Of a DNA stretch of 64,000 bases, positions 1 to 64,000 are shown in pieces. Source of the stretch: Nesterenkonia aurantiaca (GTDB taxonomy: Bacteria; Actinomycetota; Actinomycetes; Actinomycetales; Micrococcaceae). The notes below the pieces were generated by a model. It made no database searches. It was not told the DNA's origin and saw nothing but the letters and a program-made list of their open reading frames with translations. Each line of letters begins with the position of its first letter. Positions within the stretch are counted from its first letter, which is position 1. The stretch is from positions 186,001 through 250,000 of the forward strand of contig NZ_SOAN01000001.1 of assembly GCF_004364585.1 (NCBI RefSeq), given 5' to 3'. A program made the position numbers and the translations under genes.

Positions 1-147
1 GGTCAGCGAGCGCGGCCCGGCTCCTCCCTTCCGCGGGAGACCGCGCGGGAAGACCCACAGATTCGTCCCCAGGTCGGCGTTCCAGTCCATGGACCGGGCC
101 GTCAGCACACGGTCCTGTTCGCCCAGGTAGACCACTCGTGTGCACAT
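1..147 (-). CDS. Linear amide C-N hydrolase, choloylglycine hydrolase family (N-terminal part only)
   Basis: The gene is read leftwards and runs off the left edge, so only the first 49 codons are present. The peptide begins Met-Cys-Thr-Arg-Val-Val-Tyr. In this N-terminal-nucleophile family (penicillin V acylase, bile salt hydrolase) the initiator Met is removed and Cys2 becomes the catalytic nucleophile. The following Thr-Ala-Arg-Ser-Met-Asp-Trp segment (about residues 16-22) matches the family's conserved R-(S/T)-M-D-(W/F) block. Start ATG is at 145-147. It is divergent from the FAD oxidase at 241. The substrate cannot be told from this fragment; acyl-amide hydrolysis is the family reaction. 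Confidence 0.8.
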   Translation of the reverse strand, partial: MCTRVVYLGEQDRVLTARSMDWNADLGTNLWVFPRGLPRKGGAGPRSLT

Positions 148-226
148 CAGACCCGCCTCTCCCCGATCCGGGGCTTTCGTTGGGCCTCAGTGTGTTCCAG
201 GCCATATCCCGAGGTCAACCCTGACC

Positions 227-232
227 TAGACT
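227..232 (+). promoter_or_regulatory. Candidate -10 element (TAGACT) for the FAD oxidase gene
   Basis: TAGACT lies 8 nt upstream of the ATG at 241 and there is no purine-rich ribosome binding site between them. This is the usual geometry of a leaderless actinobacterial transcript. I see no convincing -35. Confidence 0.45.
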
Positions 233-240
233 CAGCTTCC

Positions 241-1728
241 ATGACCGCTTCTGACCCTGATATCCCGATGATCCTGCGCGGCGCCTTTGCGTCGCATGCC
301 TTGAGCACCGACCCGGCTGAGCTTGACGCCCATTCGGTGGACAAGGGGCCGCTGGAGCACTGGCAGGTGCACCGACCGCGCGCTGTGGTCTTCCCTGAAT
401 CGACCCAGGACGTGCAGAAGCTGGTGCGACTCTCGGCCGAACACGGGTTCGCGCTGATCACCCGCGGCGCCGGGACCTCCGTCTCCGGCGGGGCGAACAC
501 CACCGAGGGATCCGTGGTGCTGAACCTGGCCCGGATGAACCGGATCCTGGCAATGCGGCCGGAGGACGAGGTCGCCGTGGTCGAACCAGGTGTGATCAAC
601 GCCGACCTCAACGCTGCCGCCGCGGAGCACGGGCTGATGTACGCCCCTGACCCGGCGAGCTACCGCATCTCCACCATCGGAGGCAACGTCGCCACCAACG
701 CCGGCGGCCTGCGCTGCGCCAAATACGGGGTGACTCGGGACTCGGTGCTGGCCCTGGACGTGGTCCTCGCCGACGGCACACTGATCCATACCGGCCAGGC
801 CACCTTCAAAGGTGTCGCCGGCTACGACCTGACCAGCCTGTTCGTCGGGTCCGAGGGAACCCTGGGCATCGTCGTCGGGGTCACCGTGCGACTGCGCCAT
901 CTGAGTGAGCACACCGAGACCATCGCGGCGTTCTTCGAGGAGCTGACCACCGCCGCCCAGGGAGTCCTGGAGATCGGCAAGGCCCGGGTGCAGCCGGCGA
1001 TCACCGAGCTGCTGGACCACAACACCATGCTCGCCCTGGATGAGGCCCAGGGCTCGGATCTGGCGGGGCGGGGCAACACGCTGCTGCTGATCCAGACCGA
1101 TGGCCACGGTGCGGCCATCGAGGCCGAGATCATCCGCGAGGTGCTGCGCGGCCTCGGCGCGTTGGTCAGCGACCCCGGCTCCACCGAGTCCGAGCGGCTG
1201 ATCGAGCTGCGTCGGCACGCCCGCGGCGACGGGGTCGTCACCGAGGTGCGCGTGGGTGAGGATGTCGCAGTCCCGCGCTCGAAGCTGGTGGACTACATCC
1301 GCGCCATCGAAGGCCTCGCCCAGGAGCACCAGGTCCAGCTCAAGGTGGTCGCGCACGCCGGAGACGGCAACCTGCATCCCACCTTCAGCGTCCCCAGCGC
1401 CGAGCTGAGCCCCGGCACCGCCCCCGAGACCACAGCCAACGACGACGCCGCCTCCGCCGCTCGGCCCGAGGGCACCTCAGTGACGGTCGATCCCGCAGCG
1501 GATGATCCTGCGGCATCGGCCATGCTGCGGCTGAATGCGGCGCTGGACGGCTCGGTTCGGCTCGCGCTGGAGATGGGCGGGACCATCAGCGGAGAGCACG
1601 GGATCGGCACCTATAAGCTGCGCTGGCTGGACTGGGAGCAGTCCGAGGAGGTCATCGCGGTGCAGCGCCGGATCAAGGATGTGTTCGACCCGGAGCACAG
1701 GCTCAATCCTGGGCGGGCGATCCTGTAG
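241..1728 (+). CDS. FAD-binding oxidase, glycolate oxidase GlcD / D-lactate dehydrogenase type
   Basis: A 495-residue flavoprotein predicted to oxidise a 2-hydroxy acid (glycolate or D-lactate type). The N-terminal FAD-binding type 4 domain carries Arg-Gly-Ala-Gly-Thr-Ser-Val-Ser-Gly-Gly at residues 75-84 and a Gly-Gly-Leu-Arg-Cys-Ala-Lys-Tyr-Gly block near 158. The C-terminal FAD-linked oxidase domain has His-Ala-Gly-Asp-Gly-Asn-Leu-His-Pro near 371 and Gly-Glu-His-Gly-Ile-Gly near 451, the active-site motifs of GlcD and Dld2. An Ala/Pro/Thr-rich insert of about 40 residues separates these two motifs and is unusual for the family. I chose ATG 241 because a -10 element sits just upstream; an in-frame GTG at 190 is possible. 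No glcE or glcF partner is adjacent, which favours a stand-alone enzyme. Its 3' end overlaps the convergent gene by 26 nt. Confidence 0.85.
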   Translation: MTASDPDIPMILRGAFASHALSTDPAELDAHSVDKGPLEHWQVHRPRAVVFPESTQDVQKLVRLSAEHGFALITRGAGTSVSGGANTTEGSVVLNLARMNRILAMRPEDEVAVVEPGVINADLNAAAAEHGLMYAPDPASYRISTIGGNVATNAGGLRCAKYGVTRDSVLALDVVLADGTLIHTGQATFKGVAGYDLTSLFVGSEGTLGIVVGVTVRLRHLSEHTETIAAFFEELTTAAQGVLEIGKARVQPAITELLDHNTMLALDEAQGSDLAGRGNTLLLIQTDGHGAAIEAEIIREVLRGLGALVSDPGSTESERLIELRRHARGDGVVTEVRVGEDVAVPRSKLVDYIRAIEGLAQEHQVQLKVVAHAGDGNLHPTFSVPSAELSPGTAPETTANDDAASAARPEGTSVTVDPAADDPAASAMLRLNAALDGSVRLALEMGGTISGEHGIGTYKLRWLDWEQSEEVIAVQRRIKDVFDPEHRLNPGRAIL

Positions 1729-3790
1729 CCGCGCAGCCCGGACCGATGAGGATCGCGCGGGCCGCGGCGTCTGCGTCCGCGAGCGATCGGGCCGAGGAGT
1801 CCACGTCCCCGCCGGCCTCGGCAGCGATAGCGGTGCCCCATTGGACCGAGCTGAGCTGCAGGCCGAGCACGTAGATCTCCTCCGGCTCGGCGCGGTCCAT
1901 CGGGATCAGTCGATGCGGGACGGTGGTCACGTCGAAGCCCTTGCCTGCCCTTGGCGCCCCCGAGGCGTCGACAAGTTCCCGCGGCCGGGCAAGACCCCCG
2001 CGCAGCAGTCCTGCCACCAGGGGTGACCGGGAGAGCTGGACGCGATTCGCGGGCATCATCGCCTCGAGCAGCCAGCGCCCCTGGTAGGCCGGGGCGGCGA
2101 CCGCCGGAGATTCAGCCGTGTAGAACCCGGTCTCTCGGTCCACGTCGAAGATCGGCTCCGGTCCGAGGAACTCGACGACTCCGGCCCGGGTGAGCGCGGC
2201 GAGCTCCTCGATCCGTTGCAGCGGCGGACCGCTGGCCAGGCCCTCCACCAGAGATTCGAACCAGCCCTCGATCTCGCTGATCTGGCTGGACTGGGACACC
2301 CGGCCCTGACTGATCAGCGCCTTGACCTCCATCCGGGCCAGGTGCAGCGCGCCGATCGCCATCTTCACCGGGCTGCGCACCCCGGCAGCGGAGGTCGCGG
2401 CGTCGTCCTCGAGATAGGCGCTCATGTGCTCCTGGTACTGCTCGGCGGATTCGAAGGTCAGCCCGCCGAAGGGCCTGCCGAGCGAGCGGATGTCGAACCA
2501 GAGCACGTCAGGAGCGAGCTCGCGCAGCAGCCGCTGGCCGCGGGTCTGCAGCACGGCCTCACCGAGATGGGCGTCCGCGAGCAGCTCATCCAGCGCGCTG
2601 GAGAACTCCGGGCCAAAGAGCTGCGGAGCGAGCTCCACCAGAGTCCGGTAGTAGGTGCGCAGCACATCGCGCTGGATCAGCGGCCACAGGTGGGCGGAGA
2701 AGTCGAGCAGGTCGTGGCGCCGTTCAGCCTCCGCCACCGCCACAGGATTCAAGTGGTGAAGCGTGATCCCCACCGGGGCGAAGCCCGGCGATTCGGTGAG
2801 CGCAGTGGACTTGGCCCGGTACGGGGTGCCGCGCCGCGACCCGGCGACCAGATGCGGCTCATCCCCCGTGGCGAGGTACTCCAACCGCTGCCCGGCCGGA
2901 CGGTCGGCGTGTTCATGGAACACTCCTCCGCGGCCGACGCTGGCTTGGATCATCAGGTCGAAGAAGTTCAACCCCATCCCCCGGACCAGGACGTTCTCCC
3001 CCGCGGGCAGCGAGTAGTAGTCCACCTCGGTGGGGATCGCCGGCGGCTGGTAGTGCAGTCCGAGCTGTTCGGCGACCTCGGTGAAGTGCTCCCCGGATTC
3101 ATTCAATCCGGCCGGGATGTGTCCCAGCGCCAGCACCACCTGATCGACCCTGAGCGGTTCATCCCGGATCTGAGCCTCGCCGTTCTGAGCATTGCGGATC
3201 TGTGCATCGCGGAGCGGGCTGGCCGCGCCGGCGGGGCTGAGCATCAGCTGGTACCCGGCGTCGGCGCGCTGCAGCTCGGTGACCTCGGCGCTGAGGTGCT
3301 CCACGGTGATCCCGGGCTGACGCTCCAGGCCGGCGCAGACCTCGGCATGAAGCCAGCTCAGGTACTGCCCGTAGGCGGCGCGGGTCGGGTAGTCGGTGTC
3401 GGTCCCGCCGTGGTCGATCCCTCTCAGGACCGGGGGCTCGAAGCTGTCGACACGCACCGAGGTGGCGGTCTCCTCGGCCTCGTGCTCGTGCCGCCACTGC
3501 GCGAAGGAACGGGACACCGAGGACGCCGGCAGCTGGACCTGGGTCGCGCCGGCTGGCGCCGCGGTAGGAAAGCTGGCAGGGGTGTTCATCAGGTACAGCG
3601 GCGACTGCTGCGGATTCCACACGCGGCCGGGACCATGAGGTGCCGGATCGATGATCAGGATGCGCAGCCGGGGCGTCCGGGCAGCGGCCGTGCCGTGTTC
3701 CAGCGCGGCGAGCAGCCGCTCCAGGAACGAGGTGCCGCGGGGTCCGGCGCCGATCAGCGCGACGCTGCGATCCTCGGTCTGGCGGGGCAT
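1703..3790 (-). CDS. FAD/NAD(P)-binding protein (NAD_binding_9 type, unknown substrate)
   Basis: A 695-residue cytosolic protein with an N-terminal dinucleotide fold: Gly-Ala-Gly-Pro-Arg-Gly at residues 14-19 follows a short hydrophobic strand. A Pro-Gly-x-Val-Trp segment and Leu-Met-Asn-Thr-Pro come in the first 80 residues, as in the large FAD/NAD(P)-binding proteins of Pfam NAD_binding_9. These are found singly in actinobacteria and have no settled reaction. A second Gly-Met-Gly-Leu-Asn-Phe-Phe-Asp segment near residue 270 is also typical. The start is ATG 3788-3790. The stop lies inside the 3' end of the convergent FAD oxidase gene. I cannot assign a substrate; hydroxylase- or N-oxidase-like activity is only a possibility. 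Confidence 0.75.
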   Translation of the reverse strand: MPRQTEDRSVALIGAGPRGTSFLERLLAALEHGTAAARTPRLRILIIDPAPHGPGRVWNPQQSPLYLMNTPASFPTAAPAGATQVQLPASSVSRSFAQWRHEHEAEETATSVRVDSFEPPVLRGIDHGGTDTDYPTRAAYGQYLSWLHAEVCAGLERQPGITVEHLSAEVTELQRADAGYQLMLSPAGAASPLRDAQIRNAQNGEAQIRDEPLRVDQVVLALGHIPAGLNESGEHFTEVAEQLGLHYQPPAIPTEVDYYSLPAGENVLVRGMGLNFFDLMIQASVGRGGVFHEHADRPAGQRLEYLATGDEPHLVAGSRRGTPYRAKSTALTESPGFAPVGITLHHLNPVAVAEAERRHDLLDFSAHLWPLIQRDVLRTYYRTLVELAPQLFGPEFSSALDELLADAHLGEAVLQTRGQRLLRELAPDVLWFDIRSLGRPFGGLTFESAEQYQEHMSAYLEDDAATSAAGVRSPVKMAIGALHLARMEVKALISQGRVSQSSQISEIEGWFESLVEGLASGPPLQRIEELAALTRAGVVEFLGPEPIFDVDRETGFYTAESPAVAAPAYQGRWLLEAMMPANRVQLSRSPLVAGLLRGGLARPRELVDASGAPRAGKGFDVTTVPHRLIPMDRAEPEEIYVLGLQLSSVQWGTAIAAEAGGDVDSSARSLADADAAARAILIGPGCAATGSPAQD

Positions 3791-3858
3791 GGGCGGCGGA
3801 TTCTCCTGATGGATTCTTCGAGTATCGGGTCCCGACCAGGGTACTGCGAGCGCGCGCT

Positions 3859-3888
3859 TTGTCAGTTTCCTGGACGAACCGCTAGTCT
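3859..3888 (+). promoter_or_regulatory. Candidate sigma-70-type promoter of the tRNA-Ser gene
   Basis: TTGTCA at 3859-3864 and TAGTCT at 3883-3888 are separated by 18 nt. The mature tRNA begins 41 nt after the -10 element, a plausible 5' leader for RNase P processing. Confidence 0.55.
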
Positions 3889-3929
3889 AGACGGGCGCAT
3901 GAGAACGGTTCGCCGGATTCGTGGGCACA

Positions 3930-4018
3930 GGAGGCGTGCCAGAGCGGCCGAATGGGCTTCACTGCTAATGAAGTGTCCGCCTCAAAGCGGACCGGGAGTT
4001 CAAATCTCCCCGCCTCCG
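3930..4018 (+). tRNA. tRNA-Ser (anticodon GCT)
   Basis: The acceptor stem pairs GGAGGCG (3930-3936) with CGCCTCC (4011-4017), followed by discriminator G. The anticodon stem CTTCA/TGAAG (3957-3961 and 3969-3973) holds the 7-nt loop CTGCTAA with anticodon GCT at 3964-3966, which reads AGC and AGU. The long variable arm (GTCCGC...GCGGAC) is the class II hallmark of tRNA-Ser. The T arm contains GTTCAAATC. CCA is not encoded. Confidence 0.96.
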
Positions 4019-4030
4019 CCCTTTTTGTGA

Positions 4031-4072
4031 AGAAGAACCCCCGTCGGGAGCAGTCCTGGCGGGGGTTCTTCT
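4031..4072. terminator. Strong hairpin between tRNA-Ser and the convergent lipoprotein gene
   Basis: A perfect 13-bp stem AGAAGAACCCCCG / CGGGGGTTCTTCT (4031-4043 and 4060-4072) encloses a 16-nt loop. It lies 13 nt after the tRNA and about 36 nt beyond the stop of the minus-strand gene, so it can serve both. No clear T-run follows on either strand; T-poor terminators are common in high-GC actinobacteria. Confidence 0.65.
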
Positions 4073-4107
4073 GCGTCGGCCTCCCGGCCGGTACGGGGCG
4101 TCGGGAT

Positions 4108-4953
4108 CTACTCCTGGGCGATGTCCACCACGATGCGCACCGGATCCGTCAGCTGCTGGACCCGGAAGTCGCGCTGCTGATCGAGGCTGATCAGCACCTG
4201 GCTCTCCCCGCCTGCCAGCTCCCCAGGCTGAATCTCGCGCACCATCGCCGCGTCGGTCTCAGGACTCCAGGCCTCGCTCCAGGCGGCGGCCTCGGCGTCG
4301 GGGCCTCCGGTGGTGCCGAGCACGTCGATCAGCAGCATCGCCTCCACCGCGCCGTCCTGCACCTCGGTGAAGCCCGTTCCCTGCTCACCCGGCTCGATGT
4401 ACTGGGCCTGGTGCGCCAGGCCGGTGTCCAGGGCGTATTCCAGCACGATCCGCTCATAGCCCGCATGCGAGCCGAGCCGGATCTCGCTGAGCACCTGAAC
4501 CGTGTCATGGCTGACGTCGAGCATGAAGTCCGCGTAGTCCTCGCTGGGCTGGGGCTGTGTGCTGAAATCGCTGAGGTCGGCCGCCTCGGGGGCCTCCTCT
4601 TCGGACGCCTCGTCGGTGTCGGCCTCGTCGGTGTCGGCCTCGTCGGTGTCGGGCTCGTCGGTCTCCGCCGCGTCGGCGTCTGACTCGTCGGCGTCGGGCT
4701 CGTCGGTCTCGGGATCGCTGCCGCCCTCGTCCACGGCTGGCTGCTCAGACTCGTCTGCATCGGCGCCACTGCTCGGTTCGGCAGACCCATCCGTCTCGGC
4801 TGACTCGGTGGGCTCTGCAGATTCCTCAGCCTGCCCTGCGCTGTGCTGCGTCGGATCGTCCTGGGGCAGCTCGTCCTCCGGGGAACCGCAGCTGCTCAGG
4901 GCCAGCGCTGCGGCGATCGCCGCGGTGGGCAGGAATGCGTCTCTGGGGCTCAT
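4108..4953 (-). CDS. AMIN-like domain lipoprotein with acidic linker
   Basis: A 281-residue predicted lipoprotein. The signal peptide ends in a lipobox Leu-Ser-Ser-Cys with the lipidated Cys at residue 22, so the protein should be anchored outside the cytoplasmic membrane. Residues 25-150 are a very acidic low-complexity linker of Asp, Glu, Ser, Thr and Pro, including repeated Asp-Glu-Ala-Asp-Thr units. Residues 155-281 form a compact domain with alternating strands ending in Val-Arg-Ile-Val-Val-Asp-Ile, resembling the AMIN-like domain of actinobacterial lipoproteins. Function is unknown; cell-wall binding is inferred from the AMIN relation. ATG 4951-4953 is the only start that keeps the signal peptide. 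It is a single gene between a tRNA and an epimerase gene. Confidence 0.8.
   Translation of the reverse strand: MSPRDAFLPTAAIAAALALSSCGSPEDELPQDDPTQHSAGQAEESAEPTESAETDGSAEPSSGADADESEQPAVDEGGSDPETDEPDADESDADAAETDEPDTDEADTDEADTDEASEEEAPEAADLSDFSTQPQPSEDYADFMLDVSHDTVQVLSEIRLGSHAGYERIVLEYALDTGLAHQAQYIEPGEQGTGFTEVQDGAVEAMLLIDVLGTTGGPDAEAAAWSEAWSPETDAAMVREIQPGELAGGESQVLISLDQQRDFRVQQLTDPVRIVVDIAQE
4607..4651. repeat. Three perfect 15-bp tandem copies inside the lipoprotein linker
   Basis: The unit GCCTCGTCGGTGTCG occurs at 4607-4621, 4622-4636 and 4637-4651, followed by degenerate copies. On the coding (minus) strand each unit adds Asp-Glu-Ala-Asp-Thr to the acidic linker. In-frame copy-number change would alter linker length without a frameshift. 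Confidence 0.85.
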
Positions 4954-5044
4954 CGTCCGGCGCTCTTCTCAGGGGTCGGGGTGGGCATCTGCTGTCATCT
5001 CGACTTGTGACCAGCACTGATCACCGTATCCTGCGGGAAATCGT

Positions 5045-5050
5045 TAGGCT
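5045..5050 (+). promoter_or_regulatory. Candidate -10 element (TAGGCT), leaderless start
   Basis: TAGGCT is followed by exactly 6 nt and then ATG 5057. No Shine-Dalgarno sequence is present, so the transcript probably starts at or beside the start codon. Confidence 0.5.
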
Positions 5051-5056
5051 CGGACC

Positions 5057-6052
5057 ATGACTTCCTCCGCCGCCCCGCTGCCCGCCGACTCCTCAGTGCC
5101 GCGTGCCGTGTTGGTGGGATGCGGCGATGTGGGCACCCGGATCGGACACCGGCTTCTCGAGCGCGGCTGGAGCGTCTCGGGCTGGCGACGCAGTCCGGAG
5201 CGCCTGCCTGCGGCCTTCGACGGCGCGGCCATGGACCTCACCGAGGAGTCCAGCATCCCGACGTTGCCCTCCGATACCACGGCAGTGGTCTTCTCCCCCG
5301 CCGCCGGAAGCCGTGACCCGCAGCGTTACGAGCAGGTCTACCTCCGGGGACTCGAACGAGTGCTGGAGCGGATCACGCAGGCAGGTCTCGCCGAGACGGT
5401 GCAGGTGCTCCTGGTCTCCTCCACCTCGGTCCTCGGCGACGCCGCAGGACGGCTGGACGAGTCCGCCGCGCGCACCCCCGCCAGCCCGACCGGTGAGATC
5501 CTGGCCCGCACCGAGGCGCTGCTGGAGCAGTGGCGGAGCGCCGGCGCCGAGTCCTCGGGGCGCTCACGCAGCGGCATCCTGCGCCTGGCCGGGATCTACG
5601 GACCGGGCCGGGACCGCCTGATCAAGCAGCTGCGCTCCGGTTCGGTGGGTGAGTCCGCAGGTCAGGACACCCATGAGGCCTGGAGGATCTCAAACCGAGT
5701 CCATTCCGAGGACGCCGCGCGCGCCGCCGTCGAGCTCTTGACCTCCACGGCCCCGCCGGAGCTGGTGCTGGGCGTGGATGAGCTCCCGGTGCCCCTGGGC
5801 GTGGTGCACAACTGGATGGCCGACCAGCTGGAACTTCCCCGACCGTGGAGCGATCCGCGACTGGATCCCGCGGTGCTGGACTCGCTGCCCTCGAACTCGC
5901 CGGTCCGCCAGCGCACCGACGCCCTGTTCGATTCCGCGCTGCTGCGCGCGGGCCACGGCAAAGCCCTGGACGGGTCGGTGCTGCATGGTCTGCTCGGCGA
6001 GCTGCTGCACCCGGATTTCCGTTCGGGCTACACCGACGCGCTGCGCCAGTAG
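5057..6052 (+). CDS. NAD-dependent epimerase/dehydratase family protein (YeeZ-like SDR)
   Basis: A 331-residue protein of the extended short-chain dehydrogenase superfamily. The nucleotide-binding Gly-Cys-Gly-Asp-Val-Gly lies at residues 21-26 at the end of the first strand. A Leu-Leu-Val-Ser-Ser-Thr-Ser-Val segment (about 116-123) supplies the conserved Ser, and Arg-Leu-Ala-Gly-Ile-Tyr-Gly-Pro-Gly-Arg (about 178-187) is the classic epimerase motif. The usual Tyr-x-x-x-Lys is not obvious, as in YeeZ-type proteins, so catalysis is uncertain and the substrate is unknown. The gene is monocistronic, downstream of a divergent lipoprotein gene and upstream of the paaI promoter region. Confidence 0.75.
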   Translation: MTSSAAPLPADSSVPRAVLVGCGDVGTRIGHRLLERGWSVSGWRRSPERLPAAFDGAAMDLTEESSIPTLPSDTTAVVFSPAAGSRDPQRYEQVYLRGLERVLERITQAGLAETVQVLLVSSTSVLGDAAGRLDESAARTPASPTGEILARTEALLEQWRSAGAESSGRSRSGILRLAGIYGPGRDRLIKQLRSGSVGESAGQDTHEAWRISNRVHSEDAARAAVELLTSTAPPELVLGVDELPVPLGVVHNWMADQLELPRPWSDPRLDPAVLDSLPSNSPVRQRTDALFDSALLRAGHGKALDGSVLHGLLGELLHPDFRSGYTDALRQ

Positions 6053-6142
6053 GAGCCCCCGGCCGGTTCGGTTCCGACCCCAGCCACGCTGAGTCATGGT
6101 GCTGCCCGGTGGGGCCAGCAGGTGGACCACTGCTATCTGTGC

Positions 6143-6172
6143 TTGACATCACATCCACTCCGGTGCTTGAGT
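6143..6172 (+). promoter_or_regulatory. Candidate promoter of paaI-paaK
   Basis: A consensus -35 TTGACA at 6143-6148 is followed after 18 nt by TTGAGT at 6167-6172. The -10 is weak. The PaaR-type palindrome begins 7 nt downstream, covering the expected transcription start, which suits repression by blocking initiation. Confidence 0.5.
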
Positions 6173-6178
6173 TTACTT

Positions 6179-6196
6179 ACTGACCATTCGGTCTGG
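6179..6196. promoter_or_regulatory. PaaR-type operator upstream of paaI
   Basis: ACTGACCATTCGGTCTGG aligns with the four other sites in the window; the core is GACC-N4-GGTC. It lies 20 nt before the paaI start codon and is the most divergent copy on the left half (A instead of G at the fifth core base). Confidence 0.75.
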
Positions 6197-6216
6197 AAAT
6201 GCGATGAGGAGCACCG

Positions 6217-6678
6217 ATGACTGAGTCCGCCCAGCTCGCCCCCGAGAGCCTTGACTCGCGCCCCACGGATCGCCCGCGGCACCGAATGCTGGAGAATGAC
6301 CGGGCCTCACAGGCGCTCGGCATCGAGGTGCTCACCGCAGACCCGGGCCACGCCCGGATCAGCATGGAGATCCGCGAAGACATGACCAACGGCTTCGACA
6401 TCGCCCACGGGGGAATGCTCTTCGCCCTGGCAGACACCTGCTTCGCCATGGCCTGCAACCATCCGAGCCTCGACGAGGGCACCATCACCGTGGCCTCCGG
6501 GGTCGACATCAACTTCCTGAAGCCTGCCCTGCTCGGCGAGACGATCACCGCCGAGGCGACCGAAGTGGCGAGCACCGGACGCAGCGGCGTCTACGACGTG
6601 CGAATCACTCGCGGAGACGACCTGCTCGGCGTCTTCCGCGGTCGCTCGCGCACCATCGCCTCCCCCGGAAAGAAGTGA
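6217..6678 (+). CDS. paaI: Phenylacetyl-CoA pathway thioesterase PaaI
   Basis: A 153-residue hotdog-fold thioesterase that hydrolyses stalled ring-hydroxylated phenylacetyl-CoA intermediates and frees CoA. The signature is Asn58-Gly-Phe-Asp-Ile-Ala-His64-Gly-Gly, followed by Leu-Ala-Asp73-Thr-Cys-Phe. These correspond to Asn33, His39, Gly40 and Asp48 of the E. coli enzyme. The N-terminus is about 20 residues longer than the E. coli protein, as in other actinobacterial members. The RBS GAGGAG lies 7 nt before ATG 6217. paaK follows after 4 nt and paaR after that. A PaaR-type operator precedes the gene. Confidence 0.93.
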   Translation: MTESAQLAPESLDSRPTDRPRHRMLENDRASQALGIEVLTADPGHARISMEIREDMTNGFDIAHGGMLFALADTCFAMACNHPSLDEGTITVASGVDINFLKPALLGETITAEATEVASTGRSGVYDVRITRGDDLLGVFRGRSRTIASPGKK

Positions 6679-6682
6679 CCCG

Positions 6683-8014
6683 ATGAGCATCTTGAACACC
6701 GAAACCGCCGCGATCCCCGCCACCGACCCCGGACTGCCCGATGCCCAGGAGCTGATGAGTCGCGAGGAGATCGAGGCGCTCCAGCTCACCCGGCTGCAGC
6801 AGACCCTGCGCCACGCCTACGACAACGTCGCGGCCTACCGTGAGCTCTATGACGCCCACGGCGTCGGCCCGGAGGACCTGCAGACGCTGGAGGACCTTGC
6901 GAAGTTCCCGTTCACGGACAAGGAATTCCTGCGTGCGGCTTACCCGTTCAAGGCCTTCGCCGTGCCCATGGAGCAGATCCGCCGGGTGCACGCATCCTCC
7001 GGCACCACCGGGCGACCCACGGTGGTCGGCTACACCGATGCGGACATCGAGAACTGGGCGACCCTGCTGGCTCGCTGCCTGCGCTACTCCGGGGTCCGCC
7101 CGGGAGACCTGGTGCACAATGCCTACGGCTACGGGCTCTTCACCGGCGGCCTGGGCGCCCACTACGGGATCGAGAAGCTCAAGGCGACCGTGATCCCGAT
7201 GTCGGGGGGCCAGAGCGAGAAGCAGGTCCAGCTCATCCAAGACTTCAAGCCTCGGGTGATCCTGTGCACCCCGACCTACCTGTTGGCCCTGGCCGACGCC
7301 TTCCGCGCCGCCGGGGTGGACCCGCGGGAGACCTCCCTGGAGGTCGCCGTCCTCGGTGCCGAACCGTGGACGGACAAGATGCGCCATGAGATCGAGCAGA
7401 CCTTCGCATTGAAGGCCTGCGACATCTACGGGCTCTCCGAGGTGATGGGCCCCGGCGTCGCCGGTGAATCGGTGGAGCGCCAGGACGGCTCCACCATCTG
7501 GGAAGACCACTTCCGACCGGAGATCATCGACCCGATCAGCGAAGAGGTGCTGCGCACCGGTGAGCACGGCGAACTGGTCTTCACCACGCTGACCAAGCAG
7601 GCGCTGCCGATCATCCGCTACCGCACCCACGACCTGACCCGGCTGCTGCCAGGCTCGGAACGACCGGGGCACCGCCGAATGGGGCGGATCACCGGGCGCA
7701 GCGACGACATGATCATCCTGCGCGGGGTCAACCTCTTCCCCTCCCAGATCGAGGAGATCGCCCTGGAGATCAAGGAGCTCTCACCGCACTTCCAGCTGCG
7801 CCTGGCCCGGCCGGGCAAGATGGATGAGATGACCGTGCACATCGAACGCCGCCCGGAGACCTCCGCGGCGGACGCCGAGACGGCGGGTGCCGAGCTGGCC
7901 CGTCAGATCAAGGTCAAGGTCGGCTCCAACTGCAAGATCAGCGTGGAGGAGCCCGGGTCTCTGGCCCGCTCCTCGGGCAAGCTGCGCCGAATCTATGATC
8001 AGCGACCCCGATAG
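6683..8014 (+). CDS. paaK: Phenylacetate-CoA ligase
   Basis: A 443-residue AMP-forming ligase that converts phenylacetate, ATP and CoA to phenylacetyl-CoA, the entry step of the pathway. The phosphate-binding loop Ser-Ser-Gly-Thr-Thr-Gly-Arg-Pro-Thr lies at residues 105-113. Gly-Leu-Ser-Glu-Val-Met-Gly-Pro-Gly-Val (about 252-261) and Tyr-Arg-Thr-His-Asp-Leu-Thr (about 313-319) are typical of PaaK. The mobile C-terminal AMP-binding domain starts near 335 with Gly-Arg-Ser-Asp-Asp-Met-Ile-Ile-Leu-Arg-Gly-Val-Asn. Length matches the family. It is translationally close to paaI (4-nt gap) and should be in the same transcript. Confidence 0.96.
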   Translation: MSILNTETAAIPATDPGLPDAQELMSREEIEALQLTRLQQTLRHAYDNVAAYRELYDAHGVGPEDLQTLEDLAKFPFTDKEFLRAAYPFKAFAVPMEQIRRVHASSGTTGRPTVVGYTDADIENWATLLARCLRYSGVRPGDLVHNAYGYGLFTGGLGAHYGIEKLKATVIPMSGGQSEKQVQLIQDFKPRVILCTPTYLLALADAFRAAGVDPRETSLEVAVLGAEPWTDKMRHEIEQTFALKACDIYGLSEVMGPGVAGESVERQDGSTIWEDHFRPEIIDPISEEVLRTGEHGELVFTTLTKQALPIIRYRTHDLTRLLPGSERPGHRRMGRITGRSDDMIILRGVNLFPSQIEEIALEIKELSPHFQLRLARPGKMDEMTVHIERRPETSAADAETAGAELARQIKVKVGSNCKISVEEPGSLARSSGKLRRIYDQRPR

Positions 8015-8023
8015 TCCCGCGAC

Positions 8024-8029
8024 TAGTGT
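8024..8029 (+). promoter_or_regulatory. Candidate -10 element (TAGTGT) for paaR
   Basis: TAGTGT is followed by 6 nt and ATG 8036, the same geometry as other presumed leaderless genes here. paaR may therefore have its own weak promoter in addition to readthrough from paaIK. The GGAG at 8030-8033 is too close to the ATG to be a good RBS. Confidence 0.4.
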
Positions 8030-8035
8030 GGAGTC

Positions 8036-8656
8036 ATGACCTCCACTTCGACGACGGCGTCCGCCTCCCGCCGGGGCCGCCCCGGCTATGACCGTGAGGG
8101 GCTCATCACCGTCTGTGTCGAGACCTTCAACCGTCACGGCTATGAGGCGACCTCGATGGGCGCGCTCTCCCGGGAGCTGGGCATCTCCAAGTCAGCGATC
8201 TATCACCATGTCAGCTCCAAGGAAGAGATCCTCGACATCGCGCTGAACCGTTCGCTGGCCGAGCTGGAGCGGGTGGTCACCGAGGCGGAGGCGCTGGACG
8301 CCTCCGCTCTGGCCGAGCTGGAGATGATCCTGAGTGAATCGGTGAAGGTGCTGACCACTTCATTGCCCTATGTCACGCTGCTGCTGCGGCTGCGCGGGAA
8401 CTCCGAGATGGAGGTCAAGGCGCTGCAGCGTCGCCGTGAGATCACGCTGCGCATCGCCGAGCTGATCCGGCAGGCCCAGAGCGACGGCGACCTGCGCCAG
8501 GACATCGACGCCCGGACCGCCTCGCGCCTGGCCATGGGCACCATCAACTCGATCGTGGACTGGTACCGACCGGTCGGCGGCGCTCCGGACGCGGCCCTGG
8601 CCGAGACCGTGAAACAGATCATCCTCGGCGGACTGCGAGCGCCTGAGCCGCGCTGA
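8036..8656 (+). CDS. paaR: TetR-family repressor, probable PaaR of the phenylacetate regulon
   Basis: A 206-residue TetR-type regulator. The N-terminal helix-turn-helix spans about residues 39-58 (Ser-Met-Gly-Ala-Leu-Ser-Arg-Glu-Leu-Gly-Ile-Ser-Lys-Ser-Ala-Ile-Tyr-His-His-Val). The larger C-terminal part is the ligand-binding and dimerisation domain. The PaaR of this class is known to be released from DNA by phenylacetyl-CoA. Assignment rests on position (21 nt after paaK) and on five similar palindromes upstream of phenylacetate genes in this window. Binding itself is inferred. A basic, Ser/Thr-rich N-terminal arm (residues 1-16) precedes the HTH. Confidence 0.85.
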   Translation: MTSTSTTASASRRGRPGYDREGLITVCVETFNRHGYEATSMGALSRELGISKSAIYHHVSSKEEILDIALNRSLAELERVVTEAEALDASALAELEMILSESVKVLTTSLPYVTLLLRLRGNSEMEVKALQRRREITLRIAELIRQAQSDGDLRQDIDARTASRLAMGTINSIVDWYRPVGGAPDAALAETVKQIILGGLRAPEPR

Positions 8657-9160
8657 CCGCCGCCGGGCCGCGGACTGAGAGCCAGCCCCGCCGCCTGCGG
8701 TGGTCTCCCCCGCCCCCGTCACGGCCTCACCCGCACCTGTCTCGGCCTCGCGCGCCCTCTCGCGCCCCGTCGCGGCCTCGCGCGGCCTGTCGCGGCCGTC
8801 ACTTTATGTGCGTGAGGCAACGGATCGGATCCGCGAGCTGACAGGCATCCGCGCTCATCCGGCACATTCCGCCCCTCAGACATGCCACGACATAGTGCCA
8901 AAACCTGTTGACCCCGATCTTTTGTTCAGGTTAGCGTCAGCTCACACCCGGGATCACATCCGGTTCATCTCGGCTTGTCAGCAAGCCTTCCTAGGGTCCA
9001 TTCCCGGTGTCGATGCTCGCTCTTCTCATCACCGCCGGGCAGATGGTCCTGAAGATTCAGCCGCACCCGCGCGACGCATCACCCGCGGAGCAGCGCTGCT
9101 TCGACACCGCTCCGCCGGCGGCCGACCTCCGACCACTCCCCCAGATAGAGGTATTCACGA
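8657..9160. other. Gene-free interval before the flotillin gene
   Basis: No open reading frame here has credible codon use or family signature. The first 130 nt (about 8690-8810) are low-complexity repeats of CGCGGCC / CTCGCGC type. The rest is less G+C-rich and contains a possible promoter, TTGACC (8908-8913) with TAGCGT (8932-8937) after 18 nt, and a second TAGGGT at 8992-8997. Either could drive the flotillin gene with a 160-220 nt leader. Confidence 0.5.
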
Positions 9161-10549
9161 ATGGACATCCTGACAACCGGCGGCACGTTCGCCCTGGTGA
9201 TCGGCCTGCTGATCGCAGCAGTGCTGATCGGCATCGTGACCCTGCTGATCATGCGGGCATGGACCAAGGTCGCCCGGGCCGATGAAGCGCTGGTGGTCAC
9301 CGGCAAGTCCTCGCGATCCGACGTTCCGGGCTCGCGTCCCAAACAGGTCATCGTCAACGGCCGCGCCCTGGTCAACCCGATCCGGCAGCGCCACGAGATC
9401 ATCTCGCTGCGCTCCCGCCAGGTGCTGATGACGGTCACCGCCCAGAGCCATGACAACGTGACGATCAAGGCCGAGGCCGTGGCGCTGGTCAAGATCGGCA
9501 GTGCTGTCGAAGACGTCAAGGCTGCCTCGGAGCGCTTCGCCTCCCAGGACGACGCCGTGGTCGAGTACACCCAGGACCAGCTCGAAGGTGCGCTGCGCGG
9601 CCTGATGGCCCAGCAGACCGTCATCCAGCTGATGCGGGATCGACAGAAGTTCTCCGACGAGATCTCAAGGTCGATCTCTCCGGAGCTGCTGACCCAGGGC
9701 CTGTTGCTGGACTCCTTCCAGATCCGGGAGATCACCGACGACTCGGGCTACATCGCATCCCTGGGCGCCCCGGAGATCGAGGCCAAGCGCCAGGCCGCTG
9801 AGATCGCTGCGACCAACGCCGAGCGCGCGATCGCCAAGGAGCGCATCTTCAACAGCGAGCAGAACCTGGTCGAGGAGACGGAATACGACTCGAACAAGGC
9901 CGCTGCCACCTCACGGGTGGGCCAGGCCCGCGCCCAGGCCGAGCAGGCCGAAGCTCTGGCGGGCGAGAAGGCTCGGCAGGAGGTGCTCGGCCAGCGAGCC
10001 GAGAACCGGCAGGCCGAGCTCGACGCCGAGGTCAAGCGCGTGGCCGATGCGGATCTGTACAAGCAGCAGAAGCGCGCCGACGCCGAGGCCTACCAGCGCA
10101 CCAAGGCTGCTGAGGCCGAAGCACTCGTCGCCGAGTCCGAGGCTCGGGCACGGCTGAAGCGCTCCGAGGCCGAGGCCACCGCGATCCGCGAAGAGGGCGA
10201 GGCCAAGGCCGCCGCCATCCGCGCCGAGGCAGAAGCACTGCGCGAGAACCAGGAGGCCGTGCTGGCTCGCGAGGCCCTCGCGGTGCTCCCACAGCTCATG
10301 GACTCCTTCGCCGCCGGCTATGCCAACATCGGCTCGATGACACTGATCGGCGGCTCCGGCGAATCAGGCGCCTCCAAACACTTCGACGGCGAGGCCTCCG
10401 TGGCACTGGCCGGGGTGTTCAAACGGGTCGAAGCAGCCACCGGCATCGACCTGGGATCGATCCTGCAGGCGAAGGTTCAGGGAACGGCCATGGGCGAGGC
10501 GCTTGCCGAGTCCAATCACACTGATGCTGGCAGCGGCCAGAACCAGTAA
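9161..10549 (+). CDS. Flotillin-family SPFH protein
   Basis: A 462-residue membrane scaffold protein. A single N-terminal transmembrane helix (about residues 7-31) is followed by a Band-7/SPFH domain (about 35-195) and a long Glu/Ala-rich coiled coil (about 200-385) with repeated Glu-Ala pairs, the layout of FloT/YuaG. These proteins organise membrane microdomains and affect fluidity and signalling. The C-terminus has Ser/Gly-rich segments. A weak RBS AGAGG lies about 9 nt upstream of ATG 9161. No NfeD partner gene is adjacent, which is a departure from the floA/floT operons of Firmicutes. Confidence 0.9.
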   Translation: MDILTTGGTFALVIGLLIAAVLIGIVTLLIMRAWTKVARADEALVVTGKSSRSDVPGSRPKQVIVNGRALVNPIRQRHEIISLRSRQVLMTVTAQSHDNVTIKAEAVALVKIGSAVEDVKAASERFASQDDAVVEYTQDQLEGALRGLMAQQTVIQLMRDRQKFSDEISRSISPELLTQGLLLDSFQIREITDDSGYIASLGAPEIEAKRQAAEIAATNAERAIAKERIFNSEQNLVEETEYDSNKAAATSRVGQARAQAEQAEALAGEKARQEVLGQRAENRQAELDAEVKRVADADLYKQQKRADAEAYQRTKAAEAEALVAESEARARLKRSEAEATAIREEGEAKAAAIRAEAEALRENQEAVLAREALAVLPQLMDSFAAGYANIGSMTLIGGSGESGASKHFDGEASVALAGVFKRVEAATGIDLGSILQAKVQGTAMGEALAESNHTDAGSGQNQ

Positions 10550-10596
10550 CGACGGACGACCGGACGAATCACTATGGCAGCTGTTCGCTTGCGGAC

Positions 10597-10602
10597 TAGC
10601 AT
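10597..10602 (+). promoter_or_regulatory. Candidate -10 element (TAGCAT) for the lysR gene
   Basis: TAGCAT is followed by 6 nt and ATG 10609, without any Shine-Dalgarno sequence between, which suggests a leaderless transcript. Confidence 0.45.
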
Positions 10603-10608
10603 GGCCGA

Positions 10609-11562
10609 ATGGAGGTTCACAAAGCTCGAGCGTTTCTCACCGTCGCGGAGGAGCTGCACTTCGGTCGAGCCGCCAAGCGGCTGCACATGGCCCAACCGCC
10701 GCTCAGTCGGCTCATCCACCAGTTGGAGACCGAGCTGGGAGCCAAGCTTTTCGAACGTGACACTCGAAATGTGACCCTGACGCCAGAGGGTGAAGCGATC
10801 CTGCAACCTGCTCGCGAACTGCTCATGCTCTCGCAGCGGATCAAGGATGTAGTCGTGAAATCACAGAAGGGTGAGGTGGGGGGCGCCCGGCTGGGTTTCG
10901 CCGGCGCATCAGTCAACCAGGCAGTGGGGGAACTCGCACGTCAGATCCGGAGGCAACGTCCAGGGATCTCTCTGAAGCTCTACAGTTCGGAGTTTTCACA
11001 CCTGGGCCTGCAGAAGGTTCTGGACCGTTCCCTGGACCTGGTCATTGGCCGCTGGGACTTCCTGCCCGCCGAGATCAGCTCCCGTGTCGTCGGTGTGGAA
11101 GAGCTGCTGATCGCACTCCCGGAGAACCACCGTCTCGCAGGTCAGGACACCGTGGCAGCTGAAGACCTTGTCGATGAGTCATGGCTGGTCCTTCCTGGCG
11201 GCGCGGGGGCAACCCTGCCGAATCGACTCAACGCACTCGGCGTAGACGCGGGCTTCGTGCCGCGAATCGTGCAGGTGGCACCGGACTCCGGGACTCTCGT
11301 CGTGCTTGTCGGCGCGGAGATGGGGATCGCCCTCACCCTTTCAAGCGTGCGCGACCATGTTCCTTCCCGTGGCGTGGTCTACAGACCGTTGCGAAACCGG
11401 CAGAAACCAGTGGAGGTCCGGCTCATCTGGCGACGCGACGACGTCAGTCCGGGCCTGCGTGCCGTCGTCGACATCTCCAAGTCCGTCTTCCCCCCGCCCG
11501 ACACGCTGGACCCAGAATCCGCCTCAGCCCCGTCTGTGGGTCCGCCGCAGCGGCGATCATGA
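10609..11562 (+). CDS. LysR-family transcriptional regulator of the adjacent degradation operon
   Basis: A 317-residue LysR-type regulator. The winged helix-turn-helix lies at residues 18-37 (Phe-Gly-Arg-Ala-Ala-Lys-Arg-Leu-His-Met-Ala-Gln-Pro-Pro-Leu-Ser-Arg...). A substrate-binding domain spans about 90-295. It converges with the ten-gene minus-strand operon that starts at 22.5 kb, with 18 nt between the two stops. It most likely controls that operon and the divergent acyl-CoA dehydrogenase, with the substrate or its CoA ester as coinducer; this is inferred from position only. Base composition is lower than its neighbours: 145 of 240 G+C at 10801-11040 against 166 of 240 at 7081-7320 in paaK. 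Confidence 0.9.
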   Translation: MEVHKARAFLTVAEELHFGRAAKRLHMAQPPLSRLIHQLETELGAKLFERDTRNVTLTPEGEAILQPARELLMLSQRIKDVVVKSQKGEVGGARLGFAGASVNQAVGELARQIRRQRPGISLKLYSSEFSHLGLQKVLDRSLDLVIGRWDFLPAEISSRVVGVEELLIALPENHRLAGQDTVAAEDLVDESWLVLPGGAGATLPNRLNALGVDAGFVPRIVQVAPDSGTLVVLVGAEMGIALTLSSVRDHVPSRGVVYRPLRNRQKPVEVRLIWRRDDVSPGLRAVVDISKSVFPPPDTLDPESASAPSVGPPQRRS

Positions 11563-11580
11563 GGGCGCCTCCTCGCGGGG

Positions 11581-12438
11581 CTACTCGCCGTAGCTGTAGA
11601 AGCCTCTGCCGGTCTTGCGCCCCAGTTCATTTCTGGCGACCATCGCCCGCATGAGCGGCGGTGGGGTGAACCGGTCCCCCAGCTTGGACTCGAGGTACTC
11701 CGCGATTCCCAGGCGCACATCCAGGCCAACGACGTCGGTCAGAGCAAGTGGACCGATCGGGAACCTGTAGCCCAGCACCATCGCGTCATCGATGCTTTCA
11801 GGCGAGGCAACGCCTTCCTCGACCATCCGAATCGCTTCGAGGGCGATCACCAGTCCAAGACGCGAGGATGCGAAACCGGGCGAGTCGTGAACCACCACCG
11901 GAGTCTTGCCCAACCCCTCCACCCATCGCACCGACAGATCGCGGAGTTCCTGGTGCGTGTGCTTCGAGAGCACGACCTCGACAAGCTTCGAGGCGGGGAC
12001 CGGATTGAAGAAGTGGAGGCCGCAGAACCGTTCGGGGTTCGATAGCTGCCCAGCGAGGTCATCCACGGACAGAGAGGATGTGTTCGTGGCCAGCCAGGCC
12101 GTCCCCGAGAGATGCCGCTCGACGTCCTGCAGGGCAGAGATCTTCAGTGCCCAGGATTCTGGGACGGCTTCAACAACCAGCTCCGCCTGCGCAAGATCAG
12201 CATGGTCCACGCTCGTCCTGAGGCGTCCGGCCAGTTCCTGGAAACCCCCCTCCACCGAGCCTCGCTCAAGCGATCTCGAGATGTCCCGCTCGACTCGCTC
12301 CTTGGCCGCTCGTGCAGACTCCAGGTCTCGTTCGACGATCGTCACCCGAGCGCCGGCGAGCAGGAAGGAGTGGGCGATCCCTGCCCCCATGCGGCCTCCC
12401 CCGAGAACTCCGACCGCTGATGGGACCGCAGCGCTCAT
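11581..12438 (-). CDS. 3-hydroxyacyl-CoA dehydrogenase (paaH paralogue)
   Basis: A 285-residue NAD-dependent enzyme oxidising L-3-hydroxyacyl-CoA to 3-oxoacyl-CoA. Gly-Gly-Gly-Arg-Met-Gly at 13-18 binds NAD. Asn-Thr-Ser-Ser-Leu-Ser and Cys-Gly-Leu-His-Phe-Phe-Asn-Pro-Val-Pro carry the Ser and His of the catalytic site, and the C-terminal domain ends in Gly-Arg-Gly-Phe-Tyr-Ser-Tyr. ATG 12436-12438 shares an ATGA overlap with the thiolase stop codon, so translation is coupled. It is the last gene of the operon. It is clearly similar over its whole length to the paaH-type gene at 54716, sharing long identical blocks around Asn-Thr-Ser-Ser-Leu-Ser and Leu-Gly-Ile-Ala-Glu-Tyr-Leu-Glu-Ser. Confidence 0.92.
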   Translation of the reverse strand: MSAAVPSAVGVLGGGRMGAGIAHSFLLAGARVTIVERDLESARAAKERVERDISRSLERGSVEGGFQELAGRLRTSVDHADLAQAELVVEAVPESWALKISALQDVERHLSGTAWLATNTSSLSVDDLAGQLSNPERFCGLHFFNPVPASKLVEVVLSKHTHQELRDLSVRWVEGLGKTPVVVHDSPGFASSRLGLVIALEAIRMVEEGVASPESIDDAMVLGYRFPIGPLALTDVVGLDVRLGIAEYLESKLGDRFTPPPLMRAMVARNELGRKTGRGFYSYGE

Positions 12439-13637
12439 CAGGTCTTTTCCACGAGCATCGCCGTGCCCTGGCCGACGCCGACACACATCGTGACCAGGCC
12501 CATCGTTGCGGATTCACGCTCCATGCGCCCCAGCAGAGTGGTGGTGATCCTGGACCCTGACGAGCCCAGGGCGTGACCGAGGGCGATTGCGCCGCCGTCG
12601 TTGTTCACGGTCCCGGCATCGAGCCCGAGGCGCCTGATGCAGGCCAATGACTGGGTGGCAAAGGCCTCGTTCAGTTCGACGGCGCCGAGGTCGTCGATGG
12701 AGTAGCCGCTGCGCTCGAGCACCTTGTTGGTGGCCGGAACCGGTCCGAGTCCCATGAGATGAGGGGCCACCCCGGCCGAGGCGCCGTCCACGATCCGCGC
12801 TCGAGCGGCAAGGCCATACTTCTTGATGGCCCGCTCCGAGGCGACCAGTATCGCCGAGGCGCCGTCATTGAGGGAGGAAGAGTTCCCGGCCGTGACGATC
12901 CCGTCGGTCTTGACCACGGGACGCAGACGCGCGAGGACCTCGGGGGTGGTGCCCGCGCGGGGTCCCTCATCGGCGACTACGACCGTCTCGGCGCCCTTGC
13001 GACCCTTCACGGTGACGGGAACGATCTCCTGCGTGAAGCGACCGGCGTCGCTCGCGGCGATGGCGCGCTCGTGGGAGGCGACGGCGAACGCGTCTGCATC
13101 CTCCCGGGTGATGCCGTCCACGACCGCGACCTCCTCGGCGGTCTCGGGCATCGAGTAGGTCAACTTGTCGATCTTCTTGAACTCTGGATTTGTGAACCTC
13201 CAGCCGATTGAGGTGTCGAAGACCTCCCCGGGCTTTGCGAAGGCTGCGGTCGGCTTCTCGATGACCCATGGGGCACGGGACATGGACTCGACACCACCAG
13301 CGATGACAAGGTCAGCCGCCCCGGACTTGATCATGTGTGAGGCCGTGATGATCGCCGACAGGCTGGAGGCGCACAGCCGGTTGACGGTGATCCCCGGAAC
13401 GGTGTCGGGGAAGCCTGCCAGCAGCCAGGCCATGCGGGCGACGTTGCGGTTGTCTTCCCCGGCACCGTTGGCACAGCCGAGGATGACCTCGTCGACGTCG
13501 TGAGGGTCGATGCCCGCCTCAGCCACCGTGTGCTGGATCACCAGGGCGGCCAGGTCGTCCGGGCGGACGCTGGCCAGCGCGCCGCCGTAGTTGCCCGTCG
13601 GGGTGCGGGAACCGCCGACCAAGAATGCTTCCGTCAC
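12438..13637 (-). CDS. Acyl-CoA thiolase (acetyl-CoA acyltransferase, paaJ paralogue)
   Basis: A 399-residue thiolase that cleaves a 3-oxoacyl-CoA with CoA, releasing acetyl-CoA. The nucleophile is Cys89 in Val-Asn-Arg-Leu-Cys-Ala-Ser. His355 and Cys385 (Thr-Met-Cys-Val-Gly-Val-Gly-Gln-Gly) complete the active site. The His motif reads Gly-His-Ala-Leu-Gly instead of the usual Gly-His-Pro. The start codon is GTG with a GGGAAGAG-like RBS. It is a paralogue of the thiolase at 56426, with nearly identical stretches such as Asn-Arg-Asn-Val-Ala-Arg-Met-Ala-Trp-Leu-Leu-Ala-Gly-Phe-Pro-Asp. It overlaps the downstream dehydrogenase by ATGA. Confidence 0.93.
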   Translation of the reverse strand: MTEAFLVGGSRTPTGNYGGALASVRPDDLAALVIQHTVAEAGIDPHDVDEVILGCANGAGEDNRNVARMAWLLAGFPDTVPGITVNRLCASSLSAIITASHMIKSGAADLVIAGGVESMSRAPWVIEKPTAAFAKPGEVFDTSIGWRFTNPEFKKIDKLTYSMPETAEEVAVVDGITREDADAFAVASHERAIAASDAGRFTQEIVPVTVKGRKGAETVVVADEGPRAGTTPEVLARLRPVVKTDGIVTAGNSSSLNDGASAILVASERAIKKYGLAARARIVDGASAGVAPHLMGLGPVPATNKVLERSGYSIDDLGAVELNEAFATQSLACIRRLGLDAGTVNNDGGAIALGHALGSSGSRITTTLLGRMERESATMGLVTMCVGVGQGTAMLVEKT

Positions 13638-13679
13638 TGTCTCTTCCCATCTGTCGTGAGGTCAGGTTGTCTGGGCTTT

Positions 13680-14909
13680 TCACTTGAAGGCGGAGATCCC
13701 GGTGATGTCTCGTCCTACGAGCAGGGACTGGATGGCGTCGGTACCTTCATAGGTGGAGACGACCTCCATATCGGTCATGTGCCGGGCCACGTGATTCTCC
13801 AGCAGGAGACCGTTGCCGGCGAGCAGATCCCGGGCCTCGTTGCAGATCCACTTTCCCTTCTGAGCAGTCGCCATCTTCACCATCGAGGCCTGCGCATTGG
13901 TCAGCTGACCGCGGTCGGCAAGCTCGGCCATCCGGTTGCACAACAGCTGCATCGTGGTGAGTTCGCTGAGCATGTTGGCCAGCCGGGACTGCACGAGCTG
14001 ATAGCCCCCGATGACGTTGCCGAACTGCTTGCGTCTGGACGCGTAGTCAGCGGCGATCTCGAAGGTCGCCATCGCGTGGCCCACCGCTTCCCAGGAGGCG
14101 CCTCCGCGGGTTGCCTGGAGCACCCGAGACACGTCCTTGAACGAGTTGCATCCGGTGAGTCGGTTCTCGTCCGGGACCCGCAGATCCTTGATCAAGATGT
14201 CAGCCTGCTGGATGGCCCGCTTACCCACCTTGCCTGTGATGCGTTCGGGCGCGTATCCGGCGGGGTAGTCGTTGTTCTCGTCTTTCTCCACGACGAACGC
14301 GTTGACCTTCCCGTCCTCGACGTTGCGTGCGAACACGACGACGACGTCGGCAGCATCCCCGTTGCCGATCCAGCGCTTGTGCCCGTCGATCACCCACGTG
14401 TCACCCTCGCGGCGGGCGCTGGTCTCCAGCGCGACAGAGTCGGAGCCGTGGTCGGGTTCGGTCAGCGCGAACGCACCGGTCTTCTTCAGCTGTGCCATCT
14501 CCGGCAGCCAGCGCGCCTTCTGCGTCTCGCTGCCGAGCATGTTCAAGGTGCCCATGCACAGGTTGGCGTGCACTCCGATGAACGTATTGATGCTGCCGTC
14601 GGCGCGGGCCATCTCACGAGCCACCAGTCCGGCGGCCTTCCTGCTCATTCCAGGGCAGCCGTAGCCCTGAATGGTGGTGCCGATGATGCCTAGCTCTGCC
14701 AATCCGGGCACCAGCTCCCAGGGAAACTCAGCCCGCTCCCAGTAGTCGTTGATGACTGGCAGCACCTGCAGCTCGGCGAAGGACCGCACCTTGTCTCGGA
14801 CGGCGATCTCCTCTGGGCTGAGATCGTCGTCGAGACGGAAGTAGTCGGCGTCGGTGGTGGTGCCGGTGGCCGCTGCGGGTGCGCTCCGGGTCGATGTGGT
14901 TGCGGTCAT
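13680..14909 (-). CDS. Acyl-CoA dehydrogenase, glutaryl-CoA-dehydrogenase-like but without its carboxylate site
   Basis: A 409-residue FAD acyl-CoA dehydrogenase. The catalytic base is Glu388 in Tyr-Glu-Gly-Thr, and the end reads Gly-Arg-Asp-Ile-Thr-Gly-Ile-Ser-Ala-Phe, the glutaryl-CoA dehydrogenase subgroup pattern. However, the Arg and Ser that bind the distal carboxylate in glutaryl-CoA dehydrogenase (human Arg94, Ser98) are Asn108 and Gly112 here, so a monocarboxylyl-CoA substrate is more likely. The first 25 residues are a Thr/Ala-rich extension. I chose ATG 14909 for its AAGGA RBS 8-9 nt upstream; a GTG/ATG further out is less likely because it would overlap the thioesterase gene. Confidence 0.9.
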   Translation of the reverse strand: MTATTSTRSAPAAATGTTTDADYFRLDDDLSPEEIAVRDKVRSFAELQVLPVINDYWERAEFPWELVPGLAELGIIGTTIQGYGCPGMSRKAAGLVAREMARADGSINTFIGVHANLCMGTLNMLGSETQKARWLPEMAQLKKTGAFALTEPDHGSDSVALETSARREGDTWVIDGHKRWIGNGDAADVVVVFARNVEDGKVNAFVVEKDENNDYPAGYAPERITGKVGKRAIQQADILIKDLRVPDENRLTGCNSFKDVSRVLQATRGGASWEAVGHAMATFEIAADYASRRKQFGNVIGGYQLVQSRLANMLSELTTMQLLCNRMAELADRGQLTNAQASMVKMATAQKGKWICNEARDLLAGNGLLLENHVARHMTDMEVVSTYEGTDAIQSLLVGRDITGISAFK

Positions 14910-14965
14910 GGTCGGTCCTTTCGTCGACGGGTCGGTGGACCCGGCCTGGTGGTGGGTTCGTGCGT

Positions 14966-15427
14966 TCACTGCTGTTCGGTCGAGGCGCCGGGCTCAGCCC
15001 CGGGCGGAACCGGCTTCGACTCTGGGGTGAGGATCTGGGTGAGCGTGCGGCTCAGGCGCTCGGGAAGCGGGGCGGACCGTCCTGAGGCGGGGTCTGTCTG
15101 GACGAGCACTGTCCGAGCACGGACCGCGATCTCGTCGTACTGGACCAGCTCGTAGTCCACCGTGTAGGAGGAACGGCCGATCGCAGCGACCCAGACACGC
15201 GCCGTCAGCTCCGGTCCATGGTCCAGTGGGCGCAGGTAGTCGACGGTGAGGGAGACGACCACCCGCGGCCGGGCTGGGTCAGGAATGCCGTCCTCGCCCA
15301 ACCAGGAGGTGATCGCAGATATCCGCGCCTCCTCGATCAGGGTCACCACACGGGCGTTGTTGACGTGCCCGTTGAGGTCCTGATCCGACCAGCGAACGGG
15401 TAGCACGACGTGGTGGACGGCGCTCAT
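14966..15427 (-). CDS. Hotdog-fold acyl-CoA thioesterase (4-hydroxybenzoyl-CoA thioesterase / FadM type)
   Basis: A 153-residue thioesterase. Arg-Trp-Ser-Asp-Gln-Asp-Leu-Asn-Gly-His-Val-Asn-Asn-Ala-Arg (about 12-26) is the family signature, and the Asp before Leu-Asn-Gly-His is the catalytic carboxylate. It probably releases CoA from dead-end esters, a safety role like that of PaaI. The start overlaps the stop of the upstream CoA-transferase by 4 nt (ATGA), so it is a co-translated operon member. The C-terminal 20 residues are Pro/Ala-rich and beyond the fold. Confidence 0.85.
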   Translation of the reverse strand: MSAVHHVVLPVRWSDQDLNGHVNNARVVTLIEEARISAITSWLGEDGIPDPARPRVVVSLTVDYLRPLDHGPELTARVWVAAIGRSSYTVDYELVQYDEIAVRARTVLVQTDPASGRSAPLPERLSRTLTQILTPESKPVPPGAEPGASTEQQ

Positions 15428-16638
15428 GAGGCTTTCCGCACTTCAGGCTCGACGCGCTCAAGCCACGCCATCACCCGATCTCGGTCGCCATCGAGGCGGG
15501 GCGGAGCATGGGTGTAGTCGACCGGAGTTCGGCTGAAGTCCACCGGATGTCGGACCGTGGGGATCTTCCGCTCTCCGGAACCGGCCATGACCACCGGCTC
15601 CAAGCCGAGGCCTTCGGCGAAATGAACACCTTCGTCCACCCCGAGGATCGGCGCGCAGGGCACCTGTGCCGCCTTGAGTCGTTCGAACCAGTCGGCGGCG
15701 TTGCGCGTGCTGAGTCCGTCGATCAGGAGCTGACGCAGCTCCACGCGGTTGGCGTTTCGAGCCCCCACGGTGGCGAAGCGCTCATCCACAGCGAGCTCGG
15801 GGGCCCCGAGGCACTGGCACAGGCGGGTGAACTGCCCGTTGTTGCCCACGGCGATCACCATGTTCTTGTCCTGAGTGGGGAACGGCTCATAGGGATACAG
15901 GCTCGGGTGCTCGTTGCCCATGCGAGTCGGGACGCTGCCGCCGGCCACGTAGGCGGCGGACTGGTTGACCAGCCCCGAGAGCGCCGAGGTCAACAGGTTG
16001 AGCTCGACGTGCTGCCCGGTCCCGGAACCCTGACGCTCATGGAATGCCCCCAGGATGCCGGAGACCGCGTGGAGTCCGGTGATCACGTCGAAGAGCGCCA
16101 CGCCCGCGCGGTAGGGTTCGCCGGATTCGCTGCCGGTGAGGCTCATCATCCCCGAAAGCGCCTGGGCAAGCAGGTCGTAGCCGGGAAGATCGGCTCCACC
16201 CGCGGTGCCGAAACCGGTGATGGAGGCATAGACGAGATCAGGACGCCACGCGCTGACGCTCTCGTAGTCGAGTCCGTAGCGCCTGAGTCCGCCGGGCTTG
16301 AAGTTCTCCACCAACACATCGGCCCGGGCGATGATCCGCTCCACGACCTTGAGCTGTGCCGGGTCCGAGAAGTCCAAGGAGATGGATTGCTTGTTGCGGT
16401 TGACCGAGAGGAAGAACGTGCTCTCCCCGTCCCGGTGCGGAGGAACCCATGCGCGGGCGTCGTCCCCGGTGGTGGATTCCACCTTGATGACGGTCGCGCC
16501 CATATCGGCGAGGAGCATCGTGGCGTAGGGCCCTGCAAGCACGCGGCTGAGATCCGCCACCACGACCCCGGCGAGCGGGCCTGTGCCTCGGCGACCGAAG
16601 ATCTCCTCCAGAACACCCAAGTCATCGAATCGACTCAT
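15424..16638 (-). CDS. Family III CoA-transferase (CaiB/BaiF type)
   Basis: A 404-residue CoA-transferase that would activate the imported carboxylic acid by taking CoA from a donor such as succinyl-CoA. The interlocked-dimer family has a catalytic Asp that forms an acyl anhydride; here it is Asp184 in Val-Ala-Leu-Phe-Asp-Val-Ile-Thr-Gly-Leu-His-Ala. The N-terminal Gly-Pro-Tyr-Ala-Thr-Met-Leu-Leu-Ala-Asp-Met-Gly-Ala (about 36-48) and Glu-Asn-Phe-Lys-Pro-Gly (111-116) are conserved. A related family member next to glutaryl-CoA dehydrogenase (SUGCT) activates glutarate. No acyl-CoA ligase is present in this operon, so this enzyme is the likely entry step. It is translationally coupled to the thioesterase. 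Confidence 0.92.
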   Translation of the reverse strand: MSRFDDLGVLEEIFGRRGTGPLAGVVVADLSRVLAGPYATMLLADMGATVIKVESTTGDDARAWVPPHRDGESTFFLSVNRNKQSISLDFSDPAQLKVVERIIARADVLVENFKPGGLRRYGLDYESVSAWRPDLVYASITGFGTAGGADLPGYDLLAQALSGMMSLTGSESGEPYRAGVALFDVITGLHAVSGILGAFHERQGSGTGQHVELNLLTSALSGLVNQSAAYVAGGSVPTRMGNEHPSLYPYEPFPTQDKNMVIAVGNNGQFTRLCQCLGAPELAVDERFATVGARNANRVELRQLLIDGLSTRNAADWFERLKAAQVPCAPILGVDEGVHFAEGLGLEPVVMAGSGERKIPTVRHPVDFSRTPVDYTHAPPRLDGDRDRVMAWLERVEPEVRKAS

Positions 16639-16686
16639 GTCGTCTCTCTTCCTCTTCTTCTCGTGTCTGTTCGACGTCGGGGCTGC

Positions 16687-17568
16687 TCAGCCTGTGTACT
16701 CATACCAGCCACGGCCGTTCTTGCGTCCATAGCGGCCCTGCTCATAGAGCTTCTGCACCGACGGGTGCGGCAGATCTGCCGGGTCTCCGCTCTGCTCGTA
16801 CTCGGAGAGTCGGATCAGATACGACACGTCGATCCCCACCAGGTCCATGAGCTCGAACGGACCCATGGGGTGGCCCAGGGCTGTCCGGGCGGCCACATCG
16901 ATGTCCTGGTAGCTCGCCACGCCGTCGGCCTCCAGCCGCAGAGCCTCGTTCCGCAGTGCACCCAGCAGACGGTTGGCGACGAACCCCGGGATCTCCTTGT
17001 TCAACCGGACAGGCTGCTTCCCGAGCCGGTCCACCATCCCAAGCGCCGCCTCCACAGTCGCGTCCGAGGTCTGTGGGTTGCGCACCACCTCGACGCAGTT
17101 CATCACCAGCGCCGGGTTGAAGAAGTGCATGTTGCACACCCGGTCGGGCCTGGCTGTGGCATCCATGAGCAGAGACGAAGGGATGGTCGAGGAGTTGGTC
17201 GCCAGGATCACATGTTCCGGGGCGGCTTCGTCGAGAGCGGCGAACAGCTCTCGTTTGATGTCGATCCGTTCCACGGCGGCTTCGAGCACGAAGTCGGTCG
17301 TCCGAGCCGCCTCGAGGGAGTCCGTCGTATACGTCATCCGCTCCAGCGCGGAGTCGACCTCCTCGCTGCTGAAGGCCCCCTTCTCGGCCAGTCGTCGGAG
17401 GCGCCGCTGCGCCTCATCCCGCGACTGGTCAAGAGCTTCGGCGGCGAGGTCGCCTGTGGTCACGGTGTAGCCGGCCAGGGCGAAGGCCGCCCCGATCTGC
17501 GTTCCCATGGCCCCAGCTCCGACGACGAGGACGTCGTCGATGGTGTCGATGGTCGAATCGGGCGTCAT
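16687..17568 (-). CDS. 3-hydroxybutyryl-CoA dehydrogenase-type enzyme
   Basis: A 293-residue NAD(P)-dependent 3-hydroxyacyl-CoA dehydrogenase. Gly-Ala-Gly-Ala-Met-Gly at 17-22 binds the nucleotide, Asn-Ser-Ser-Thr-Ile-Pro and Met-His-Phe-Phe-Asn-Pro-Ala carry the active-site Ser and His, and Gly-Arg-Gly-Trp-Tyr-Glu-Tyr closes the C-terminal domain. It belongs to a different subgroup from the terminal gene of this operon, so the two probably act on different chain lengths or substituents. An AAGGAG RBS precedes ATG 17568. Confidence 0.92.
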   Translation of the reverse strand: MTPDSTIDTIDDVLVVGAGAMGTQIGAAFALAGYTVTTGDLAAEALDQSRDEAQRRLRRLAEKGAFSSEEVDSALERMTYTTDSLEAARTTDFVLEAAVERIDIKRELFAALDEAAPEHVILATNSSTIPSSLLMDATARPDRVCNMHFFNPALVMNCVEVVRNPQTSDATVEAALGMVDRLGKQPVRLNKEIPGFVANRLLGALRNEALRLEADGVASYQDIDVAARTALGHPMGPFELMDLVGIDVSYLIRLSEYEQSGDPADLPHPSVQKLYEQGRYGRKNGRGWYEYTG

Positions 17569-17649
17569 GTCTGCTCCTTGAGATGCTTCGCTGAAGTGCT
17601 TGGAAACTGTCCCGGGTTGGTCACGGGATCATCGATCAGGCTGTGGACG

Positions 17650-18471
17650 TCACTCCTCGGCGCGGAATCGCGCGCGGCGCTTCTCGAGGAACGCCGTGGC
17701 GCCTTCAGCCTTCTCATCGGAGGCGTAGAGCAGGGACTGCGCCAGGCGTTCGAGCAGCAGCCCTGTGGACTGGTCCGTCTCGGCGCCGCCGCGCACGACG
17801 AGCTTGGCCAGCCGCACGGCCAGCGGACCCTTGGCCAGGATCGTCTCGGCCGTGGACAGCACGGTGTCCATCAGCTCCTCGGCAGGGACCACGCTGGTCA
17901 CCAACCCGATGCGCAGAGCCTCATCCGCGTCGATGATGCGGCCGGTGAGGATCATCTCCTGCGCCCGGCCCAGGCCGACAAGTCGTGACAGCCGCTGGGT
18001 GCCTCCGGCGCCGGGAAGGATTCCGAGGTTGGTCTCAGGCAGGCCGAATTGAGCATTCTGCGCCGCCACGCGGATGTCGCAGGACATCGCCAATTCGTTG
18101 CCCCCGCCCAGTGCGAAGCCGTTGACCGCCGCAATGGTGGGCAGATCAGATTCCTGGATCCGGTCCCATAACCGCTGCATCCGAGCAGTGAGCCCGTCAC
18201 GCAGCGTGTAGCCGATGAGCTGATTGATGTCCGCGCCGGCCACGAACGCCTTCTCTCCATGACCGGTGAACACGACGGCACCGACGTCACCGTTGCGCTC
18301 GAGCGAGTCGAGCGCGGCCTCGATCCCATCCAGCACGCCGAAGTTCAGGGCATTGCGCACCTCCGGCCGGTTCACGGTCACAACAGCAACACCGCCTCTG
18401 ATCTCGGTGGTGACGACGCTTGTCCCGGGGGCAGCGCCGCTGGCGCTGCTGGTGGTGGTGGTCTCTGTCAT
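17650..18471 (-). CDS. Enoyl-CoA hydratase
   Basis: A 273-residue crotonase-superfamily hydratase adding water to a trans-2-enoyl-CoA. Both catalytic glutamates are present: Glu126 in Gly-Gly-Gly-Asn-Glu-Leu-Ala and Glu146 in Gly-Leu-Pro-Glu-Thr-Asn-Leu-Gly, followed by Pro-Gly-Ala-Gly-Gly-Thr-Gln-Arg-Leu. The oxyanion-hole segment Ala-Gly-Ala-Asp-Ile lies at 78-82. The first 20 residues are a Thr/Ser/Ala-rich extension. RBS AAAGGA is 6 nt from ATG 18471. It lies between the dehydrogenase and the transporter genes of the operon. Confidence 0.93.
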   Translation of the reverse strand: MTETTTTSSASGAAPGTSVVTTEIRGGVAVVTVNRPEVRNALNFGVLDGIEAALDSLERNGDVGAVVFTGHGEKAFVAGADINQLIGYTLRDGLTARMQRLWDRIQESDLPTIAAVNGFALGGGNELAMSCDIRVAAQNAQFGLPETNLGILPGAGGTQRLSRLVGLGRAQEMILTGRIIDADEALRIGLVTSVVPAEELMDTVLSTAETILAKGPLAVRLAKLVVRGGAETDQSTGLLLERLAQSLLYASDEKAEGATAFLEKRRARFRAEE

Positions 18472-18486
18472 GTCTGGTCCTTTCGA

Positions 18487-20493
18487 TCAGGCGACGCTTG
18501 TCGCAGGCGCGGGAGTCTGGGCGGGGATAGCACCGTCGTCGGCGGGGGTCCCGGGCTTCACGATCAGGAAGGCGAGCAGGAGGCTGGCCGCCACGAGCGC
18601 CAGTCCCAGGACGGCGCTGAGCGGCGCTGGCATGAACAGCAGGAACCCTCCGACGGCGCCCAAGAGGCGACCCAGGACGGGCATCCGGCGGTCGAAGCCG
18701 ACCGTCCAGCCCTCGATGGCCGAGGCCAGGGCGTAGACGCCTACGATGCTCAGTGCGAACGCGAGCAGCACCCGCCCGGCTGAATCTTGTGCCACGAGCG
18801 CGGGATTGAGGGCGAATCCGAACGGAACGATGTACTTCACCGCTCCCAGCTTCATGGCCGCCACGCAGGTGCCCATGGGAGAAGCCTTGGCGATTCCTGC
18901 CGCGGCGAAGGCGGCGAGACCTACGGGCGGGGTGATGTAGGAGACGGACGCCCAGTAGATGACGAACAGGTGGGCAGCGAGCGGGTTGACCCCCAGCTCG
19001 ATGACCGCGGGGACCATCACGATTGCCAGGAACACGTACGCCGCCGAGATCGTCATGCCCATGCCGAGGATGAAGCAGGTGACGGCGCCGGCGATGAGGA
19101 TGAGCACCACATTGTCGCCGACCGCTGCCACCAGCTCGCGGGCGAGGGAGAGGCTCACCCCCGTCGCCGTGAGGCCCCCGACGATCAGGCCGACGCCGGC
19201 GATGATCCCGATGATGTTTCCCAGCGTCCGACCGGCGGCCACAAGGAAGTCGGCGAACTCGCGCAGGCCGAACTTCTGGCTCGGGCGCAGGACAGCCACG
19301 ACCAGCAGCACCAGGATCACCCAATACGGCACCTGGGTCTCGGAGTTCGTGAAGAAGAGCAGCCCGGTGAGCAGAAGCAGGGCCATGATGTAGGGCCAGC
19401 CCTGCACCAGCGTGATGAGGGTCCGAGGGAGAAGCGCCACCGAGACGCCCTTCAGACCCTTTCGGGCGGCGTAGCCGTCGACCTGCAGGTAGATGCCGAG
19501 GAAGAAGAGGGCTGCAGGGATGGACGCGGCGATGAGGATCTCGGTGTAGGGCACTCCCACGAAGGAGACCATGAGGAACGCTGCGGTACCCATGATGGGA
19601 GGCGTGATGGACCCGCCTGAGGCTGCCGTGGCCTCGACCCCACCGGCATAGGTGGGACTGAACCCGGAGCGCTTCATGGCTGGAATGGTCATCGGCCCCG
19701 TGGTCAGGACATTGGAGACCGCGCTTCCGCTCATCATGCCCATCGCTGCGCTGCTCGCCACGGACACCTTCGCCGCGCCGCCTCTGTAGCGGCCGAAGAT
19801 CGACATCGAAAGTCTGTGGAAGAAGTCGGCACCGCCAGTGTGCTGCAGGGCCACCCCGAAGACCAGAAAACCGACCAGGATGGTTGCCGCAGTCTGGATG
19901 GGCAGGCCCAGCAGGCTCTCGGCTCCCATGGTGTGCACCTGTGCCAGGGTCTTGAGGTCGTAGCTGACACCCTGAAGGACTCCGATAGGAAGATCCCCCG
20001 CCACCAGTGGATACAGTGAGAACAGCAGGGCGATCACCGTGACGATCATTCCACCGGTCCGGCGCAGCGCTTCGAGCACCACGATCCACAGCAGGAACGC
20101 GGCGACTGTCGCGGCGGTGGGCGCCATGTACTCCCAGCCGAAGTCGTGGATACGGGTCCCGTTGACGGCGAAATAGCCGCAGACGCTCGCCGCAACCACC
20201 ATCAGCAGCACATCGAAAGCCTGCACTGGGCGTTCCTCGGGAGCGAGGTCGTCGCCAGATCCGTCCTCCCGCTGCTCCGCCGCCTGAGCGAGCGGGATCT
20301 TGCGCAGCGGATTGACGATGAACACCACCGGGAGGAACACGCCCAGGATCAGATAGAGGTACGAGTTCCTCAGCAGAGCCAGTCCGCCCACGTTCCAGAA
20401 GAAGACCTGGTTCATGGCGAGCAGCACGCCCAGGACCGTCAGCACGATCACGACCATCCGCCAGAACGGCGTCACTCGGTTCTCAGTTCTCAT
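18487..20493 (-). CDS. TRAP transporter fused permease (4TM plus 12TM), TAXI type
   Basis: A 668-residue polytopic membrane protein with many hydrophobic helices. The N-terminal quarter corresponds to the small DctQ-like subunit and the remainder to the large DctM-like subunit, as in TAXI-TRAP systems. Conserved stretches include Ser-Ala-Ala-Met-Gly-Met-Met-Ser-Gly-Ser-Ala (about 240) and Thr-Pro-Pro-Val-Gly-Leu-Ala-Ala (about 515). It uses an ion gradient to import a carboxylate delivered by the binding protein. I place the start at ATG 20493 because GAGAGGA lies 6 nt upstream; it overlaps the binding-protein gene by 11 nt. Confidence 0.93.
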   Translation of the reverse strand: MRTENRVTPFWRMVVIVLTVLGVLLAMNQVFFWNVGGLALLRNSYLYLILGVFLPVVFIVNPLRKIPLAQAAEQREDGSGDDLAPEERPVQAFDVLLMVVAASVCGYFAVNGTRIHDFGWEYMAPTAATVAAFLLWIVVLEALRRTGGMIVTVIALLFSLYPLVAGDLPIGVLQGVSYDLKTLAQVHTMGAESLLGLPIQTAATILVGFLVFGVALQHTGGADFFHRLSMSIFGRYRGGAAKVSVASSAAMGMMSGSAVSNVLTTGPMTIPAMKRSGFSPTYAGGVEATAASGGSITPPIMGTAAFLMVSFVGVPYTEILIAASIPAALFFLGIYLQVDGYAARKGLKGVSVALLPRTLITLVQGWPYIMALLLLTGLLFFTNSETQVPYWVILVLLVVAVLRPSQKFGLREFADFLVAAGRTLGNIIGIIAGVGLIVGGLTATGVSLSLARELVAAVGDNVVLILIAGAVTCFILGMGMTISAAYVFLAIVMVPAVIELGVNPLAAHLFVIYWASVSYITPPVGLAAFAAAGIAKASPMGTCVAAMKLGAVKYIVPFGFALNPALVAQDSAGRVLLAFALSIVGVYALASAIEGWTVGFDRRMPVLGRLLGAVGGFLLFMPAPLSAVLGLALVAASLLLAFLIVKPGTPADDGAIPAQTPAPATSVA

Positions 20494-21637
20494 CGCTGGT
20501 CCTCTCGTTTCCCAAGTTCTCGGCCTTCCATTCGGTCCAGTTCTCTTCGAGGTCCTGCTCGGAAGAGGACTCCAGGACGGTGGGCCAGGCTTCCCGCATC
20601 CGCTCGCCACGCTCGATCAGTTCGTTGTTCTTCTCCTCGAGCTCCTCCGTCCACACTCCGCGCTCCTTGAAGAAGCGGACGGTGCCGGCGTGGAACGGGA
20701 CCACCAGAGGTTCTTTGAGGACCGCGTCGAGGGAGAACTGCTGGGTGTCCGGCGTGGTGTCCTCGTAGTGCTCATAGTTCTCGACCATCGATTTCACGAG
20801 GAGGTAGACCTCCTCGGTGTCTCGGTCCCCCATCGTGGTGATCGGAATCGTGTACTCCAGGACCTGGGCGCTCTCGCCCTCCTCCACACCCGGGACGTCG
20901 GTCACCTCACCGACGTTCACCATGGGCATGAGCTCGTCCCAGGTCTCGTAGCGGCCCGGGTCTGGGTCGTCGAAGGTCAGCCATTTCACATCGGTCGTGG
21001 AGGCGAGCTCCTCGATGTTGGAGCCGACGACGTTCTGGTAGAGGGAATCGATCCGACCCGCCTGGAGAGCATCGAGCTGCTCGGCGTAGGAGATGGGAAC
21101 TTTCTGGACATCCTCACCGGTGAGGCCGCCATAGTTGAGGAACCCCTCCATCTTGTTGTTGATGGAGGTGCTCGCGGTCAGGTCAGGGAACTGTGTGCCC
21201 TCCAGGTCCTCGAAGGAGTCGATGCCGCTGTCCGCGCGGACCAACAGGCCGTAGTAGCCGAGGGGAGCCCACACCAGACTCACGTCCTGGGGCCCCCACT
21301 GCTCGTTGGCATACTCATAGTCGCCCTCGAAGGCGTAGAAGTACTCGTCGCCGGCCCGGGCATAGTCTGCGGTGCCGTTCACCAGCGGGGCCAGGCGGCC
21401 GATGCCGGTGTCCGAGGTCATCAGCCGCACCTGAAGCCCCTCTTCGTTGGTCAGGGTGTTCGCGATAGCGGCAAGGTCGTTATAGGTGCCGGTGCCCACG
21501 TTGTAGGTGGACCACACCGATTGCTCCGGCAGTGCGTCGGAGTCCGCACCCGCGCTGGCGTCGCCGCTGGCACAGCCGGTAAGGGCGAGCAGTGCGACGG
21601 CGCTCAAGGCAGTTGCACGGATCTTCGCTGTCTTCAT
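20483..21637 (-). CDS. TAXI-family TRAP transporter solute-binding lipoprotein
   Basis: A 384-residue extracytoplasmic binding protein with a lipobox Leu-Thr-Gly-Cys and lipidated Cys22. The domain starts near residue 40 with Trp-Ser-Thr-Tyr-Asn-Val-Gly-Thr-Gly-Thr-Tyr, the TAXI (TRAP-associated extracytoplasmic immunogenic) type. It hands its ligand to the fused permease whose gene overlaps the 3' end. Known TAXI ligands include glutamate and 2-oxoglutarate-like dicarboxylates, which would fit a dicarboxylate pathway. Ligand identity here is inferred only from neighbours. RBS GAAAGG precedes ATG 21637. Confidence 0.93.
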   Translation of the reverse strand: MKTAKIRATALSAVALLALTGCASGDASAGADSDALPEQSVWSTYNVGTGTYNDLAAIANTLTNEEGLQVRLMTSDTGIGRLAPLVNGTADYARAGDEYFYAFEGDYEYANEQWGPQDVSLVWAPLGYYGLLVRADSGIDSFEDLEGTQFPDLTASTSINNKMEGFLNYGGLTGEDVQKVPISYAEQLDALQAGRIDSLYQNVVGSNIEELASTTDVKWLTFDDPDPGRYETWDELMPMVNVGEVTDVPGVEEGESAQVLEYTIPITTMGDRDTEEVYLLVKSMVENYEHYEDTTPDTQQFSLDAVLKEPLVVPFHAGTVRFFKERGVWTEELEEKNNELIERGERMREAWPTVLESSSEQDLEENWTEWKAENLGNERTSDEN

Positions 21638-21667
21638 CGTGGCCTTTCGATCTACAGAGGTCGGCGC

Positions 21668-22465
21668 TCAGCGCCCGGAGAAGGAAGGAGCCCTCTTCTG
21701 GAGAAGGGCCTTTTTGCCTTCCATAAAGTCAGAGGTCTCGAACAGGGCGGGCTGGTGCTCCCGCTCGAAGAGGAGGGCCTCCTCGTAGGTGCTGGAGGCT
21801 TCGCGGATCCCGCGCTTGACCGCAGCGACGGCCAGCGGCGCCCTGCTCGCGAGTTCCTCGGCGCGGGCCATCGCGGCGGGCAGCACGTCCTGGTCCGTCA
21901 CCAGGTGATCGGCAAGACCTGTGGCGAGTGCCTCGGTCCCAGCGATGGGCACTGCCTCGAGCAGAATCTTCTGCGCACGTGCGGCGCCCACTCTTCGGAC
22001 CAGCGAGTGGATCAGCCCGCCGTCGGCGATCAGGCCCAACCGGGTGAACGGGAACAAGAATCGCGCACTGGTGCCGATCACGACGACGTCGCAGCAACAC
22101 ACCAGGCCCACCGCCACACCCGCCGCGGGACCGCTCACCGCGGCGACGACCGGTTTGTCGAGCGTTGCCAGCCGACGGACGAGAACCGCGAGATCTTCCA
22201 TGCGGGCGGCACCCTCGGCTGGATCCGTGGGCGGCATCGCTGCCAGGTCACCACCGCTGCTGAAGCATTCTCCCGAGCCGGTCAACACCACGGCCCGCAC
22301 TCTCGGATCTTCGGCGAGCTCCGCCAGCTCGGCGCGCAGTTCGGTGCGCATCCGGGATCCGAGCACGTTTCGGCGGGGAGGATCCTCGAGCACCACGATC
22401 GCCACGGCACCAGCACGCTGGACACGTACTCGCGCCGAAGTGTCGGCGGGGAGCTGATGCGGCAC
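21668..22465 (-). CDS. Crotonase-superfamily protein, probable enoyl-CoA isomerase rather than hydratase
   Basis: About 265 residues, first gene of the minus-strand operon. Both hydratase glutamates are missing: the positions hold Gly120 (Gly-Val-Ala-Val-Gly-Leu) and Phe140 (Phe-Pro-Phe-Thr-Arg-Leu-Gly). Instead Ile-Ala-Asp148-Gly-Gly provides an acidic residue where PaaG-type and delta3-delta2 isomerases have theirs. The oxyanion-hole segment Ser-Gly-Gly-Asp-Leu is intact. Isomerisation of an unsaturated CoA ester is therefore the better guess. The start is uncertain: GGAG lies 6 nt before GTG 22465, whereas an in-frame TTG at 22477 has no RBS. Confidence 0.82.
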   Translation of the reverse strand: MPHQLPADTSARVRVQRAGAVAIVVLEDPPRRNVLGSRMRTELRAELAELAEDPRVRAVVLTGSGECFSSGGDLAAMPPTDPAEGAARMEDLAVLVRRLATLDKPVVAAVSGPAAGVAVGLVCCCDVVVIGTSARFLFPFTRLGLIADGGLIHSLVRRVGAARAQKILLEAVPIAGTEALATGLADHLVTDQDVLPAAMARAEELASRAPLAVAAVKRGIREASSTYEEALLFEREHQPALFETSDFMEGKKALLQKRAPSFSGR

Positions 22466-22527
22466 GGAAGTCTCCAATGTGTGGGAAAAATGTCGTGCAG
22501 ATCACACTTCCACGGCCACTGATAAAG

Positions 22528-22576
22528 TTCAAATACCTAATGAAGGGTTGATTGATACCTGTATCGCAATTATCCG
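22528..22576. promoter_or_regulatory. Divergent control region with LysR-type inverted repeats
   Basis: This A+T-rich patch lies between the minus-strand operon and the divergent acyl-CoA dehydrogenase. It holds TTCA-N9-TGAA (22528-22544) and GATAC-CT-GTATC (22554-22565). ATACCT recurs at 22533 and 22555, 22 bp apart, or two helical turns. A candidate plus-strand promoter is TTGATT (22548-22553), 17 nt, TATCCG (22571-22576). It is the natural binding region for the LysR regulator encoded at 10609. Confidence 0.5.
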
Positions 22577-22654
22577 CTTCGAGGTGTTATCCGGATCACA
22601 AGTGCGCAATCCTAGGAAAAGACCTCTGCACATCCCGTCTTCAAGGAGCGCTCC

Positions 22655-23833
22655 ATGAACCCAGCCGCAGCAGATCTGCTCGATGTCGAAGCAGACTTCA
22701 GTTCCGAGGAGCGTGAGACCCAGGGAATGGTTCGCGAGTTCGTGGACAGACGCATCCGTCCGAACATCGCCGCGTGGTACGCGGATGCACACTTCCCGCA
22801 GGAGATCATCGCTGAGATGGCCACGCTTGGTCTGCTCGGCATGCATATCAAGGGTTATGGGTGCGCCGGAAAGTCCGCAGTGCAGTACGGCATCGCCATG
22901 CAAGAACTCGAGGCCGGAGATTCTGGCCTGCGCACATTCGTCTCGGTCCAAGGCTCGCTGGCGATGTCCGCGATCGCCAAGCATGGCTCCGAGGAGCAGA
23001 AGCAGCGTTACCTGCCAGGCATGGCCGCCGGTGAGATCATCGGGTGCTTCGGACTGACCGAGCCCACCGCGGGCTCGGACCCGTCAACCATGGCGACCAC
23101 CGCAGTGCGCGAGGGCGACCAGTGGGTCCTCCAGGGCGTCAAGCGCTGGATCGGTCTCGCCTCGATCGCCCAGGTGGCCGTGATCTGGGCGAAGGTCGTC
23201 GACGAGAGCGGGCGCAGTCGGGTCCGCGGCTTCCTCGTTCCCACCGACACTCCCGGTTTCACCGCTACTCCCATCGAGCAGAAGCTGTCGATGCGCGCCT
23301 CCATCCAGTGCGACATCACCATGGAGGACGTCCGTCTTCCGGCCGATGCCATCCTTCCCGAGAACCCGGGACTCCGAGGCCCCTTCTCATGCCTCAACGA
23401 GGCCCGCTACGGCATCATCTGGGGAGCCCTGGGGGCAGCGCGGGACAGCTTCAATGCCGCCCTGGAGTATTCCCAGCACCGAGTTCAGTTCGACAAGCCG
23501 CTTGCGGCGTACCAGCTCTCCCAGGCAAAACTCGTGAACATGGCCCTGGAGATCCAGAAGGGGCAGCTGTTGGCGCTGCGCATCGGCCGCCTCAAGGATC
23601 AGAATCGCTTGGAGAACCACATGATCTCCGCGGGCAAGTTGAACAACTGCAGGATCGCGATCGACGTGTGCAGAGAAGCGCGCACGATGCTCGGTGGCAA
23701 CGGCGTCACCCTCGACTACTCGCCGCTGCGCCATGCCAACAATCTCGAGTCCGTGCGCACCTACGAGGGCACCGATGAGGTGCACAGCCTGATCCTCGGC
23801 CAGCACCTCACCGGACACTCCGCCTTCCGCTGA
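22655..23833 (+). CDS. Acyl-CoA dehydrogenase of the glutaryl-CoA dehydrogenase type
   Basis: A 392-residue FAD enzyme. It keeps the glutaryl-CoA dehydrogenase signature residues: Arg93 and Ser97 (Gly-Leu-Arg-Thr-Phe-Val-Ser) match human Arg94 and Ser98, and Glu371 in Tyr-Glu-Gly-Thr matches the base Glu370. Other landmarks are Gly-Tyr-Gly-Cys-Ala-Gly (68-72) and Cys-Phe-Gly-Leu-Thr-Glu-Pro-Thr-Ala-Gly-Ser-Asp-Pro. It could oxidise and decarboxylate glutaryl-CoA to crotonyl-CoA, or act on a related dicarboxylyl-CoA. RBS AAGGAG is 7 nt from ATG 22655. It is divergent from the ten-gene operon and presumably co-regulated with it. Confidence 0.9.
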   Translation: MNPAAADLLDVEADFSSEERETQGMVREFVDRRIRPNIAAWYADAHFPQEIIAEMATLGLLGMHIKGYGCAGKSAVQYGIAMQELEAGDSGLRTFVSVQGSLAMSAIAKHGSEEQKQRYLPGMAAGEIIGCFGLTEPTAGSDPSTMATTAVREGDQWVLQGVKRWIGLASIAQVAVIWAKVVDESGRSRVRGFLVPTDTPGFTATPIEQKLSMRASIQCDITMEDVRLPADAILPENPGLRGPFSCLNEARYGIIWGALGAARDSFNAALEYSQHRVQFDKPLAAYQLSQAKLVNMALEIQKGQLLALRIGRLKDQNRLENHMISAGKLNNCRIAIDVCREARTMLGGNGVTLDYSPLRHANNLESVRTYEGTDEVHSLILGQHLTGHSAFR

Positions 23834-23873
23834 GCCGGACTGCGCCCTGTGGTTTCGGGGCCAGGACCGGCTC
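23832..23873 (+). terminator. Possible weak terminator after the acyl-CoA dehydrogenase
   Basis: GAGCCGG (23832-23838) pairs with CCGGCTC (23867-23873); the 28-nt loop can fold a second GCCC/GGGGC stem. There is no T-run. Confidence 0.3.
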
Positions 23874-23903
23874 CGGCGGCCCTCCTCCCGTCCGCGAGTG
23901 GTG

Positions 23904-23909
23904 GACACT
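23904..23909 (+). promoter_or_regulatory. Candidate -10 element (GACACT), leaderless start
   Basis: GACACT is followed by 6 nt and ATG 23916, with no Shine-Dalgarno sequence between. Confidence 0.35.
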
Positions 23910-23915
23910 GTAGCC

Positions 23916-24200
23916 ATGGACGAATCACCGCGCGCAGCCTCCGACCGTGACATGGAGCGCGTGATCCTCGAGCTGCTCGCGCAGCGCGCCGAGGCCGCGA
24001 CGATCTGCCCCTCCGAGGCGGCGCGCGCGGTGGCCGGCCAGCAGTGGCGGAGTCAGATGGACGCGGCACGGGCAGCGGCTCGACGCCTGGTGGCCGCCGG
24101 CGTCGTCGACATCACCCAGCGCGGCGACGTCGTCGATCCGACCACGGCACGGGGGCCGATCCGGATCCGGCGTCGTCCCGCCGACGGCGCCGCTGGCTGA
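23916..24200 (+). CDS. DUF3253 domain protein
   Basis: A 94-residue cytosolic protein. Residues 9-85 look like the small winged-helix DUF3253 domain: Ile-Leu-Glu-Leu-Leu-Ala-Gln-Arg, then Cys-Pro-Ser-Glu-Ala-Ala-Arg-Ala-Val, a Trp-Arg near 45, and Arg-Arg-Leu-Val-Ala-Ala-Gly-Val-Val-Asp-Ile-Thr-Gln-Arg-Gly. The Ser-Glu-Ala-Ala-Arg helix and the Gly-x-Val wing suggest nucleic-acid binding, but no function is established. The in-frame GTG 18 nt upstream is less likely because the -10 element would then fall inside the gene. Confidence 0.8.
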   Translation: MDESPRAASDRDMERVILELLAQRAEAATICPSEAARAVAGQQWRSQMDAARAAARRLVAAGVVDITQRGDVVDPTTARGPIRIRRRPADGAAG

Positions 24201-24242
24201 CCCGGCGCTCCCACACGCCTTGCCCCACGTCCGGCCGCGTGC

Positions 24243-24248
24243 GAATCT
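24243..24248 (+). promoter_or_regulatory. Candidate -10 element (GAATCT), leaderless start
   Basis: GAATCT is followed by 6 nt and ATG 24255. It is a poor match to TANNNT, but the spacing equals that of five other genes in the window. Confidence 0.3.
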
Positions 24249-24254
24249 GCAGGC

Positions 24255-24785
24255 ATGATCGCATCACTCGAACTCCCCGCGACCTTGCCGACCCGAATCG
24301 GCGATCTGACCCTGCGGCGCGCGCAGCACGAGGACCTCGACACCCTGATGCGGCTGCTCGCCGATGACCCGATCAGCGCCGGGCGCGGCGACCAGGCCGC
24401 GGCGGCGGACGTCGATCGCTACGACGCAGCACTCACGGACCTGATCAAAGATCCGTCCAACGAGATGCTGCTGGTGATCAGCGGATCCGGCGACCCGATG
24501 GCCACGATGCAGCTCACCCGGATCCCCGGCCTGACCCGTCGCGGCTCCACACGGCTGCTGATCGAGGCGGTCAGGGTCTCCAGCGCCCGACGATCGAGCG
24601 GAATAGGATCGGCGATGATGACATGGGTGGTCGATGTGGCCGCCCCGGCCACCGGTGCCTCGCTGGTGCAGCTGACCTCTGACGACGCTCGGGGCGATGC
24701 GCACCGCTTCTACGAGCGCCTGGGGTTCGTGGCCTCGCACCGCGGTTTCAAGTACCAGCTCGCGGCTCCACCCACCAGCGCCTGA
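24255..24785 (+). CDS. GNAT-family N-acetyltransferase
   Basis: A 176-residue acetyl-CoA-dependent transferase with one GNAT domain. The N-terminal Leu-Thr-Leu-Arg-Arg-Ala-Gln-His-Glu-Asp-Leu starts the fold near residue 18. The acetyl-CoA loop (motif A) is Val-Ser-Ser-Ala-Arg-Arg-Ser-Ser-Gly-Ile-Gly-Ser-Ala-Met (about 108-121), matching Q/R-x-x-G-x-G/A. Motif B is His-Arg-Phe-Tyr-Glu-Arg-Leu-Gly-Phe (about 150-158). The acceptor substrate is unknown. The stop codon is embedded in the RBS of the next small gene. Confidence 0.87.
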   Translation: MIASLELPATLPTRIGDLTLRRAQHEDLDTLMRLLADDPISAGRGDQAAAADVDRYDAALTDLIKDPSNEMLLVISGSGDPMATMQLTRIPGLTRRGSTRLLIEAVRVSSARRSSGIGSAMMTWVVDVAAPATGASLVQLTSDDARGDAHRFYERLGFVASHRGFKYQLAAPPTSA

Positions 24786-24798
24786 GGAGTCAGTCCCG

Positions 24799-25116
24799 TT
24801 GGGACGCCTCTTGGGCGATCGCGACCACGCGGTGTTCACCGAGGGGTTCGCGGCGCTGAATGCCCGGATGATCGCCCCGCTCACGGCGCGCTTCGCCGCC
24901 CTGGACGCCGACACGACTGACACCGAGATCCACTCGCTGATCGAGGAGATGATCTCGGTCCTGCGCCCCGTGCAGGCCAGGTTTGCCGATCTCTCACTCC
25001 TGGAAGACCAGGTCATCGCCTTGATGGACGAGCTGAGCGAGCGCAGGCTCCACCCGGCCCCACGCCGCGTCCTGGGCCGAATCCAGGAGCAGATGGAGGC
25101 GCTCGAGGAGGGCTGA
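24799..25116 (+). CDS. Small conserved-looking protein of unknown function, TTG start
   Basis: A 105-residue reading frame with strongly G/C-rich third codon positions, which argues that it is real. The start is inferred: GAGGAG at 24784-24789 overlaps the GNAT stop and sits 9 nt before TTG 24799; TTG 24811 or GTG 24832 are alternatives. The protein is helical, with a Leu-rich middle (Thr-Asp-Thr-Glu-Ile-His-Ser-Leu-Ile-Glu-Glu-Met-Ile) and an Arg-rich end. I do not recognise a family. Overlap with the GNAT gene suggests translational coupling and a related job. Confidence 0.5.
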   Translation: MGRLLGDRDHAVFTEGFAALNARMIAPLTARFAALDADTTDTEIHSLIEEMISVLRPVQARFADLSLLEDQVIALMDELSERRLHPAPRRVLGRIQEQMEALEEG

Positions 25117-25354
25117 AACAGGGTCTGACAGCAGCTGCCTGACCCTGACGCCTGCCCTGGGCATCGGCGCGGCAGCCGCCCGGTTCAATCCGCGGATCCG
25201 CACACTCGGCGAACCAGCCCGGGACCTCGTCGACGCGCAGGCGCGGCACAGGGTCATCGAACGGGAGACCTCTCGCTCGGCGCGTCAGCACTGGTAGTCG
25301 CCCGGCTCGAGAGGCCTCCCCATCCAGCCGTCTCGCCTTCTGCTACCCCGCGTG
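25117..25354. other. Interval upstream of the paaA promoter, possible gene remnant
   Basis: No supported gene. From about 25140 to 25298 one plus-strand frame has coding-like composition (ending Arg-Ser-Ala-Arg-Gln-His-Trp-stop) but no usable start codon, so it may be a decayed 3' end. The final 55 nt lead into the paaA promoter. Confidence 0.35.
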
Positions 25355-25382
25355 TTGACCGTCACACCCTTGGTGCTATACT
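25355..25382 (+). promoter_or_regulatory. Promoter of the paaABCDE operon
   Basis: TTGACC at 25355-25360 and TATACT at 25377-25382 are 16 nt apart, the best -35/-10 pair in the window. The PaaR-type operator overlaps the last bases of the -10 and the start site. Confidence 0.75.
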
Positions 25383-25397
25383 GAACGAACGGTCGGT
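25380..25397. promoter_or_regulatory. PaaR-type operator upstream of paaA
   Basis: ACTGAACGAACGGTCGGT differs from the window consensus at a single base. It overlaps the -10 box, so a bound repressor would block polymerase. Confidence 0.85.
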
Positions 25398-25425
25398 AAA
25401 TAATGCGACGGAATAGAGGATGACC

Positions 25426-26457
25426 ATGTCACCCCAGAACCACCAGCACGCTCCCCTGCACCTCGCCGACGAGGGCGACGCCGCAGCGGCGCTCGCCGAG
25501 GCAGAGGCCGGGCAGAACCGCTTCGAGGAGATCATCGCCGAGGACTCCCGCGTCGAACCGCGGGACTGGATGCCCGAGTCGTATCGGAAGTCACTGGTGC
25601 GGCAGGTCTCCCAGCACGCGCACTCCGAGATCATCGGCATGCAGCCTGAGGGCAACTGGATCTCCCGCGCCCCCAGCCTCAAGCGCAAGGCCATCCTGAT
25701 GGCCAAGGTCCAGGACGAGGCCGGCCACGGTCTCTACCTCTACTCCGCCGCGGAGACCCTCGGCCGCCCCCGCGAAGAGATGTATGACCAGCTCTACACC
25801 GGCAAGGCCAAGTACTCCTCGATCTTCAACTACCCGGCCCGGACCTGGGCCGATATCGGTGCGATCGGCTGGCTGGTCGACGGCGCCGCGATCGTGAACC
25901 AGGTGCCGCTCTGCCGCGCCTCCTATGGGCCCTATGGCCGCGCCATGGTGCGCATCTGCAAGGAGGAGTCCTTCCATCAGCGCCAGGGCTGGGAGATCCT
26001 CCACTCGCTCTCCCACGGCACGCAGGCCCAGCACCAGATGGCTCAGGAGGCCGTGGACCGCTTCTATGGGCCGGCGCTGCAGATGTTCGGCCCCCCGGAC
26101 GGGGACTCGCCGAACTCCCAGCAGTCCATGGAGTGGAAGATCAAGCGCTTCACCAACGACGAGCTGCGCCAGCGCTTCGTGGACATGCTGGTCCCTCAGG
26201 TCGAAGCCCTGGGTCTGACCCTGCCGGATCCCGAGTTGAAGTGGAACGAGGAGCGCGGCCACTACGACTTCGGCGACCTGGACTGGGACGAGTTCTTCGC
26301 CGTCATCAAGGGCAACGGCCCGCTGAGCCGGCAGCGCCTGGAGCACTACCGCAAGGCGCGCGACGAGGGCGCCTGGGTCCGCGAGGCGGCGGTCGCGTAT
26401 GCGAACCGGGCGTCCCGCAACGAGGACCACGACCAGGCCGCCCTGATCGGCGCCTGA
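25426..26457 (+). CDS. paaA: 1,2-phenylacetyl-CoA epoxidase, catalytic subunit PaaA
   Basis: A 343-residue di-iron subunit that epoxidises the aromatic ring of phenylacetyl-CoA, in complex with PaaB and PaaC and fed by PaaE. The iron-binding motif [11 protein letters not shown] (about 97-107) and the second one [10 protein letters not shown] (about 179-188) give the Glu and His ligands. The start at ATG 25426 has AGAGG 6-7 nt upstream; ATG 25420 would overlap that RBS. The first 40 residues are an Ala/His-rich extension. It is the first gene of the paaABCDE operon. Confidence 0.97.
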
Positions 26458-26522
26458 GCCTCACCCGCTGCGCTCCCGGTGCAGCTGCACTCCCCCGACA
26501 TCACCGCTAGAAAGGCGAGGCC

Positions 26523-26822
26523 ATGACCTCCAGCGCAGATTCAAGCTCCTGGCCCCTCTGGGAGGTCTTCATCCGGTCCTCGCGCGGGCTCTCCCATGTG
26601 CACGCGGGCTCGCTGCACGCCCCGGATGCCACCATGGCGATCCGCAACGCCCGGGACCTCTACACCCGGCGCAATGAGGGGACTTCGGTGTGGGTGGTGC
26701 CGGCCGCGGCGATCATGGCCTCGGACCCCGACTCCAAGGGCGCCTACTTCGAATCTGCCCAGGGCAAGAGCTACCGCCATGCCACGTATTACACCCAGTC
26801 CGAAGGGGTGAAGCACCTGTGA
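26523..26822 (+). CDS. paaB: 1,2-phenylacetyl-CoA epoxidase subunit PaaB
   Basis: A 99-residue protein with Trp-Glu-Val-Phe-Ile-Arg-Ser-Ser-Arg-Gly-Leu-Ser-His-Val-His-Ala-Gly-Ser near its start and Tyr-Thr-Arg-Arg-Asn-Glu-Gly near residue 40, the PaaB signature. PaaB bridges PaaAC heterodimers and is needed for activity. GAAAGGCGAGG lies just upstream of the ATG. Its TGA stop overlaps the GTG start of paaC (GTGA). Confidence 0.96.
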   Translation: MTSSADSSSWPLWEVFIRSSRGLSHVHAGSLHAPDATMAIRNARDLYTRRNEGTSVWVVPAAAIMASDPDSKGAYFESAQGKSYRHATYYTQSEGVKHL

Positions 26823-27646
26823 GCTTCGCATCGCATGACTCCGCCACCCGCCAGTCCCAGGGCGAGGCGATCACCGCCGAGGAGATCGCCGCCTCCGGCG
26901 CCAAGGCCGAGGACGCCACCGCACGGTACGCGCTGCTGCTGGGCGACGACGCGCTGATCCTCTCCCAGCGTCTGGGCGCCTGGGTGTCCCGGGCCCCTGA
27001 GCTGGAGGAAGATGTCGCCCTGGCGAACATCGCATTGGACCTGCTCGGTCACGCCCGGTTCCTGCTCACCTACGCCGGCACCGCCTGGGACAAGTCCGAG
27101 GATGACCTCGCGTACTTCCGCCCCGAAGAGGACTTCCGCTCCTGCCGCCTGGTGGAGCAGGAGAACGGGGACTTCGGCAAGACCATCGCGCGTCAGCTGA
27201 TCTTCAGCTTCTACCAGCACGAGCTCTACAGCCGGCTGGTGCACTCCACCGACACCACCCTCGCGGCCATCGCCGAGAAGGCGCTGAAGGAAGTGGACTA
27301 CCACCAGGATCACGCCGCCCAGTGGATGCTGCGGCTGGGCCTGGGCACTCAGGAGTCCGCCCGACGCGTCCAGGCCGGCCTGGACTCGGTCTGGTCCTAC
27401 GTCGAAGAGCTCTTCACCGACGTGGAGCCGATCACCGAGCTCGGGGATATCGCGGTACTGCCCTCCACCCTGCGTGAACCCACGCTGACCCGGCTCCACC
27501 AGGTCATCGAGCAGGCAGGGCTGAGCATCCCCGACATGTCCGGCGCCCACGGAGCCGACCGCTCCGGGCGGCACTCCGAACAGCGCGGACTGATCCTGGC
27601 CGAGATGCAAGTGCTGGCCCGCCAGCACCCCGGAGCCACCTGGTGA
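26819..27646 (+). CDS. paaC: 1,2-phenylacetyl-CoA epoxidase structural subunit PaaC
   Basis: A 275-residue ferritin-like subunit that pairs with PaaA. Ala-Leu-Asp-Leu-Leu-Gly-His-Ala-Arg (about 73-81) and Lys-Glu-Val-Asp-Tyr-His-Gln-Asp-His-Ala-Ala-Gln-Trp (about 157-169) are family landmarks. The start is GTG 26819, four bases of which overlap the paaB stop; longer in-frame extensions would run through paaB. It is translationally coupled at both ends. Confidence 0.95.
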   Translation: MSFASHDSATRQSQGEAITAEEIAASGAKAEDATARYALLLGDDALILSQRLGAWVSRAPELEEDVALANIALDLLGHARFLLTYAGTAWDKSEDDLAYFRPEEDFRSCRLVEQENGDFGKTIARQLIFSFYQHELYSRLVHSTDTTLAAIAEKALKEVDYHQDHAAQWMLRLGLGTQESARRVQAGLDSVWSYVEELFTDVEPITELGDIAVLPSTLREPTLTRLHQVIEQAGLSIPDMSGAHGADRSGRHSEQRGLILAEMQVLARQHPGATW

Positions 27647-27657
27647 GAGGAGCACTC

Positions 27658-28170
27658 ATGGCAGTGATGGGACCCGAAGTTGTGACCCTGCCCCCCGGCG
27701 CCTCGGTCTGGGAGGTCGCCGCGAGCGTCAATGATCCAGAGATCCCGGTGCTCAGCATCGCCGATCTGGGGATCCTGCGCGAGGCCCGGGTGGAGCAGGA
27801 CGGCACCGCCGTCGTCGTGATCACCCCGACCTACTCCGGCTGCCCGGCCATGGACACGATCAACGCCGATGTCACAGCGGCGCTGCGTCATGCCGGACAC
27901 GAAAAGGTGCGCATCGAGACCGTGCTGCACCCGGCATGGACCACCGACTGGATGACCGAGGAGGGCAAGACGAAGCTGCGTGAATACGGCATCGCCCCAC
28001 CCACCGGCAAGGCAGCCCTGGGGCCGGTCCGCGTGGGCCTGAGCGTGAAGTGCCCACGGTGTGACTCCCCCGATACTCGTGAGATGACCCGCTTCGGCTC
28101 CACCGCATGCAAGGCGCTGTACCAGTGCCGGGCCTGCCTGGAGCCCTTTGACCACTTCAAGGTGCACTGA
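27658..28170 (+). CDS. paaD: Phenylacetyl-CoA epoxidase maturation factor PaaD
   Basis: A 170-residue protein of the MIP18/DUF59 type, thought to help insert iron or Fe-S centres into the epoxidase system. The DUF59 part has Val-Asn-Asp-Pro-Glu-Ile-Pro-Val-Leu-Ser near residue 24 and Thr-Tyr-Ser-Gly-Cys-Pro-Ala-Met-Asp near 59. The C-terminus carries a zinc-finger-like pair, Cys-Pro-Arg-Cys and Cys-Arg-Ala-Cys (about 129-162). ATG 27658 is chosen over GTG 27643 because GAGAGGAG lies 5 nt upstream. Its stop shares one base with the paaE start (TGATG). Confidence 0.94.
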   Translation: MAVMGPEVVTLPPGASVWEVAASVNDPEIPVLSIADLGILREARVEQDGTAVVVITPTYSGCPAMDTINADVTAALRHAGHEKVRIETVLHPAWTTDWMTEEGKTKLREYGIAPPTGKAALGPVRVGLSVKCPRCDSPDTREMTRFGSTACKALYQCRACLEPFDHFKVH

Positions 28171-29321
28171 TGTCGACGACCACACGCCGCCGGGCGACCT
28201 TCTCCACGCTCACCGTCTCCGAGGTGCGCCCGCTCACCGCAGACTCCGTAGAGGTCACCTTCGCGGTGCCCCCGGAGCTTCACGAGGACTTCGACTACGC
28301 GCCGGGTCAATACGTGGCGCTGCGCACCGAGCTCGACGGCCAGGAGATCCGCCGCTCCTACTCGATCTGCACCGAGCCGACACCCGGTGAGATCCGAGTG
28401 GCGATCAAGCGCGACATCGGCGGTGTGTTCTCGAACTGGGCCAATGAGTCGCTCAAGCCAGGGGATCAGATGGAGGTGATGAACCCCTCCGGGGCGTTCG
28501 TCTCCAAGACCGCGATCACCTCGATGAACAACCCGGCCAAGCTCGCCGAGGAGGCCGTGGCGCTGCGCTCCGATGTGCACCTGGTCGCCTTCGCCGCCGG
28601 TTCCGGGATCACCCCGATCATGGCCATCGCCCGATCGGTGCTGGCCGCCTCGAAGGACTCCACCTTCGACCTGATCTACGCCAACCGCTCCGCCGGAGAT
28701 GTCATGTTCGCCGAGGAGCTCGGTGACCTCAAGGACCGCTACCCCGCGCGACTGGCGGTCCATCATGTGCTCAGCCGCGAGCAGCGGATCAACCCGCTGC
28801 TCACCGGCCGGATCGACGAGGAGAAGCTCAGCGACCTGCTGGACAAGGTGCTGCGTGTCCCAGACACCGACGAGTGGTTCCTCTGCGGACCCTTCGAGCT
28901 GGTCCAGATGGCCCGGGACTCTTTGGCCGCCCGGGGGGTGGAGGAGGACAAGATCCGGTTCGAGCTCTTCACCACCGGACGCCCGGACCGCCCCGAGGGC
29001 CAGCAGGGCCGCAAGGTCGAGGCCGACCCGAAGGGTGACAACATCGCGATCGAGTTCACCCTCGACGGGCTCACCGGAGCGGTCGCCTCCCCGGCGGGCT
29101 CGGGAGAGACCGTGCTCAACGCCGCGCTGCGCGCCCGACCCGACGTGCCCTTCGCCTGCGCCGGAGGGGTCTGCGGCACCTGCCGCGCGAAGGTGGTCTC
29201 CGGAGACTTCGAGATGGAGGAGAACTTCGCGCTGGAGGCCGACGAGGTCGAGGCCGGATACATCCTGACCTGTCAGACCCGGCCGACCTCCAAGCAGCTC
29301 GTGGTCGACTACGACGCCTGA
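28170..29321 (+). CDS. paaE: 1,2-phenylacetyl-CoA epoxidase reductase PaaE
   Basis: A 383-residue NADPH-dependent reductase passing electrons to the PaaABC oxygenase. It has an FAD-binding ferredoxin-reductase domain (Arg-Ser-Tyr-Ser-Ile-Cys near 72), an NAD-binding part (Gly-Ser-Gly-Ile-Thr-Pro-Ile near 145) and a C-terminal plant-type [2Fe-2S] domain with Cys-Ala-Gly-Gly-Val-Cys-Gly-Thr-Cys and a fourth Cys in Leu-Thr-Cys-Gln-Thr (about 330-373). It is directly coupled to paaD. Confidence 0.96.
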   Translation: MSTTTRRRATFSTLTVSEVRPLTADSVEVTFAVPPELHEDFDYAPGQYVALRTELDGQEIRRSYSICTEPTPGEIRVAIKRDIGGVFSNWANESLKPGDQMEVMNPSGAFVSKTAITSMNNPAKLAEEAVALRSDVHLVAFAAGSGITPIMAIARSVLAASKDSTFDLIYANRSAGDVMFAEELGDLKDRYPARLAVHHVLSREQRINPLLTGRIDEEKLSDLLDKVLRVPDTDEWFLCGPFELVQMARDSLAARGVEEDKIRFELFTTGRPDRPEGQQGRKVEADPKGDNIAIEFTLDGLTGAVASPAGSGETVLNAALRARPDVPFACAGGVCGTCRAKVVSGDFEMEENFALEADEVEAGYILTCQTRPTSKQLVVDYDA

Positions 29322-29395
29322 GTCCAACCCGTTTCGCACCTCAGCGAAGACCTCTCCCTGAGCCCCCACGCCCAGCCCTCACACCAGGAGCCTCC

Positions 29396-30166
29396 ATGAT
29401 TCAGCTGAGCATCACCGACGGCGTCGCCGAGATCGTCCTGGACGCGCCGAAGAAGCTCAACTCCCTGGATGAGCAGGCGCTCGATGACCTCGATGCCGCC
29501 TACCAAGAGGCTGAACAGGCAGGAGTCCGGGCACTGCTGCTGCGCGGTGAGGGCAAGGGCTTCTGCGCCGGACGGGACATCTCCGACGTCGTGCCCGCCA
29601 CCGACGACGCGCTGGGCTACCTGCAGGGGAAGGTCACCCCGCTGATGCGCCGCATGGCCGAGTTCCCCGCGCCGACCTTCGCCGCCGTGCAGGGAGCCTG
29701 CCTCGGGGTGGGCCTGGGCCTGGCCATCGCCACCGATGTGGTCTACGTGGCCGAGAACGCCAAGATCGGCTCCCCCTTCGCCGCTCTCGGGGCCACGCTG
29801 GACTCGGGCGGACATGCGCTCTTCGTGGAGCGCCTGGGTGCGCACCGGACCCTGGATCTGATCTACACCGCTGACCTGATGTCAGGCGCGGAGGCCGTGA
29901 CCGCAGGGCTCTTCTCCCGTGCGGTTCCGGCCGAGGAGCTGCTCGAGTTCACCCGTGAGAAGGCGGCCGTGGCCGCCGCCGGGGCCACTCTGGCGTTCCG
30001 CGAGTCCAAAGCCCTGGTGGCCGCGGTGAGGGACCAGCGGATCGGCCTGTGGGAGTCCCTGAACGCGGAGAACCACGCGCAGGGTCGGCTGTGCGACTCT
30101 GCGGACTACACCGAGGGCTTCGCCGCGTTCCAGGAGAAGCGCAAGCCGGTGTTCCACGGGAGCTGA
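29396..30166 (+). CDS. paaG: Probable 1,2-epoxyphenylacetyl-CoA isomerase PaaG
   Basis: A 256-residue crotonase-superfamily enzyme. Thr-Leu-Asp136-Ser-Gly-Gly contains the Asp that is catalytic in PaaG, at the same number as in the E. coli protein. The two hydratase glutamates are absent, so isomerisation of the ring epoxide to oxepin-CoA is the expected reaction. Gly-Phe-Cys-Ala-Gly-Arg-Asp-Ile (55-62) forms the oxyanion hole. An AGGAG RBS precedes ATG 29396. It follows paaE after 74 nt and is probably the last gene of the operon. Confidence 0.88.
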   Translation: MIQLSITDGVAEIVLDAPKKLNSLDEQALDDLDAAYQEAEQAGVRALLLRGEGKGFCAGRDISDVVPATDDALGYLQGKVTPLMRRMAEFPAPTFAAVQGACLGVGLGLAIATDVVYVAENAKIGSPFAALGATLDSGGHALFVERLGAHRTLDLIYTADLMSGAEAVTAGLFSRAVPAEELLEFTREKAAVAAAGATLAFRESKALVAAVRDQRIGLWESLNAENHAQGRLCDSADYTEGFAAFQEKRKPVFHGS

Positions 30167-30252
30167 TGGAAGCTCGACGCGTCCTCAATGATCCGACGCG
30201 TCATCAGAAACCTCCCACATGCAGCCGATGGACCGGTGAATGAGCCAGGGAT

Positions 30253-30312
30253 CCGGTCCAGGACCGGCTGTCTGCCCGCGTTCCGACTGTCTGCCCGCGT
30301 TCCGGCTGTCTG
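30253..30312. repeat. Palindrome and 19-bp tandem repeat between paaG and the copper operon
   Basis: CCGGTCC-A-GGACCGG (30253-30267) is followed by two full copies of a 19-bp unit, (G/A)CTGTCTGCCCGCGTTCCG, at 30267-30285 and 30286-30304, and a partial third. The 214-bp convergent interval holds no gene. The palindrome could be part of the terminator region. Confidence 0.6.
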
Positions 30313-30380
30313 TCCTGTGCCGTCGTGAGTCGCGCTCCTGCGTCGTGGTCCGGCGTCGTGTGCCGCAATATGCCGCGACG

Positions 30381-31868
30381 TCATCGAACCTCGATGGCGC
30401 CCATCATGCCGAGGTCCTCATGGTCGAGGATGTGGCAGTGGTAGACGGTGCGGCCGCTGAAGGCCTCGAAGGCCACTCGGACCGTCACCTCCCCGAAGGC
30501 CGGGATGTTGACCACGTCCTGCCACCGCGGTCCGGAGACGTCGCGGTCGCCGTCTGCCACGACCTGCATGGGCCACACGTGCAGGTGCATCGGGTGATCC
30601 ATGGGACTGGAGTTGATCAGGGTCCACTCCTCCACGGTGCCCACCTGAGCCCGCTGGTCGATGCGCTCGGCGTCGAACTCGCGCCCGTCGATCGTGAATG
30701 ACATCATCCCCCCGGGACCGCTCATGCCTCTCATCCCGCCCATGCCCATGCCCATGTCCATGTCGAAGTCCAGGGTGCGTCGGGCGTCGACCGGCTCATC
30801 GCGCAGGTCCCGCAGGGCCGTGCCCGCCGGCACGGGTCCGGGCTCCTCGACCGGATCCCCGGCGACCTCAAGGATGAGCAGGTTGATCGGCTCGTCGTCG
30901 CCGGGGCCCTCCCCGGGTGCGGCCCCGCCCATCATGCCGCCCATGCTCCCGCGGTCCACCGGGGCGGTGCGAAGCGTGGAGGTCCCCTCGCGGGTGTCCA
31001 CCAGCAGCTCCACGCGGTTGCCGGGGGCCAGCATCACCTCGGTCACCTCCACCGGCTCGGGCAGCCGGCCGACATCTCGGCCCAGCAGTCGCAGCCCCTG
31101 CCCGTCCAGGGTCAGGCGCAGGTACCGGGAAGGGCAGGCGTTGACGACCCGCCACAGCTCCCGCTCCCCCGGCGCCGCGGCGGCCTCAGGGCGGACCTGG
31201 CCGTTGACCAGCACGGTCTCACCCTCCCGGCCCATCATCCGCTGCGGCGGGGATGCCTCGGTGAGGTTGCCGGAGCCGTCCAAGGTGATGTCGGAGACGA
31301 CCAGGACGCGCTCCCGGGCCACCGGGACAGGATCCGGATCCTCGACGACGATGGTCCCGTAGAGCCCTGCCGCGACCTGATCGGCCACGTGCCCATGCCT
31401 GTGCGGGTGGTACCAGTAGGTGCCGGGAGCGTGGTCCTGTGGCAGGACGTACTCGTAGTCGAAGGACTCACCAGGTTCGATGCTCACGAAGGGGTTGTCC
31501 CCGTTGCCCTCGGGGGACACGTGCAACCCGTGCACGTGCAGGTTCGTCGGGGCCTCCAGGCCGTTGGTCATCGCCACCCGGAGGGTGTCCCCGCCCCGGA
31601 TCCGCAGGGTGGGTCCGGGCAGCGAGGAGTTGAATGCCTGCACGCTCGCCTCGCGCGCCCCGATCCGCACTCGGGTGGGAGCGGCCTCCAGGGCCAGGTC
31701 CAGGACCCCGTCCCGGCTGGTCAGCACCTCGGGCTGCAGCAGCGCCCTGCCGCCGCCGAGGGTCTCACCGCCGCGGCTGGTCCACCACAGCCCGCCCGCG
31801 CCCACGGCCGCGGCACCGGCCCCGACCGCACCCAGGGCCAGCAGCTCCCGGCGTGTCAGCGGGCTCAC
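30381..31868 (-). CDS. Tat-exported multicopper oxidase (CueO-like)
   Basis: A 495-residue three-domain cupredoxin oxidase, exported by the Tat route: Thr-Arg-Arg-Glu-Leu-Leu (5-10) is followed by an Ala/Gly-rich hydrophobic stretch. Copper motifs are His-Val-His-Gly (111-114), Trp-Tyr-His-Pro-His-Arg-His (about 157), His-Pro-Met-His-Leu-His (425-430) and His-Cys-His-Ile-Leu-Asp-His-Glu (477-484, with type 1 Cys478). A Met/Gly-rich patch (about 375-395) recalls the Met-rich Cu(I)-binding loop of CueO. It probably oxidises Cu(I) outside the membrane. It overlaps the SHOCT gene by 4 nt and lies in a copper-responsive operon. Confidence 0.94.
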   Translation of the reverse strand: MSPLTRRELLALGAVGAGAAAVGAGGLWWTSRGGETLGGGRALLQPEVLTSRDGVLDLALEAAPTRVRIGAREASVQAFNSSLPGPTLRIRGGDTLRVAMTNGLEAPTNLHVHGLHVSPEGNGDNPFVSIEPGESFDYEYVLPQDHAPGTYWYHPHRHGHVADQVAAGLYGTIVVEDPDPVPVARERVLVVSDITLDGSGNLTEASPPQRMMGREGETVLVNGQVRPEAAAAPGERELWRVVNACPSRYLRLTLDGQGLRLLGRDVGRLPEPVEVTEVMLAPGNRVELLVDTREGTSTLRTAPVDRGSMGGMMGGAAPGEGPGDDEPINLLILEVAGDPVEEPGPVPAGTALRDLRDEPVDARRTLDFDMDMGMGMGGMRGMSGPGGMMSFTIDGREFDAERIDQRAQVGTVEEWTLINSSPMDHPMHLHVWPMQVVADGDRDVSGPRWQDVVNIPAFGEVTVRVAFEAFSGRTVYHCHILDHEDLGMMGAIEVR

Positions 31869-32137
31869 CGGTCACCATCCTCCAGGGTCCGCAATCGTTC
31901 GTTGTACTCCTCCGTGCTGATCTCCCCGCGCGCGTAGCGCTCCTCGAGGATCTGTCGGGACCGGCGCGGGAGCGCCCCGGTCGCCGGAGCGGAACCACCC
32001 TGTCGGCTCCCGTCGGTGGAACCGCCGGTGAAGGCCTTCACAAGCACGACCACCAGCACCACCGTTCCCACGATCAGCAGGATCCAGAAGAGCCACATCC
32101 AGCCCATGCCCGCTCCCATTCCGGTGTCCCACATCAT
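31865..32137 (-). CDS. Small SHOCT-domain membrane protein
   Basis: A 90-residue protein with a Met/Gly/Trp-rich start, one transmembrane helix (about residues 13-36) and a C-terminal SHOCT motif, Arg-Gln-Ile-Leu-Glu-Glu-Arg-Tyr-Ala-Arg-Gly-Glu-Ile-Ser-Thr-Glu-Glu-Tyr (about 60-77). SHOCT proteins commonly accompany copper and membrane stress genes, with unknown function. ATGA overlap with the multicopper oxidase shows coupling. RBS AAGGAGG lies upstream of the ATG. Confidence 0.88.
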   Translation of the reverse strand: MMWDTGMGAGMGWMWLFWILLIVGTVVLVVVLVKAFTGGSTDGSRQGGSAPATGALPRRSRQILEERYARGEISTEEYNERLRTLEDGDR

Positions 32138-32259
32138 CGCGGTCCTCCTTCGTCGATCGGTCCATTGCTCTTCACCGGCGGCCGCATGAGTGCGACGCCC
32201 CGGGGTGGTCAGGTATGTTCCGAGAGCTCCTGGAGCATCCGCGCCCTCTCGGGGATCGG

Positions 32260-32592
32260 TCAGCCGTTGAGCACGCGGTAGCCGGTCGCTTCGATGGCGT
32301 CCCGCACGGCGTCGGTGGAGGCGAGCCCGGTCACGCTGACGAGCGAGGCCCCTCCGGCGACGAGTTCGACCCGGACGTCATTCACCCCGTTCAGGAAGCT
32401 CACCGCCTCGGTGACGGAATCTGCACAATGTCCGCAGGTCATTCCCTCCACCTGGTAGGTCTCGGCGCCGACCGGCGTCCCGCGGGGGTCTGCACTCTGG
32501 CGCCCAGTGGGGATCGCCGCGTCGCCGGCTGGGGCACAGCACGAGCAGCCGGTGTCGACGATCGACAGCGCGGTGCGGGTGGATTCGGTCAT
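32260..32592 (-). CDS. Heavy-metal-associated (HMA) domain copper-binding protein
   Basis: A 110-residue protein. The C-terminal HMA domain has Gly-Met-Thr-Cys53-Gly-His-Cys56-Ala-Asp-Ser-Val, the Cys-x-x-Cys Cu(I)-binding site of CopZ-like chaperones. An N-terminal extension adds a Cys-Ser-Cys-Cys cluster at 16-19, unusual for CopZ, which could bind a second metal ion. ATG 32592 is chosen because GAGGGAG lies 6 nt upstream; a start 78 nt earlier would put the promoter leader inside the gene. It is the first gene of the copper operon, controlled by a CsoR-like operator. Confidence 0.88.
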   Translation of the reverse strand: MTESTRTALSIVDTGCSCCAPAGDAAIPTGRQSADPRGTPVGAETYQVEGMTCGHCADSVTEAVSFLNGVNDVRVELVAGGASLVSVTGLASTDAVRDAIEATGYRVLNG

Positions 32593-32641
32593 GACGGTCT
32601 CCCTCATGTCTTGGACGAGGCCGGACAGCACATCCACTCCC

Positions 32642-32670
32642 GGTATATACCCCCAGGGGGTATTAGTCAA
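32642..32670 (-). promoter_or_regulatory. Copper operon promoter with embedded CsoR-type operator
   Basis: On the minus strand TTGACT (32670-32665) and TATACC (32647-32642) are 17 nt apart. Inside the spacer lies a perfect inverted repeat, ATACCCCC-A-GGGGGTAT (32647-32663), the G/C-tract pseudopalindrome typical of CsoR operators. Apo-CsoR would cover both promoter boxes; Cu(I) would release it. No csoR gene is in this window. Confidence 0.8.
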
Positions 32671-32831
32671 GGAGTGGGTGCTGTTCTTCTCGGTGACGGA
32701 CAGGAGGCACAGGCCTGCTCCATGTCCTGCGAGCTGCTCGGGGCTCGCCGCAGCCGATAGATGCGGGCGACACAGCAGCTGCGCACGTCACACCGTCTGC
32801 CTGCGTGTGGACGCCGCGCGGCTCCGCGCAC

Positions 32832-33797
32832 TCAGCCTCCAGCGACCTGACGCCGGAACGCTCCCGGTGAGAGCCCGTATTCATGCTTGAAGGCTCGGCT
32901 GAAGCTCGACGCCTCGGGGTACCCCCAGCGGGCGGCCACCGCGCTGATCACTCGGTGCGCCTGGGAGGGGTCTCCGAGCTCCATCCGGCACCGCTCCAGC
33001 CTTCGCTGCCGGATCCACTCGCTGATGGTCGTGCCCTCCTGGGCGAAGATGCCCTGCAGGTAGCGCACCGAGACATGCAGCGCGCGCGCCACGGCACCGA
33101 CCCCGAGATCGGGATCCCCCAGATGGTCATCGATGTGCCTGACCGCCTCCAGGTAGACCACGTCGCGGGTGGGGACCTCGGCCGCCGGTCGGAACCGGGA
33201 GAGCAGCGTGGCCTGGACCAGCTGCAGCACCGCTGAGGCGGCCCTCGGGTCCGGAGCCATCTCACCCTTCTGCAGCTGACCGTCGAGGCTGCTCAGCAGC
33301 GAGGAGGTCAGCGCGCCGAGACCCGCAGAACCGGGAATCCGCTGGGCGACCACGGCCCGGGCCTGGTCGGCGGAGAGCCCGAGGTGCTCCACCGCAATCT
33401 GGACCACAAACATCCGGTACGGCCCGCCGAAGACGAGATCATAGGGGCGGCGCGTGTCATAGATGACCAGATCCCCCGGGGAGAGCAGCGCCTCCCGGCC
33501 GTCCTGCCGGGTCAGCGAGCTGCCCTGCACCTGCAGCGCGAACTTGAACACCCCCGGGTCCCCGGCAGCGATGGCCTGCCGGCTGCGCCGCACGGTGACC
33601 GCGTCACCGCCGACCCCGGCCACGCTGAGCGACCCCAGGGCCAGTCCGGTGAGCTCACCGTTGAATCGACCCGGCTCCTCGGTGCTCGCGTCCAGCGGCA
33701 CGAACGCGGTGTTGACCGCATGCCGCCACGCCTCGAAGCGGTCCTGTGGCGCCAGCTCGGCCGGATCAAAGGAGACCTGGCCCGGCGTCGGGCTCAT
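32832..33797 (-). CDS. AraC-family transcriptional regulator (FeaR-like)
   Basis: A 321-residue regulator. The N-terminal part resembles the AraC_binding_2 domain, with Gly-Asp-Leu-Val-Ile-Tyr-Asp-Thr-Arg-Arg-Pro-Tyr (about 122-133) as in FeaR and similar activators. The C-terminal 100 residues hold the double helix-turn-helix: Val-Gly-Ala-Val-Ala-Arg-Ala-Leu-His-Val-Ser-Val-Arg-Tyr-Leu and Gly-Tyr-Pro-Glu-Ala-Ser-Ser-Phe-Ser-Arg-Ala-Phe. It is divergent from the GMC oxidoreductase and aldehyde dehydrogenase genes, which it probably activates. I placed the start at ATG 33797; a longer form to 33878 is open but extends into the control region. Confidence 0.85.
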   Translation of the reverse strand: MSPTPGQVSFDPAELAPQDRFEAWRHAVNTAFVPLDASTEEPGRFNGELTGLALGSLSVAGVGGDAVTVRRSRQAIAAGDPGVFKFALQVQGSSLTRQDGREALLSPGDLVIYDTRRPYDLVFGGPYRMFVVQIAVEHLGLSADQARAVVAQRIPGSAGLGALTSSLLSSLDGQLQKGEMAPDPRAASAVLQLVQATLLSRFRPAAEVPTRDVVYLEAVRHIDDHLGDPDLGVGAVARALHVSVRYLQGIFAQEGTTISEWIRQRRLERCRMELGDPSQAHRVISAVAARWGYPEASSFSRAFKHEYGLSPGAFRRQVAGG

Positions 33798-33971
33798 CGC
33801 CTCGCGCTTTCTCTGGTCAGCATCGCTCCAGTCTCGCACCACGATGTGATGGGTGCCACAACCATGCACCTGGTGCACAGTGCCGTGCGCCTGCGATCAA
33901 GGCGCCGCACCGCTGCCTGGCCATGCTGGGGGCACTGCCGAGGAACTGCGATCGAAGGAGAGAAGACCATC

Positions 33972-35492
33972 GTGAATGATGCCATGACCACCGACTACGT
34001 CGTGATCGGCGCCGGGTCCGCCGGCTCCGTGATCACCCGCCGACTGCTCGACGCCGGCCACAGCGTGCACCTGATCGAGGCCGGGGGTCGCGACGAGGAC
34101 CCGCACATCCACAGTCCCCAGGGCTGGCCGATGCTGATGCAGGGGACCTCCGACTGGGCGCTGACCACGGTGCCACAGGTCCACGCCGGCAATCGCAGCA
34201 TCGCCTGGCCGCGCGGGAAGGTGCTCGGCGGCTCCGGGTCGCTCAACGGGATGATCTACATCCGCGGCCACCGCTCGGACTATGACAAGTGGGCTGCGGC
34301 CGGGTGTGAGGGGTGGAGCTGGGAGGATGTGCTTCCACTCTTCAAGCGCTCTGAGGACCATGAGGACGGAGCCTCCGAGTTCCACGGCGCCGGCGGACCG
34401 CTGCACGTGGAGAAGATCGTGAACCGCCATGCCAGCTCGGAGGCCTTCGTCCAGGCCGCGAACAGCGTGGGCATCTCAGAGACCCAGGACTTCAACGGCG
34501 AGCAGCTCTCCGGCGCCGGCTTCAACCACACCACCACCAAGGACGGGAAGCGGCACAGCCCCTGGCGGGCCTTCATGCATCCGATCCTCGGCCACGAGCG
34601 GCTCACCCTGACCACCGACGCCCTGGTGCACCGGATCATGGTGGCGGACGGGCGCGCCACCGGCGTGGAGTACAGCACCGGGACCGGCACACACACTGCG
34701 CGGGCCTCCGCGGAGATCGTGCTCTGCGCCGGCGCGATCGGATCACCGAGCATCCTGCAGCATTCGGGCATCGGGGACCTCGCCGACCTGGCACAGGCAG
34801 GGATCGACATGGTCGCAGAGCTGCCCGGGGTGGGCAAGAACCTGCACGACCACGTCCTGGCCAGCGTGATCTACGAGGCGCCGGAGCCGCTGGCCGAGGG
34901 CCGGCACAACCTGCTCGAGGCGCAGCTCTTCGCGCACAGTCAGCAGACCCAGGAGGAGGCGCCGGACATCCAGCCGCTCTTCATGCACTTCCCCTACCCC
35001 ACTGACGGCGGCGCGACGCCCGCCGCCGGGTTCACCGTGAACGCCGGGATCGTGCGGCCGCTCTCCCGCGGCACGCTGCGAGTGGCCAGCGCGGACCCGC
35101 GGCAGGCGCCGTTGCTGGATCCCAACCTGCTGGCCGAGGACTACGACCTCGAGGCGCTGTGCGACGCCATCGAACTCTGCCGGGAGATCGGCGCCCAGGA
35201 TGCGCTGGCTCCCTACCGCAAGGCGGAGTTCAGCCCCTCGGCACCGCTGGAGACCCGTGATCAGGTCCGTGCCCACGCCCGAGCCATGGCCGGGACCTAC
35301 CACCACCAGGCGGGCACCTGCCGGATGGGCGTCGATGACCTCTCGGTGGTGGACCCGTCGCTTCGGGTGCGCGGCGTCACCGGGCTGCGCGTGGCCGATG
35401 CCTCGATCATGCCGGCACTGCCCAGCGGCAACACCAACGCCCCCACGATCATGATCGGCGAGAAGGCCGCAGACCTGCTGCTGGGCCATTGA
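33972..35492 (+). CDS. GMC-family FAD alcohol oxidoreductase (choline dehydrogenase-like)
   Basis: A 506-residue flavoenzyme oxidising a primary alcohol. Val-Ile-Gly-Ala-Gly-Ser-Ala-Gly (about 9-16) binds FAD. Gly-Gly-Ser-Gly-Ser-Leu-Asn-Gly-Met (about 87) is GMC motif 1. The catalytic His is in [11 protein letters not shown], and the paired Asn in Pro-Ser-Gly-Asn-Thr-Asn-Ala-Pro-Thr. AAGGAG is 11 nt before GTG 33972; ATG 33984 is the alternative. The aldehyde dehydrogenase gene follows after 44 nt, so the pair converts an alcohol to an acid. It need not be choline: no glycine-betaine genes are near. Its position among paa genes suggests an aromatic alcohol such as 2-phenylethanol. Confidence 0.88.
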
Positions 35493-35536
35493 AACACCCC
35501 GTCCTGACTGTTCCGATGACACCTGAGGAGAACACC

Positions 35537-36937
35537 ATGACCGCCACCACGCTGCTCGAGCAGGTCACCAGCACCGAGGGCCACAAGGTCCACGACCCCG
35601 CGACCGGGGAGCTCATCGGGCACTCCCCCGCCGCCTCGGCCGCAGACCTCGACGACGCCGTCGCCCGCGCCCTGCGCGCCCAGCCTTCCTGGGCCGCCAC
35701 CGGCCACAGCAGACGCCAGGCCGCGCTGCATGCCGCCGCCGATGCGATCGAGGCCCACGCCGAGGAGCTGGCCCAGCTGCTCTCACGAGAACAGGGCAAG
35801 CCTCTCAACGGCCCCAATGCCCGCTTCGAGGTCGGTGCCTGCGTGGCCTGGCTGCGCACCGCCGCCTCCATCCCGGTGGAGCCGGAGGTGCTGCTCGATG
35901 ATGAGTCCGGCTACGCGGAGCTGCACTACCGTCCGCTCGGCGTCGTCGGGGCGATCGGGCCGTGGAACTGGCCGATGATGATCTCGATCTGGCAGATCGC
36001 CCCGAGCCTGCGGATGGGCAACACCGTGGTGGTCAAACCCTCTGAGTACACTCCGCTGAGCGTGCTGGCCCTGGTCAAGGTGCTCAATTCGGCGTTGCCC
36101 GCAGATGTGCTGATCGCGGTGCCCGGGGATGGGTCGCTGGGCAAGCAGCTCACCGAGCACGGCGACATCGCGAAGATCACGTTCACCGGCTCGGTGGCCA
36201 CGGGCAAGGCGATCATCAAGACCGCGGCGGACACCATGAAGCGGATGACCATGGAGCTCGGTGGCAACGACGCCGGGATCGTGCTCGAGGACGCCGATCC
36301 GCAGGCCATCGCCGAAGACCTCTTCTGGGGTGCGTTCATCAACACCGGGCAGACCTGCGCGGCGCTGAAGCGGCTCTACGTGCCGGACGCGATCTACGAC
36401 GAGGTCTGTCAGGCGCTGACCGAGGTGGCGGCCAAGATGCCGATGGGCATCGGGCTTGAAGAGCAGAACGTGCTCGGGCCGCTGCAGAACGCGAAGCAGC
36501 GTGACATCGTCGCCCGGCTTGTGGATGCCGCGCGGGACTCCGGCGCGCGGGTGCTGTTCGGCGGCGATCCCGACGCCGACGCCCCGGGCTTCTTCTATCC
36601 CACCACCCTGGTGGCCGATATCGATCCGCAGAACCCCCTGGTCACCGAGGAGCAGTTCGGTCCGGCGCTGCCGATCGTGCGCTACAGCGATCTCGAGCAG
36701 GCGATCCAGTGGGCGAACGGCCTGGAGGTCGGGCTGGGCTCCTCGGTCTGGTCCTCCGACCCCGAACGCGCCACCGAGGTGGCCTCCCGGCTGCAGGCGG
36801 GCACCACCTGGATCAACAAGCACGGCGCCATCGATCCGCGGGTGCCCTTCGGTGGCGCCAAACAGTCGGGCTTCGGCCTGGAGTTCGGGCTGCAGGGACT
36901 CAAGGAGGTCGCGCAGCCTCATGTGATCCAGCGCTGA
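35537..36937 (+). CDS. NAD-dependent aldehyde dehydrogenase
   Basis: A 466-residue aldehyde dehydrogenase. Catalytic Cys274 lies in Asn-Thr-Gly-Gln-Thr-Cys and the general base Glu240 in Met-Glu-Leu-Gly-Gly-Asn. Phe-Thr-Gly-Ser-Val-Ala-Thr-Gly (216-223) is the cofactor loop. ATG 35537 is chosen because GAGGAG lies 8 nt upstream. It is the partner of the upstream GMC enzyme and would oxidise its aldehyde product to the carboxylate. The substrate is not fixed by sequence. Confidence 0.92.
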
Positions 36938-37040
36938 GCGACGTCGCGGCCTCGACAGCGGCACTCACCGACCAGGCGCTGGAAGCAGCCGGAGCCATGA
37001 AGCGGCGCTGGTACGCCTGGACGCCGTCACCGGGGGCTGG

Positions 37041-38375
37041 TCACCCGGTTCTCACCCGGTGTTCGCCCACGCTGACACCGGGGATCCGGCCTTCGGCCGG
37101 CAGTTCCGCTCCTCGGGCGAATCCCGCCCAGAGCGCCCGGGCGGCCCGTCCCGTCTCCTGGATCTGTTCCCAGGATGCCCCTTCGAGCAGGCCCAACCCC
37201 TGAGTGTTCGCCCTGGTCCCGAAGAGCAGCGCGAGATCGATCCCGTGTGCCGATCCGAAGAAGTTGTCGGGAGCGGCCCAGTCCACGATGAAGTAGTGCG
37301 CCCTGCCCCCGGCTCGACGGTGCCGCCGGGCAAAGGTGCGGATGCCCGTGACATAGATGAGCCTGGTCCCCAGCCGGCTCAGCAACGTCATCGCGGGTGA
37401 ACCGATCACCGGAAGCTCGCGGATCCAGCTCACCGGCCGCGCAACCGGGATGAACAGCCTGGCCTCCTCGGCGGTGTGCGTGATCATGATGTCGATATGC
37501 GGGGCGACAGCCTTCCAGGCGTCCTCGATCTTCGATTCGACCGGCAGGGGCGAGGCGCCGTACTGGGTCCCGAAGGGCATCAGCCCGCGCAGCCCGAACC
37601 GGGCGGCCGCCGCGCGCGCACGCTCCTGAACGCGCAGCACCTCTTTGATCGAGGCCTGCGCCGACACCTCAGGAGCCGCGGCGGCCATGGCGGACGCCAT
37701 CTTGTGCCGTCCACGGGAGATGCCCAGCGGCGGGCTCTGCATGATGGCCCGGCGGAAGAGCCGTGGAGCATCTGGGGTAGCCATCAGATGGGCGATGGCG
37801 TCCCCGCCGGCTGACTGGCCGAAGAGCGTGACCTGCTCCGGGTCGCCGCCGAAGGCGTCGATGTTCCGCTGCACCCACTCCAGGGCGCAGAGCTGATCCA
37901 GCAGACCAAGATTGGCGGGTCGCCCATGGCCGCCGAGAAACCCGAAGGCTCCGAGGCGATACGTCACCGCGACGACGATGACGCGCTGTTCACTCACCAG
38001 GGCCGCCGGATCGTAGATGGGCGCGTCTCCGGCACCGCTGATGTAGGACCCGCCATGGATCCACACCATGACCGGCAGCAGCTCCCCCGGCTGCCGGTCC
38101 AGCGGCATCGTGACCGTGAGGTTCTGGCAGTCCTCGTCCTGGGGCAGCCCTCCGGCCTGGGTCCCGACCACAGGTTCCAGCTCCCGGATGCGCCACTGCG
38201 GGCACGCCGGCGAGGGATCCAGCGCAGCATAGGGCTCAGTCCAGTCTCCTGCGGGCCGCGGCGGCTGGAACCGCTGGGCCCGGGCGTAGGGAATTCCGGA
38301 GGCCTTGACCACCGGACCCACAGATCCTGCGATGACCGGTCCACAGGGAGGGATGAAGCTGTACTCGGCTGACAT
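37041..38375 (-). CDS. Type B carboxylesterase / lipase
   Basis: A 444-residue alpha/beta hydrolase. The nucleophile is Ser188 in Phe-Gly-Gln-Ser-Ala-Gly-Gly, the oxyanion hole is Trp-Ile-His-Gly-Gly-Ser-Tyr (106-112), and Glu-Asp-Cys-Gln-Asn-Leu-Thr-Val matches the Glu-Asp-Cys-Leu family block. The fold begins with Val-Lys-Ala-Ser-Gly-Ile-Pro-Tyr-Ala, typical of para-nitrobenzyl esterases. At 444 residues it is somewhat shorter than the usual 480-550. ATG 38375 has GAGG 8 nt upstream; GTG 38384 is the alternative. It is convergent with the aldehyde dehydrogenase gene; natural ester unknown. Confidence 0.88.
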   Translation of the reverse strand: MSAEYSFIPPCGPVIAGSVGPVVKASGIPYARAQRFQPPRPAGDWTEPYAALDPSPACPQWRIRELEPVVGTQAGGLPQDEDCQNLTVTMPLDRQPGELLPVMVWIHGGSYISGAGDAPIYDPAALVSEQRVIVVAVTYRLGAFGFLGGHGRPANLGLLDQLCALEWVQRNIDAFGGDPEQVTLFGQSAGGDAIAHLMATPDAPRLFRRAIMQSPPLGISRGRHKMASAMAAAAPEVSAQASIKEVLRVQERARAAAARFGLRGLMPFGTQYGASPLPVESKIEDAWKAVAPHIDIMITHTAEEARLFIPVARPVSWIRELPVIGSPAMTLLSRLGTRLIYVTGIRTFARRHRRAGGRAHYFIVDWAAPDNFFGSAHGIDLALLFGTRANTQGLGLLEGASWEQIQETGRAARALWAGFARGAELPAEGRIPGVSVGEHRVRTG

Positions 38376-38521
38376 GCATGGCACCTCGGATCGACAACAG
38401 GTCCCCTTCAGTGAACCATTGCCTGGCCTCCCGCAGATTCAACTCGTCGGTTGTGAAGCAGCCCCCCCCAGTGAGCCGCCCAGCAGGCTGATGCGCCGAG
38501 CTGGTCCGGCTCCACGGTGGG

Positions 38522-40135
38522 CTACTCCGCCGAGGACCGTCCGCTCCACGCCTCGGCGTAGAACTCCGCGGAGCGGGAATTCAGCAGCTCCGTGTAGGCC
38601 TCCGAGGGCAACGACTGCGCAGAACCCTCGGGCAGCTCGGCGGAGAAGGCGGACACGCCCAGCCCCGCCTCGCCGTCACCCACGGTCAGCCCAGCGGCCT
38701 CGAGGATCGTGGGGTACATGCTGAGCTGGTCCACCCCTGGGCGCAGCGTGTCCGGATCAGCGCCGGGAATCCAGATCCGGTTGAAGATGCTCCGATCGGG
38801 GTGGTCCACGAGCTCCTCCTGGAAGGAATCGCCGGCGTTGACCGGCTTGAGATGGTCCCCCATGATCACCACCGCGGTGTCCTTCAGGTAGCCCTGGTCC
38901 TCCATGTGCTCCACGAAGCCCGCGACCTGCTCCATGGAGCAGCCGAGCACGGAGGTCGCCTCCTCCTGGGTGTCCACATCGCAGTAGTCGAACACGTGAA
39001 CCGGCTCATGGGTGTCCAGGGTCAGCACCGAGAGGTTGAACGGCTCACCGGTCTGCTCGGACTCCGCGTGGAGCTCGTCCAGCTGATCCTCGGCTCGTTC
39101 CATCAGGCTCTGGTCGCTCAGTCCCCAGTCGCTGCGGAAGCTGCTGGAGGGCTCACCGGCGGCGCGCCAGTCCGCGAGCCCCTTCACCTCGGAGTAGCCG
39201 TGGCTGCCCAGGAAGGTGTTCTTCTCGGCGAAGGCGGGATTGGCCCCGCCCAGGAACACGCTGGTGTAGCCGTGATCCTTCAGGACATCACCCAGGCAGA
39301 CCGTCCCGTCCAGATAGGTGTCGTCGCCGCCGCGCAGCTCCCCGAGGGCGCCGCTGCTCGCCGCAGAGGTGACGCCCGAGAGTGGAATCCCGCACTGCGT
39401 GGCGGTCAGCCCGGACATGGTCCAGCCGCCGCCGTCGTACTGCCGGAGGTCCTCCACGCTCTGCCAACCTTCGGCTGACCCGGTGACCTCCTTGAGCGGC
39501 TCGAACCCGTCCTTCTCGAAGAGCGCCTCATCTTCCAGGGTGGACTCTCCGGCCTCCAGGTAGATCAGGACCAGATTGCGTCTGTGCTCGTCGTCGAGGA
39601 CCTCCGGCTCCACATAGTGATCCGCGAGGTCGTACTCGGAGTTGCCGGCCTGGATGTAGTCGGGAATGCCCACGGCCGTGGAGAAGGACGCCGTGCCCAG
39701 GACCACCACCGAGGCCGCCAGCGTCGTGGTCACGGTGCGCATCAGCCACGGCGAGCGCCAGGCGCCCTCAGGATCGCTCCTCAGCCGGCGAGTGCGCCCG
39801 GGACGGCGCAGCCACAGCAAGATGCCGGCGGTGATCAGCAGCGGCAGCACGCCGATGCCGAGGATGCAGACCCAGACCAGAGCACCGCCGCCGCCGTCGG
39901 TCTCCACCGAGACCAGGTTCAGCAGCACCTGGCCCACGGTGATCTCGCCCCAGAACAAGCGGATCAGGGCGGCGGCGATCAGCAGCGCCAGCCCCACCCA
40001 GACCAACAGGAGGACCAGCACCTGGCCGAGGACGGCCACCGATCGCCGCGCCAGGCGAAGCATCCGGGCGCCGCGCGCAGGCGCATCTCGTGGTCTGTCC
40101 ACAGCCATCGCCTCCCCGACGTCGAGCCCGATCAT
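38522..40135 (-). CDS. LTA-synthase-like membrane phosphoglycerol transferase / sulfatase-fold protein
   Basis: A 537-residue protein with transmembrane helices at about 33-60, 85-107 and 130-152 followed by an extracytoplasmic alkaline-phosphatase-fold domain. Tyr-Leu-Glu-Ala-Gly-Glu-Ser-Thr-Leu-Glu (about 190-199) holds the metal-binding Glu and nucleophile region; Thr-Leu-Asp-Thr-His-Glu-Pro (about 370) and Met-Gly-Asp-His-Leu-Lys-Pro (about 426) supply the other metal ligands. It resembles MdoB/LtaS enzymes that move phosphoglycerol onto envelope polymers. The start is uncertain between ATG 40135 and ATG 40108. It is a single gene; role in the envelope is inferred. Confidence 0.8.
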   Translation of the reverse strand: MIGLDVGEAMAVDRPRDAPARGARMLRLARRSVAVLGQVLVLLLVWVGLALLIAAALIRLFWGEITVGQVLLNLVSVETDGGGGALVWVCILGIGVLPLLITAGILLWLRRPGRTRRLRSDPEGAWRSPWLMRTVTTTLAASVVVLGTASFSTAVGIPDYIQAGNSEYDLADHYVEPEVLDDEHRRNLVLIYLEAGESTLEDEALFEKDGFEPLKEVTGSAEGWQSVEDLRQYDGGGWTMSGLTATQCGIPLSGVTSAASSGALGELRGGDDTYLDGTVCLGDVLKDHGYTSVFLGGANPAFAEKNTFLGSHGYSEVKGLADWRAAGEPSSSFRSDWGLSDQSLMERAEDQLDELHAESEQTGEPFNLSVLTLDTHEPVHVFDYCDVDTQEEATSVLGCSMEQVAGFVEHMEDQGYLKDTAVVIMGDHLKPVNAGDSFQEELVDHPDRSIFNRIWIPGADPDTLRPGVDQLSMYPTILEAAGLTVGDGEAGLGVSAFSAELPEGSAQSLPSEAYTELLNSRSAEFYAEAWSGRSSAE

Positions 40136-40218
40136 GGGCGATACCAGCTCAGCTCCTTACCGTACTCGCCGATCCCGAGAAGACGGTGGACGCGGCCCTC
40201 AGCACGACGACGCCGAGC

Positions 40219-42327
40219 TCACCGCCACTCGGGCTTGTTCTGCTTCGCCACCCGGGTCAGCACGTCGTAGGTCGCGACGATCTCGTCGTGCTGGTTGTGC
40301 AGCACGGTGTCCCAGCGGACCTCGCCGTAGTCATCGGTCTCCCGCGGGATGATCTGCTTCGCAGTCAGCGTGACCCGGATCGAGTCGTCGTAGGTCACCG
40401 GGGTCTGGAAGGAGAGGTTCTCCAGGCCGGTGTTCGCCAGCACCGGGCCCGGGGCCGGCTCCACGAAGAGCCCGGCCGCCCAGGCCACCAGCAGATATCC
40501 GTGGGCGACTCGGCGCGGGAAGAACGGGTTCGCCGTCGCCGCCTCCTCGTCGGTGTGGGCATAGAAGGTGTCCCCGGTGGACTCGGCGAAGGAGGTGATG
40601 TCTTCCAGGGCCACGGTGCGCAGTCCCGAGGCGAACTGATCCCCGATGCGCAGCTCGGCCAGGGATTTCCGGAACGGGTGGACGGCGGTGCCATCAGCCA
40701 CCGTCTCGGGAGTCGCCGTGACCGCTTTCGCCCCGCGGTGCCAGACTCCGGTGACTCCGGTGAGCAGGTCCGGGGAGCCCTGGACGGCGGTGCGCTGCAT
40801 ATAGTGCTTGACCGCGCGGATGCCGCCGAGCTCCTCGCCGCCGCCGGCCCGTCCGGGGCCGCCGTGGACCAGGTGGGGCAGCGGGGAGCCGTGACCGGTG
40901 GAGGTCTTGGCGTCGTCGCGGTCCAGGAAGAGCACCCGTCCATGGTGGGAGGCGATGCCGCGGGTGAACTCGGCGGCGATCTCCGGGTCGTGGGTGCAGA
41001 CGGTGGCGACCAGCGAGCCGCCGCCGAGGGCGGCGAGGTCCACGGCGTCGTCGATGTCGGCGTAGCCCAGCACCGAGGTGACCGGCCCGAAGGCCTCCAC
41101 CGAGTGCACCGCAGGGGTGCGGGGTTCGGCGAAGGAGAGCACGGTGGCCGGGAAGAAGGCGCCCTGTCCTGCGTCGGCGTCGCCCGTGCCGGATTCTGGT
41201 CCGCCCACCCGCACGGAACCGCCGGCGCTGACCAACGTGTCCACCGCGCGGGCGACCTCCTCGCGCTGATCCTGCGAGGCCAGCGGGCCCATGGTGGTCT
41301 GGGCGTCTCGCGGGTCGCCGAGGACCACGCGGGAGTCCAGCCGTGTCCGCAGCGCCTCCACCACCGGGTCCACCTGGGCCGAGGGCACGATGACGCGGCG
41401 GATCGCGGTGCACTTCTGACCGGTCTTGGCGGTCATCTCCAGGGTCACCGACTTGATGAAGGCGTCGAACTCGACCGTGTCCGGACCGGCGTCGGGGCCC
41501 AGGATCGCGGCGTTGAGCGAATCGGTCTCTGCCGTGAAGCGCACGCCCTGGTTCGCGACGTTGTCATGGGAGCGCAGCAGCTGCGCGGTGTTGGCCGAGC
41601 CGGTGAAGGCCACGTGGTCGCGGTGATCCAGGTGGTCCAGCAGGTCCCGGGCGGAGCCGGAGATCAGCTGCAGCGCCCCGGTGGGGATCAGCCCGGAGTC
41701 GATCATCAGCCTCACGCAGGCCTGGGTGACATAGGCGGTCTGCGAGGCGGGCTTCACGATGGTGGGCACCCCGGCGATGAAGCTGGGGGCGAACTTCTCC
41801 AGCATTCCCCAGACCGGGAAGTTGAAGGCGTTGATCTGCACGGCGACCCCGGTGAGCCGGGTGTAGATGTGCTCGCCGAGGAAGGAGCCGTCGCGGGAGA
41901 GCTGCTCGACCGCTCCGTCGACGATGATGTTGGCGTTGGGCAGCTCCTTGCGCCCCTTCGAGGAGAAGGTGCGGATGGTGCCGATCCCGCCGTCGACATC
42001 GATCAGGTGGTCGCGGCGGGTGGAGCCGGTGCGGTCGGAGAGCTCATAGAGCTCCTCGCGGTGCTCGTGGAGGTAGGCGGCGAGGTGCTTCAGGCGCAGC
42101 GCGCGCTGGTGGATGCTCAGCTGCCCCAGGCTCTCCTGGCCTGCCGAGCGAGCATGGGCGACGGCGGCACCGGTGTCCAGCCCCTCGGTGGAGACCAGGC
42201 AGACCGGCTCGGCGGTGGAGGCATCGAGGATCTCGTGGACCTTGCTCGGGGCCTCCGGGGTCCACCAGGAGTCCTGGATGTAGCTGGGCAGGAGACGGGG
42301 AGCCGCAGATGTGTCAGTGGCAGCCAT
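40219..42327 (-). CDS. paaZ: Bifunctional PaaZ: oxepin-CoA hydrolase and 3-oxo-5,6-dehydrosuberyl-CoA semialdehyde dehydrogenase
   Basis: A 702-residue fusion. Residues 1-520 are an aldehyde dehydrogenase with catalytic Cys306 in Lys-Thr-Gly-Gln-Lys-Cys and base Glu267 in Thr-Ala-Glu-Thr-Asp. From about 550 a MaoC-like hotdog hydratase follows, with Asp-Thr-Phe-Tyr-Ala-His-Thr-Asp-Glu-Glu-Ala and Arg-Val-Ala-His-Gly-Tyr, containing the active Asp and His. The hydratase opens the oxepin ring and the dehydrogenase oxidises the reactive semialdehyde before it cyclises. RBS GAGAGGA is 4 nt before ATG 42327. It stands alone, with a near-consensus PaaR operator upstream. Confidence 0.96.
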   Translation of the reverse strand: MAATDTSAAPRLLPSYIQDSWWTPEAPSKVHEILDASTAEPVCLVSTEGLDTGAAVAHARSAGQESLGQLSIHQRALRLKHLAAYLHEHREELYELSDRTGSTRRDHLIDVDGGIGTIRTFSSKGRKELPNANIIVDGAVEQLSRDGSFLGEHIYTRLTGVAVQINAFNFPVWGMLEKFAPSFIAGVPTIVKPASQTAYVTQACVRLMIDSGLIPTGALQLISGSARDLLDHLDHRDHVAFTGSANTAQLLRSHDNVANQGVRFTAETDSLNAAILGPDAGPDTVEFDAFIKSVTLEMTAKTGQKCTAIRRVIVPSAQVDPVVEALRTRLDSRVVLGDPRDAQTTMGPLASQDQREEVARAVDTLVSAGGSVRVGGPESGTGDADAGQGAFFPATVLSFAEPRTPAVHSVEAFGPVTSVLGYADIDDAVDLAALGGGSLVATVCTHDPEIAAEFTRGIASHHGRVLFLDRDDAKTSTGHGSPLPHLVHGGPGRAGGGEELGGIRAVKHYMQRTAVQGSPDLLTGVTGVWHRGAKAVTATPETVADGTAVHPFRKSLAELRIGDQFASGLRTVALEDITSFAESTGDTFYAHTDEEAATANPFFPRRVAHGYLLVAWAAGLFVEPAPGPVLANTGLENLSFQTPVTYDDSIRVTLTAKQIIPRETDDYGEVRWDTVLHNQHDEIVATYDVLTRVAKQNKPEWR

Positions 42328-42351
42328 GGGGTCCTCTCAACGACAGGTAGA

Positions 42352-42369
42352 ACTGACCGAACGGTCGGT
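42352..42369. promoter_or_regulatory. PaaR-type operator upstream of paaZ
   Basis: ACTGACCGAACGGTCGGT is the window consensus, with core GACCG-AA-CGGTC. On the minus strand a TAGGAT -10 candidate lies just upstream (42387-42382), so the operator covers the initially transcribed region. Confidence 0.87.
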
Positions 42370-42491
42370 AATTGACCCCATCCTAGCCCGGGAGATCAGA
42401 ATGTGACACCCCACACAAGAGCGCCGCCTCAGACCGCTTCCCCCAGCTCAACGGACCAGCTGGCCAGCCACTCAGCCAGCCATCCGCCGGC

Positions 42492-42523
42492 CAGCCGCTC
42501 AGCCGGTCAGCCGGTCAGCCGCA
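42492..42523. repeat. Four 8-bp tandem copies of CAGCCGGT type
   Basis: CAGCCGCT, CAGCCGGT, CAGCCGGT and CAGCCGCA follow each other between paaZ and the reductase gene, after further scattered CAGCC words from 42450. No coding signal is seen in this 221-bp interval. Confidence 0.7.
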
Positions 42524-42548
42524 CCGATACGGCCTCACCCGTGCAGCT

Positions 42549-43565
42549 TCACGCCTGGAGCTTCACGACGGTCCGGCCGCGCACCTCTCCGGCGAGGATC
42601 TGCTCGGCCTGCTCGAAGACCCCGTCCAGCGTGATCTCCTGAGTCAGGTCGTCGAGCAGCTCTACGGGCAGGTCGCTGGCCAGCCGGGCCCAGGCCTGTT
42701 CGCGCAGCTCGGGCGTCGCGGTGACCGAGTTGATCCCGGCAAGGGTGACCCCGCGCAGGATGAAGGGCATCACCGTGGTGGGCAGGTCGACCCCCTGGGC
42801 CAGTCCGCAGCTGGCGACGGTGCCGCCGTCCTCGGCCTGGGAGAGGATGTTCGCCAGGGTCGCAGAGCCGGCGGAGTCGATCCCGCCCGCCCAACGCCGC
42901 TTCTGCAGCGCAGACCCGGCCTCGGCGAAGTCCTTCCGATCCAGCAGCTCGGCCGCTCCGAGGTGACGCAGATACTCGCCCTGCTCCTGGACCCGCCCGG
43001 TCACTGCGGTGACCCGGTAGCCGAGCTGGTTCAGCACCGCGATCGCCACCGACCCGACTCCACCGGCCGCCCCGCTGACGACGACCTCGCCGGCCTCGGG
43101 CCGCACCCCGCCGCGTTCCAGGGCGAGCACCGCGAGCATCGCGGTGAACCCTGCGGTGCCGATCGCCGCGGCCCGCTTCGGACTCAGTCCCTCGGGGAGC
43201 TTGACCAGGTACTTCGCGGAGACCCGGGCGCGCTCGGCAAGCCCGCCGTGGGCGGCCTCACCGATCCCGCCGCCGGTGAGCACCACGAGATCGCCGGGGC
43301 TGAACCTGGGATCGGCGGAGCTGGTGACCTCCCCGACCAGGTCGATGCCCGGGATCAGCGGGGAGGTTCGAGCCACCCCGGGCTTGCCGGCCAGGGCGAG
43401 CCCGTCCTTGTAGTTGATCCCGGAGTAGTGGACATCGATGTCCACCGGGGCGTCTCCCCCGGAGTCCTCGAGGAAGTCCTGCGGCAGGTCCTTCAGCGTC
43501 GCCTCGTGCTGAAGGATGCGCCCGCGCTCCAGGGTCTGCTCGATCAGGGCTGCTCGAAAGGTCAT
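42549..43565 (-). CDS. Acryloyl-CoA reductase-like zinc-free quinone oxidoreductase (YhdH/AcuI family)
   Basis: A 338-residue medium-chain dehydrogenase/reductase. Asn-Tyr-Lys-Asp-Gly-Leu-Ala (about 51-57) and Gly-Ile-Asp-Leu-Val-Gly (about 73) are family landmarks, and Gly-Ala-Ala-Gly-Gly-Val-Gly-Ser (about 157-164) binds NADPH. Cys ligands for zinc are missing, as expected. AcuI/YhdH reduces toxic acryloyl-CoA to propionyl-CoA. Acryloyl-type esters arise in branched-chain amino acid breakdown, which fits the bkd operon next door. The start shares ATGA with the stop of the upstream Lrp regulator. Confidence 0.9.
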   Translation of the reverse strand: MTFRAALIEQTLERGRILQHEATLKDLPQDFLEDSGGDAPVDIDVHYSGINYKDGLALAGKPGVARTSPLIPGIDLVGEVTSSADPRFSPGDLVVLTGGGIGEAAHGGLAERARVSAKYLVKLPEGLSPKRAAAIGTAGFTAMLAVLALERGGVRPEAGEVVVSGAAGGVGSVAIAVLNQLGYRVTAVTGRVQEQGEYLRHLGAAELLDRKDFAEAGSALQKRRWAGGIDSAGSATLANILSQAEDGGTVASCGLAQGVDLPTTVMPFILRGVTLAGINSVTATPELREQAWARLASDLPVELLDDLTQEITLDGVFEQAEQILAGEVRGRTVVKLQA

Positions 43566-44059
43566 GAAGGTCTCCTTGGCATCGGGTGCTCATATTGGGT
43601 GTGATCGTCGAAGATCAGGGCGGTCTGGGAGGACTGCACGCAGGACAGTGACTGGATCCGTTCGAAGACCACCCGGCGCAGCTCCTCCACGGTGCGGGTG
43701 CGCACCAGCAGCACGGCGTCGTACTGACCGCCGACCAGCGCCAGGTGTCGCACCGCAGGCTCATCGGCCAGCGCCCCGCGCAGCACCTCCCAGTCATCCT
43801 GCTTCAGCGTCAGGAAGACGTAGGCGGCCGTGGACATTCCGGCGGCGCGGGGGTCGATCACTGCGGTATAGCCCTGCAGGACTCCGGCGGCGCGCAGCCG
43901 GGAGATCCGCTCATAGGCGTTGGCCCGGGACAGGTGCAGCCCGAGGGCCAGGGCGCTCACCGACTGGCGGGCGTCCTGGCTCAGCGCATGCAGGATCCGG
44001 TGGTCCACGGAGTCCAGCGAGATCTCGCCTCGCGCCGCCTCGTCTCGGTCATTGCCCAT
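43562..44059 (-). CDS. Lrp/AsnC-family regulator, probable BkdR
   Basis: A 165-residue regulator. The N-terminal helix-turn-helix covers about 27-50 (Ser-Val-Ser-Ala-Leu-Ala-Leu-Gly-Leu-His-Leu-Ser-Arg-Ala-Asn-Ala-Tyr-Glu-Arg). The C-terminal RAM domain (about 75-150) binds effector amino acids and assembles octamers. It is divergent from the branched-chain 2-oxoacid dehydrogenase operon, the classical BkdR arrangement, and co-operonic with the acryloyl-CoA-reductase-like gene. ATG 44059 is preceded by TATCGT after 8 nt, a possible leaderless start; an extension to 44086 lacks an RBS. Confidence 0.85.
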   Translation of the reverse strand: MGNDRDEAARGEISLDSVDHRILHALSQDARQSVSALALGLHLSRANAYERISRLRAAGVLQGYTAVIDPRAAGMSTAAYVFLTLKQDDWEVLRGALADEPAVRHLALVGGQYDAVLLVRTRTVEELRRVVFERIQSLSCVQSSQTALIFDDHTQYEHPMPRRPS

Positions 44060-44180
44060 AGTTCTGGACGATACCAGCCGTGGCACACCTCACACGAGCA
44101 GTTCGTCCGGCCCGCATCGAGTCCCGGAGGAGCCCGTCTCGGATCTGCCTGCGCGGTGGCCCCGCGCCGGCAGGCTGGGA

Positions 44181-44201
44181 CACACTCATACCGAGAGTGT
44201 G
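44181..44201. promoter_or_regulatory. Candidate Lrp-type operator upstream of the bkd operon
   Basis: CACACTC-N7-GAGTGTG is a perfect 7-bp inverted repeat 41 nt before the E1-alpha start codon, between the divergent regulator and the operon. Confidence 0.5.
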
Positions 44202-44242
44202 ATGCACGACACCTGCGCCAGAGACTTTTAGGAGGCCTCGCG

Positions 44243-45427
44243 ATGACCAGCGAGACACAGGAGGGGACCCCGATCCAGGGCTCCCATATCAAGGAGACCA
44301 GCAGCAGCTTCGGGATCACCCCCGAGCAGTACATGCTCCCGGCAGCCCAGCAGATCCGCATGCTGGGCCCCGACGGGCAGCTGATCCCGGAGGAGGCGCA
44401 GGGCACCAGCCCCGGGCATGAGTACCCGATCCCCGAGGACGACGCGCTGCTGGCCGCCTACGAGGCACTGGTGGTGGGGCGTCGGGTCAATGATCAGAAC
44501 TATGCATTGGTCCGCCAGGGCCGGCTCGCGGTCTACCCCTCCTCGCACGGCCAGGAGGCCTGCCAGGTCGGTGCCGCCCTTGCACTGGGCACCGGCGACT
44601 GGATGTTCCCCACCTACCGCGACACCGTCGCCACGATCACCCGAGGGGTGGACCCGCTCGAGGTGATGGTCTCCTTCCGCGGCGACTGGCACTGCGGGTA
44701 TGACCCGCTGCACTACAAGATCTCGGCCATGTCGACCCCGCTGACCACCCAGCTGCTCCACGCTGTCGGCGTCGCCCACGCGGCGAAGCTGCGCGGCGAG
44801 GACACTGTGGTGCTGGCGATGTGTGGCGACGGCGCCACCAGTGAGGGTGACTTCCACGAGGCGCTGAACTTCGCGGCGGTCTTCGAGGTGCCGGTGGTCT
44901 TCTTCGTGCAGAACAACGGCTACGCCATCTCGGTGCCGCTCTCGGCGCAGACCGCCGCCCCGTCGCTGGCGCACAAGGCGATCGGCTATGGCATGGCCGG
45001 GGAGCAGGTGGACGGCAATGACATGGTGGCCGTGCTTGCCACGCTGCGCCGCGCCGTCGATCTGGCCCGGGCAAACTCCATGCCGCTGCTGCTGGAGGCC
45101 ATCACCTACCGGATGCAGGCGCACACCAACGCCGACGACGACTCCCGCTACCGCGAGTCCGCCGAGGTCGAGCAGTGGAAGCAGCGCGACCCGCTGCTGC
45201 GCATGCGCACCTTCCTCACCGAGCGCGGGGTCCTCGACGCCGACGCCGAGACCCGGATCAGCGGCAAGGCCGAGGAGGTCGCCGCGGCGCTGCGCCTGGC
45301 CATGACCACCGAGCCCGAGATGGACCCGCTGGAGATCTTCGACCACGTCTATGCCGCCCCGACCGCCCAGCTGCGCGAACAGCGCGCCAAGCTGGCCGAT
45401 GAGCTCGAGCGAAGCCAGGAGGGCTGA
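44243..45427 (+). CDS. bkdA: Branched-chain 2-oxoacid dehydrogenase E1 component, alpha subunit
   Basis: A 394-residue thiamine-diphosphate enzyme subunit that decarboxylates 2-oxoacids from valine, leucine and isoleucine. The cofactor motif Gly-Asp-Gly-Ala-Thr-Ser-Glu-Gly-Asp-Phe-His-Glu-Ala-Leu-Asn-Phe (about 198-213) ends in Gln-Asn-Asn-Gly-Tyr-Ala-Ile-Ser. The long N-terminal extension before the fold (about 55 residues) and the Arg-Tyr-Arg-Glu segment fit the branched-chain rather than pyruvate type. AGGAGG lies 7 nt before ATG 44243. First gene of a three-gene operon. Confidence 0.9.
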   Translation: MTSETQEGTPIQGSHIKETSSSFGITPEQYMLPAAQQIRMLGPDGQLIPEEAQGTSPGHEYPIPEDDALLAAYEALVVGRRVNDQNYALVRQGRLAVYPSSHGQEACQVGAALALGTGDWMFPTYRDTVATITRGVDPLEVMVSFRGDWHCGYDPLHYKISAMSTPLTTQLLHAVGVAHAAKLRGEDTVVLAMCGDGATSEGDFHEALNFAAVFEVPVVFFVQNNGYAISVPLSAQTAAPSLAHKAIGYGMAGEQVDGNDMVAVLATLRRAVDLARANSMPLLLEAITYRMQAHTNADDDSRYRESAEVEQWKQRDPLLRMRTFLTERGVLDADAETRISGKAEEVAAALRLAMTTEPEMDPLEIFDHVYAAPTAQLREQRAKLADELERSQEG

Positions 45428-45430
45428 CCC

Positions 45431-46504
45431 ATGGCCACTGCCACCACAACCGCACCCGCACTCGCCGGGGCCGCCGCCAAGCCCACCACCTTCGCGGCGG
45501 CGCTGAACACCGCGATGTCCGACGCCATGGAGAACGACCGCTCGGTCTGCGTCTTCGGCGAGGACGTCGGCACCCTCGGCGGCGTCTTCAGGATCACCGA
45601 CGGGCTGACCCAGCGCTTCGGCGCGAACCGCTGCTTCGACACCCCCCTGGCCGAGTCCGGCATCGCCGGCATGGCCATGGGCATGGCGATCAACGGGATG
45701 CGCCCGGTGATCGAGATGCAGTTCGACGCCTTCGCCTACCCGGCCCTGGAGCAGATCTTCAGCCACATCGCCAAGACGGCCAACCGGTCCCGCGGCCGGG
45801 TTCGGCTGCCGATGGTCATCCGGATTCCCTATGGCGGCGGAGTCGGCGGCGTGGAGCATCACTGCGACTCCTCCGAGGCCTACTACGCGCACACCCCGGG
45901 GTTGAAGATCTACACCCCGGCCACGGTCAGCGACGCCTATCTGATGCTGCGCGAGGCCATCGACTCCCCGGACCCGGTGGTCTTCTTCGAGCCGAAGAAG
46001 CTCTACTGGACCAAGGAGGCCGTGGACCTCAGCGACCTGCGCACGCAGTACGAGGCTGCGGCGCGGGACGAGTCCGCGCCGGCGGCCGGGGTCGGCGCGG
46101 AGGGCCGCGCCGTCGTCGTGCGTGAGGGCACCGACGTCTCGCTGATCAGCTATGGCCCCAGCGTGTCCACCGCACTGAAGGCCGCTGACGCTGCCGCCGA
46201 GGACGGGATCTCCGCGGAGGTCCTGGACCTGCGCAGCATCGTGCCCTTCGACGACGCCGCCCTGGAGGCCACGGTGACCAAGACCGGCCGCGCCGTGGTG
46301 ATCGCCGAGGCGCAGGGCTTCGTCTCGGTGGCCGCCGAGATCGTGGCCCGGATCCAGGAGCGCAGCTTCCACTCGCTGTCCTCCCCGGTCAAGCGGGTCA
46401 CCGGATTCGACATTCCGTATCCATCACCGAAGCTCGAGGAGCACCATCTGCCCAGCGTGGACCGGATCCTGGACGCGCTCGACGAGCTGCAGTGGGAGGA
46501 CTGA
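45431..46504 (+). CDS. bkdB: Branched-chain 2-oxoacid dehydrogenase E1 component, beta subunit
   Basis: A 357-residue transketolase-like subunit with Gly-Glu-Asp-Val-Gly-Thr-Leu-Gly-Gly-Val-Phe (about 43-53), Asp-Thr-Pro-Leu-Ala-Glu-Ser-Gly-Ile (about 70) and Gly-Gly-Gly-Val-Gly-Gly-Val-Glu-His-His-Cys-Asp-Ser (about 135), the branched-chain subgroup pattern. The first 18 residues are Ala/Thr-rich. It starts 3 nt after the E1-alpha stop and pairs with it as an alpha2beta2 tetramer. Confidence 0.92.
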   Translation: MATATTTAPALAGAAAKPTTFAAALNTAMSDAMENDRSVCVFGEDVGTLGGVFRITDGLTQRFGANRCFDTPLAESGIAGMAMGMAINGMRPVIEMQFDAFAYPALEQIFSHIAKTANRSRGRVRLPMVIRIPYGGGVGGVEHHCDSSEAYYAHTPGLKIYTPATVSDAYLMLREAIDSPDPVVFFEPKKLYWTKEAVDLSDLRTQYEAAARDESAPAAGVGAEGRAVVVREGTDVSLISYGPSVSTALKAADAAAEDGISAEVLDLRSIVPFDDAALEATVTKTGRAVVIAEAQGFVSVAAEIVARIQERSFHSLSSPVKRVTGFDIPYPSPKLEEHHLPSVDRILDALDELQWED

Positions 46505-46505
46505 G

Positions 46506-48080
46506 ATGACCACCTTCAATCTGCCCGACCTGGGCGAGGGACTGACCGAGGCCACGCTGCTGAGCTGGCTGGTGACCGAGGGCGAGACGATCGTGGTGGA
46601 TCAGCCGATCGCCGAGGTCGAGACCGCCAAGTCCGCCATCGAGGTGCCCACCCCCTACGCCGGGGTGGTCACCAAGCTCCACGGCGCCGTGGGCGAGACC
46701 CTGATCGTGGACGAGCCGCTGATCACCGTGGGCGCCGAGGCTGAGGCCGCTGGATCCGGCGGCTCGGACGCCGCCGGCCACACCAGCGCTGATGCCAACG
46801 GCGCCTCCGAGGCCGGGGCGCTGAGCTACCGCGAGGAGGAGCGCGCCGGCACGGTGCCCGCCACCGGATCGGTGACCGACCCCGGCACCGCTGCTGAGTC
46901 TTCTGAGGAGGAGGGGTCGGGCAATGTCCTGATCGGTTATGGCACCTCCACCGCCAAGCGCAGCGGACGACGTCGGCGCAACGGCTCCTCCCGCCCGGTC
47001 GCCGCGGGCGCAGCTGCCGCCGGCGGGCCTGCCGCCTCGGGCCCAGCAACCGCGGTCTCAGCCGCCTCGGGCCCAGCCACCGCGGGCCCAGCCCAGAGGG
47101 CCCCCCGGGTCTCCTCGCCGCTGGTGCGCCGGCTTGCCCGCGAGCATGCGCTCACCCTGGGCGAGCTCACCGGTTCCGGCCCGGAAGGAATGATCCTGCG
47201 CGCCGACGTGCTCGCGGCCATCGGCGCTTCCAGCCAGACCGCCGGTGACACGGCCGGTGACACGGCCGGGGACGCGGCACCTGCTGCGGCACCTGTTGCC
47301 GCCTCGGGCTCCGCACAGCCCACCCCAACCACGACCGGTGCAGCGGCGCCGGCGCCAGGCGGCCTCGAGGTCCGCGAGCGCGTCCCCATGTCAGGGATGC
47401 GCAAGGCGGTGGCCACGACGCTGACCCGTTCGCGCCGGGAGATCCCGGAGGCCACGGTCTGGCAGGACGTGGACATGACAGAGGTCCTCGCGCTGCGCTC
47501 CCGGCTCAAGGAGCAGGCGGCCAAGGACGGCAGCGCCGCGCCGTCGCTGCTGGCGCTGCTCAGCCGGTTCGTGCTGGCCGGGCTCTCGCGCTACCCCGAT
47601 CTGGCCACCAGGCTCGAAGACACGGCGGCCGGCACCCAGGAGATCGTGCACTACGACGGCGTGAACCTCGGCTTCGCCGCCCAGACTCCGGCCGGTCTGG
47701 TCGTTCCGGTGATCCGGCACGCCGAACGGCTCTCTGCCCGGGCGCTGCACGCGGAGATCTCTCGGCTGGTCGCCGAGGCCCGCGAGGGCAAGATCTCAGG
47801 CAAGGAGCTCACCGGGGGCACCTTCACGGTGAACAACTATGGGGTCTTCGGCTCCGACGGGGCCACCCCGATCATCAACCACCCCGAGGTCGGAATCCTC
47901 GGCATCGGGCGGATCCTGGACCGCGCCTGGGCGGTGAACGGGGAGCTTGCCGTGCGCAAGGTCGCCACCCTGACCATCGCCTTTGATCATCGGGTGTGCG
48001 ACGGCGGCACCGCCGGCGGGTTCCTGAACTTCGTGGCCACCTGTCTTCAGGACCCGTCCTCCGCATTGGCGGACCTCTGA
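46506..48080 (+). CDS. bkdC: Branched-chain 2-oxoacid dehydrogenase E2 component (dihydrolipoyl acyltransferase)
   Basis: A 524-residue E2 with one N-terminal lipoyl domain (Lys42 in Glu-Thr-Ala-Lys-Ser, the lipoylation site), an Ala/Pro/Ser-rich hinge with repeated Ala-Ser-Gly-Pro-Ala units, a peripheral-subunit-binding domain (Val-Ser-Ser-Pro-Leu-Val-Arg-Arg-Leu-Ala-Arg-Glu, about 199-235), a second hinge, and the catalytic domain ending in His495-Arg-Val-Cys-Asp499-Gly-Gly. It transfers the acyl group to CoA. It begins 1 nt after the E1-beta stop. No E3 gene follows, so a lipoamide dehydrogenase from elsewhere must be shared. Confidence 0.93.
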   Translation: MTTFNLPDLGEGLTEATLLSWLVTEGETIVVDQPIAEVETAKSAIEVPTPYAGVVTKLHGAVGETLIVDEPLITVGAEAEAAGSGGSDAAGHTSADANGASEAGALSYREEERAGTVPATGSVTDPGTAAESSEEEGSGNVLIGYGTSTAKRSGRRRRNGSSRPVAAGAAAAGGPAASGPATAVSAASGPATAGPAQRAPRVSSPLVRRLAREHALTLGELTGSGPEGMILRADVLAAIGASSQTAGDTAGDTAGDAAPAAAPVAASGSAQPTPTTTGAAAPAPGGLEVRERVPMSGMRKAVATTLTRSRREIPEATVWQDVDMTEVLALRSRLKEQAAKDGSAAPSLLALLSRFVLAGLSRYPDLATRLEDTAAGTQEIVHYDGVNLGFAAQTPAGLVVPVIRHAERLSARALHAEISRLVAEAREGKISGKELTGGTFTVNNYGVFGSDGATPIINHPEVGILGIGRILDRAWAVNGELAVRKVATLTIAFDHRVCDGGTAGGFLNFVATCLQDPSSALADL

Positions 48081-48189
48081 GGGGACAGGTCCGCAGGGCG
48101 AGGCGACAGAGCTCCAGAGCGTCAGAGCGTCAGAGCTTGAGAAGCTGGAGAGCTCCAACAGGCTGCACCATTGAGGGATGAGCAGGACA

Positions 48190-48223
48190 GGCCGGGACCG
48201 AGAGCAACATATCGGTCCCGGCC
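48190..48223 (+). terminator. Terminator hairpin after the bkd operon
   Basis: GGCCGGGACCGA (48190-48201) pairs perfectly with TCGGTCCCGGCC (48212-48223) around a 10-nt loop and is followed by GCTTCTCT. A repetitive CAGAGCGT-rich stretch (about 48105-48160) with CTCCAG/CTGGAG arms precedes it. Confidence 0.7.
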
Positions 48224-48230
48224 GCTTCTC

Positions 48231-48236
48231 TAGACT
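48231..48236 (+). promoter_or_regulatory. Candidate -10 element (TAGACT) of the DUF1989 gene
   Basis: TAGACT lies 28 nt before ATG 48265, directly after the terminator hairpin. Here a proper RBS (AAGGAG) follows, so the transcript has a leader. Confidence 0.5.
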
Positions 48237-48264
48237 GGGCTGGTTCCCCCGAGAAGGAGACAGC

Positions 48265-49191
48265 ATGAGCGCAGAGATCCCCACCGGAGCCCCCGGCGCC
48301 CCAGGCCACTCCGTCCGCACCTCACGCACCTACAATCAGCCCGCGGCGTATCAGTCGGCGCCCGGCGGTCCGCTGGACCCGGATCGCAGCTTCTACGACG
48401 CGGTGGCCGCCGCGGAGCGCACCCTGACCCAGGAGTTCGAGATCCCGGTCCGCTCCGGCCACGCCTGGGAGGTCAAGGCCGGCTCGATCGTGCGGATCAA
48501 CGCAGTGCAAGGCCCTCAGGTCGGTGACCTGAACCTGTGGAACCTGCACAATCCCCGGGAACGATTCTGGGCCGCCCGCACCCGGCAGCTGCAGCGTGCC
48601 TCGATGACCACCTACGACCGTTTCTGGTCCACCCTGCCCCATCTGCGCCCGATGGCCACCGTGGTCGGGGACTCGCTGGCTGATCATCCCGACGCCGAGG
48701 TCATCCACGACCTGCTGGGGACCCGCTGTGATCCCTACGTGAATCGGATGCTGGCCGGGGCGGACTTCGACTACCACTGTCATTCAAACCTCACTCGCGC
48801 GATCATGGGGCACGGACTCACCGAGTCCGATGTCCACGACGTGCTCAACGTGTTCCAGTTCGCGGGCCTGAATGAAAACCGTGAATACTTCATGGACACC
48901 TGCCCCACGCAGCCGGGAGACTACTTCGAGTTCTTCGCCGAGACCGATCTGCTGTGCGCACTCTCCACCTGCCCCGGCGGGGACCTCTCGGTGCACATGT
49001 GGGGGCCCGAGGCCGCGAGCACCGAGGAGCAGCTCGAGCACTGCCACCCGCTGGGTGTGCAGGTCTTCTCCCTCGCGCCAGAGGTCCTCGATGCCTGGCG
49101 ACCCCCGGAGCCGGCGCAGTACCGCGGCAGGCGGGGACGCCACGGGCTGGTGGCGGCGCCGCATCCCGGTCGATCACCGCAGCGCCTCTGA
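48265..49191 (+). CDS. DUF1989 (urea carboxylase-associated) family protein
   Basis: A 308-residue protein. The DUF1989 domain spans about 50-270, with Gly-Pro-Gln-Val-Gly-Asp-Leu-Asn-Leu-Trp-Asn (about 91-101), Arg-Cys-Asp-Pro-Tyr-Val-Asn and a Cys-His-Ser-Asn-Leu-Thr segment, whose Cys and His suit a metal site. Members often accompany urea carboxylase/allophanate hydrolase genes, but none is seen here. RBS AAGGAG is 6 nt from ATG 48265. The stop codon falls inside a 20-bp tandem duplication. Confidence 0.85.
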   Translation: MSAEIPTGAPGAPGHSVRTSRTYNQPAAYQSAPGGPLDPDRSFYDAVAAAERTLTQEFEIPVRSGHAWEVKAGSIVRINAVQGPQVGDLNLWNLHNPRERFWAARTRQLQRASMTTYDRFWSTLPHLRPMATVVGDSLADHPDAEVIHDLLGTRCDPYVNRMLAGADFDYHCHSNLTRAIMGHGLTESDVHDVLNVFQFAGLNENREYFMDTCPTQPGDYFEFFAETDLLCALSTCPGGDLSVHMWGPEAASTEEQLEHCHPLGVQVFSLAPEVLDAWRPPEPAQYRGRRGRHGLVAAPHPGRSPQRL

Positions 49192-49211
49192 GATCACCGC
49201 AGCGCCTCTGA
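49172..49211. repeat. Perfect 20-bp tandem duplication across a stop codon
   Basis: GATCACCGCAGCGCCTCTGA occurs at 49172-49191 and again at 49192-49211. The first copy encodes the last residues and TGA stop of the DUF1989 protein; the second is a non-coding echo. Confidence 0.9.
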
Positions 49212-49238
49212 GATCCCACCGCGCTGCCCCGGCCCCAA

Positions 49239-49290
49239 CCGCAGACGGGCCCGCGCCGATCCCTAAGGATCAGCACGGGCCCGTCTGCGG
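49239..49290. terminator. Bidirectional terminator between DUF1989 and glpK
   Basis: A perfect 15-bp stem (49239-49253 with 49276-49290; right arm CGGGCCCGTCTGCGG) encloses a 22-nt loop that itself contains GATCC-CTAA-GGATC (49258-49271). It is the strongest hairpin in the window and lies between converging genes. Confidence 0.85.
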
Positions 49291-49325
49291 CGGCCGTGGA
49301 GTGCGGCTGCGCCTTGGCCTGAGGC

Positions 49326-50840
49326 CTACTTGACGTCCTCGTCCACCCAGTCGAAGGTCCGGGTCACGGCCTTCTTCCAGAGGCGCAGCTGGCGGTCACG
49401 CTCAGCTGTGTCCATCTGAGGCAGCCAGCGCTTGTCCTCGGACCAGTTCGTGGCCAGCTCGTCGGTGTCGCGCCAGAAGCCCACGGCCAGACCCGCCGCG
49501 TAGGCGGCACCCAGTGCGGTGGTCTCGGTGACCTTCGGCCTGACCACGGGGATGCCCAGGATGTCGGCCTGGAACTGCATCAGCGCGTCGTTGGCGACCA
49601 TGCCGCCGTCGACCCGCAGATCCTCCATGTCGACTCCCGCGTCGGCGTTGGCGGCATCGAGCACCTCGCGGGTCTGGAAGGCCGTGGCCTCCAGCGCGGC
49701 GCGAGCGATATGGCCCTTGTTCACGAAGCGGGTGAGCCCCACGATGACGCCGCGGGCCTCGCCCCGCCAGTAGGGAGCGAACAGCCCGGAGAAGGCTGGC
49801 ACCACGTACACCCCACCGTTGTCCTCCACCGACTTGGCAAGGGTCTCTACCTCAGGGGCGGACTTGATGAAGCCGAGGTTGTCGCGCAGCCACTGGATCA
49901 GCGATCCGGTCACCGCGATGGAGCCTTCCAGCGCGTAGACGGGCTTGGCGTCTCCCAGCTTGTAGCAGACGGTGGTCAAAAGCCCGTTCTGTGACCGGAC
50001 GATCTCCTCACCGGTGTTGACGATCAGGAAGTTGCCGGTGCCGTAGGTGTTCTTCGCTCCGCCCTTCTCGAACGCCGCCTGCCCGAAGGTCGCGGCCTGC
50101 TGGTCTCCGAGGATGCCGGCCACTGGCGTCTCGCGCAGCAGCTGCGCGGTGTGCACCTTGCCATAGACCTCCGAGGAGGACTTGATCTCGGGGAGCATCG
50201 AGCGCGGCACGTCGAAGGCCGCGAGGATCTCGTCGTCCCAGGACAGGGTCTCGAGGTCCATGAACATGGTGCGTGAGGCGTTGGTGACATCGGTGATGTG
50301 GACGCCGCCCTCGGTGCCGCCGGTCAGATGCCAGGTCACCCAGGAGTCGGTGTTGCCGAAGAGCAGGTCTCCGGCCTCAGCCTTGGCGCGTGCGCCCTCC
50401 ACGTTGTCCAGGATCCACTTGACCTTGGTGCCCGAGAAATAGGTGGCCAGCGGCAGACCGACCTTCTTCTTGAAGCGCTCCACTCCCCCGTCGGCGGCGA
50501 GCTCATCGACGATCGGCTGAGTGCGAGTGTCCTGCCAGACGATCGCGTTGTAGACCGGCTCTCCGGTGTTCTTGTCCCAGACCACCGTGGTCTCGCGCTG
50601 GTTGGTGATGCCGACTGCGGCGATGTCGTGACGGGTCAGGTTGGACTTCGAGAGAGCATTGCCGATGACCTCCCTGGTGTTGGTCCAGATCTCCATCGGG
50701 TCGTGCTCGACCCATCCGGGCTTAGGGAAGATCTGTTCGTGCTCCTTCTGGCCCGAGGACACGATGTTTCCGCTGTGATCGAAGACGATGGCGCGGGTGG
50801 ACGTGGTTCCCTGGTCGATCGCGATGATGTATTTCGACAT
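49326..50840 (-). CDS. glpK: Glycerol kinase
   Basis: A 504-residue FGGY-family kinase converting glycerol to sn-glycerol 3-phosphate with ATP. Ile-Asp-Gln-Gly-Thr-Thr-Ser-Thr-Arg (8-16) is the N-terminal phosphate motif, Gly-Ile-Thr-Asn-Gln-Arg-Glu-Thr (about 79) binds substrate, and Asp-Gly-Gly-Met-Val-Ala-Asn (about 411) is the FGGY signature. Full length. RBS AGAGGAG is 6 nt before ATG 50840. Third gene of glpD-glpF-glpK. Confidence 0.97.
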
Positions 50841-50918
50841 GCTGTTCTCCTCTTTGAGTGTTCTGTCGGGTGCTTTTCCTCAGCGGTCAGCAGCCATGCT
50901 GCCCGCGATGCTTCTGCC

Positions 50919-51665
50919 TTATCCGGTGACGGCGGGGAGCGTGATCAGCATGGCCAGCAGGCCACCCAGTGCACCGCCGATCAGAGGCCCGACCACCGGG
51001 ACCCAGGCGTAGGACCAGTCGCTTCCGCCCTTGCCCTTGATCGGCAGCAGTGCGTGGACGATCCTGGGCCCGAGGTCACGTGCAGGGTTGATGGCGTAGC
51101 CGGTGGGCCCACCGAGGGAGGCGCCGATGCCGACGACCAGCAGCGCGACCGCCAGCGGTCCGAGCCCCGAGGGGGTTCCGGCGAAGGCGATGATGACGAA
51201 GACCAGGACGAAGGTGCCGATGATCTCGGTGAGAAGGTTCCATGGGGCGGATCGGATCGCCGGTCCGGTGGAGAAGACCCCGAGCTTGGTCGCGGCATCG
51301 GGCTCGGCGTCGAAATGCTGCTTATAGGCGAGATAGCACAGCACGGCACCGATCATGGCGCCCAGCATCTGCGCCGCGAAGTAGAGCAGCACATTGACCA
51401 GCGTCTTATCGATGTCGGGGCCCAGGGTTGCAGTGTCTGCATTGACCAGCAGGCCCACGGTGACCGCGGGGTTCAGGTGCGCCCCGGAGAGCGCAGCGAC
51501 GTAGACGCCGGCGAAGACGCCGAGCCCCCAGCCGAAGTTGACCATCAGGAATCCGCCGTTGTTGCCCTTGGTCCCTCTCAGTGCGACGTTGGCGACGACG
51601 CCACCGCCGAGCAGCAACAGCAGCATGGTGCCGAAGGTCTCGGCGACGAATGCTTCCAGAGACAT
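50919..51665 (-). CDS. glpF: Glycerol facilitator (aquaglyceroporin)
   Basis: A 248-residue MIP-family channel with six membrane helices and two half-helices carrying Asn-Pro-Ala motifs: Leu-Asn-Pro-Ala-Val (64-68) and [10 protein letters not shown] (about 190-199). The Asp after the second Asn-Pro-Ala-Arg marks glycerol-conducting members. RBS AAAGGAG is 6 nt upstream of ATG 51665. It lies between glpD and glpK. Confidence 0.95.
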
Positions 51666-51757
51666 CTTTGGCTCCTTTCGTTTTTCATTTCTTTGGGGAC
51701 CTCAGCCGGGTGCTTCGGCTCCTCCTACCCCAGCAGCGAGTGCCGGGAGTTCTACTC

Positions 51758-51788
51758 GGCTGCGCGGCACGCCCGGTGCCGCGCAGCC
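51758..51788 (-). terminator. Hairpin in the glpD-glpF intergenic region
   Basis: GGCTGCGCGGCAC (51758-51770) pairs perfectly with GTGCCGCGCAGCC (51776-51788) around a 5-nt loop, starting 9 nt beyond the glpD stop. It could be a partial terminator or a processing and stability element that sets glpD against glpFK. Confidence 0.6.
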
Positions 51789-51796
51789 CTGGTGGG

Positions 51797-53545
51797 CTAG
51801 GCCACCAGATCCTTGAGCTCGACCTTGTGCCACTCACGCAGCACTCGCTCGGCATGCTCGACCTCCGCGCTCACGGTCGCCTCGTCCCAGCCCAGCAGCG
51901 GGGCGAGCATCTGCCCCAGCTCACGGAGCAGCTCCGAGGTGACCTTCCCGCGGAAGGCCAGCGAGGTGCGCCGGATCAGGACGTCGATCAGGTGACCGAT
52001 CTGCTCGTGCTTCACCATGTAGGCCAGTTCTCGCTGACTCAGCTCCGAGGTGGAGTCGAGGACCTGGTCAGTGCCTGCATGCAGATGCTCGATGACATCG
52101 GCGGCGCGGGTGCCGTAGCGGACCAGCAGTCCTTCCACACGTTCTGCGGAGAGGCCGTCTCCGGCATGAGCCATGACCCATGCCTTCTCAGCGGACGCGG
52201 TCTTGGGGAAGTCTGCTCCGCCGCCGATGGCCAGCCCGGTGGTGCTGACCGTGCGGCGCTTGCCCAGGACTTCCAGGACCTCGTCGGTCATGTGCTCAGA
52301 GAGTGCCCGGAAGGTGGTCCACTTTCCGCCGACCAGGCTGAGTGTGGTCACGGCCTGTGCCCCGGAGCCTTCGGCGCGCTTCTCGATGCGGTAGTCCCGC
52401 GAGACGAAGCCCGGCTGGGTCGCGTCGTGGCGCGGCAGCGGCCTGACACCGGAGAAGCTGTAGACCACGTGTCCGTGTTCCACCTCGATCTTGGGGAACA
52501 CCTGCCCGATCAGATCGATGAAGTAGTCGACCTCTTCGGGGGTGCACACTGCGGGCTCGTTGACGTCCACGTCGATGTCGGTGGTCCCCACAAGGACCCG
52601 ATCCTCGATGGGATAGATCAGCACGATCCGACCATCGGTGTTCTCGAAGAACATCTCACGGCCGGCGCAGGCCGCCAGCAGCTCCGGGTGATCCAGGACG
52701 ATGTGGGAGCCCTTGGTGCCGCCCATGAATGCGGAGGGCTCGCCCAGGGACTCGTTGGTCCCGTCGACCCAGGCTCCGGTGGCGTTGACGATCACGTCTG
52801 CGGTGAACGGAAACTCCTCACCGGTGAGCTCGTCGCGCAGCGTCACGGTCGAGCCGCTGCGGCCGACGGCGCTGACGTAGTTCGTGGCGCGGACCTCGGG
52901 GTTGGCGTTGAGCCCGTCGCGCAGCACATCCAAGGTCATCCGCTCCGGGTTGTGCACCGAGGCGTCGAAATAGGTGGCCGTGTAGCGCACGTCGGGGCGC
53001 AGGTCCGGCAGCTGCGCGAGGGACGTGCGGCGCCCGGCGAACCGGTGCCGCGGAACCGCGCCGCCGTCGCGGGAGAACCAGTCGTACATGGTCAGGCCTG
53101 CCTTGATCAGGAACGCGCCGCGTTCGCGCGGCTGGCCGTGCTGGCGGTGCGTGATGAACCGGAGCGGGGCGGCGAGGATCCCGGAGAAGGTGGTGAAGAT
53201 CGGAATGGTGGTCTGCAGCGGCTTCACGTAGTGCGGGGCGGTCTTCAGCAGCCCGTTGCGTTCCACCACTGACTCCCGGACCAGTCGGAACTCGCCGTTC
53301 TCCAGGTAGCGGATGCCGCCGTGGATCATGTGTGAGGAGGCCCCTGACGCTCCCTGGCAGTAGTCGCCGCGCTCCACGAGAGCCACATCGACACCCTGCA
53401 GAGCGAGGTCGCGGAACGTTCCCACCCCATTGATGCCGCCGCCGATGATCAGCACCGAGGCTCGTGGCGTCTCGCGCAGCTGCCTCACCTCGGCTCGCTC
53501 GGCGGGGGTCCGGATCTCACCGTTGGTCATTACTGTGTCGGACAT
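51797..53545 (-). CDS. glpD: Aerobic glycerol-3-phosphate dehydrogenase
   Basis: A 582-residue membrane-associated FAD enzyme oxidising glycerol 3-phosphate to dihydroxyacetone phosphate. Ile-Ile-Gly-Gly-Gly-Ile-Asn-Gly-Val-Gly (about 33-42) binds FAD; Gly-Ala-Ser-Gly-Ala-Ser-Ser-His-Met-Ile-His-Gly-Gly-Ile-Arg-Tyr-Leu (about 66-82) is the GlpD signature. A C-terminal helical domain follows from about 400. GAGGAG lies 6 nt before ATG 53545. It is the first gene of the glp operon and is divergent from a SorC regulator. Confidence 0.96.
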   Translation of the reverse strand: MSDTVMTNGEIRTPAERAEVRQLRETPRASVLIIGGGINGVGTFRDLALQGVDVALVERGDYCQGASGASSHMIHGGIRYLENGEFRLVRESVVERNGLLKTAPHYVKPLQTTIPIFTTFSGILAAPLRFITHRQHGQPRERGAFLIKAGLTMYDWFSRDGGAVPRHRFAGRRTSLAQLPDLRPDVRYTATYFDASVHNPERMTLDVLRDGLNANPEVRATNYVSAVGRSGSTVTLRDELTGEEFPFTADVIVNATGAWVDGTNESLGEPSAFMGGTKGSHIVLDHPELLAACAGREMFFENTDGRIVLIYPIEDRVLVGTTDIDVDVNEPAVCTPEEVDYFIDLIGQVFPKIEVEHGHVVYSFSGVRPLPRHDATQPGFVSRDYRIEKRAEGSGAQAVTTLSLVGGKWTTFRALSEHMTDEVLEVLGKRRTVSTTGLAIGGGADFPKTASAEKAWVMAHAGDGLSAERVEGLLVRYGTRAADVIEHLHAGTDQVLDSTSELSQRELAYMVKHEQIGHLIDVLIRRTSLAFRGKVTSELLRELGQMLAPLLGWDEATVSAEVEHAERVLREWHKVELKDLVA

Positions 53546-53636
53546 CACATTCTCCTCGGGGCATCGCTGTGCGCATCGGGTTCCTCCGTGCGTATGGGTC
53601 CACTCTTGAAACTTTCGGGCAGATAGTCAATGCTGA

Positions 53637-53650
53637 TGCACAGACGTGCA
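53637..53650. promoter_or_regulatory. Candidate operator between glpD and the SorC regulator
   Basis: TGCAC-AGAC-GTGCA is a perfect 5-bp inverted repeat in the 127-bp divergent region, 22 nt before the regulator's start codon. Confidence 0.4.
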
Positions 53651-53672
53651 CACTCACCCGGGGGGAATGGCC

Positions 53673-54692
53673 ATGAACGCTTCGCCGAAGGACGGAAGAT
53701 CCAGTTCCAGTGCACATTCATCCACCCGTGAGTCCGCGCGCTCTCGCAGCGGCGATGCCCTGCGCGCGGCACAGATGTACTACCTCCAGGACCTGACGAT
53801 GAACGCGATCGCCAGGGAGCTGCAGACTTCCCGCTCCACGGTCTCGCGGCTGCTCTCGCTGGCTCGGGACACCGGACTCGTCGAGATCCAGGTCAACAAT
53901 CCGGCACACCGGGCACCCTCTCTGGAGAACGAGATACGTCGGCGCTTCGGCGTGGAGGCCCACGTGGTGCCGGTCTCCGGCACCTTAGACGATTCCGAGG
54001 CCCTGGACCGGGTGGCGATCCAGGCGGCGCGCACCATCGGCCCTTTGGTCGACTCCAACGCGATCATCGGGGTCGCCTGGGGCTCCACGCTCAGCGCGGT
54101 CAGTCAGCACCTGACCCGGAAGAGCACCCATGACAGCACCATCGTGCAGCTCAACGGCGCCGGCAACACCCAGACCACCGGAATCGCCTACGCCAGTGAG
54201 ATCCTGCGTCGGTTCGGCTACGCCTACGGCGCCCGCGTCGAGCAGTTTCCGGTGCCCGCCTTCTTCGACCATGCCGAGACCAAGACCGCCATGTGGGCCG
54301 AGCGCAGCGTGCTGCGCATCCTGGAGCTCCAGCGACGCATGACCATGGCCATCTTCGGCGTCGGGTCGACCAACTCGGGGATCCCCAGCCACGTCTACTC
54401 CGGCGGGTACCTCGACGAGGCGGATCTGCGGATGCTCCACGAGAAGAGCGTGGTCGGGGACGTGGCGACCATGTTCTTCCGCGCCGACGGCAGCCACCGC
54501 GACCTGCAGATCAACCAACGCAGCACCGGGCCGAACCTGGACCTGCTGCGCCAGGTTCCGCGCCGGATCTGTGTCGTCTCGGGTGAGACCAAGATCAGCG
54601 GGCTGCGCGGCGCTCTGGCCGCCGGTCTGCCCACCGATCTCATCCTGGATGAGGCCTCAGCACACCTGCTGGTCCAGGGCTCCTCGGACTGA
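53673..54692 (+). CDS. SorC/DeoR-type sugar-binding transcriptional regulator, probable glycerol operon regulator
   Basis: A 339-residue regulator. An N-terminal helix-turn-helix (about 25-55: Asn-Ala-Ile-Ala-Arg-Glu-Leu-Gln-Thr-Ser-Arg-Ser-Thr-Val-Ser-Arg-Leu-Leu) is followed by a SorC sugar-phosphate-binding domain with Ile-Gly-Val-Ala-Trp-Gly-Ser-Thr-Leu (about 130) and Gly-Val-Gly-Ser-Thr-Asn-Ser-Gly (about 230). Divergence from glpD suggests control by glycerol 3-phosphate or a related sugar phosphate. I chose ATG 53673, with a GGGGGGA tract 7 nt upstream; ATG 53667 is nearly as good. Confidence 0.87.
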   Translation: MNASPKDGRSSSSAHSSTRESARSRSGDALRAAQMYYLQDLTMNAIARELQTSRSTVSRLLSLARDTGLVEIQVNNPAHRAPSLENEIRRRFGVEAHVVPVSGTLDDSEALDRVAIQAARTIGPLVDSNAIIGVAWGSTLSAVSQHLTRKSTHDSTIVQLNGAGNTQTTGIAYASEILRRFGYAYGARVEQFPVPAFFDHAETKTAMWAERSVLRILELQRRMTMAIFGVGSTNSGIPSHVYSGGYLDEADLRMLHEKSVVGDVATMFFRADGSHRDLQINQRSTGPNLDLLRQVPRRICVVSGETKISGLRGALAAGLPTDLILDEASAHLLVQGSSD

Positions 54693-54715
54693 GGCGCATC
54701 CGCCCCAGGACCCGT

Positions 54716-55597
54716 TCAGGCCTCGGGGTAGTCGTAGAAGCCCTTGCCGGACTTCTTCCCCAGCTCGCCGCGGGCCACCATATCGCGCATCAGCTGCGGC
54801 GGGGCGAAGCGCTCCCCCAGCTGGGATTCCAGGTATTCCGCGATCCCCAGACGCACGTCCAGGCCGACGATGTCGGTCAGCGCAAGCGGCCCGATCGGGA
54901 ACTTGTAGCCGAGCACCATCGCGTTGTCGATGTCGGCAGGGTCCGCCACGCCTTCTTCGACCATCCGGATGGCCTCGAGCCCGATCGCCACGCCAAGCCG
55001 TGAGGAGGCGAAGCCGGGAGCATCCTTGACCACCACCGGCGTCTTGCTCAGGGACTCGACCCAGCGCGGGGCCAGCGCGGCGAGCTCCTCGCCGGTGCGC
55101 TCGGCGAGCACCACCTCCACCAGCTTCGAGGCGGGCACCGGGTTGAAGAAGTGCAGTCCACAGAACCGCTCGGGCCGCTGAAGGTGCCCGGCGAGCGTGC
55201 TGATGGACAGCGAGGAGGTGTTCGTGGCCAGCCAGGCCTCGGGTGCGAGCTGGGCCTCGGCACGGCGCAGCGACTCGACCTTCAGGTCCAGGTCCTCAGG
55301 CACGGCTTCGATCACCAGCCCGCAGCGCGCGAACGCGGTGACCTCGGCGGTGGCGGTGAGCCGGTCGGTCCAGCGGCTCAGCTCGCCGTCGATCTTTCCG
55401 CGGCTCAGCGAGGCCTCAAGGTCCTTGGTGATCTGGGCTGCGGCGGTCTGCGCAGCCTCCTGGGAGACATCGACGACGACGACCTCTTCGGCTCCGGCCA
55501 CCAGGAAGGCGTGGGCGATCCCGGCGCCCATCCGGCCGCCGCCGAGCACGCCGACGGTGGCGGGGAGGGACTGGGCGGCTGCGCTGGGGGTGCTCAT
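54716..55597 (-). CDS. paaH: 3-hydroxyadipyl-CoA dehydrogenase PaaH type
   Basis: A 293-residue NAD-dependent 3-hydroxyacyl-CoA dehydrogenase. Gly-Gly-Gly-Arg-Met-Gly (about 18-23) binds NAD; Asn-Thr-Ser-Ser-Leu-Ser and Cys-Gly-Leu-His-Phe-Phe-Asn-Pro carry the catalytic Ser and His. In the phenylacetate pathway it oxidises 3-hydroxyadipyl-CoA. It is the last gene of a paaJ-paaF-paaH operon and overlaps paaF by 4 nt. A closely related paralogue ends the operon at 11581. Confidence 0.88.
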   Translation of the reverse strand: MSTPSAAAQSLPATVGVLGGGRMGAGIAHAFLVAGAEEVVVVDVSQEAAQTAAAQITKDLEASLSRGKIDGELSRWTDRLTATAEVTAFARCGLVIEAVPEDLDLKVESLRRAEAQLAPEAWLATNTSSLSISTLAGHLQRPERFCGLHFFNPVPASKLVEVVLAERTGEELAALAPRWVESLSKTPVVVKDAPGFASSRLGVAIGLEAIRMVEEGVADPADIDNAMVLGYKFPIGPLALTDIVGLDVRLGIAEYLESQLGERFAPPQLMRDMVARGELGKKSGKGFYDYPEA

Positions 55598-56421
55598 CGG
55601 TTCTCTCCTGAGGGCTGATCTGGTCTCTGTGCGGCTTTGGCCTCGCGGCGGTCCAGGAAGGCCTGCATCCGTTCGAACTTGGCCTCTGACTCGAACAGGA
55701 TCGCCTGGGCGAGGTTGTCGATCTGCGGGTGGGCCTCGCGCGGCATGGAGAAGACCTGCTTGCTGATCCGGACCGCCAGCGGGTCCTGCTTGGCGATCCG
55801 ATCCGCGAGCGCGTGGGCCGCATCGAGCAGCCCCTCCGCCGGGTGGATCGCGTTGAGCAGGCCATGGTTCAGGGACTCCTGGGCATCGAGGATCCGTCCG
55901 GCGAGCAGGATCTCCTTGGCGATGCCCTCCCCGGCAAGTTCACGCAGCCGCCAGAGCGCCCCGGCGGCCGGGATGATGCCCAGCCCGGTCTCGGGCTGGC
56001 CGATCTTCACCTCGGGGGTGCCCAGGCGGAAGTCAGCGGCCCAGGCCAGTTCTGCCCCGCCGCCGAGGGCGTAGCCGTCGAGGGCGGCGATCACCGGCAT
56101 GGGCAGCTTGGCCAGGCGTTCGAAGGCGGAGGAGTTCACGCCGCGCAGCGCGTCCGCGCGTCCTCGGTCTCGGAGCTGGCCGATGTCGGCGCCGGAGGCG
56201 AAGATGCCCCTGCCGCCGGATTCGGTGCCGGAGAGGATCAGCAGCTTCGGATGGTGCTCCAGGTGGGCACAGACCGCATGCAGCTCGGTGATCATGGTGG
56301 CGTCGATGGCGTTGCGCACCTCGGGCCGGTTCAGCTGGGCGTGCAGCCGGTCGGAGGTCTCGGTGATCTTCAGCGTGGTGAAGTTCCCGGTGTCGAGCAG
56401 GACTGGATCGGGGGCGCTCAT
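55594..56421 (-). CDS. paaF: Enoyl-CoA hydratase, PaaF type
   Basis: A 275-residue crotonase with both hydratase glutamates: Gly-Gly-Gly-Ala-Glu-Leu-Ala and Gly-Gln-Pro-Glu-Thr-Gly-Leu-Gly. Ala-Ser-Gly-Ala-Asp-Ile supplies the oxyanion hole. It should hydrate 2,3-dehydroadipyl-CoA. One deviation is Pro-Ala-Ala-Gly-Ala-Leu-Trp-Arg-Leu instead of the usual Pro-Gly-Ala-Gly-Gly-Thr-Gln-Arg-Leu. The start is 4 nt after the thiolase stop, with GGAAAGGG inside the thiolase end as RBS. Confidence 0.87.
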   Translation of the reverse strand: MSAPDPVLLDTGNFTTLKITETSDRLHAQLNRPEVRNAIDATMITELHAVCAHLEHHPKLLILSGTESGGRGIFASGADIGQLRDRGRADALRGVNSSAFERLAKLPMPVIAALDGYALGGGAELAWAADFRLGTPEVKIGQPETGLGIIPAAGALWRLRELAGEGIAKEILLAGRILDAQESLNHGLLNAIHPAEGLLDAAHALADRIAKQDPLAVRISKQVFSMPREAHPQIDNLAQAILFESEAKFERMQAFLDRREAKAAQRPDQPSGENR

Positions 56422-56425
56422 GGGC

Positions 56426-57631
56426 TCAGACCCTTTCCAGCAGCAGCGCGGAGCCTTGCCCGACGCCCACGCACATGGTGGCCAGTCCGCGGGCCACGCC
56501 TTCGTCCTGCATGCGGCGGGCCAGGGTCAGCACGATCCGGCAGCCGGAGGAGCCCAGCGGGTGGCCCAGGGCGATCGCTCCGCCGTCGGCGTTGACGATG
56601 CCTGGGTCCAGGCCGAGTCGGCGCATGCTGGCCAGCGACTGGGTGGCGAAGGCCTCGTTGAGCTCCACGGCGCCGAGGTCATCGACGCTCCAGCCGGCGC
56701 GTGCCAGCGCCTTCTGGGTGGCGGGCACCGGGCCCATGCCCATGATCTCCGGGGCCAGACCGGCGCTGGCGCCTCCGGCGATGCGGGCCCGCGGGGTGAG
56801 CCCGTACTTCTCCACGGCCGCCTCGGAGGCGACGATCACCGCGGAGGCGCCGTCGTTGAGCGAGGAGGCATTGCCCGCGGTGACCACCGATCCTCCGGCG
56901 ACGACGGGGCGCAGCCCCGCCAGGGACTCGGCGGTGACTCCGCGGCGCGGACCTTCGTCGGTGTCCACCACGGTGATCGCACCCTTGCGGCCGTGGACCT
57001 GGACCGGGGTGATCTCCCGGGCCAGGCGACCGGCGTCGATGGCGGCGAGCGCGCGGCGCTGGGACTCGACGGCGAAGGCGTCGGCGTCTTCTCGGGTGAC
57101 GCCTTCGACCCGGGCCACCTCCTCGGCGGTCTCGGGCATGGAGAAGGTGCGCTTCTCGATGGCTTGGAACTTCGGGTTGGTGAACCGCCAGCCGATGGAG
57201 GTGTCGACCACCTCGCCGGGCTTGCCGAAGGCGGTGGTGGGCTTGGCCATCACCCAGGGGGCGCGAGACATGGACTCGACTCCCCCGGCGACCACGATGT
57301 CCGCGGCGCCGGCGGCGATCATGTGCTGGGCCTGGGAGATCGCGCTCATCCCGGAGGCGCACAGCCGGTTCACGGTGATGCCCGGGACGGTGTCCGGGAA
57401 GCCGGCCAGAAGCCAGGCCATTCGGGCGACGTTGCGATTCTCCTCCCCTGCGCCGTTGGCGTTGCCGAGGATCACCTCGTCGACCTGGGCCGGGTCGATG
57501 CCGGATTCCTCGACCACCTGGCGCACCACCAGGGCGGCGAGGTCATCGGGGCGGACCGAGGACAGGGCGCCGCCGTAGCGGCCGACGGGAGTGCGGGTGC
57601 CGGAGACGAGATATACAGGGCTGATCGCCAC
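56426..57631 (-). CDS. paaJ: 3-oxoadipyl-CoA / 3-oxo-5,6-dehydrosuberyl-CoA thiolase PaaJ
   Basis: A 401-residue thiolase with nucleophile Cys91 (Asn-Arg-Leu-Cys-Ala-Ser), His357 (Gly-His-Pro-Leu-Gly) and Cys387 (Met-Cys-Val-Gly-Val-Gly-Gln-Gly). It performs the two thiolytic steps of the phenylacetate pathway, giving acetyl-CoA and succinyl-CoA. The start codon is GTG with GAAAGG about 9 nt upstream. A PaaR-type site lies 24 nt before the start. It is a paralogue of the thiolase at 12438. Confidence 0.9.
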   Translation of the reverse strand: MAISPVYLVSGTRTPVGRYGGALSSVRPDDLAALVVRQVVEESGIDPAQVDEVILGNANGAGEENRNVARMAWLLAGFPDTVPGITVNRLCASGMSAISQAQHMIAAGAADIVVAGGVESMSRAPWVMAKPTTAFGKPGEVVDTSIGWRFTNPKFQAIEKRTFSMPETAEEVARVEGVTREDADAFAVESQRRALAAIDAGRLAREITPVQVHGRKGAITVVDTDEGPRRGVTAESLAGLRPVVAGGSVVTAGNASSLNDGASAVIVASEAAVEKYGLTPRARIAGGASAGLAPEIMGMGPVPATQKALARAGWSVDDLGAVELNEAFATQSLASMRRLGLDPGIVNADGGAIALGHPLGSSGCRIVLTLARRMQDEGVARGLATMCVGVGQGSALLLERV

Positions 57632-57654
57632 GTCGTGCGCCTTTCACAGGAATA

Positions 57655-57672
57655 ACTGACCGATCGTTCACC
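57655..57672. promoter_or_regulatory. PaaR-type operator upstream of paaJ-paaF-paaH
   Basis: ACTGACCGATCGTTCACC keeps the left half-site of the consensus exactly and has a weaker right half (CGTTC for CGGTC). Confidence 0.72.
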
Positions 57673-57741
57673 TGTACTCTTCCACGTGTGCACTGTGGGG
57701 TCAATCACAGCGAGGTCCCCCGGTCGGACCGCGGCCTGGTC

Positions 57742-57747
57742 CACACT
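57742..57747 (+). promoter_or_regulatory. Candidate -10 element (CACACT), leaderless start
   Basis: CACACT is followed by 6 nt and ATG 57754, with no RBS between, the same geometry as for several other single genes in this window. Confidence 0.35.
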
Positions 57748-57753
57748 GGGCTT

Positions 57754-58392
57754 ATGAGTGAAATCATTGCAGGCATCACCATTCCCGACTCCCCGATGGC
57801 GCGCGAGGCGACTGAGCTTCTCCGCGAGGTGGCCACCCCGCTGATCTTCCATCACTCCCGAAGGGTCTTCCTCTTCGGCTCGCTGCGCGGCGCGGAGCTG
57901 GGCCTCACCGCGGACCGGGAGCTGCTCTACGTCGGCGCGATGTTCCACGATCTCGGGCTCACCGAGACCTACCGGCGCACCGACCAGCGCTTCGAGATCG
58001 ACGCAGCCGATGAGGCCCGCCGGTTCCTGCTGGGTCACGGGATCCCCGCGGCGGAGGCGGCGAAGGTGTGGAACGGCATCGCGCTGCACACCACCCCGGA
58101 GATCCCGCTGCATATGGATCCGGAGGTCGCGCTGGTGACCCGCGGGGTCGAGCTCGACGTGCTGGGCCTGGGCTATGACGCGATCACCGATGCGCAGCGG
58201 GCCGCCGTCCTCGCGGCTCACCCGCGGCCGGACTTCAAGAACCAGATCCTCGCAGCGTTCACCGAAGGCCTCAAGGACCGACCCGAGACCACCTTCGGCA
58301 ATGTGAAGGCCGATGTGCTTGCGCACTTCCTGCCCGACTTCGAGCGCGGGGACTTCGTGGAGGTCATCCGCAGCTCGCCCTGGCCCGAATAG
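57754..58392 (+). CDS. HD-domain phosphohydrolase-like protein
   Basis: A 212-residue protein with an HD metal-binding domain. His-His (33-34), His65-Asp66 in Ala-Met-Phe-His-Asp-Leu-Gly-Leu-Thr, a later His in Gly-Ile-Ala-Leu-His-Thr-Thr and an Asp in Gly-Val-Glu-Leu-Asp-Val fit the H...HD...H...D pattern. Related proteins include cyanamide hydratase-like HD enzymes, but no substrate can be assigned. The gene is divergent from paaJ; its stop codon lies in the loop of a terminator hairpin. Confidence 0.85.
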   Translation: MSEIIAGITIPDSPMAREATELLREVATPLIFHHSRRVFLFGSLRGAELGLTADRELLYVGAMFHDLGLTETYRRTDQRFEIDAADEARRFLLGHGIPAAEAAKVWNGIALHTTPEIPLHMDPEVALVTRGVELDVLGLGYDAITDAQRAAVLAAHPRPDFKNQILAAFTEGLKDRPETTFGNVKADVLAHFLPDFERGDFVEVIRSSPWPE

Positions 58393-58413
58393 CCGGCGGC
58401 TCGGGCCAGGGCG
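58376..58413. terminator. Bidirectional terminator overlapping the HD gene stop
   Basis: CGCCCTGGCCCGA (58376-58388) pairs perfectly with TCGGGCCAGGGCG (58401-58413); the 12-nt loop contains the TAG stop. It lies between converging genes. Confidence 0.8.
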
Positions 58414-58426
58414 GACTGCGGCGGGA

Positions 58427-59218
58427 TTACTGCAGCAGCGTCTTGTCGTCCACCACGGCACCCTTGAGCTTGCCGAACTCAGCGAGCAGGTCCTGCGGGG
58501 TCATCTGCGCCTTCTGCTCGGCGCCGACGTCGAGGATGATCCGGCCCTCGTGCATCATGATCAGCCGGTTGCCGACCTCGAGCGCCTGGACCATGTTGTG
58601 CGTGACCATCAGCGTGGTCAGCCCCTTGTCCTCGACCACGCTGCGGGTCAGCCGGGTCACCAGCTCGGCTCGCTGCGGATCAAGGGCCGCGGTGTGCTCA
58701 TCGAGCAGCAGCACCCGAGGGTCCGAGTAGGTGGCCATGAGCAGGCTCAGCGCCTGGCGCTGACCCCCCGAGAGCAGCCCGACCTTGGTCTTCAGCCGTC
58801 CCTCCAGGCCCAGCTCCAGCTGTTTCAGCGCCTCGGCGAAACGATCGCGCTTGGCCTTGGTGACTCCGCGGGAAAGCCCGCGCGGACGGCCGCGGCGGTC
58901 GGCCAGGGAGAGGTTCTCCTCGATGCTGAGGTTCGGCGCGGTGCCGGCCATCGGGTCCTGGAAGACCCGGCCGACCTTGGCCGCCCGCTGGTGCTCCTTG
59001 AGCCTGCTGACGTCGGTGCCGTCGAGGGAGACCACACCGGTGTCCTGGTGGATCCGGCCGGCCACGGTGTTGAGCAGCGTGGATTTGCCCGCGCCGTTGG
59101 AGCCGATGACGGTGACGAAGTCCCCCTCCTTCAGCTCCAGGTTCACATTCACCAGTGCGCGGCGCTCGTTGACGGTGTGCGGGAAGAACGTCTTGGAGAC
59201 TGAGTCGATATTCAACAT
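58427..59218 (-). CDS. ABC transporter ATP-binding protein (TrpXYZ-type importer)
   Basis: A 263-residue ABC ATPase. Walker A is Gly-Ser-Asn-Gly-Ala-Gly-Lys-Ser-Thr (39-47), the signature is Leu-Leu-Ser-Gly-Gly-Gln-Arg-Gln, and Walker B is Val-Leu-Leu-Leu-Asp-Glu-His-Thr-Ala-Ala-Leu-Asp. ATG 59218 is chosen because it lies 1 nt beyond the permease stop and has GGAG within the permease end. It energises the importer encoded by the next two genes. Confidence 0.92.
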   Translation of the reverse strand: MLNIDSVSKTFFPHTVNERRALVNVNLELKEGDFVTVIGSNGAGKSTLLNTVAGRIHQDTGVVSLDGTDVSRLKEHQRAAKVGRVFQDPMAGTAPNLSIEENLSLADRRGRPRGLSRGVTKAKRDRFAEALKQLELGLEGRLKTKVGLLSGGQRQALSLLMATYSDPRVLLLDEHTAALDPQRAELVTRLTRSVVEDKGLTTLMVTHNMVQALEVGNRLIMMHEGRIILDVGAEQKAQMTPQDLLAEFGKLKGAVVDDKTLLQ

Positions 59219-59219
59219 G

Positions 59220-60170
59220 TCAGGCTCCCTTCTCGGCGGAGGTCTTGGACAGGTGGGCATCCGAGGTGGTCAGCGGTGCAGCCGCTTCGGCCAGTGGAGA
59301 GCTGCTCTTGCGGCGCAGACTGAGCTTCGAGAAGCCCTTCCACTGTGGCAGCAGCAGCGCCGCCACCACCAGCACGGCAGACATCAGCTTCATGTCGTTC
59401 GGGTTGAGCCCGACGTTGAGCGCCAGCTGGATCGCCAGGCGGTAGACCACCGCTCCCAGGATCACCGCGAGGGTGGCCTGGATGACGCTGCGGCTGCCGA
59501 AGATGGCCTGGCCCACGATCACCGAGGCAAGTCCCACCAGGATCAGGCCGATGCCCATGCCGATGTCGGCGAAGCCCTGGTGCTGGGCGACGACGGCGCC
59601 GGCGACGCCGACCAGTCCGTTGGAGAGCATCAGCCCGATGATCTTCTGCCGATCGGTGCTGACCGCGAAGGAGCTGATCATCTGTTCGTTGTCGCCGGTG
59701 GCGCGCAGCGCCAGCCCGTTGTCAGTCTGCAGGTACCAGTCCATGATCAGCTTGAAGATCAGCGCGACGGCGGCCAGCACGGCCACAGAGGTCCAGCCCA
59801 CGCCGGTGAAGCCACGCATCATGGAGATCACGGTGTCCTGGCCCAGCAGGGGCACGTTCGCCCCGTCCATGATCCGCAGGTTGATCGAGTAGAGCCCGAT
59901 CATGGTCAGGATGCCGGCCAGCAGCCCGTTGATGTTGCCCTTGGTGTGGAGCAGGCCGGTGATCATCCCGGCGAGGCTGCCGACCACGAAGGCCGCAGCG
60001 GTGGCAAGGAAGGGGTCCACCTCGTTGGTGATCAGGATGGCCGCCGTCGCCGCCCCGGAGGTGAAGGACCCGTCCACGGTCAGGTCGGGGAAGTTAAGAA
60101 TCCTGAAGGTCAGGTACACGCCCAGGGCCATGATCGCGTAGATCAGCCCGAGCTCGAATGCTGTGATCAT
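59220..60170 (-). CDS. ABC transporter permease (BPD_transp_2 type, TrpY-like)
   Basis: A 316-residue membrane protein with about eight to nine hydrophobic segments. The first 60 residues (Leu-Gly-Val-Tyr-Leu-Thr-Phe-Arg-Ile-Leu-Asn-Phe-Pro-Asp-Leu-Thr-Val-Asp-Gly-Ser) match the permease group linked to ABC_sub_bind lipoproteins. The C-terminal 35 residues are hydrophilic. It lies between the ATPase (1-nt gap) and the binding protein (199-nt gap with hairpins). Confidence 0.92.
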   Translation of the reverse strand: MITAFELGLIYAIMALGVYLTFRILNFPDLTVDGSFTSGAATAAILITNEVDPFLATAAAFVVGSLAGMITGLLHTKGNINGLLAGILTMIGLYSINLRIMDGANVPLLGQDTVISMMRGFTGVGWTSVAVLAAVALIFKLIMDWYLQTDNGLALRATGDNEQMISSFAVSTDRQKIIGLMLSNGLVGVAGAVVAQHQGFADIGMGIGLILVGLASVIVGQAIFGSRSVIQATLAVILGAVVYRLAIQLALNVGLNPNDMKLMSAVLVVAALLLPQWKGFSKLSLRRKSSSPLAEAAAPLTTSDAHLSKTSAEKGA

Positions 60171-60295
60171 GTGTCCTCATTTGTCGTCGCGACCGGATCA
60201 TCGGTCGTCGGCGGGTCCACGTCCACTCAGGCGGCGGGCGCCGGTGCAGCCTGTTGCGGCTGTCCCGGCGCCCGGCCTGGTGGTCATCTGGCGGT

Positions 60296-60339
60296 GATAG
60301 CCGCCTGAGGCGGCCGTGATGGCCGCCTGGGGCGGCCGT
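60296..60339. repeat. Two tandem 22-bp hairpin units between binding-protein and permease genes
   Basis: Copies at 60296-60317 and 60318-60339 differ at three positions. Each folds on itself: GCCGCC-TGA-GGCGGC and GGCCGCC-TGG-GGCGGCC. They sit 31-74 nt beyond the binding-protein stop on the transcribed minus strand. They probably limit readthrough or protect the upstream mRNA end, giving more binding protein than permease. Confidence 0.7.
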
Positions 60340-60369
60340 CAGGGATCGAGTCGAGTCACCCGGTGCGGG

Positions 60370-61428
60370 TCACTCCTCCTCTTCTTCAGCATCGTCGGCC
60401 GAAGCGGGATCCTCGGCTTCGACGTCCTCGCCGACGACGGTGTCAGCCCGGTCGAGCAGCTCCTGGTCCAGCTCGACGCCCATGGCTTCAGCCGCCTCGG
60501 GGTTGACGATCAGCTCCAGGGTCTCCTGGGTCTCCACCGGCATGGACGCCGGGTCCTCGCCGTCCTGAAGGACCCGCAGCGCCATCTCCCCGGCCTGACG
60601 GCCAAGGTCGCCGTAGTTGATGCCGTAGGTGGCCACCGAGCCGCGGATGACCGAGTCACCCTCGGAGGCGATCACCGGGATGGAGTTCTGCTGGCCGTAC
60701 TGCAGCACGGACTCCAGGGCCGAGACGACGGCGTTGTCGGTCGGGACCCAGATCGCGTCGACGTCGAGGGACTCCACGCCCTGCTGGACCTCGGAGGAGT
60801 TTGAGATGGTCGCCTCCTGGATCTCCAGGCCCAGCTCGTCTGCGGCCTCCTGGGCGAGCTCCACCTGCACGGCAGAGTTGGTCTCACCGGAGGAGTAGAC
60901 GATGCCCACGGTCTCGGCGTCGGGAGCGATCTCCTGGAGCAGCTCGAACTGCTCCATCACCGGGTTCAGGTCCGAGGCTCCGGTGATGTTGCCGCCGGGC
61001 TCCTCCCAGGAGTCCACCAGACCGGCTTCCTCAGGGTCGGTGACCGCCGAGAACACGATCGGCTTATCGGTGACTGCCTGGGCCGCGGCCTGCGCGGTGG
61101 GGGTGGCGATGGCATGGACCAGATCCAGGTCCGAGGTCGCGAAGGTGCCCGCGATGTTGCTGGCCGTGGCCTGCTCGCCCTGGGCGTTCTGCTCGTCCCA
61201 CTCCACCTCGACCCCGGCGTCCTCGAAGGCCGCCTTGAACCCGTCGCGGGCCTCGTCGAGTGACGGGTGGGAGACGATCTGGGTGATGCCGATCGAGTAG
61301 CTGCCGCCTTCTTCGCCGGCCTCGCCCTCGGTGTCTTCGCCCTCGGTGTCGCCGCCGCAGGCGGTGAGCATCAGAGCCGTGGCGGCGAGAGCCGCAGAGA
61401 GCCTCATAGTTGTGCTGCGTGATCGCAT
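60370..61428 (-). CDS. ABC transporter substrate-binding lipoprotein (ABC_sub_bind, TrpX-like)
   Basis: A 352-residue lipoprotein with lipobox Leu-Thr-Ala-Cys and Cys24, an acidic Gly/Glu/Asp-rich linker (27-45) and a periplasmic-binding fold starting at Ser-Ile-Gly-Ile-Thr-Gln-Ile-Val-Ser-His-Pro (about 48-58), the ABC_sub_bind hallmark. Members of this family bind tryptophan or tyrosine in known cases; the ligand here is unknown. The C-terminus ends in an acidic tail. RBS GAGGAG lies 5 nt before ATG 61428. First gene of a three-gene importer operon. Confidence 0.92.
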   Translation of the reverse strand: MRSRSTTMRLSAALAATALMLTACGGDTEGEDTEGEAGEEGGSYSIGITQIVSHPSLDEARDGFKAAFEDAGVEVEWDEQNAQGEQATASNIAGTFATSDLDLVHAIATPTAQAAAQAVTDKPIVFSAVTDPEEAGLVDSWEEPGGNITGASDLNPVMEQFELLQEIAPDAETVGIVYSSGETNSAVQVELAQEAADELGLEIQEATISNSSEVQQGVESLDVDAIWVPTDNAVVSALESVLQYGQQNSIPVIASEGDSVIRGSVATYGINYGDLGRQAGEMALRVLQDGEDPASMPVETQETLELIVNPEAAEAMGVELDQELLDRADTVVGEDVEAEDPASADDAEEEEE

Positions 61429-61505
61429 AGCTGCTCCTCATCTTGGTGCGTCATCCACCGGTGGGGTTCACCGGTGTGGTGCTGTGCGTGATTCAGGTGG
61501 TGCTG

Positions 61506-61568
61506 GTGGTGCTGGTGCTTCGGGTGGTGCTGGTGCTTCGGGTGGTGCTGGTGCTTCGGGTGGTGCTG
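61506..61568. repeat. 18-bp tandem repeat (three perfect copies) in the leader of the ABC importer operon
   Basis: GTGGTGCTGGTGCTTCGG is repeated at 61506-61523, 61524-61541 and 61542-61559, with a half copy after. It lies 78-140 nt upstream of the binding-protein start. Read on the minus strand in one frame it gives repeated His-His-Pro-Lys-His-Gln. The frame (61404-61625) has a GTG start but no RBS. Confidence 0.85.
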
Positions 61569-61604
61569 CGAGTAGCCCCTGCGTCTGCGCAGCGTGGAAC
61601 AGAG

Positions 61605-61632
61605 ATTATCCTGCTCCAGGTCCACGCGTCAG
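61605..61632 (-). promoter_or_regulatory. Candidate promoter of the ABC importer operon
   Basis: On the minus strand CTGACG (61632-61627) and GATAAT (61610-61605) are 16 nt apart. The expected start near 61598 would give a leader of about 170 nt that includes the 18-bp repeats. Confidence 0.45.
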
Positions 61633-61636
61633 CAGG

Positions 61637-63001
61637 TCAGCGAGCTCCGGTGGTCGCCGAGAGCTCCTCACGCTCGCTGTCGTCGTTGAGATTGATGCCC
61701 TGGAGCTTCTTCGGCACCATCGAGACGGCGATGAAGGAGATGATCGCCAGGATCGCGATGTAGACGCCGATCAGCCAAGACTGCCCGGTGGTGTTGAGGA
61801 TCGTCTGCGCGATGGTGGCCGCGAAGGCGCCGCCGATGATCGAGCCCAGCGCGTAACCGATGGAGACACCGGAGAAGCGGATGTTGACCGGGAACATCTC
61901 GGCGTAGAGCGCCGACTGCGGACCGTAGGAGGGCCCGAGCCCGATGGTGAGGATGAAGATGGCCAGCGCGAACAGCGGCAGCGAGGCGGTGTCGAGCAGG
62001 AACCACATCGGGATCGCCCAGACGATGATGATGCCGTAGCCGATCTGGAAGGTCTTCACCCGTCCGATGCGATCCGAGATCCAACCGCCGAAGAGCGTGA
62101 AGATGAACCAGCCCACGCCGCCGATCAGCGAGGCGATCAGGGTGTCGTTGCGGTCCATGCCCAGCGTGTTCACGCCATAGGCGGCGAAGAAGGCGATCAC
62201 CAGATAGCCCGCGGCGTTGTTCGCGGCGAAGATCAGCGCGGCCAGGAAGGTGTACTTCTTGTGCGTGGTCACCAGCTCCTTGAGCGGGGCCGAGGATTCC
62301 TTCTTGCGCTCCTTCATCTCCAGGAAGACCGGGGACTCGTCGACCTTCAGCCGGATCAGGAAGCCCACGATGATCAGCACGAAGGAGAAGAGGAACGGCA
62401 CCCGCCAGCCCCATTCGAGGAACTGCTCCTCGGTGGTGATGGCGTTGAGCGCGAACATGAACCCGGTCGCGAGCAGCATGCCCAGCGGCACACCGATCTG
62501 CGGGTAGGCACCGAAGAGGCCACGCTTATGCCGGGGGGCGTGTTCGACGGCGAGCAGTGCCGCGCCACCCCATTCGCCGCCGGCCGAAAGGCCCTGCAGC
62601 ACGCGCAGCACGATCAGCAGCACCGGCGCCAGAACGCCCCAGCTCGCGTAGGTGGGCAGCAGGCCGATGAGCACGGTGGCTCCACCCATGCCCATCAGCG
62701 TGATCACCAGGACCACCTTGCGTCCATAGCGATCGCCGACCATGCCGGCAAGGATCGCGCCGAGCGGGCGGAAGAGGAAGGAGATGCCAACCGAGGCCCA
62801 GGCCACGATCTGCGCCAGGGCGGCGTTGTCCTCGCCCAGCGGCTCGAAGTACAGGACCGCCAGCACGAAGCCGGCCGCCTGCGCGTAGATGAAGAAGTCG
62901 TACCACTCGATGGTGGTGCCGACGAGGGTTCCCGCTAGGACTTTCTTCTCTTCGCGGGTCAGGTCGTGCCCCTCGCTGCTGAGATAAGTGGTCTGGCTCA
63001 T
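61637..63001 (-). CDS. MFS transporter, metabolite:H+ symporter (MHS) family, candidate phenylacetate uptake system
   Basis: A 454-residue permease with 12 predicted membrane helices. Thr-Thr-Ile-Glu-Trp-Tyr-Asp-Phe-Phe (about 28-36) and Gly-Asp-Arg-Tyr-Gly-Arg-Lys (about 89-95) are MHS/ProP-ShiA signatures. The central loop is Lys/Glu-rich. ATG 63001 has GGGAGC 6 nt upstream; an in-frame TTG at 63013 is less likely. The PaaR-type operator upstream suggests it is induced with the phenylacetate genes and may carry phenylacetate or a related aromatic acid; that is inferred. Confidence 0.85.
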   Translation of the reverse strand: MSQTTYLSSEGHDLTREEKKVLAGTLVGTTIEWYDFFIYAQAAGFVLAVLYFEPLGEDNAALAQIVAWASVGISFLFRPLGAILAGMVGDRYGRKVVLVITLMGMGGATVLIGLLPTYASWGVLAPVLLIVLRVLQGLSAGGEWGGAALLAVEHAPRHKRGLFGAYPQIGVPLGMLLATGFMFALNAITTEEQFLEWGWRVPFLFSFVLIIVGFLIRLKVDESPVFLEMKERKKESSAPLKELVTTHKKYTFLAALIFAANNAAGYLVIAFFAAYGVNTLGMDRNDTLIASLIGGVGWFIFTLFGGWISDRIGRVKTFQIGYGIIIVWAIPMWFLLDTASLPLFALAIFILTIGLGPSYGPQSALYAEMFPVNIRFSGVSIGYALGSIIGGAFAATIAQTILNTTGQSWLIGVYIAILAIISFIAVSMVPKKLQGINLNDDSEREELSATTGAR

Positions 63002-63102
63002 ATCTGCTCCCAAGGCTGGACACGTCGGGGTGACGTGCGAGTGGTTCTTGCCGCCTGTCCTGTGACCCAGGTCACGGGCATGGAAGACAATGTATCAGAA
63101 TT

Positions 63103-63120
63103 AATGACCGAACGGTTGGT
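63103..63120. promoter_or_regulatory. PaaR-type operator upstream of the MFS transporter
   Basis: AATGACCGAACGGTTGGT matches the consensus at 16 of 18 positions. It lies 102 nt upstream of the MFS start, further than at the other genes, and 102 nt from the divergent acyltransferase start. Confidence 0.75.
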
Positions 63121-63221
63121 CAGTCAGGTGATCAGTGGGAACGCCTTCCGTTACAGTGAATCCAGCTCCACTTCACGGCGATCTGCACCCAGTCCCTCCC
63201 GACAGAACTGCCCTCAGGCCC

Positions 63222-64000
63222 ATGCCCCAGCCCCGCACCGACTCCCCGCCCCGCATGCGGTGGATGGATCTGCTGCGCGGCGTCGCGGTGCTGCTCGTCG
63301 TGGTGCTCCACGGCTCCGACATTCCGCGGGCCAACGGGCTCGGGGTGGATCAGTGGATCCAGCTCAACCTCTATCTCGAGCCGTTCCGGATGCCGCTGCT
63401 GATGTTCCTCTCCGGGACCCTGCTGCCGCGCTCGCTCGAGAAGTCCTCAGTCATCTACCTCTGGGGGAAGTTCGCCAGCCTCGTCTGGCCGCTGGCGCTC
63501 TGGCTCGTCGGATTCGGCGTGCTGATCTATCACGGCGGGCCCGGTGAGCTGCGGTACTGGCTGGGCGGGGACTACCTCTGGTTCCTGATGGCGCTGACCC
63601 TCTGCTACCTCACCGGGATGCTGCTCAAGCCGCTGGTCTCCCGGCCACGACTGCTGAGCGCGCTCGGCGTCGTCGTGTTCCTGATCATGGTGATCACCCG
63701 GCACTTCACCCAGGTGGACGATGCGCTGGTCACCCGGACCCTCTACTACGGGGCGTTCTTCTTCCTCGGCGCCGCCTGCATGTGGATCCTGCAGCGCTGG
63801 GCGAGGGCCCCGTGGCCGCTGATCGCGGCGCTCGCGGTGCTGATGGCCCTGCTGGCCCACCACGGTCTCGAGAGCCGCGAGTTCCGCGCGGGCAGCCTCT
63901 ACGCCGTGCCCACCGCAGTGATCGGCATCGCGGTGATCCTCTGGGCGGCACCGCGACTGCCTGCCGGCCGGTTCAACAGCTTCCTGCAGTGGGTCGGGCG
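63222..64000 (+). CDS. Acyltransferase family 3 membrane protein (cut by the right edge)
   Basis: The first 259 residues of an integral membrane acyltransferase (OafA/YrhL type). After a Pro-rich start comes Arg-Trp-Met-Asp-Leu-Leu-Arg-Gly-Val-Ala-Val-Leu-Leu-Val-Val-Val-Leu-His (about 13-30), the family signature with the catalytic-region His, followed by Phe-Arg-Met-Pro-Leu-Leu-Met-Phe-Leu-Ser-Gly (about 56-66) and six or more hydrophobic helices. Members O-acylate sugars, lipids or peptides of the envelope. ATG 63222 has no RBS; ATG 63255 is an alternative. The 3' end lies beyond the window. Confidence 0.85.
   Translation, partial: MPQPRTDSPPRMRWMDLLRGVAVLLVVVLHGSDIPRANGLGVDQWIQLNLYLEPFRMPLLMFLSGTLLPRSLEKSSVIYLWGKFASLVWPLALWLVGFGVLIYHGGPGELRYWLGGDYLWFLMALTLCYLTGMLLKPLVSRPRLLSALGVVVFLIMVITRHFTQVDDALVTRTLYYGAFFFLGAACMWILQRWARAPWPLIAALAVLMALLAHHGLESREFRAGSLYAVPTAVIGIAVILWAAPRLPAGRFNSFLQWVG

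Follow-up and report, generated by a model that had tools for sequence, protein, structure and literature searches.

The stretch of Nesterenkonia aurantiaca DNA analysed here (64,000 nucleotides, hereafter the window) carries, between 10609 and 23833, twelve genes for a LysR-type regulator, a TAXI-TRAP transporter, a family III CoA-transferase, two acyl-CoA dehydrogenases, two crotonases, two 3-hydroxyacyl-CoA dehydrogenases, a thiolase and a thioesterase (Table 1). Ten of them lie on the minus strand, running from 22477 to 11581 with spacings of -11 to 81 bp; the LysR gene converges on this operon at one end, 18 bp apart, and GCDH diverges from it at the other, with 177 bp between. The convergent/divergent twelve-gene unit of the original prediction is thus present, as profile searches, gene gaps and strands attest, with three starts in the list of open reading frames corrected (HAD1 to 12438, TRAP to 20493 and ACD1 to 14909, the ATG of ACD1 being a chosen start). 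The lower local G+C that had been noted was recovered both in the regulator gene (63.5% versus 67.1% in paaK) and in the island as a whole (65.1% versus 68.4% in the rest of the window, where the lowest 13.2-kb segment right of the island has 67.05%). Furthermore, blastn homology to a Kocuria flava plasmid covers window positions 10590-23835, with short unaligned stretches inside, and because these boundaries nearly coincide with those of the twelve-gene block, the block is no arbitrary grouping but a unit common to both replicons.

Table 1. Features of the island, with coordinates in the window, strand and supporting evidence.
Feature	Coordinates	Strand	Evidence
LysR-family regulator	10609..11562	+	Pfam HTH_1 and LysR_substrate; best NCBIfam model AlsR, 191 bits vs cut-off 430
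HAD1, 3-hydroxyacyl-CoA dehydrogenase	11581..12438	-	3HCDH_N/3HCDH
THL, 3-oxoadipyl-CoA-thiolase-like	12438..13637	-	PRK09050 528 bits, pcaF 522 bits, both below cut-off
ACD1, acyl-CoA dehydrogenase related to plant ACX4	13680..14909	-	2ix5 355 bits; glutaryl-CoA-binding Arg missing
TE, 4HBT-fold thioesterase	14966..15427	-	4HBT_2
CoAT, family III CoA-transferase	15424..16638	-	CoA_transf_3 378 bits
HAD2, 3-hydroxyacyl/3-hydroxybutyryl-CoA dehydrogenase	16687..17568	-	profile matches; accompanies GCDH and ECH1 in L005 and L107
ECH1, short-chain enoyl-CoA hydratase	17650..18471	-	5z7r 225 bits; both catalytic Glu in alignment
TRAP, fused permease	18487..20493	-	TIGR02123 589 bits, over cut-off
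TAXI, solute-binding lipoprotein	20483..21637	-	TIGR02122 199.5 bits, over cut-off; LTGC lipobox by eye
ECH2, isomerase-like crotonase-fold protein	21668..22477	-	both hydratase Glu missing
Divergent control region (putative sites)	22478..22654	.	two AGGTAT boxes spaced by 22 bp and conserved in four islands (alignment)
GCDH, decarboxylating-type glutaryl-CoA dehydrogenase	22655..23833	+	3swo 485 bits; residue signature

The island forms a distinct unit that was gained by horizontal transfer. In four relatives the corresponding site is empty, and plasmid 1 of K. flava (NZ_CP013255.1) carries at 22967-37635 all twelve genes in the same order, at 70-88% protein identity and with TE and ACD1 separated by an additional MFS permease gene. 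This plasmid copy lies between a transposase gene of IS256 and a fragment of ISL3 type; among 72,556 plasmid records it is the only one covering at least 80% of the island (megablast). In addition, the N. aurantiaca copy clusters with its K. flava and K. dechangensis counterparts and separately from six islands of its own genus. The empty sites, the plasmid copy between transposase genes and this grouping together argue for horizontal acquisition. Within the genus (n=30 genomes), a GCDH match occurred in 8 of 8 TAXI-positive versus 7 of 22 TAXI-negative genomes (one-sided Fisher 0.0011); for ACD1, the corresponding counts were 8 of 8 and 3 of 22 (2.8e-5), kinship being ignored in both comparisons.

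With respect to uptake and activation, the cut-offs of both the TAXI and the fused permease model were exceeded, which assigns the transporter to the TAXI-TRAP type; the likeness of its lipoprotein to solved TAXI proteins is remote (best 46 bits). The CoA-transferase passes the cut-off of PF02515, and its best NCBIfam model is succinate--glutarate CoA-transferase (NF052585, 361 bits, below the cut-off of 750); an Asp in the motif FDVITG stands at what we take to be the catalytic site. The idea of one catabolic unit for an imported, CoA-transferase-activated carboxylate is supported. The second crotonase had been called isomerase-like, and this description holds: ECH2 has G and F at the two columns which we presume to hold the catalytic glutamates, both of which ECH1 possesses. 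A simple scan of the 177-bp gap returned no LysR dyad, leaving only the two conserved AGGTAT boxes.

The surplus of enzymes over the needs of glutarate breakdown, already pointed out in the original prediction, resolves into two modules, A (GCDH, ECH1, HAD2) and B (ACD1, THL, HAD1), which occur apart in other actinobacteria. Regarding module A, the closest solved homologues of GCDH are glutaryl-CoA dehydrogenases (top PDB matches 3swo and 3sf6), and the equivalents of Glu87, Arg94 and catalytic Glu370, in the numbering that we take to be that of glutaryl-CoA dehydrogenase, are kept in 43/43 aligned copies, the window copy and a few duplicates counted. By these signatures, module A would suit the conversion of glutaryl-CoA to acetoacetyl-CoA. 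In ACD1, the position equivalent to Arg94 is N in 26 of 27 copies and A in the remaining one, with the catalytic Glu kept in all 27; a role as second glutaryl-CoA dehydrogenase was therefore rejected, since the Arg for the distal carboxylate is found in 0/27. THL scores 522 bits against pcaF (TIGR02430) and does not reach the cut-off of 597, as is likewise the case for the other such thiolase of the window (523), a pcaF-like protein to which it is 73% identical; against a beta-ketoadipyl-CoA thiolase in the PDB it reaches 414 bits. HAD1 shares 63% identity with another HAD of the window (54716-55597). Module B would be suited to one beta-oxidation turn of a dicarboxylyl-CoA of C6 or longer.

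The company kept by the module genes was surveyed at CoA-transferase loci, the best 80 of 585, chosen irrespective of their neighbours. In 35 of these best 80 loci, the flank that was fetched contained GCDH (at least 44% identity); ACD1 lay near the CoA-transferase in nine (four of these lacking GCDH), and 41 had neither of the two in the fetched flank, some flanks being shortened by contig ends. Within the same best 80 of 585, THL and HAD1 (each at least 60% identity) were seen solely beside ACD1 (5/5 and 2/2, respectively). K. dechangensis L003 has module A and the transporter without ACD1, THL, HAD1 or TE, and the loci L010, L011 and plasmid pAP13 (L116) combine ACD1, CoA-transferase, crotonase and HAD1 without GCDH, with THL in L011 alone; in L007, the places expected for HAD1 and hydratase are taken by one SDR and one MaoC protein. 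In six of 13 islands of the family, GCDH is missing from the 20 kb that were fetched, although each of these six genomes carries GCDH elsewhere. Because the surplus enzymes make up a module of their own, which occurs elsewhere without GCDH, the earlier guess of a longer dicarboxylate is favoured.

We consider it likely that the island, acquired horizontally, serves as a self-contained kit for the use of short, unbranched alpha,omega-dicarboxylates of C5 to C7, and, as far as its sequence indicates, glutarate and adipate would most likely be imported and degraded, and pimelate handled by both modules in series. Import of the diacid would be the task of the TAXI lipoprotein together with the fused TRAP permease, and the CoA-transferase may then load the diacid with CoA taken from succinyl-CoA or a similar donor. 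Glutaryl-CoA would be converted to crotonyl-CoA by GCDH, with oxidation and loss of CO2, and further by ECH1 and HAD2 to acetoacetyl-CoA, thiolysis of which would yield two acetyl-CoA. Adipyl-CoA, on the other branch, would pass through ACD1, the hydratase (ECH1), HAD1 and THL to succinyl-CoA plus acetyl-CoA, and pimelyl-CoA would enter module B and then module A. The thioesterase would release trapped CoA, LysR may sense the diacid or its CoA ester, and ECH2, which might shift double-bond positions, is hard to place in this scheme. Against such a kit stand, besides this doubtful role of ECH2, an ACD1 subfamily that is not limited to dicarboxylates, the scores of CoA-transferase and thiolase below curated cut-offs, the six islands and 41 loci described above in which GCDH, or both GCDH and ACD1, were missing from the fetched sequence, and the remote likeness of the TAXI protein to solved ones.

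It is rather unlikely that the island is dedicated to odd-chain diacids such as pimelate and possibly azelate, module B cutting C7 to C5 and module A finishing, with adipate no natural substrate. Such diacids would need both modules in series, and one operon does carry both; moreover, in Ralstonia CL21 a glutaryl-CoA dehydrogenase mutant is reported to score -4.7 on pimelate and -4.6 on azelate versus -1.2 on glutarate (PMC12543098). However, module A occurs with the same kind of transporter and without module B in L003, ACD1 and HAD1 occur without GCDH in L010, L011 and pAP13, so that each module seems useful alone, and THL resembles a C6 thiolase family. A PimC/PimD-type pimeloyl-CoA dehydrogenase was also considered and rejected (55-89 bits against cut-offs above 620).

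That only glutarate is degraded, with ACD1, THL, HAD1 and TE as general, ACX4-like short-chain acyl-CoA enzymes that act on monocarboxylates and are in the operon by chance, appears quite improbable to us. The best match of ACD1 among solved structures is indeed plant ACX4, and of the 243 plasmid records with an ACD1 match, six of which were inspected (one, from Paraburkholderia, carrying no annotation), two Micrococcaceae plasmids have ACD1 relatives (63-64%) beside a fatty-acid--CoA ligase with no annotated CoA-transferase, from which it follows that the subfamily is not confined to dicarboxylates. Yet ACD1 also lies near the CoA-transferase in the nine loci, four of them without GCDH, mentioned above for the best 80 of 585, and the thiolase paired with it is of the 3-oxoadipyl-CoA type. 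On a Tsukamurella plasmid, an ACD1-like gene adjoins a 'CoA-transferase', with no further island gene. Degradation of a cyclic or branched acid, which had been entertained originally, found no support and seems highly improbable: a Baeyer-Villiger-type monooxygenase, a hydrolase and an alcohol dehydrogenase adjoin the K. flava copy, but they lie beyond the transposase fragment, and by family 0/12 island genes encode a ring-cleaving enzyme. We rejected this block as part of the island, the window's genome offering a single weak counterpart of the monooxygenase (29% across some 200 residues); a ring may instead feed the pathway from outside. A cyclohexane-carboxylate pathway was likewise discarded, both dehydrogenases reaching 119-145 bits where 575 and 650 would be required (TIGR03207, NF043006).

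Compared with the dcaAKIJP genes of Acinetobacter baylyi, the C5-C7 kit differs in that its family III CoA-transferase is encoded by one gene, its predicted uptake is of the TAXI-TRAP type and a branch for glutaryl-CoA is included. Like the dca genes, it would activate adipate and longer diacids and degrade them by beta-oxidation (PMC10870600, PMC12543098). The glutarate set of Pseudomonas putida, given there as GcdR, GcdH and PP_0159, shares with the island a LysR regulator, a glutaryl-CoA dehydrogenase and a family III CoA-transferase (PMC10870600); the epithet 'unassigned' is thus apt only in part, these three working like that described set. Beyond that set, the island has ECH1, HAD2, TAXI-TRAP and a second beta-oxidation module, is transferable and resides in actinobacteria. 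For Gulosibacter, which obtains adipate from a herbicide, the accessible part of the report mentions neither CoA-transferase nor TRAP nor glutaryl (PMC9477822). The island shares with described TAXI-TRAP systems the solute-binding protein and fused permease, with a C5-C7 diacid as predicted ligand, a class not encountered in the TAXI literature in its accessible portions. We found no published description of the twelve-gene cluster in a literature represented largely by titles and abstract starts, with subscription journals mostly outside its scope.

Chemistry and regulator type are known; what sets the island apart as a new variant is that these parts are combined with TAXI-TRAP uptake in one mobile unit. 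Polyesters and polyamides contain adipate, glutarate and pimelate as monomers or give rise to them as products. We tentatively propose, with slightly more doubt than confidence, that a plasmid-borne, chromosome-inserting island may deliver C5-C7-specific TAXI-TRAP uptake, a composite C5 plus C6 pathway and the sensor together, so that recipients like the present Nesterenkonia strain could grow on plastic-type monomers, ECH2 extending the range to unsaturated diacids. Such a compact mobile unit of import, activation, both beta-oxidation modules and regulator would serve as a ready engineering part, and it would offer TAXI-TRAP transporters a new candidate ligand class. The island also illustrates how two separately occurring pathways are joined and spread among Micrococcaceae. 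On the K. flava plasmid, its genes are annotated as separate genes.

The island is a real, well-bounded and mobile catabolic unit. ORF, family and profile searches bore out the twelve genes and the family-level functions of the original prediction: a LysR regulator, a TAXI and TRAP transporter, a family III CoA-transferase (CoA-T), a glutaryl-CoA dehydrogenase gene (GCDH), a second acyl-CoA dehydrogenase (ACD1), two crotonases (ECH1, ECH2), two 3-hydroxyacyl-CoA dehydrogenases (HAD1, HAD2), a thiolase (THL) and a 4HBT-fold thioesterase (TE). Ten of them run leftward with intergenic gaps of -11 to 81 bp, LysR being convergent with this run and GCDH divergent across 177 bp. Within this divergent gap lie two AGGTAT boxes, 22 bp apart and common to four islands, a possible LysR site. 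Since the flanking paaA and paaC score above their cut-offs and paaK slightly under (639 versus 646), a phenylacetate neighbourhood surrounds the island, which is located within it but is no part of the phenylacetate set. The flotillin-like gene on the left was matched in 12 of 43 genomes (the window's included), 11 of the 12 from the same genus.

Coordinates of the island and of associated features
Feature	Record	Position	Remark
Window	contig C1 of the window's genome (2.95 Mb)	186001-250000	
Twelve-gene island	window	10609-23833	
Flotillin-like gene	window	9161-10549	adjoins paa genes; immediately left of island insertion point
GCDH divergent gap	window	22478-22654	AGGTAT box pair
Second HAD-crotonase-thiolase set	window	54716-57631	minus strand
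Second family III CoA-transferase	G000:C2 (L112)	131917-133017	57% identical to island CoA-T
Non-aligning segment	G017 (L098)	3803-6855	between GCDH and paaA
Block beyond transposase fragment	Kocuria flava plasmid 1 (L113, locus coordinates)	19330-28814	
ThiF adenylyltransferase (annotated) adjoining multiubiquitin-domain protein	Pseudarthrobacter plasmid L115	16703-18947	near ACD1-like gene
TAXI loci	Rhodobacterales plasmids L125; L127	7971-12412; 7926-12385	

Empty sites were recovered by blastn in two relatives: in G021, 144 bp separate the counterparts of window bases 10546 and 23904, and in G020, 195 bp separate those of 10519 and 23939. In G015 and G011 as well, blastn of the window showed the stretch from the flotillin-like gene to paaA without the island. 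These two genes are close neighbours on a single contig in 5 of 42 relatives examined, G017 with the island and four without. In the four empty-site relatives, searches at the limits used matched neither GCDH nor ACD1 nor TAXI. In the window's genome only one GCDH match reaches E <= 1e-150. Each gene of the G017 island is at least 90% identical to the window's; about 3 kb there does not align to the window and contains long ORFs, one TetR-like by eye.

The same twelve genes, in the same order, are found on a mobilizable plasmid of Kocuria flava, plasmid 1 (NZ_CP013255.1), joined by one added MFS permease and flanked by an IS256 transposase gene and, at the opposite end, by an ISL3-type fragment. 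Homology between the two islands (blastn) stops 19 bp short of LysR at one end and 2 bp past the GCDH stop at the other, with protein identities of 70-88%, and this plasmid was the only one among 72,556 plasmid records to cover at least 80% of the island (megablast). A related island occurs on Nesterenkonia sedimenti NZ_JABAHY010000007.1. Apart from that of G017, congeneric islands are much more distant than the Kocuria flava one, the CoA-T of six of them (L099-L104) being 61-63% identical to the window's. In a tree built from four concatenated proteins of 18 islands (including two duplicate pairs, without G017), the window, Kocuria flava and Kocuria dechangensis split from the other 15 with a support of 100 (77 within the trio), these 15 including congeners and a third Kocuria (L008/L105). 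By these comparisons the island has moved.

Of 147 genomes, counting that of the window, 15 had a TAXI match, and 13 of these carried CoA-T within the same 20-kb stretch (exceptions: loci L110 and L111). Among 30 same-genus genomes, GCDH was matched in 8/8 with TAXI versus 7/22 without (p 0.0011), and ACD1 in 8/8 versus 3/22 (p 2.8e-5), values that are too strong because these genomes are kin. Around the second CoA-transferase of the window's genome, the 20 kb retrieved contained no match to any other island gene.

When loci were sampled by CoA-T only, taking the 80 best of 585 with up to 10 kb of flank on each, 35 had GCDH in the flank, 9 had ACD1, 5 had both and 41 had neither. With a 60% identity minimum, THL (5/5) and HAD1 (2/2) accompany ACD1 only. 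GCDH, ECH1 and HAD2 (module A) are grouped together in L005 and L107, and the Kocuria dechangensis locus L003 has these with ECH2, TAXI, TRAP, CoA-T, an MFS permease and LysR, without ACD1, THL, HAD1 or TE. Conversely, Arthrobacter L010 and L011 and the Brevibacterium plasmid pAP13 possess LysR, CoA-T, ACD1, a crotonase and HAD1 without GCDH, THL being seen in L011 only. In L007, CoA-T, TE, ACD1 and THL are accompanied by an SDR, a MaoC protein and an MFS permease, as though unrelated enzymes took over the same steps. The window island is thus the joint of two units, module A and module B (ACD1, THL and HAD1), that exist separately elsewhere. The second HAD-crotonase-thiolase set of the window, whose thiolase is 73% identical to THL and whose HAD is 63% identical to HAD1, may be the source or a sister of module B.

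The best structure matches of GCDH are solved glutaryl-CoA dehydrogenases (3swo, 485 bits; 3sf6, 472), and that of ACD1 is the plant peroxisomal acyl-CoA oxidase 4 (355 bits). Aligned copies from the fetched loci, 43 of GCDH and 27 of ACD1 with the window's and a few duplicates among them, show the equivalents of Glu87, Arg94 and Glu370 (glutaryl-CoA dehydrogenase numbering) in 43/43 GCDH; ACD1 retains of the three only the catalytic Glu (27/27), the Arg position being N in 26 and A in 1. Residue signatures and structure matches together thus indicate that just one of the two dehydrogenases, GCDH and not ACD1, looks like glutaryl-CoA dehydrogenase.

Judging from the families, module A would follow the standard route from glutaryl-CoA through crotonyl-CoA and 3-hydroxybutyryl-CoA to acetoacetyl-CoA, and module B would perform a single beta-oxidation turn ending in thiolase. 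On a straight reading, glutarate would be degraded via A, adipate via B, and pimelate via B then A. THL is best matched by 3-oxoadipyl-CoA thiolase models (528 and 522 bits, missing the cut-offs of 605 and 597), and beta-ketoadipyl-CoA thiolase is among its solved relatives (414 bits). In ECH2 both hydratase glutamates are missing, and the protein is probably an isomerase or has some other crotonase-fold activity. The surplus of enzymes is accounted for by the two joined modules, and a cyclic or branched substrate is not needed. Counting against the dicarboxylate reading, CoA-T, like THL, falls under its curated cut-offs and is by itself no proof of the pathway, because in about half of its loci (41/80) the fetched flank contains neither of the dehydrogenases. 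Furthermore, GCDH is absent within 20 kb in 6 of 13 family islands (in all six it lies elsewhere in the genome), the solved relatives of TAXI are remote, and Paenarthrobacter and Pseudarthrobacter plasmids carry ACD1-like genes with a fatty-acid–CoA ligase and without an annotated CoA-transferase.

The chemistry is known and the combination is new; judged by titles and abstract openings, none of the papers listed in literature searches dealt with this cluster. According to passages of PMC10870600, gcdH and the CoA-transferase PP_0159 are under the control of the LysR regulator GcdR, whose effector is glutarate, and pimelate breakdown runs through glutaryl-CoA. Portions of PMC12543098 show dicarboxylate-specific acyl-CoA dehydrogenases and glutaryl-CoA dehydrogenase phenotypes on odd-chain diacids. 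For TAXI systems, parts of PMC12632250 and PMC6362003 name L-glutamate and propose o-phthalate as ligands.

The Kocuria flava block beyond the transposase fragment encodes a TetR, an alcohol dehydrogenase, an alpha/beta hydrolase, a Baeyer-Villiger-type monooxygenase, two SDRs and a tripartite tricarboxylate transporter, a set that could convert a cyclic ketone into a diacid. On the two Rhodobacterales plasmids, a TAXI gene 32% identical to that of the island adjoins genes for LysR and a two-subunit CoA-transferase, and a thiolase gene lies close by, placing TAXI with acyl-CoA catabolism outside actinobacteria.
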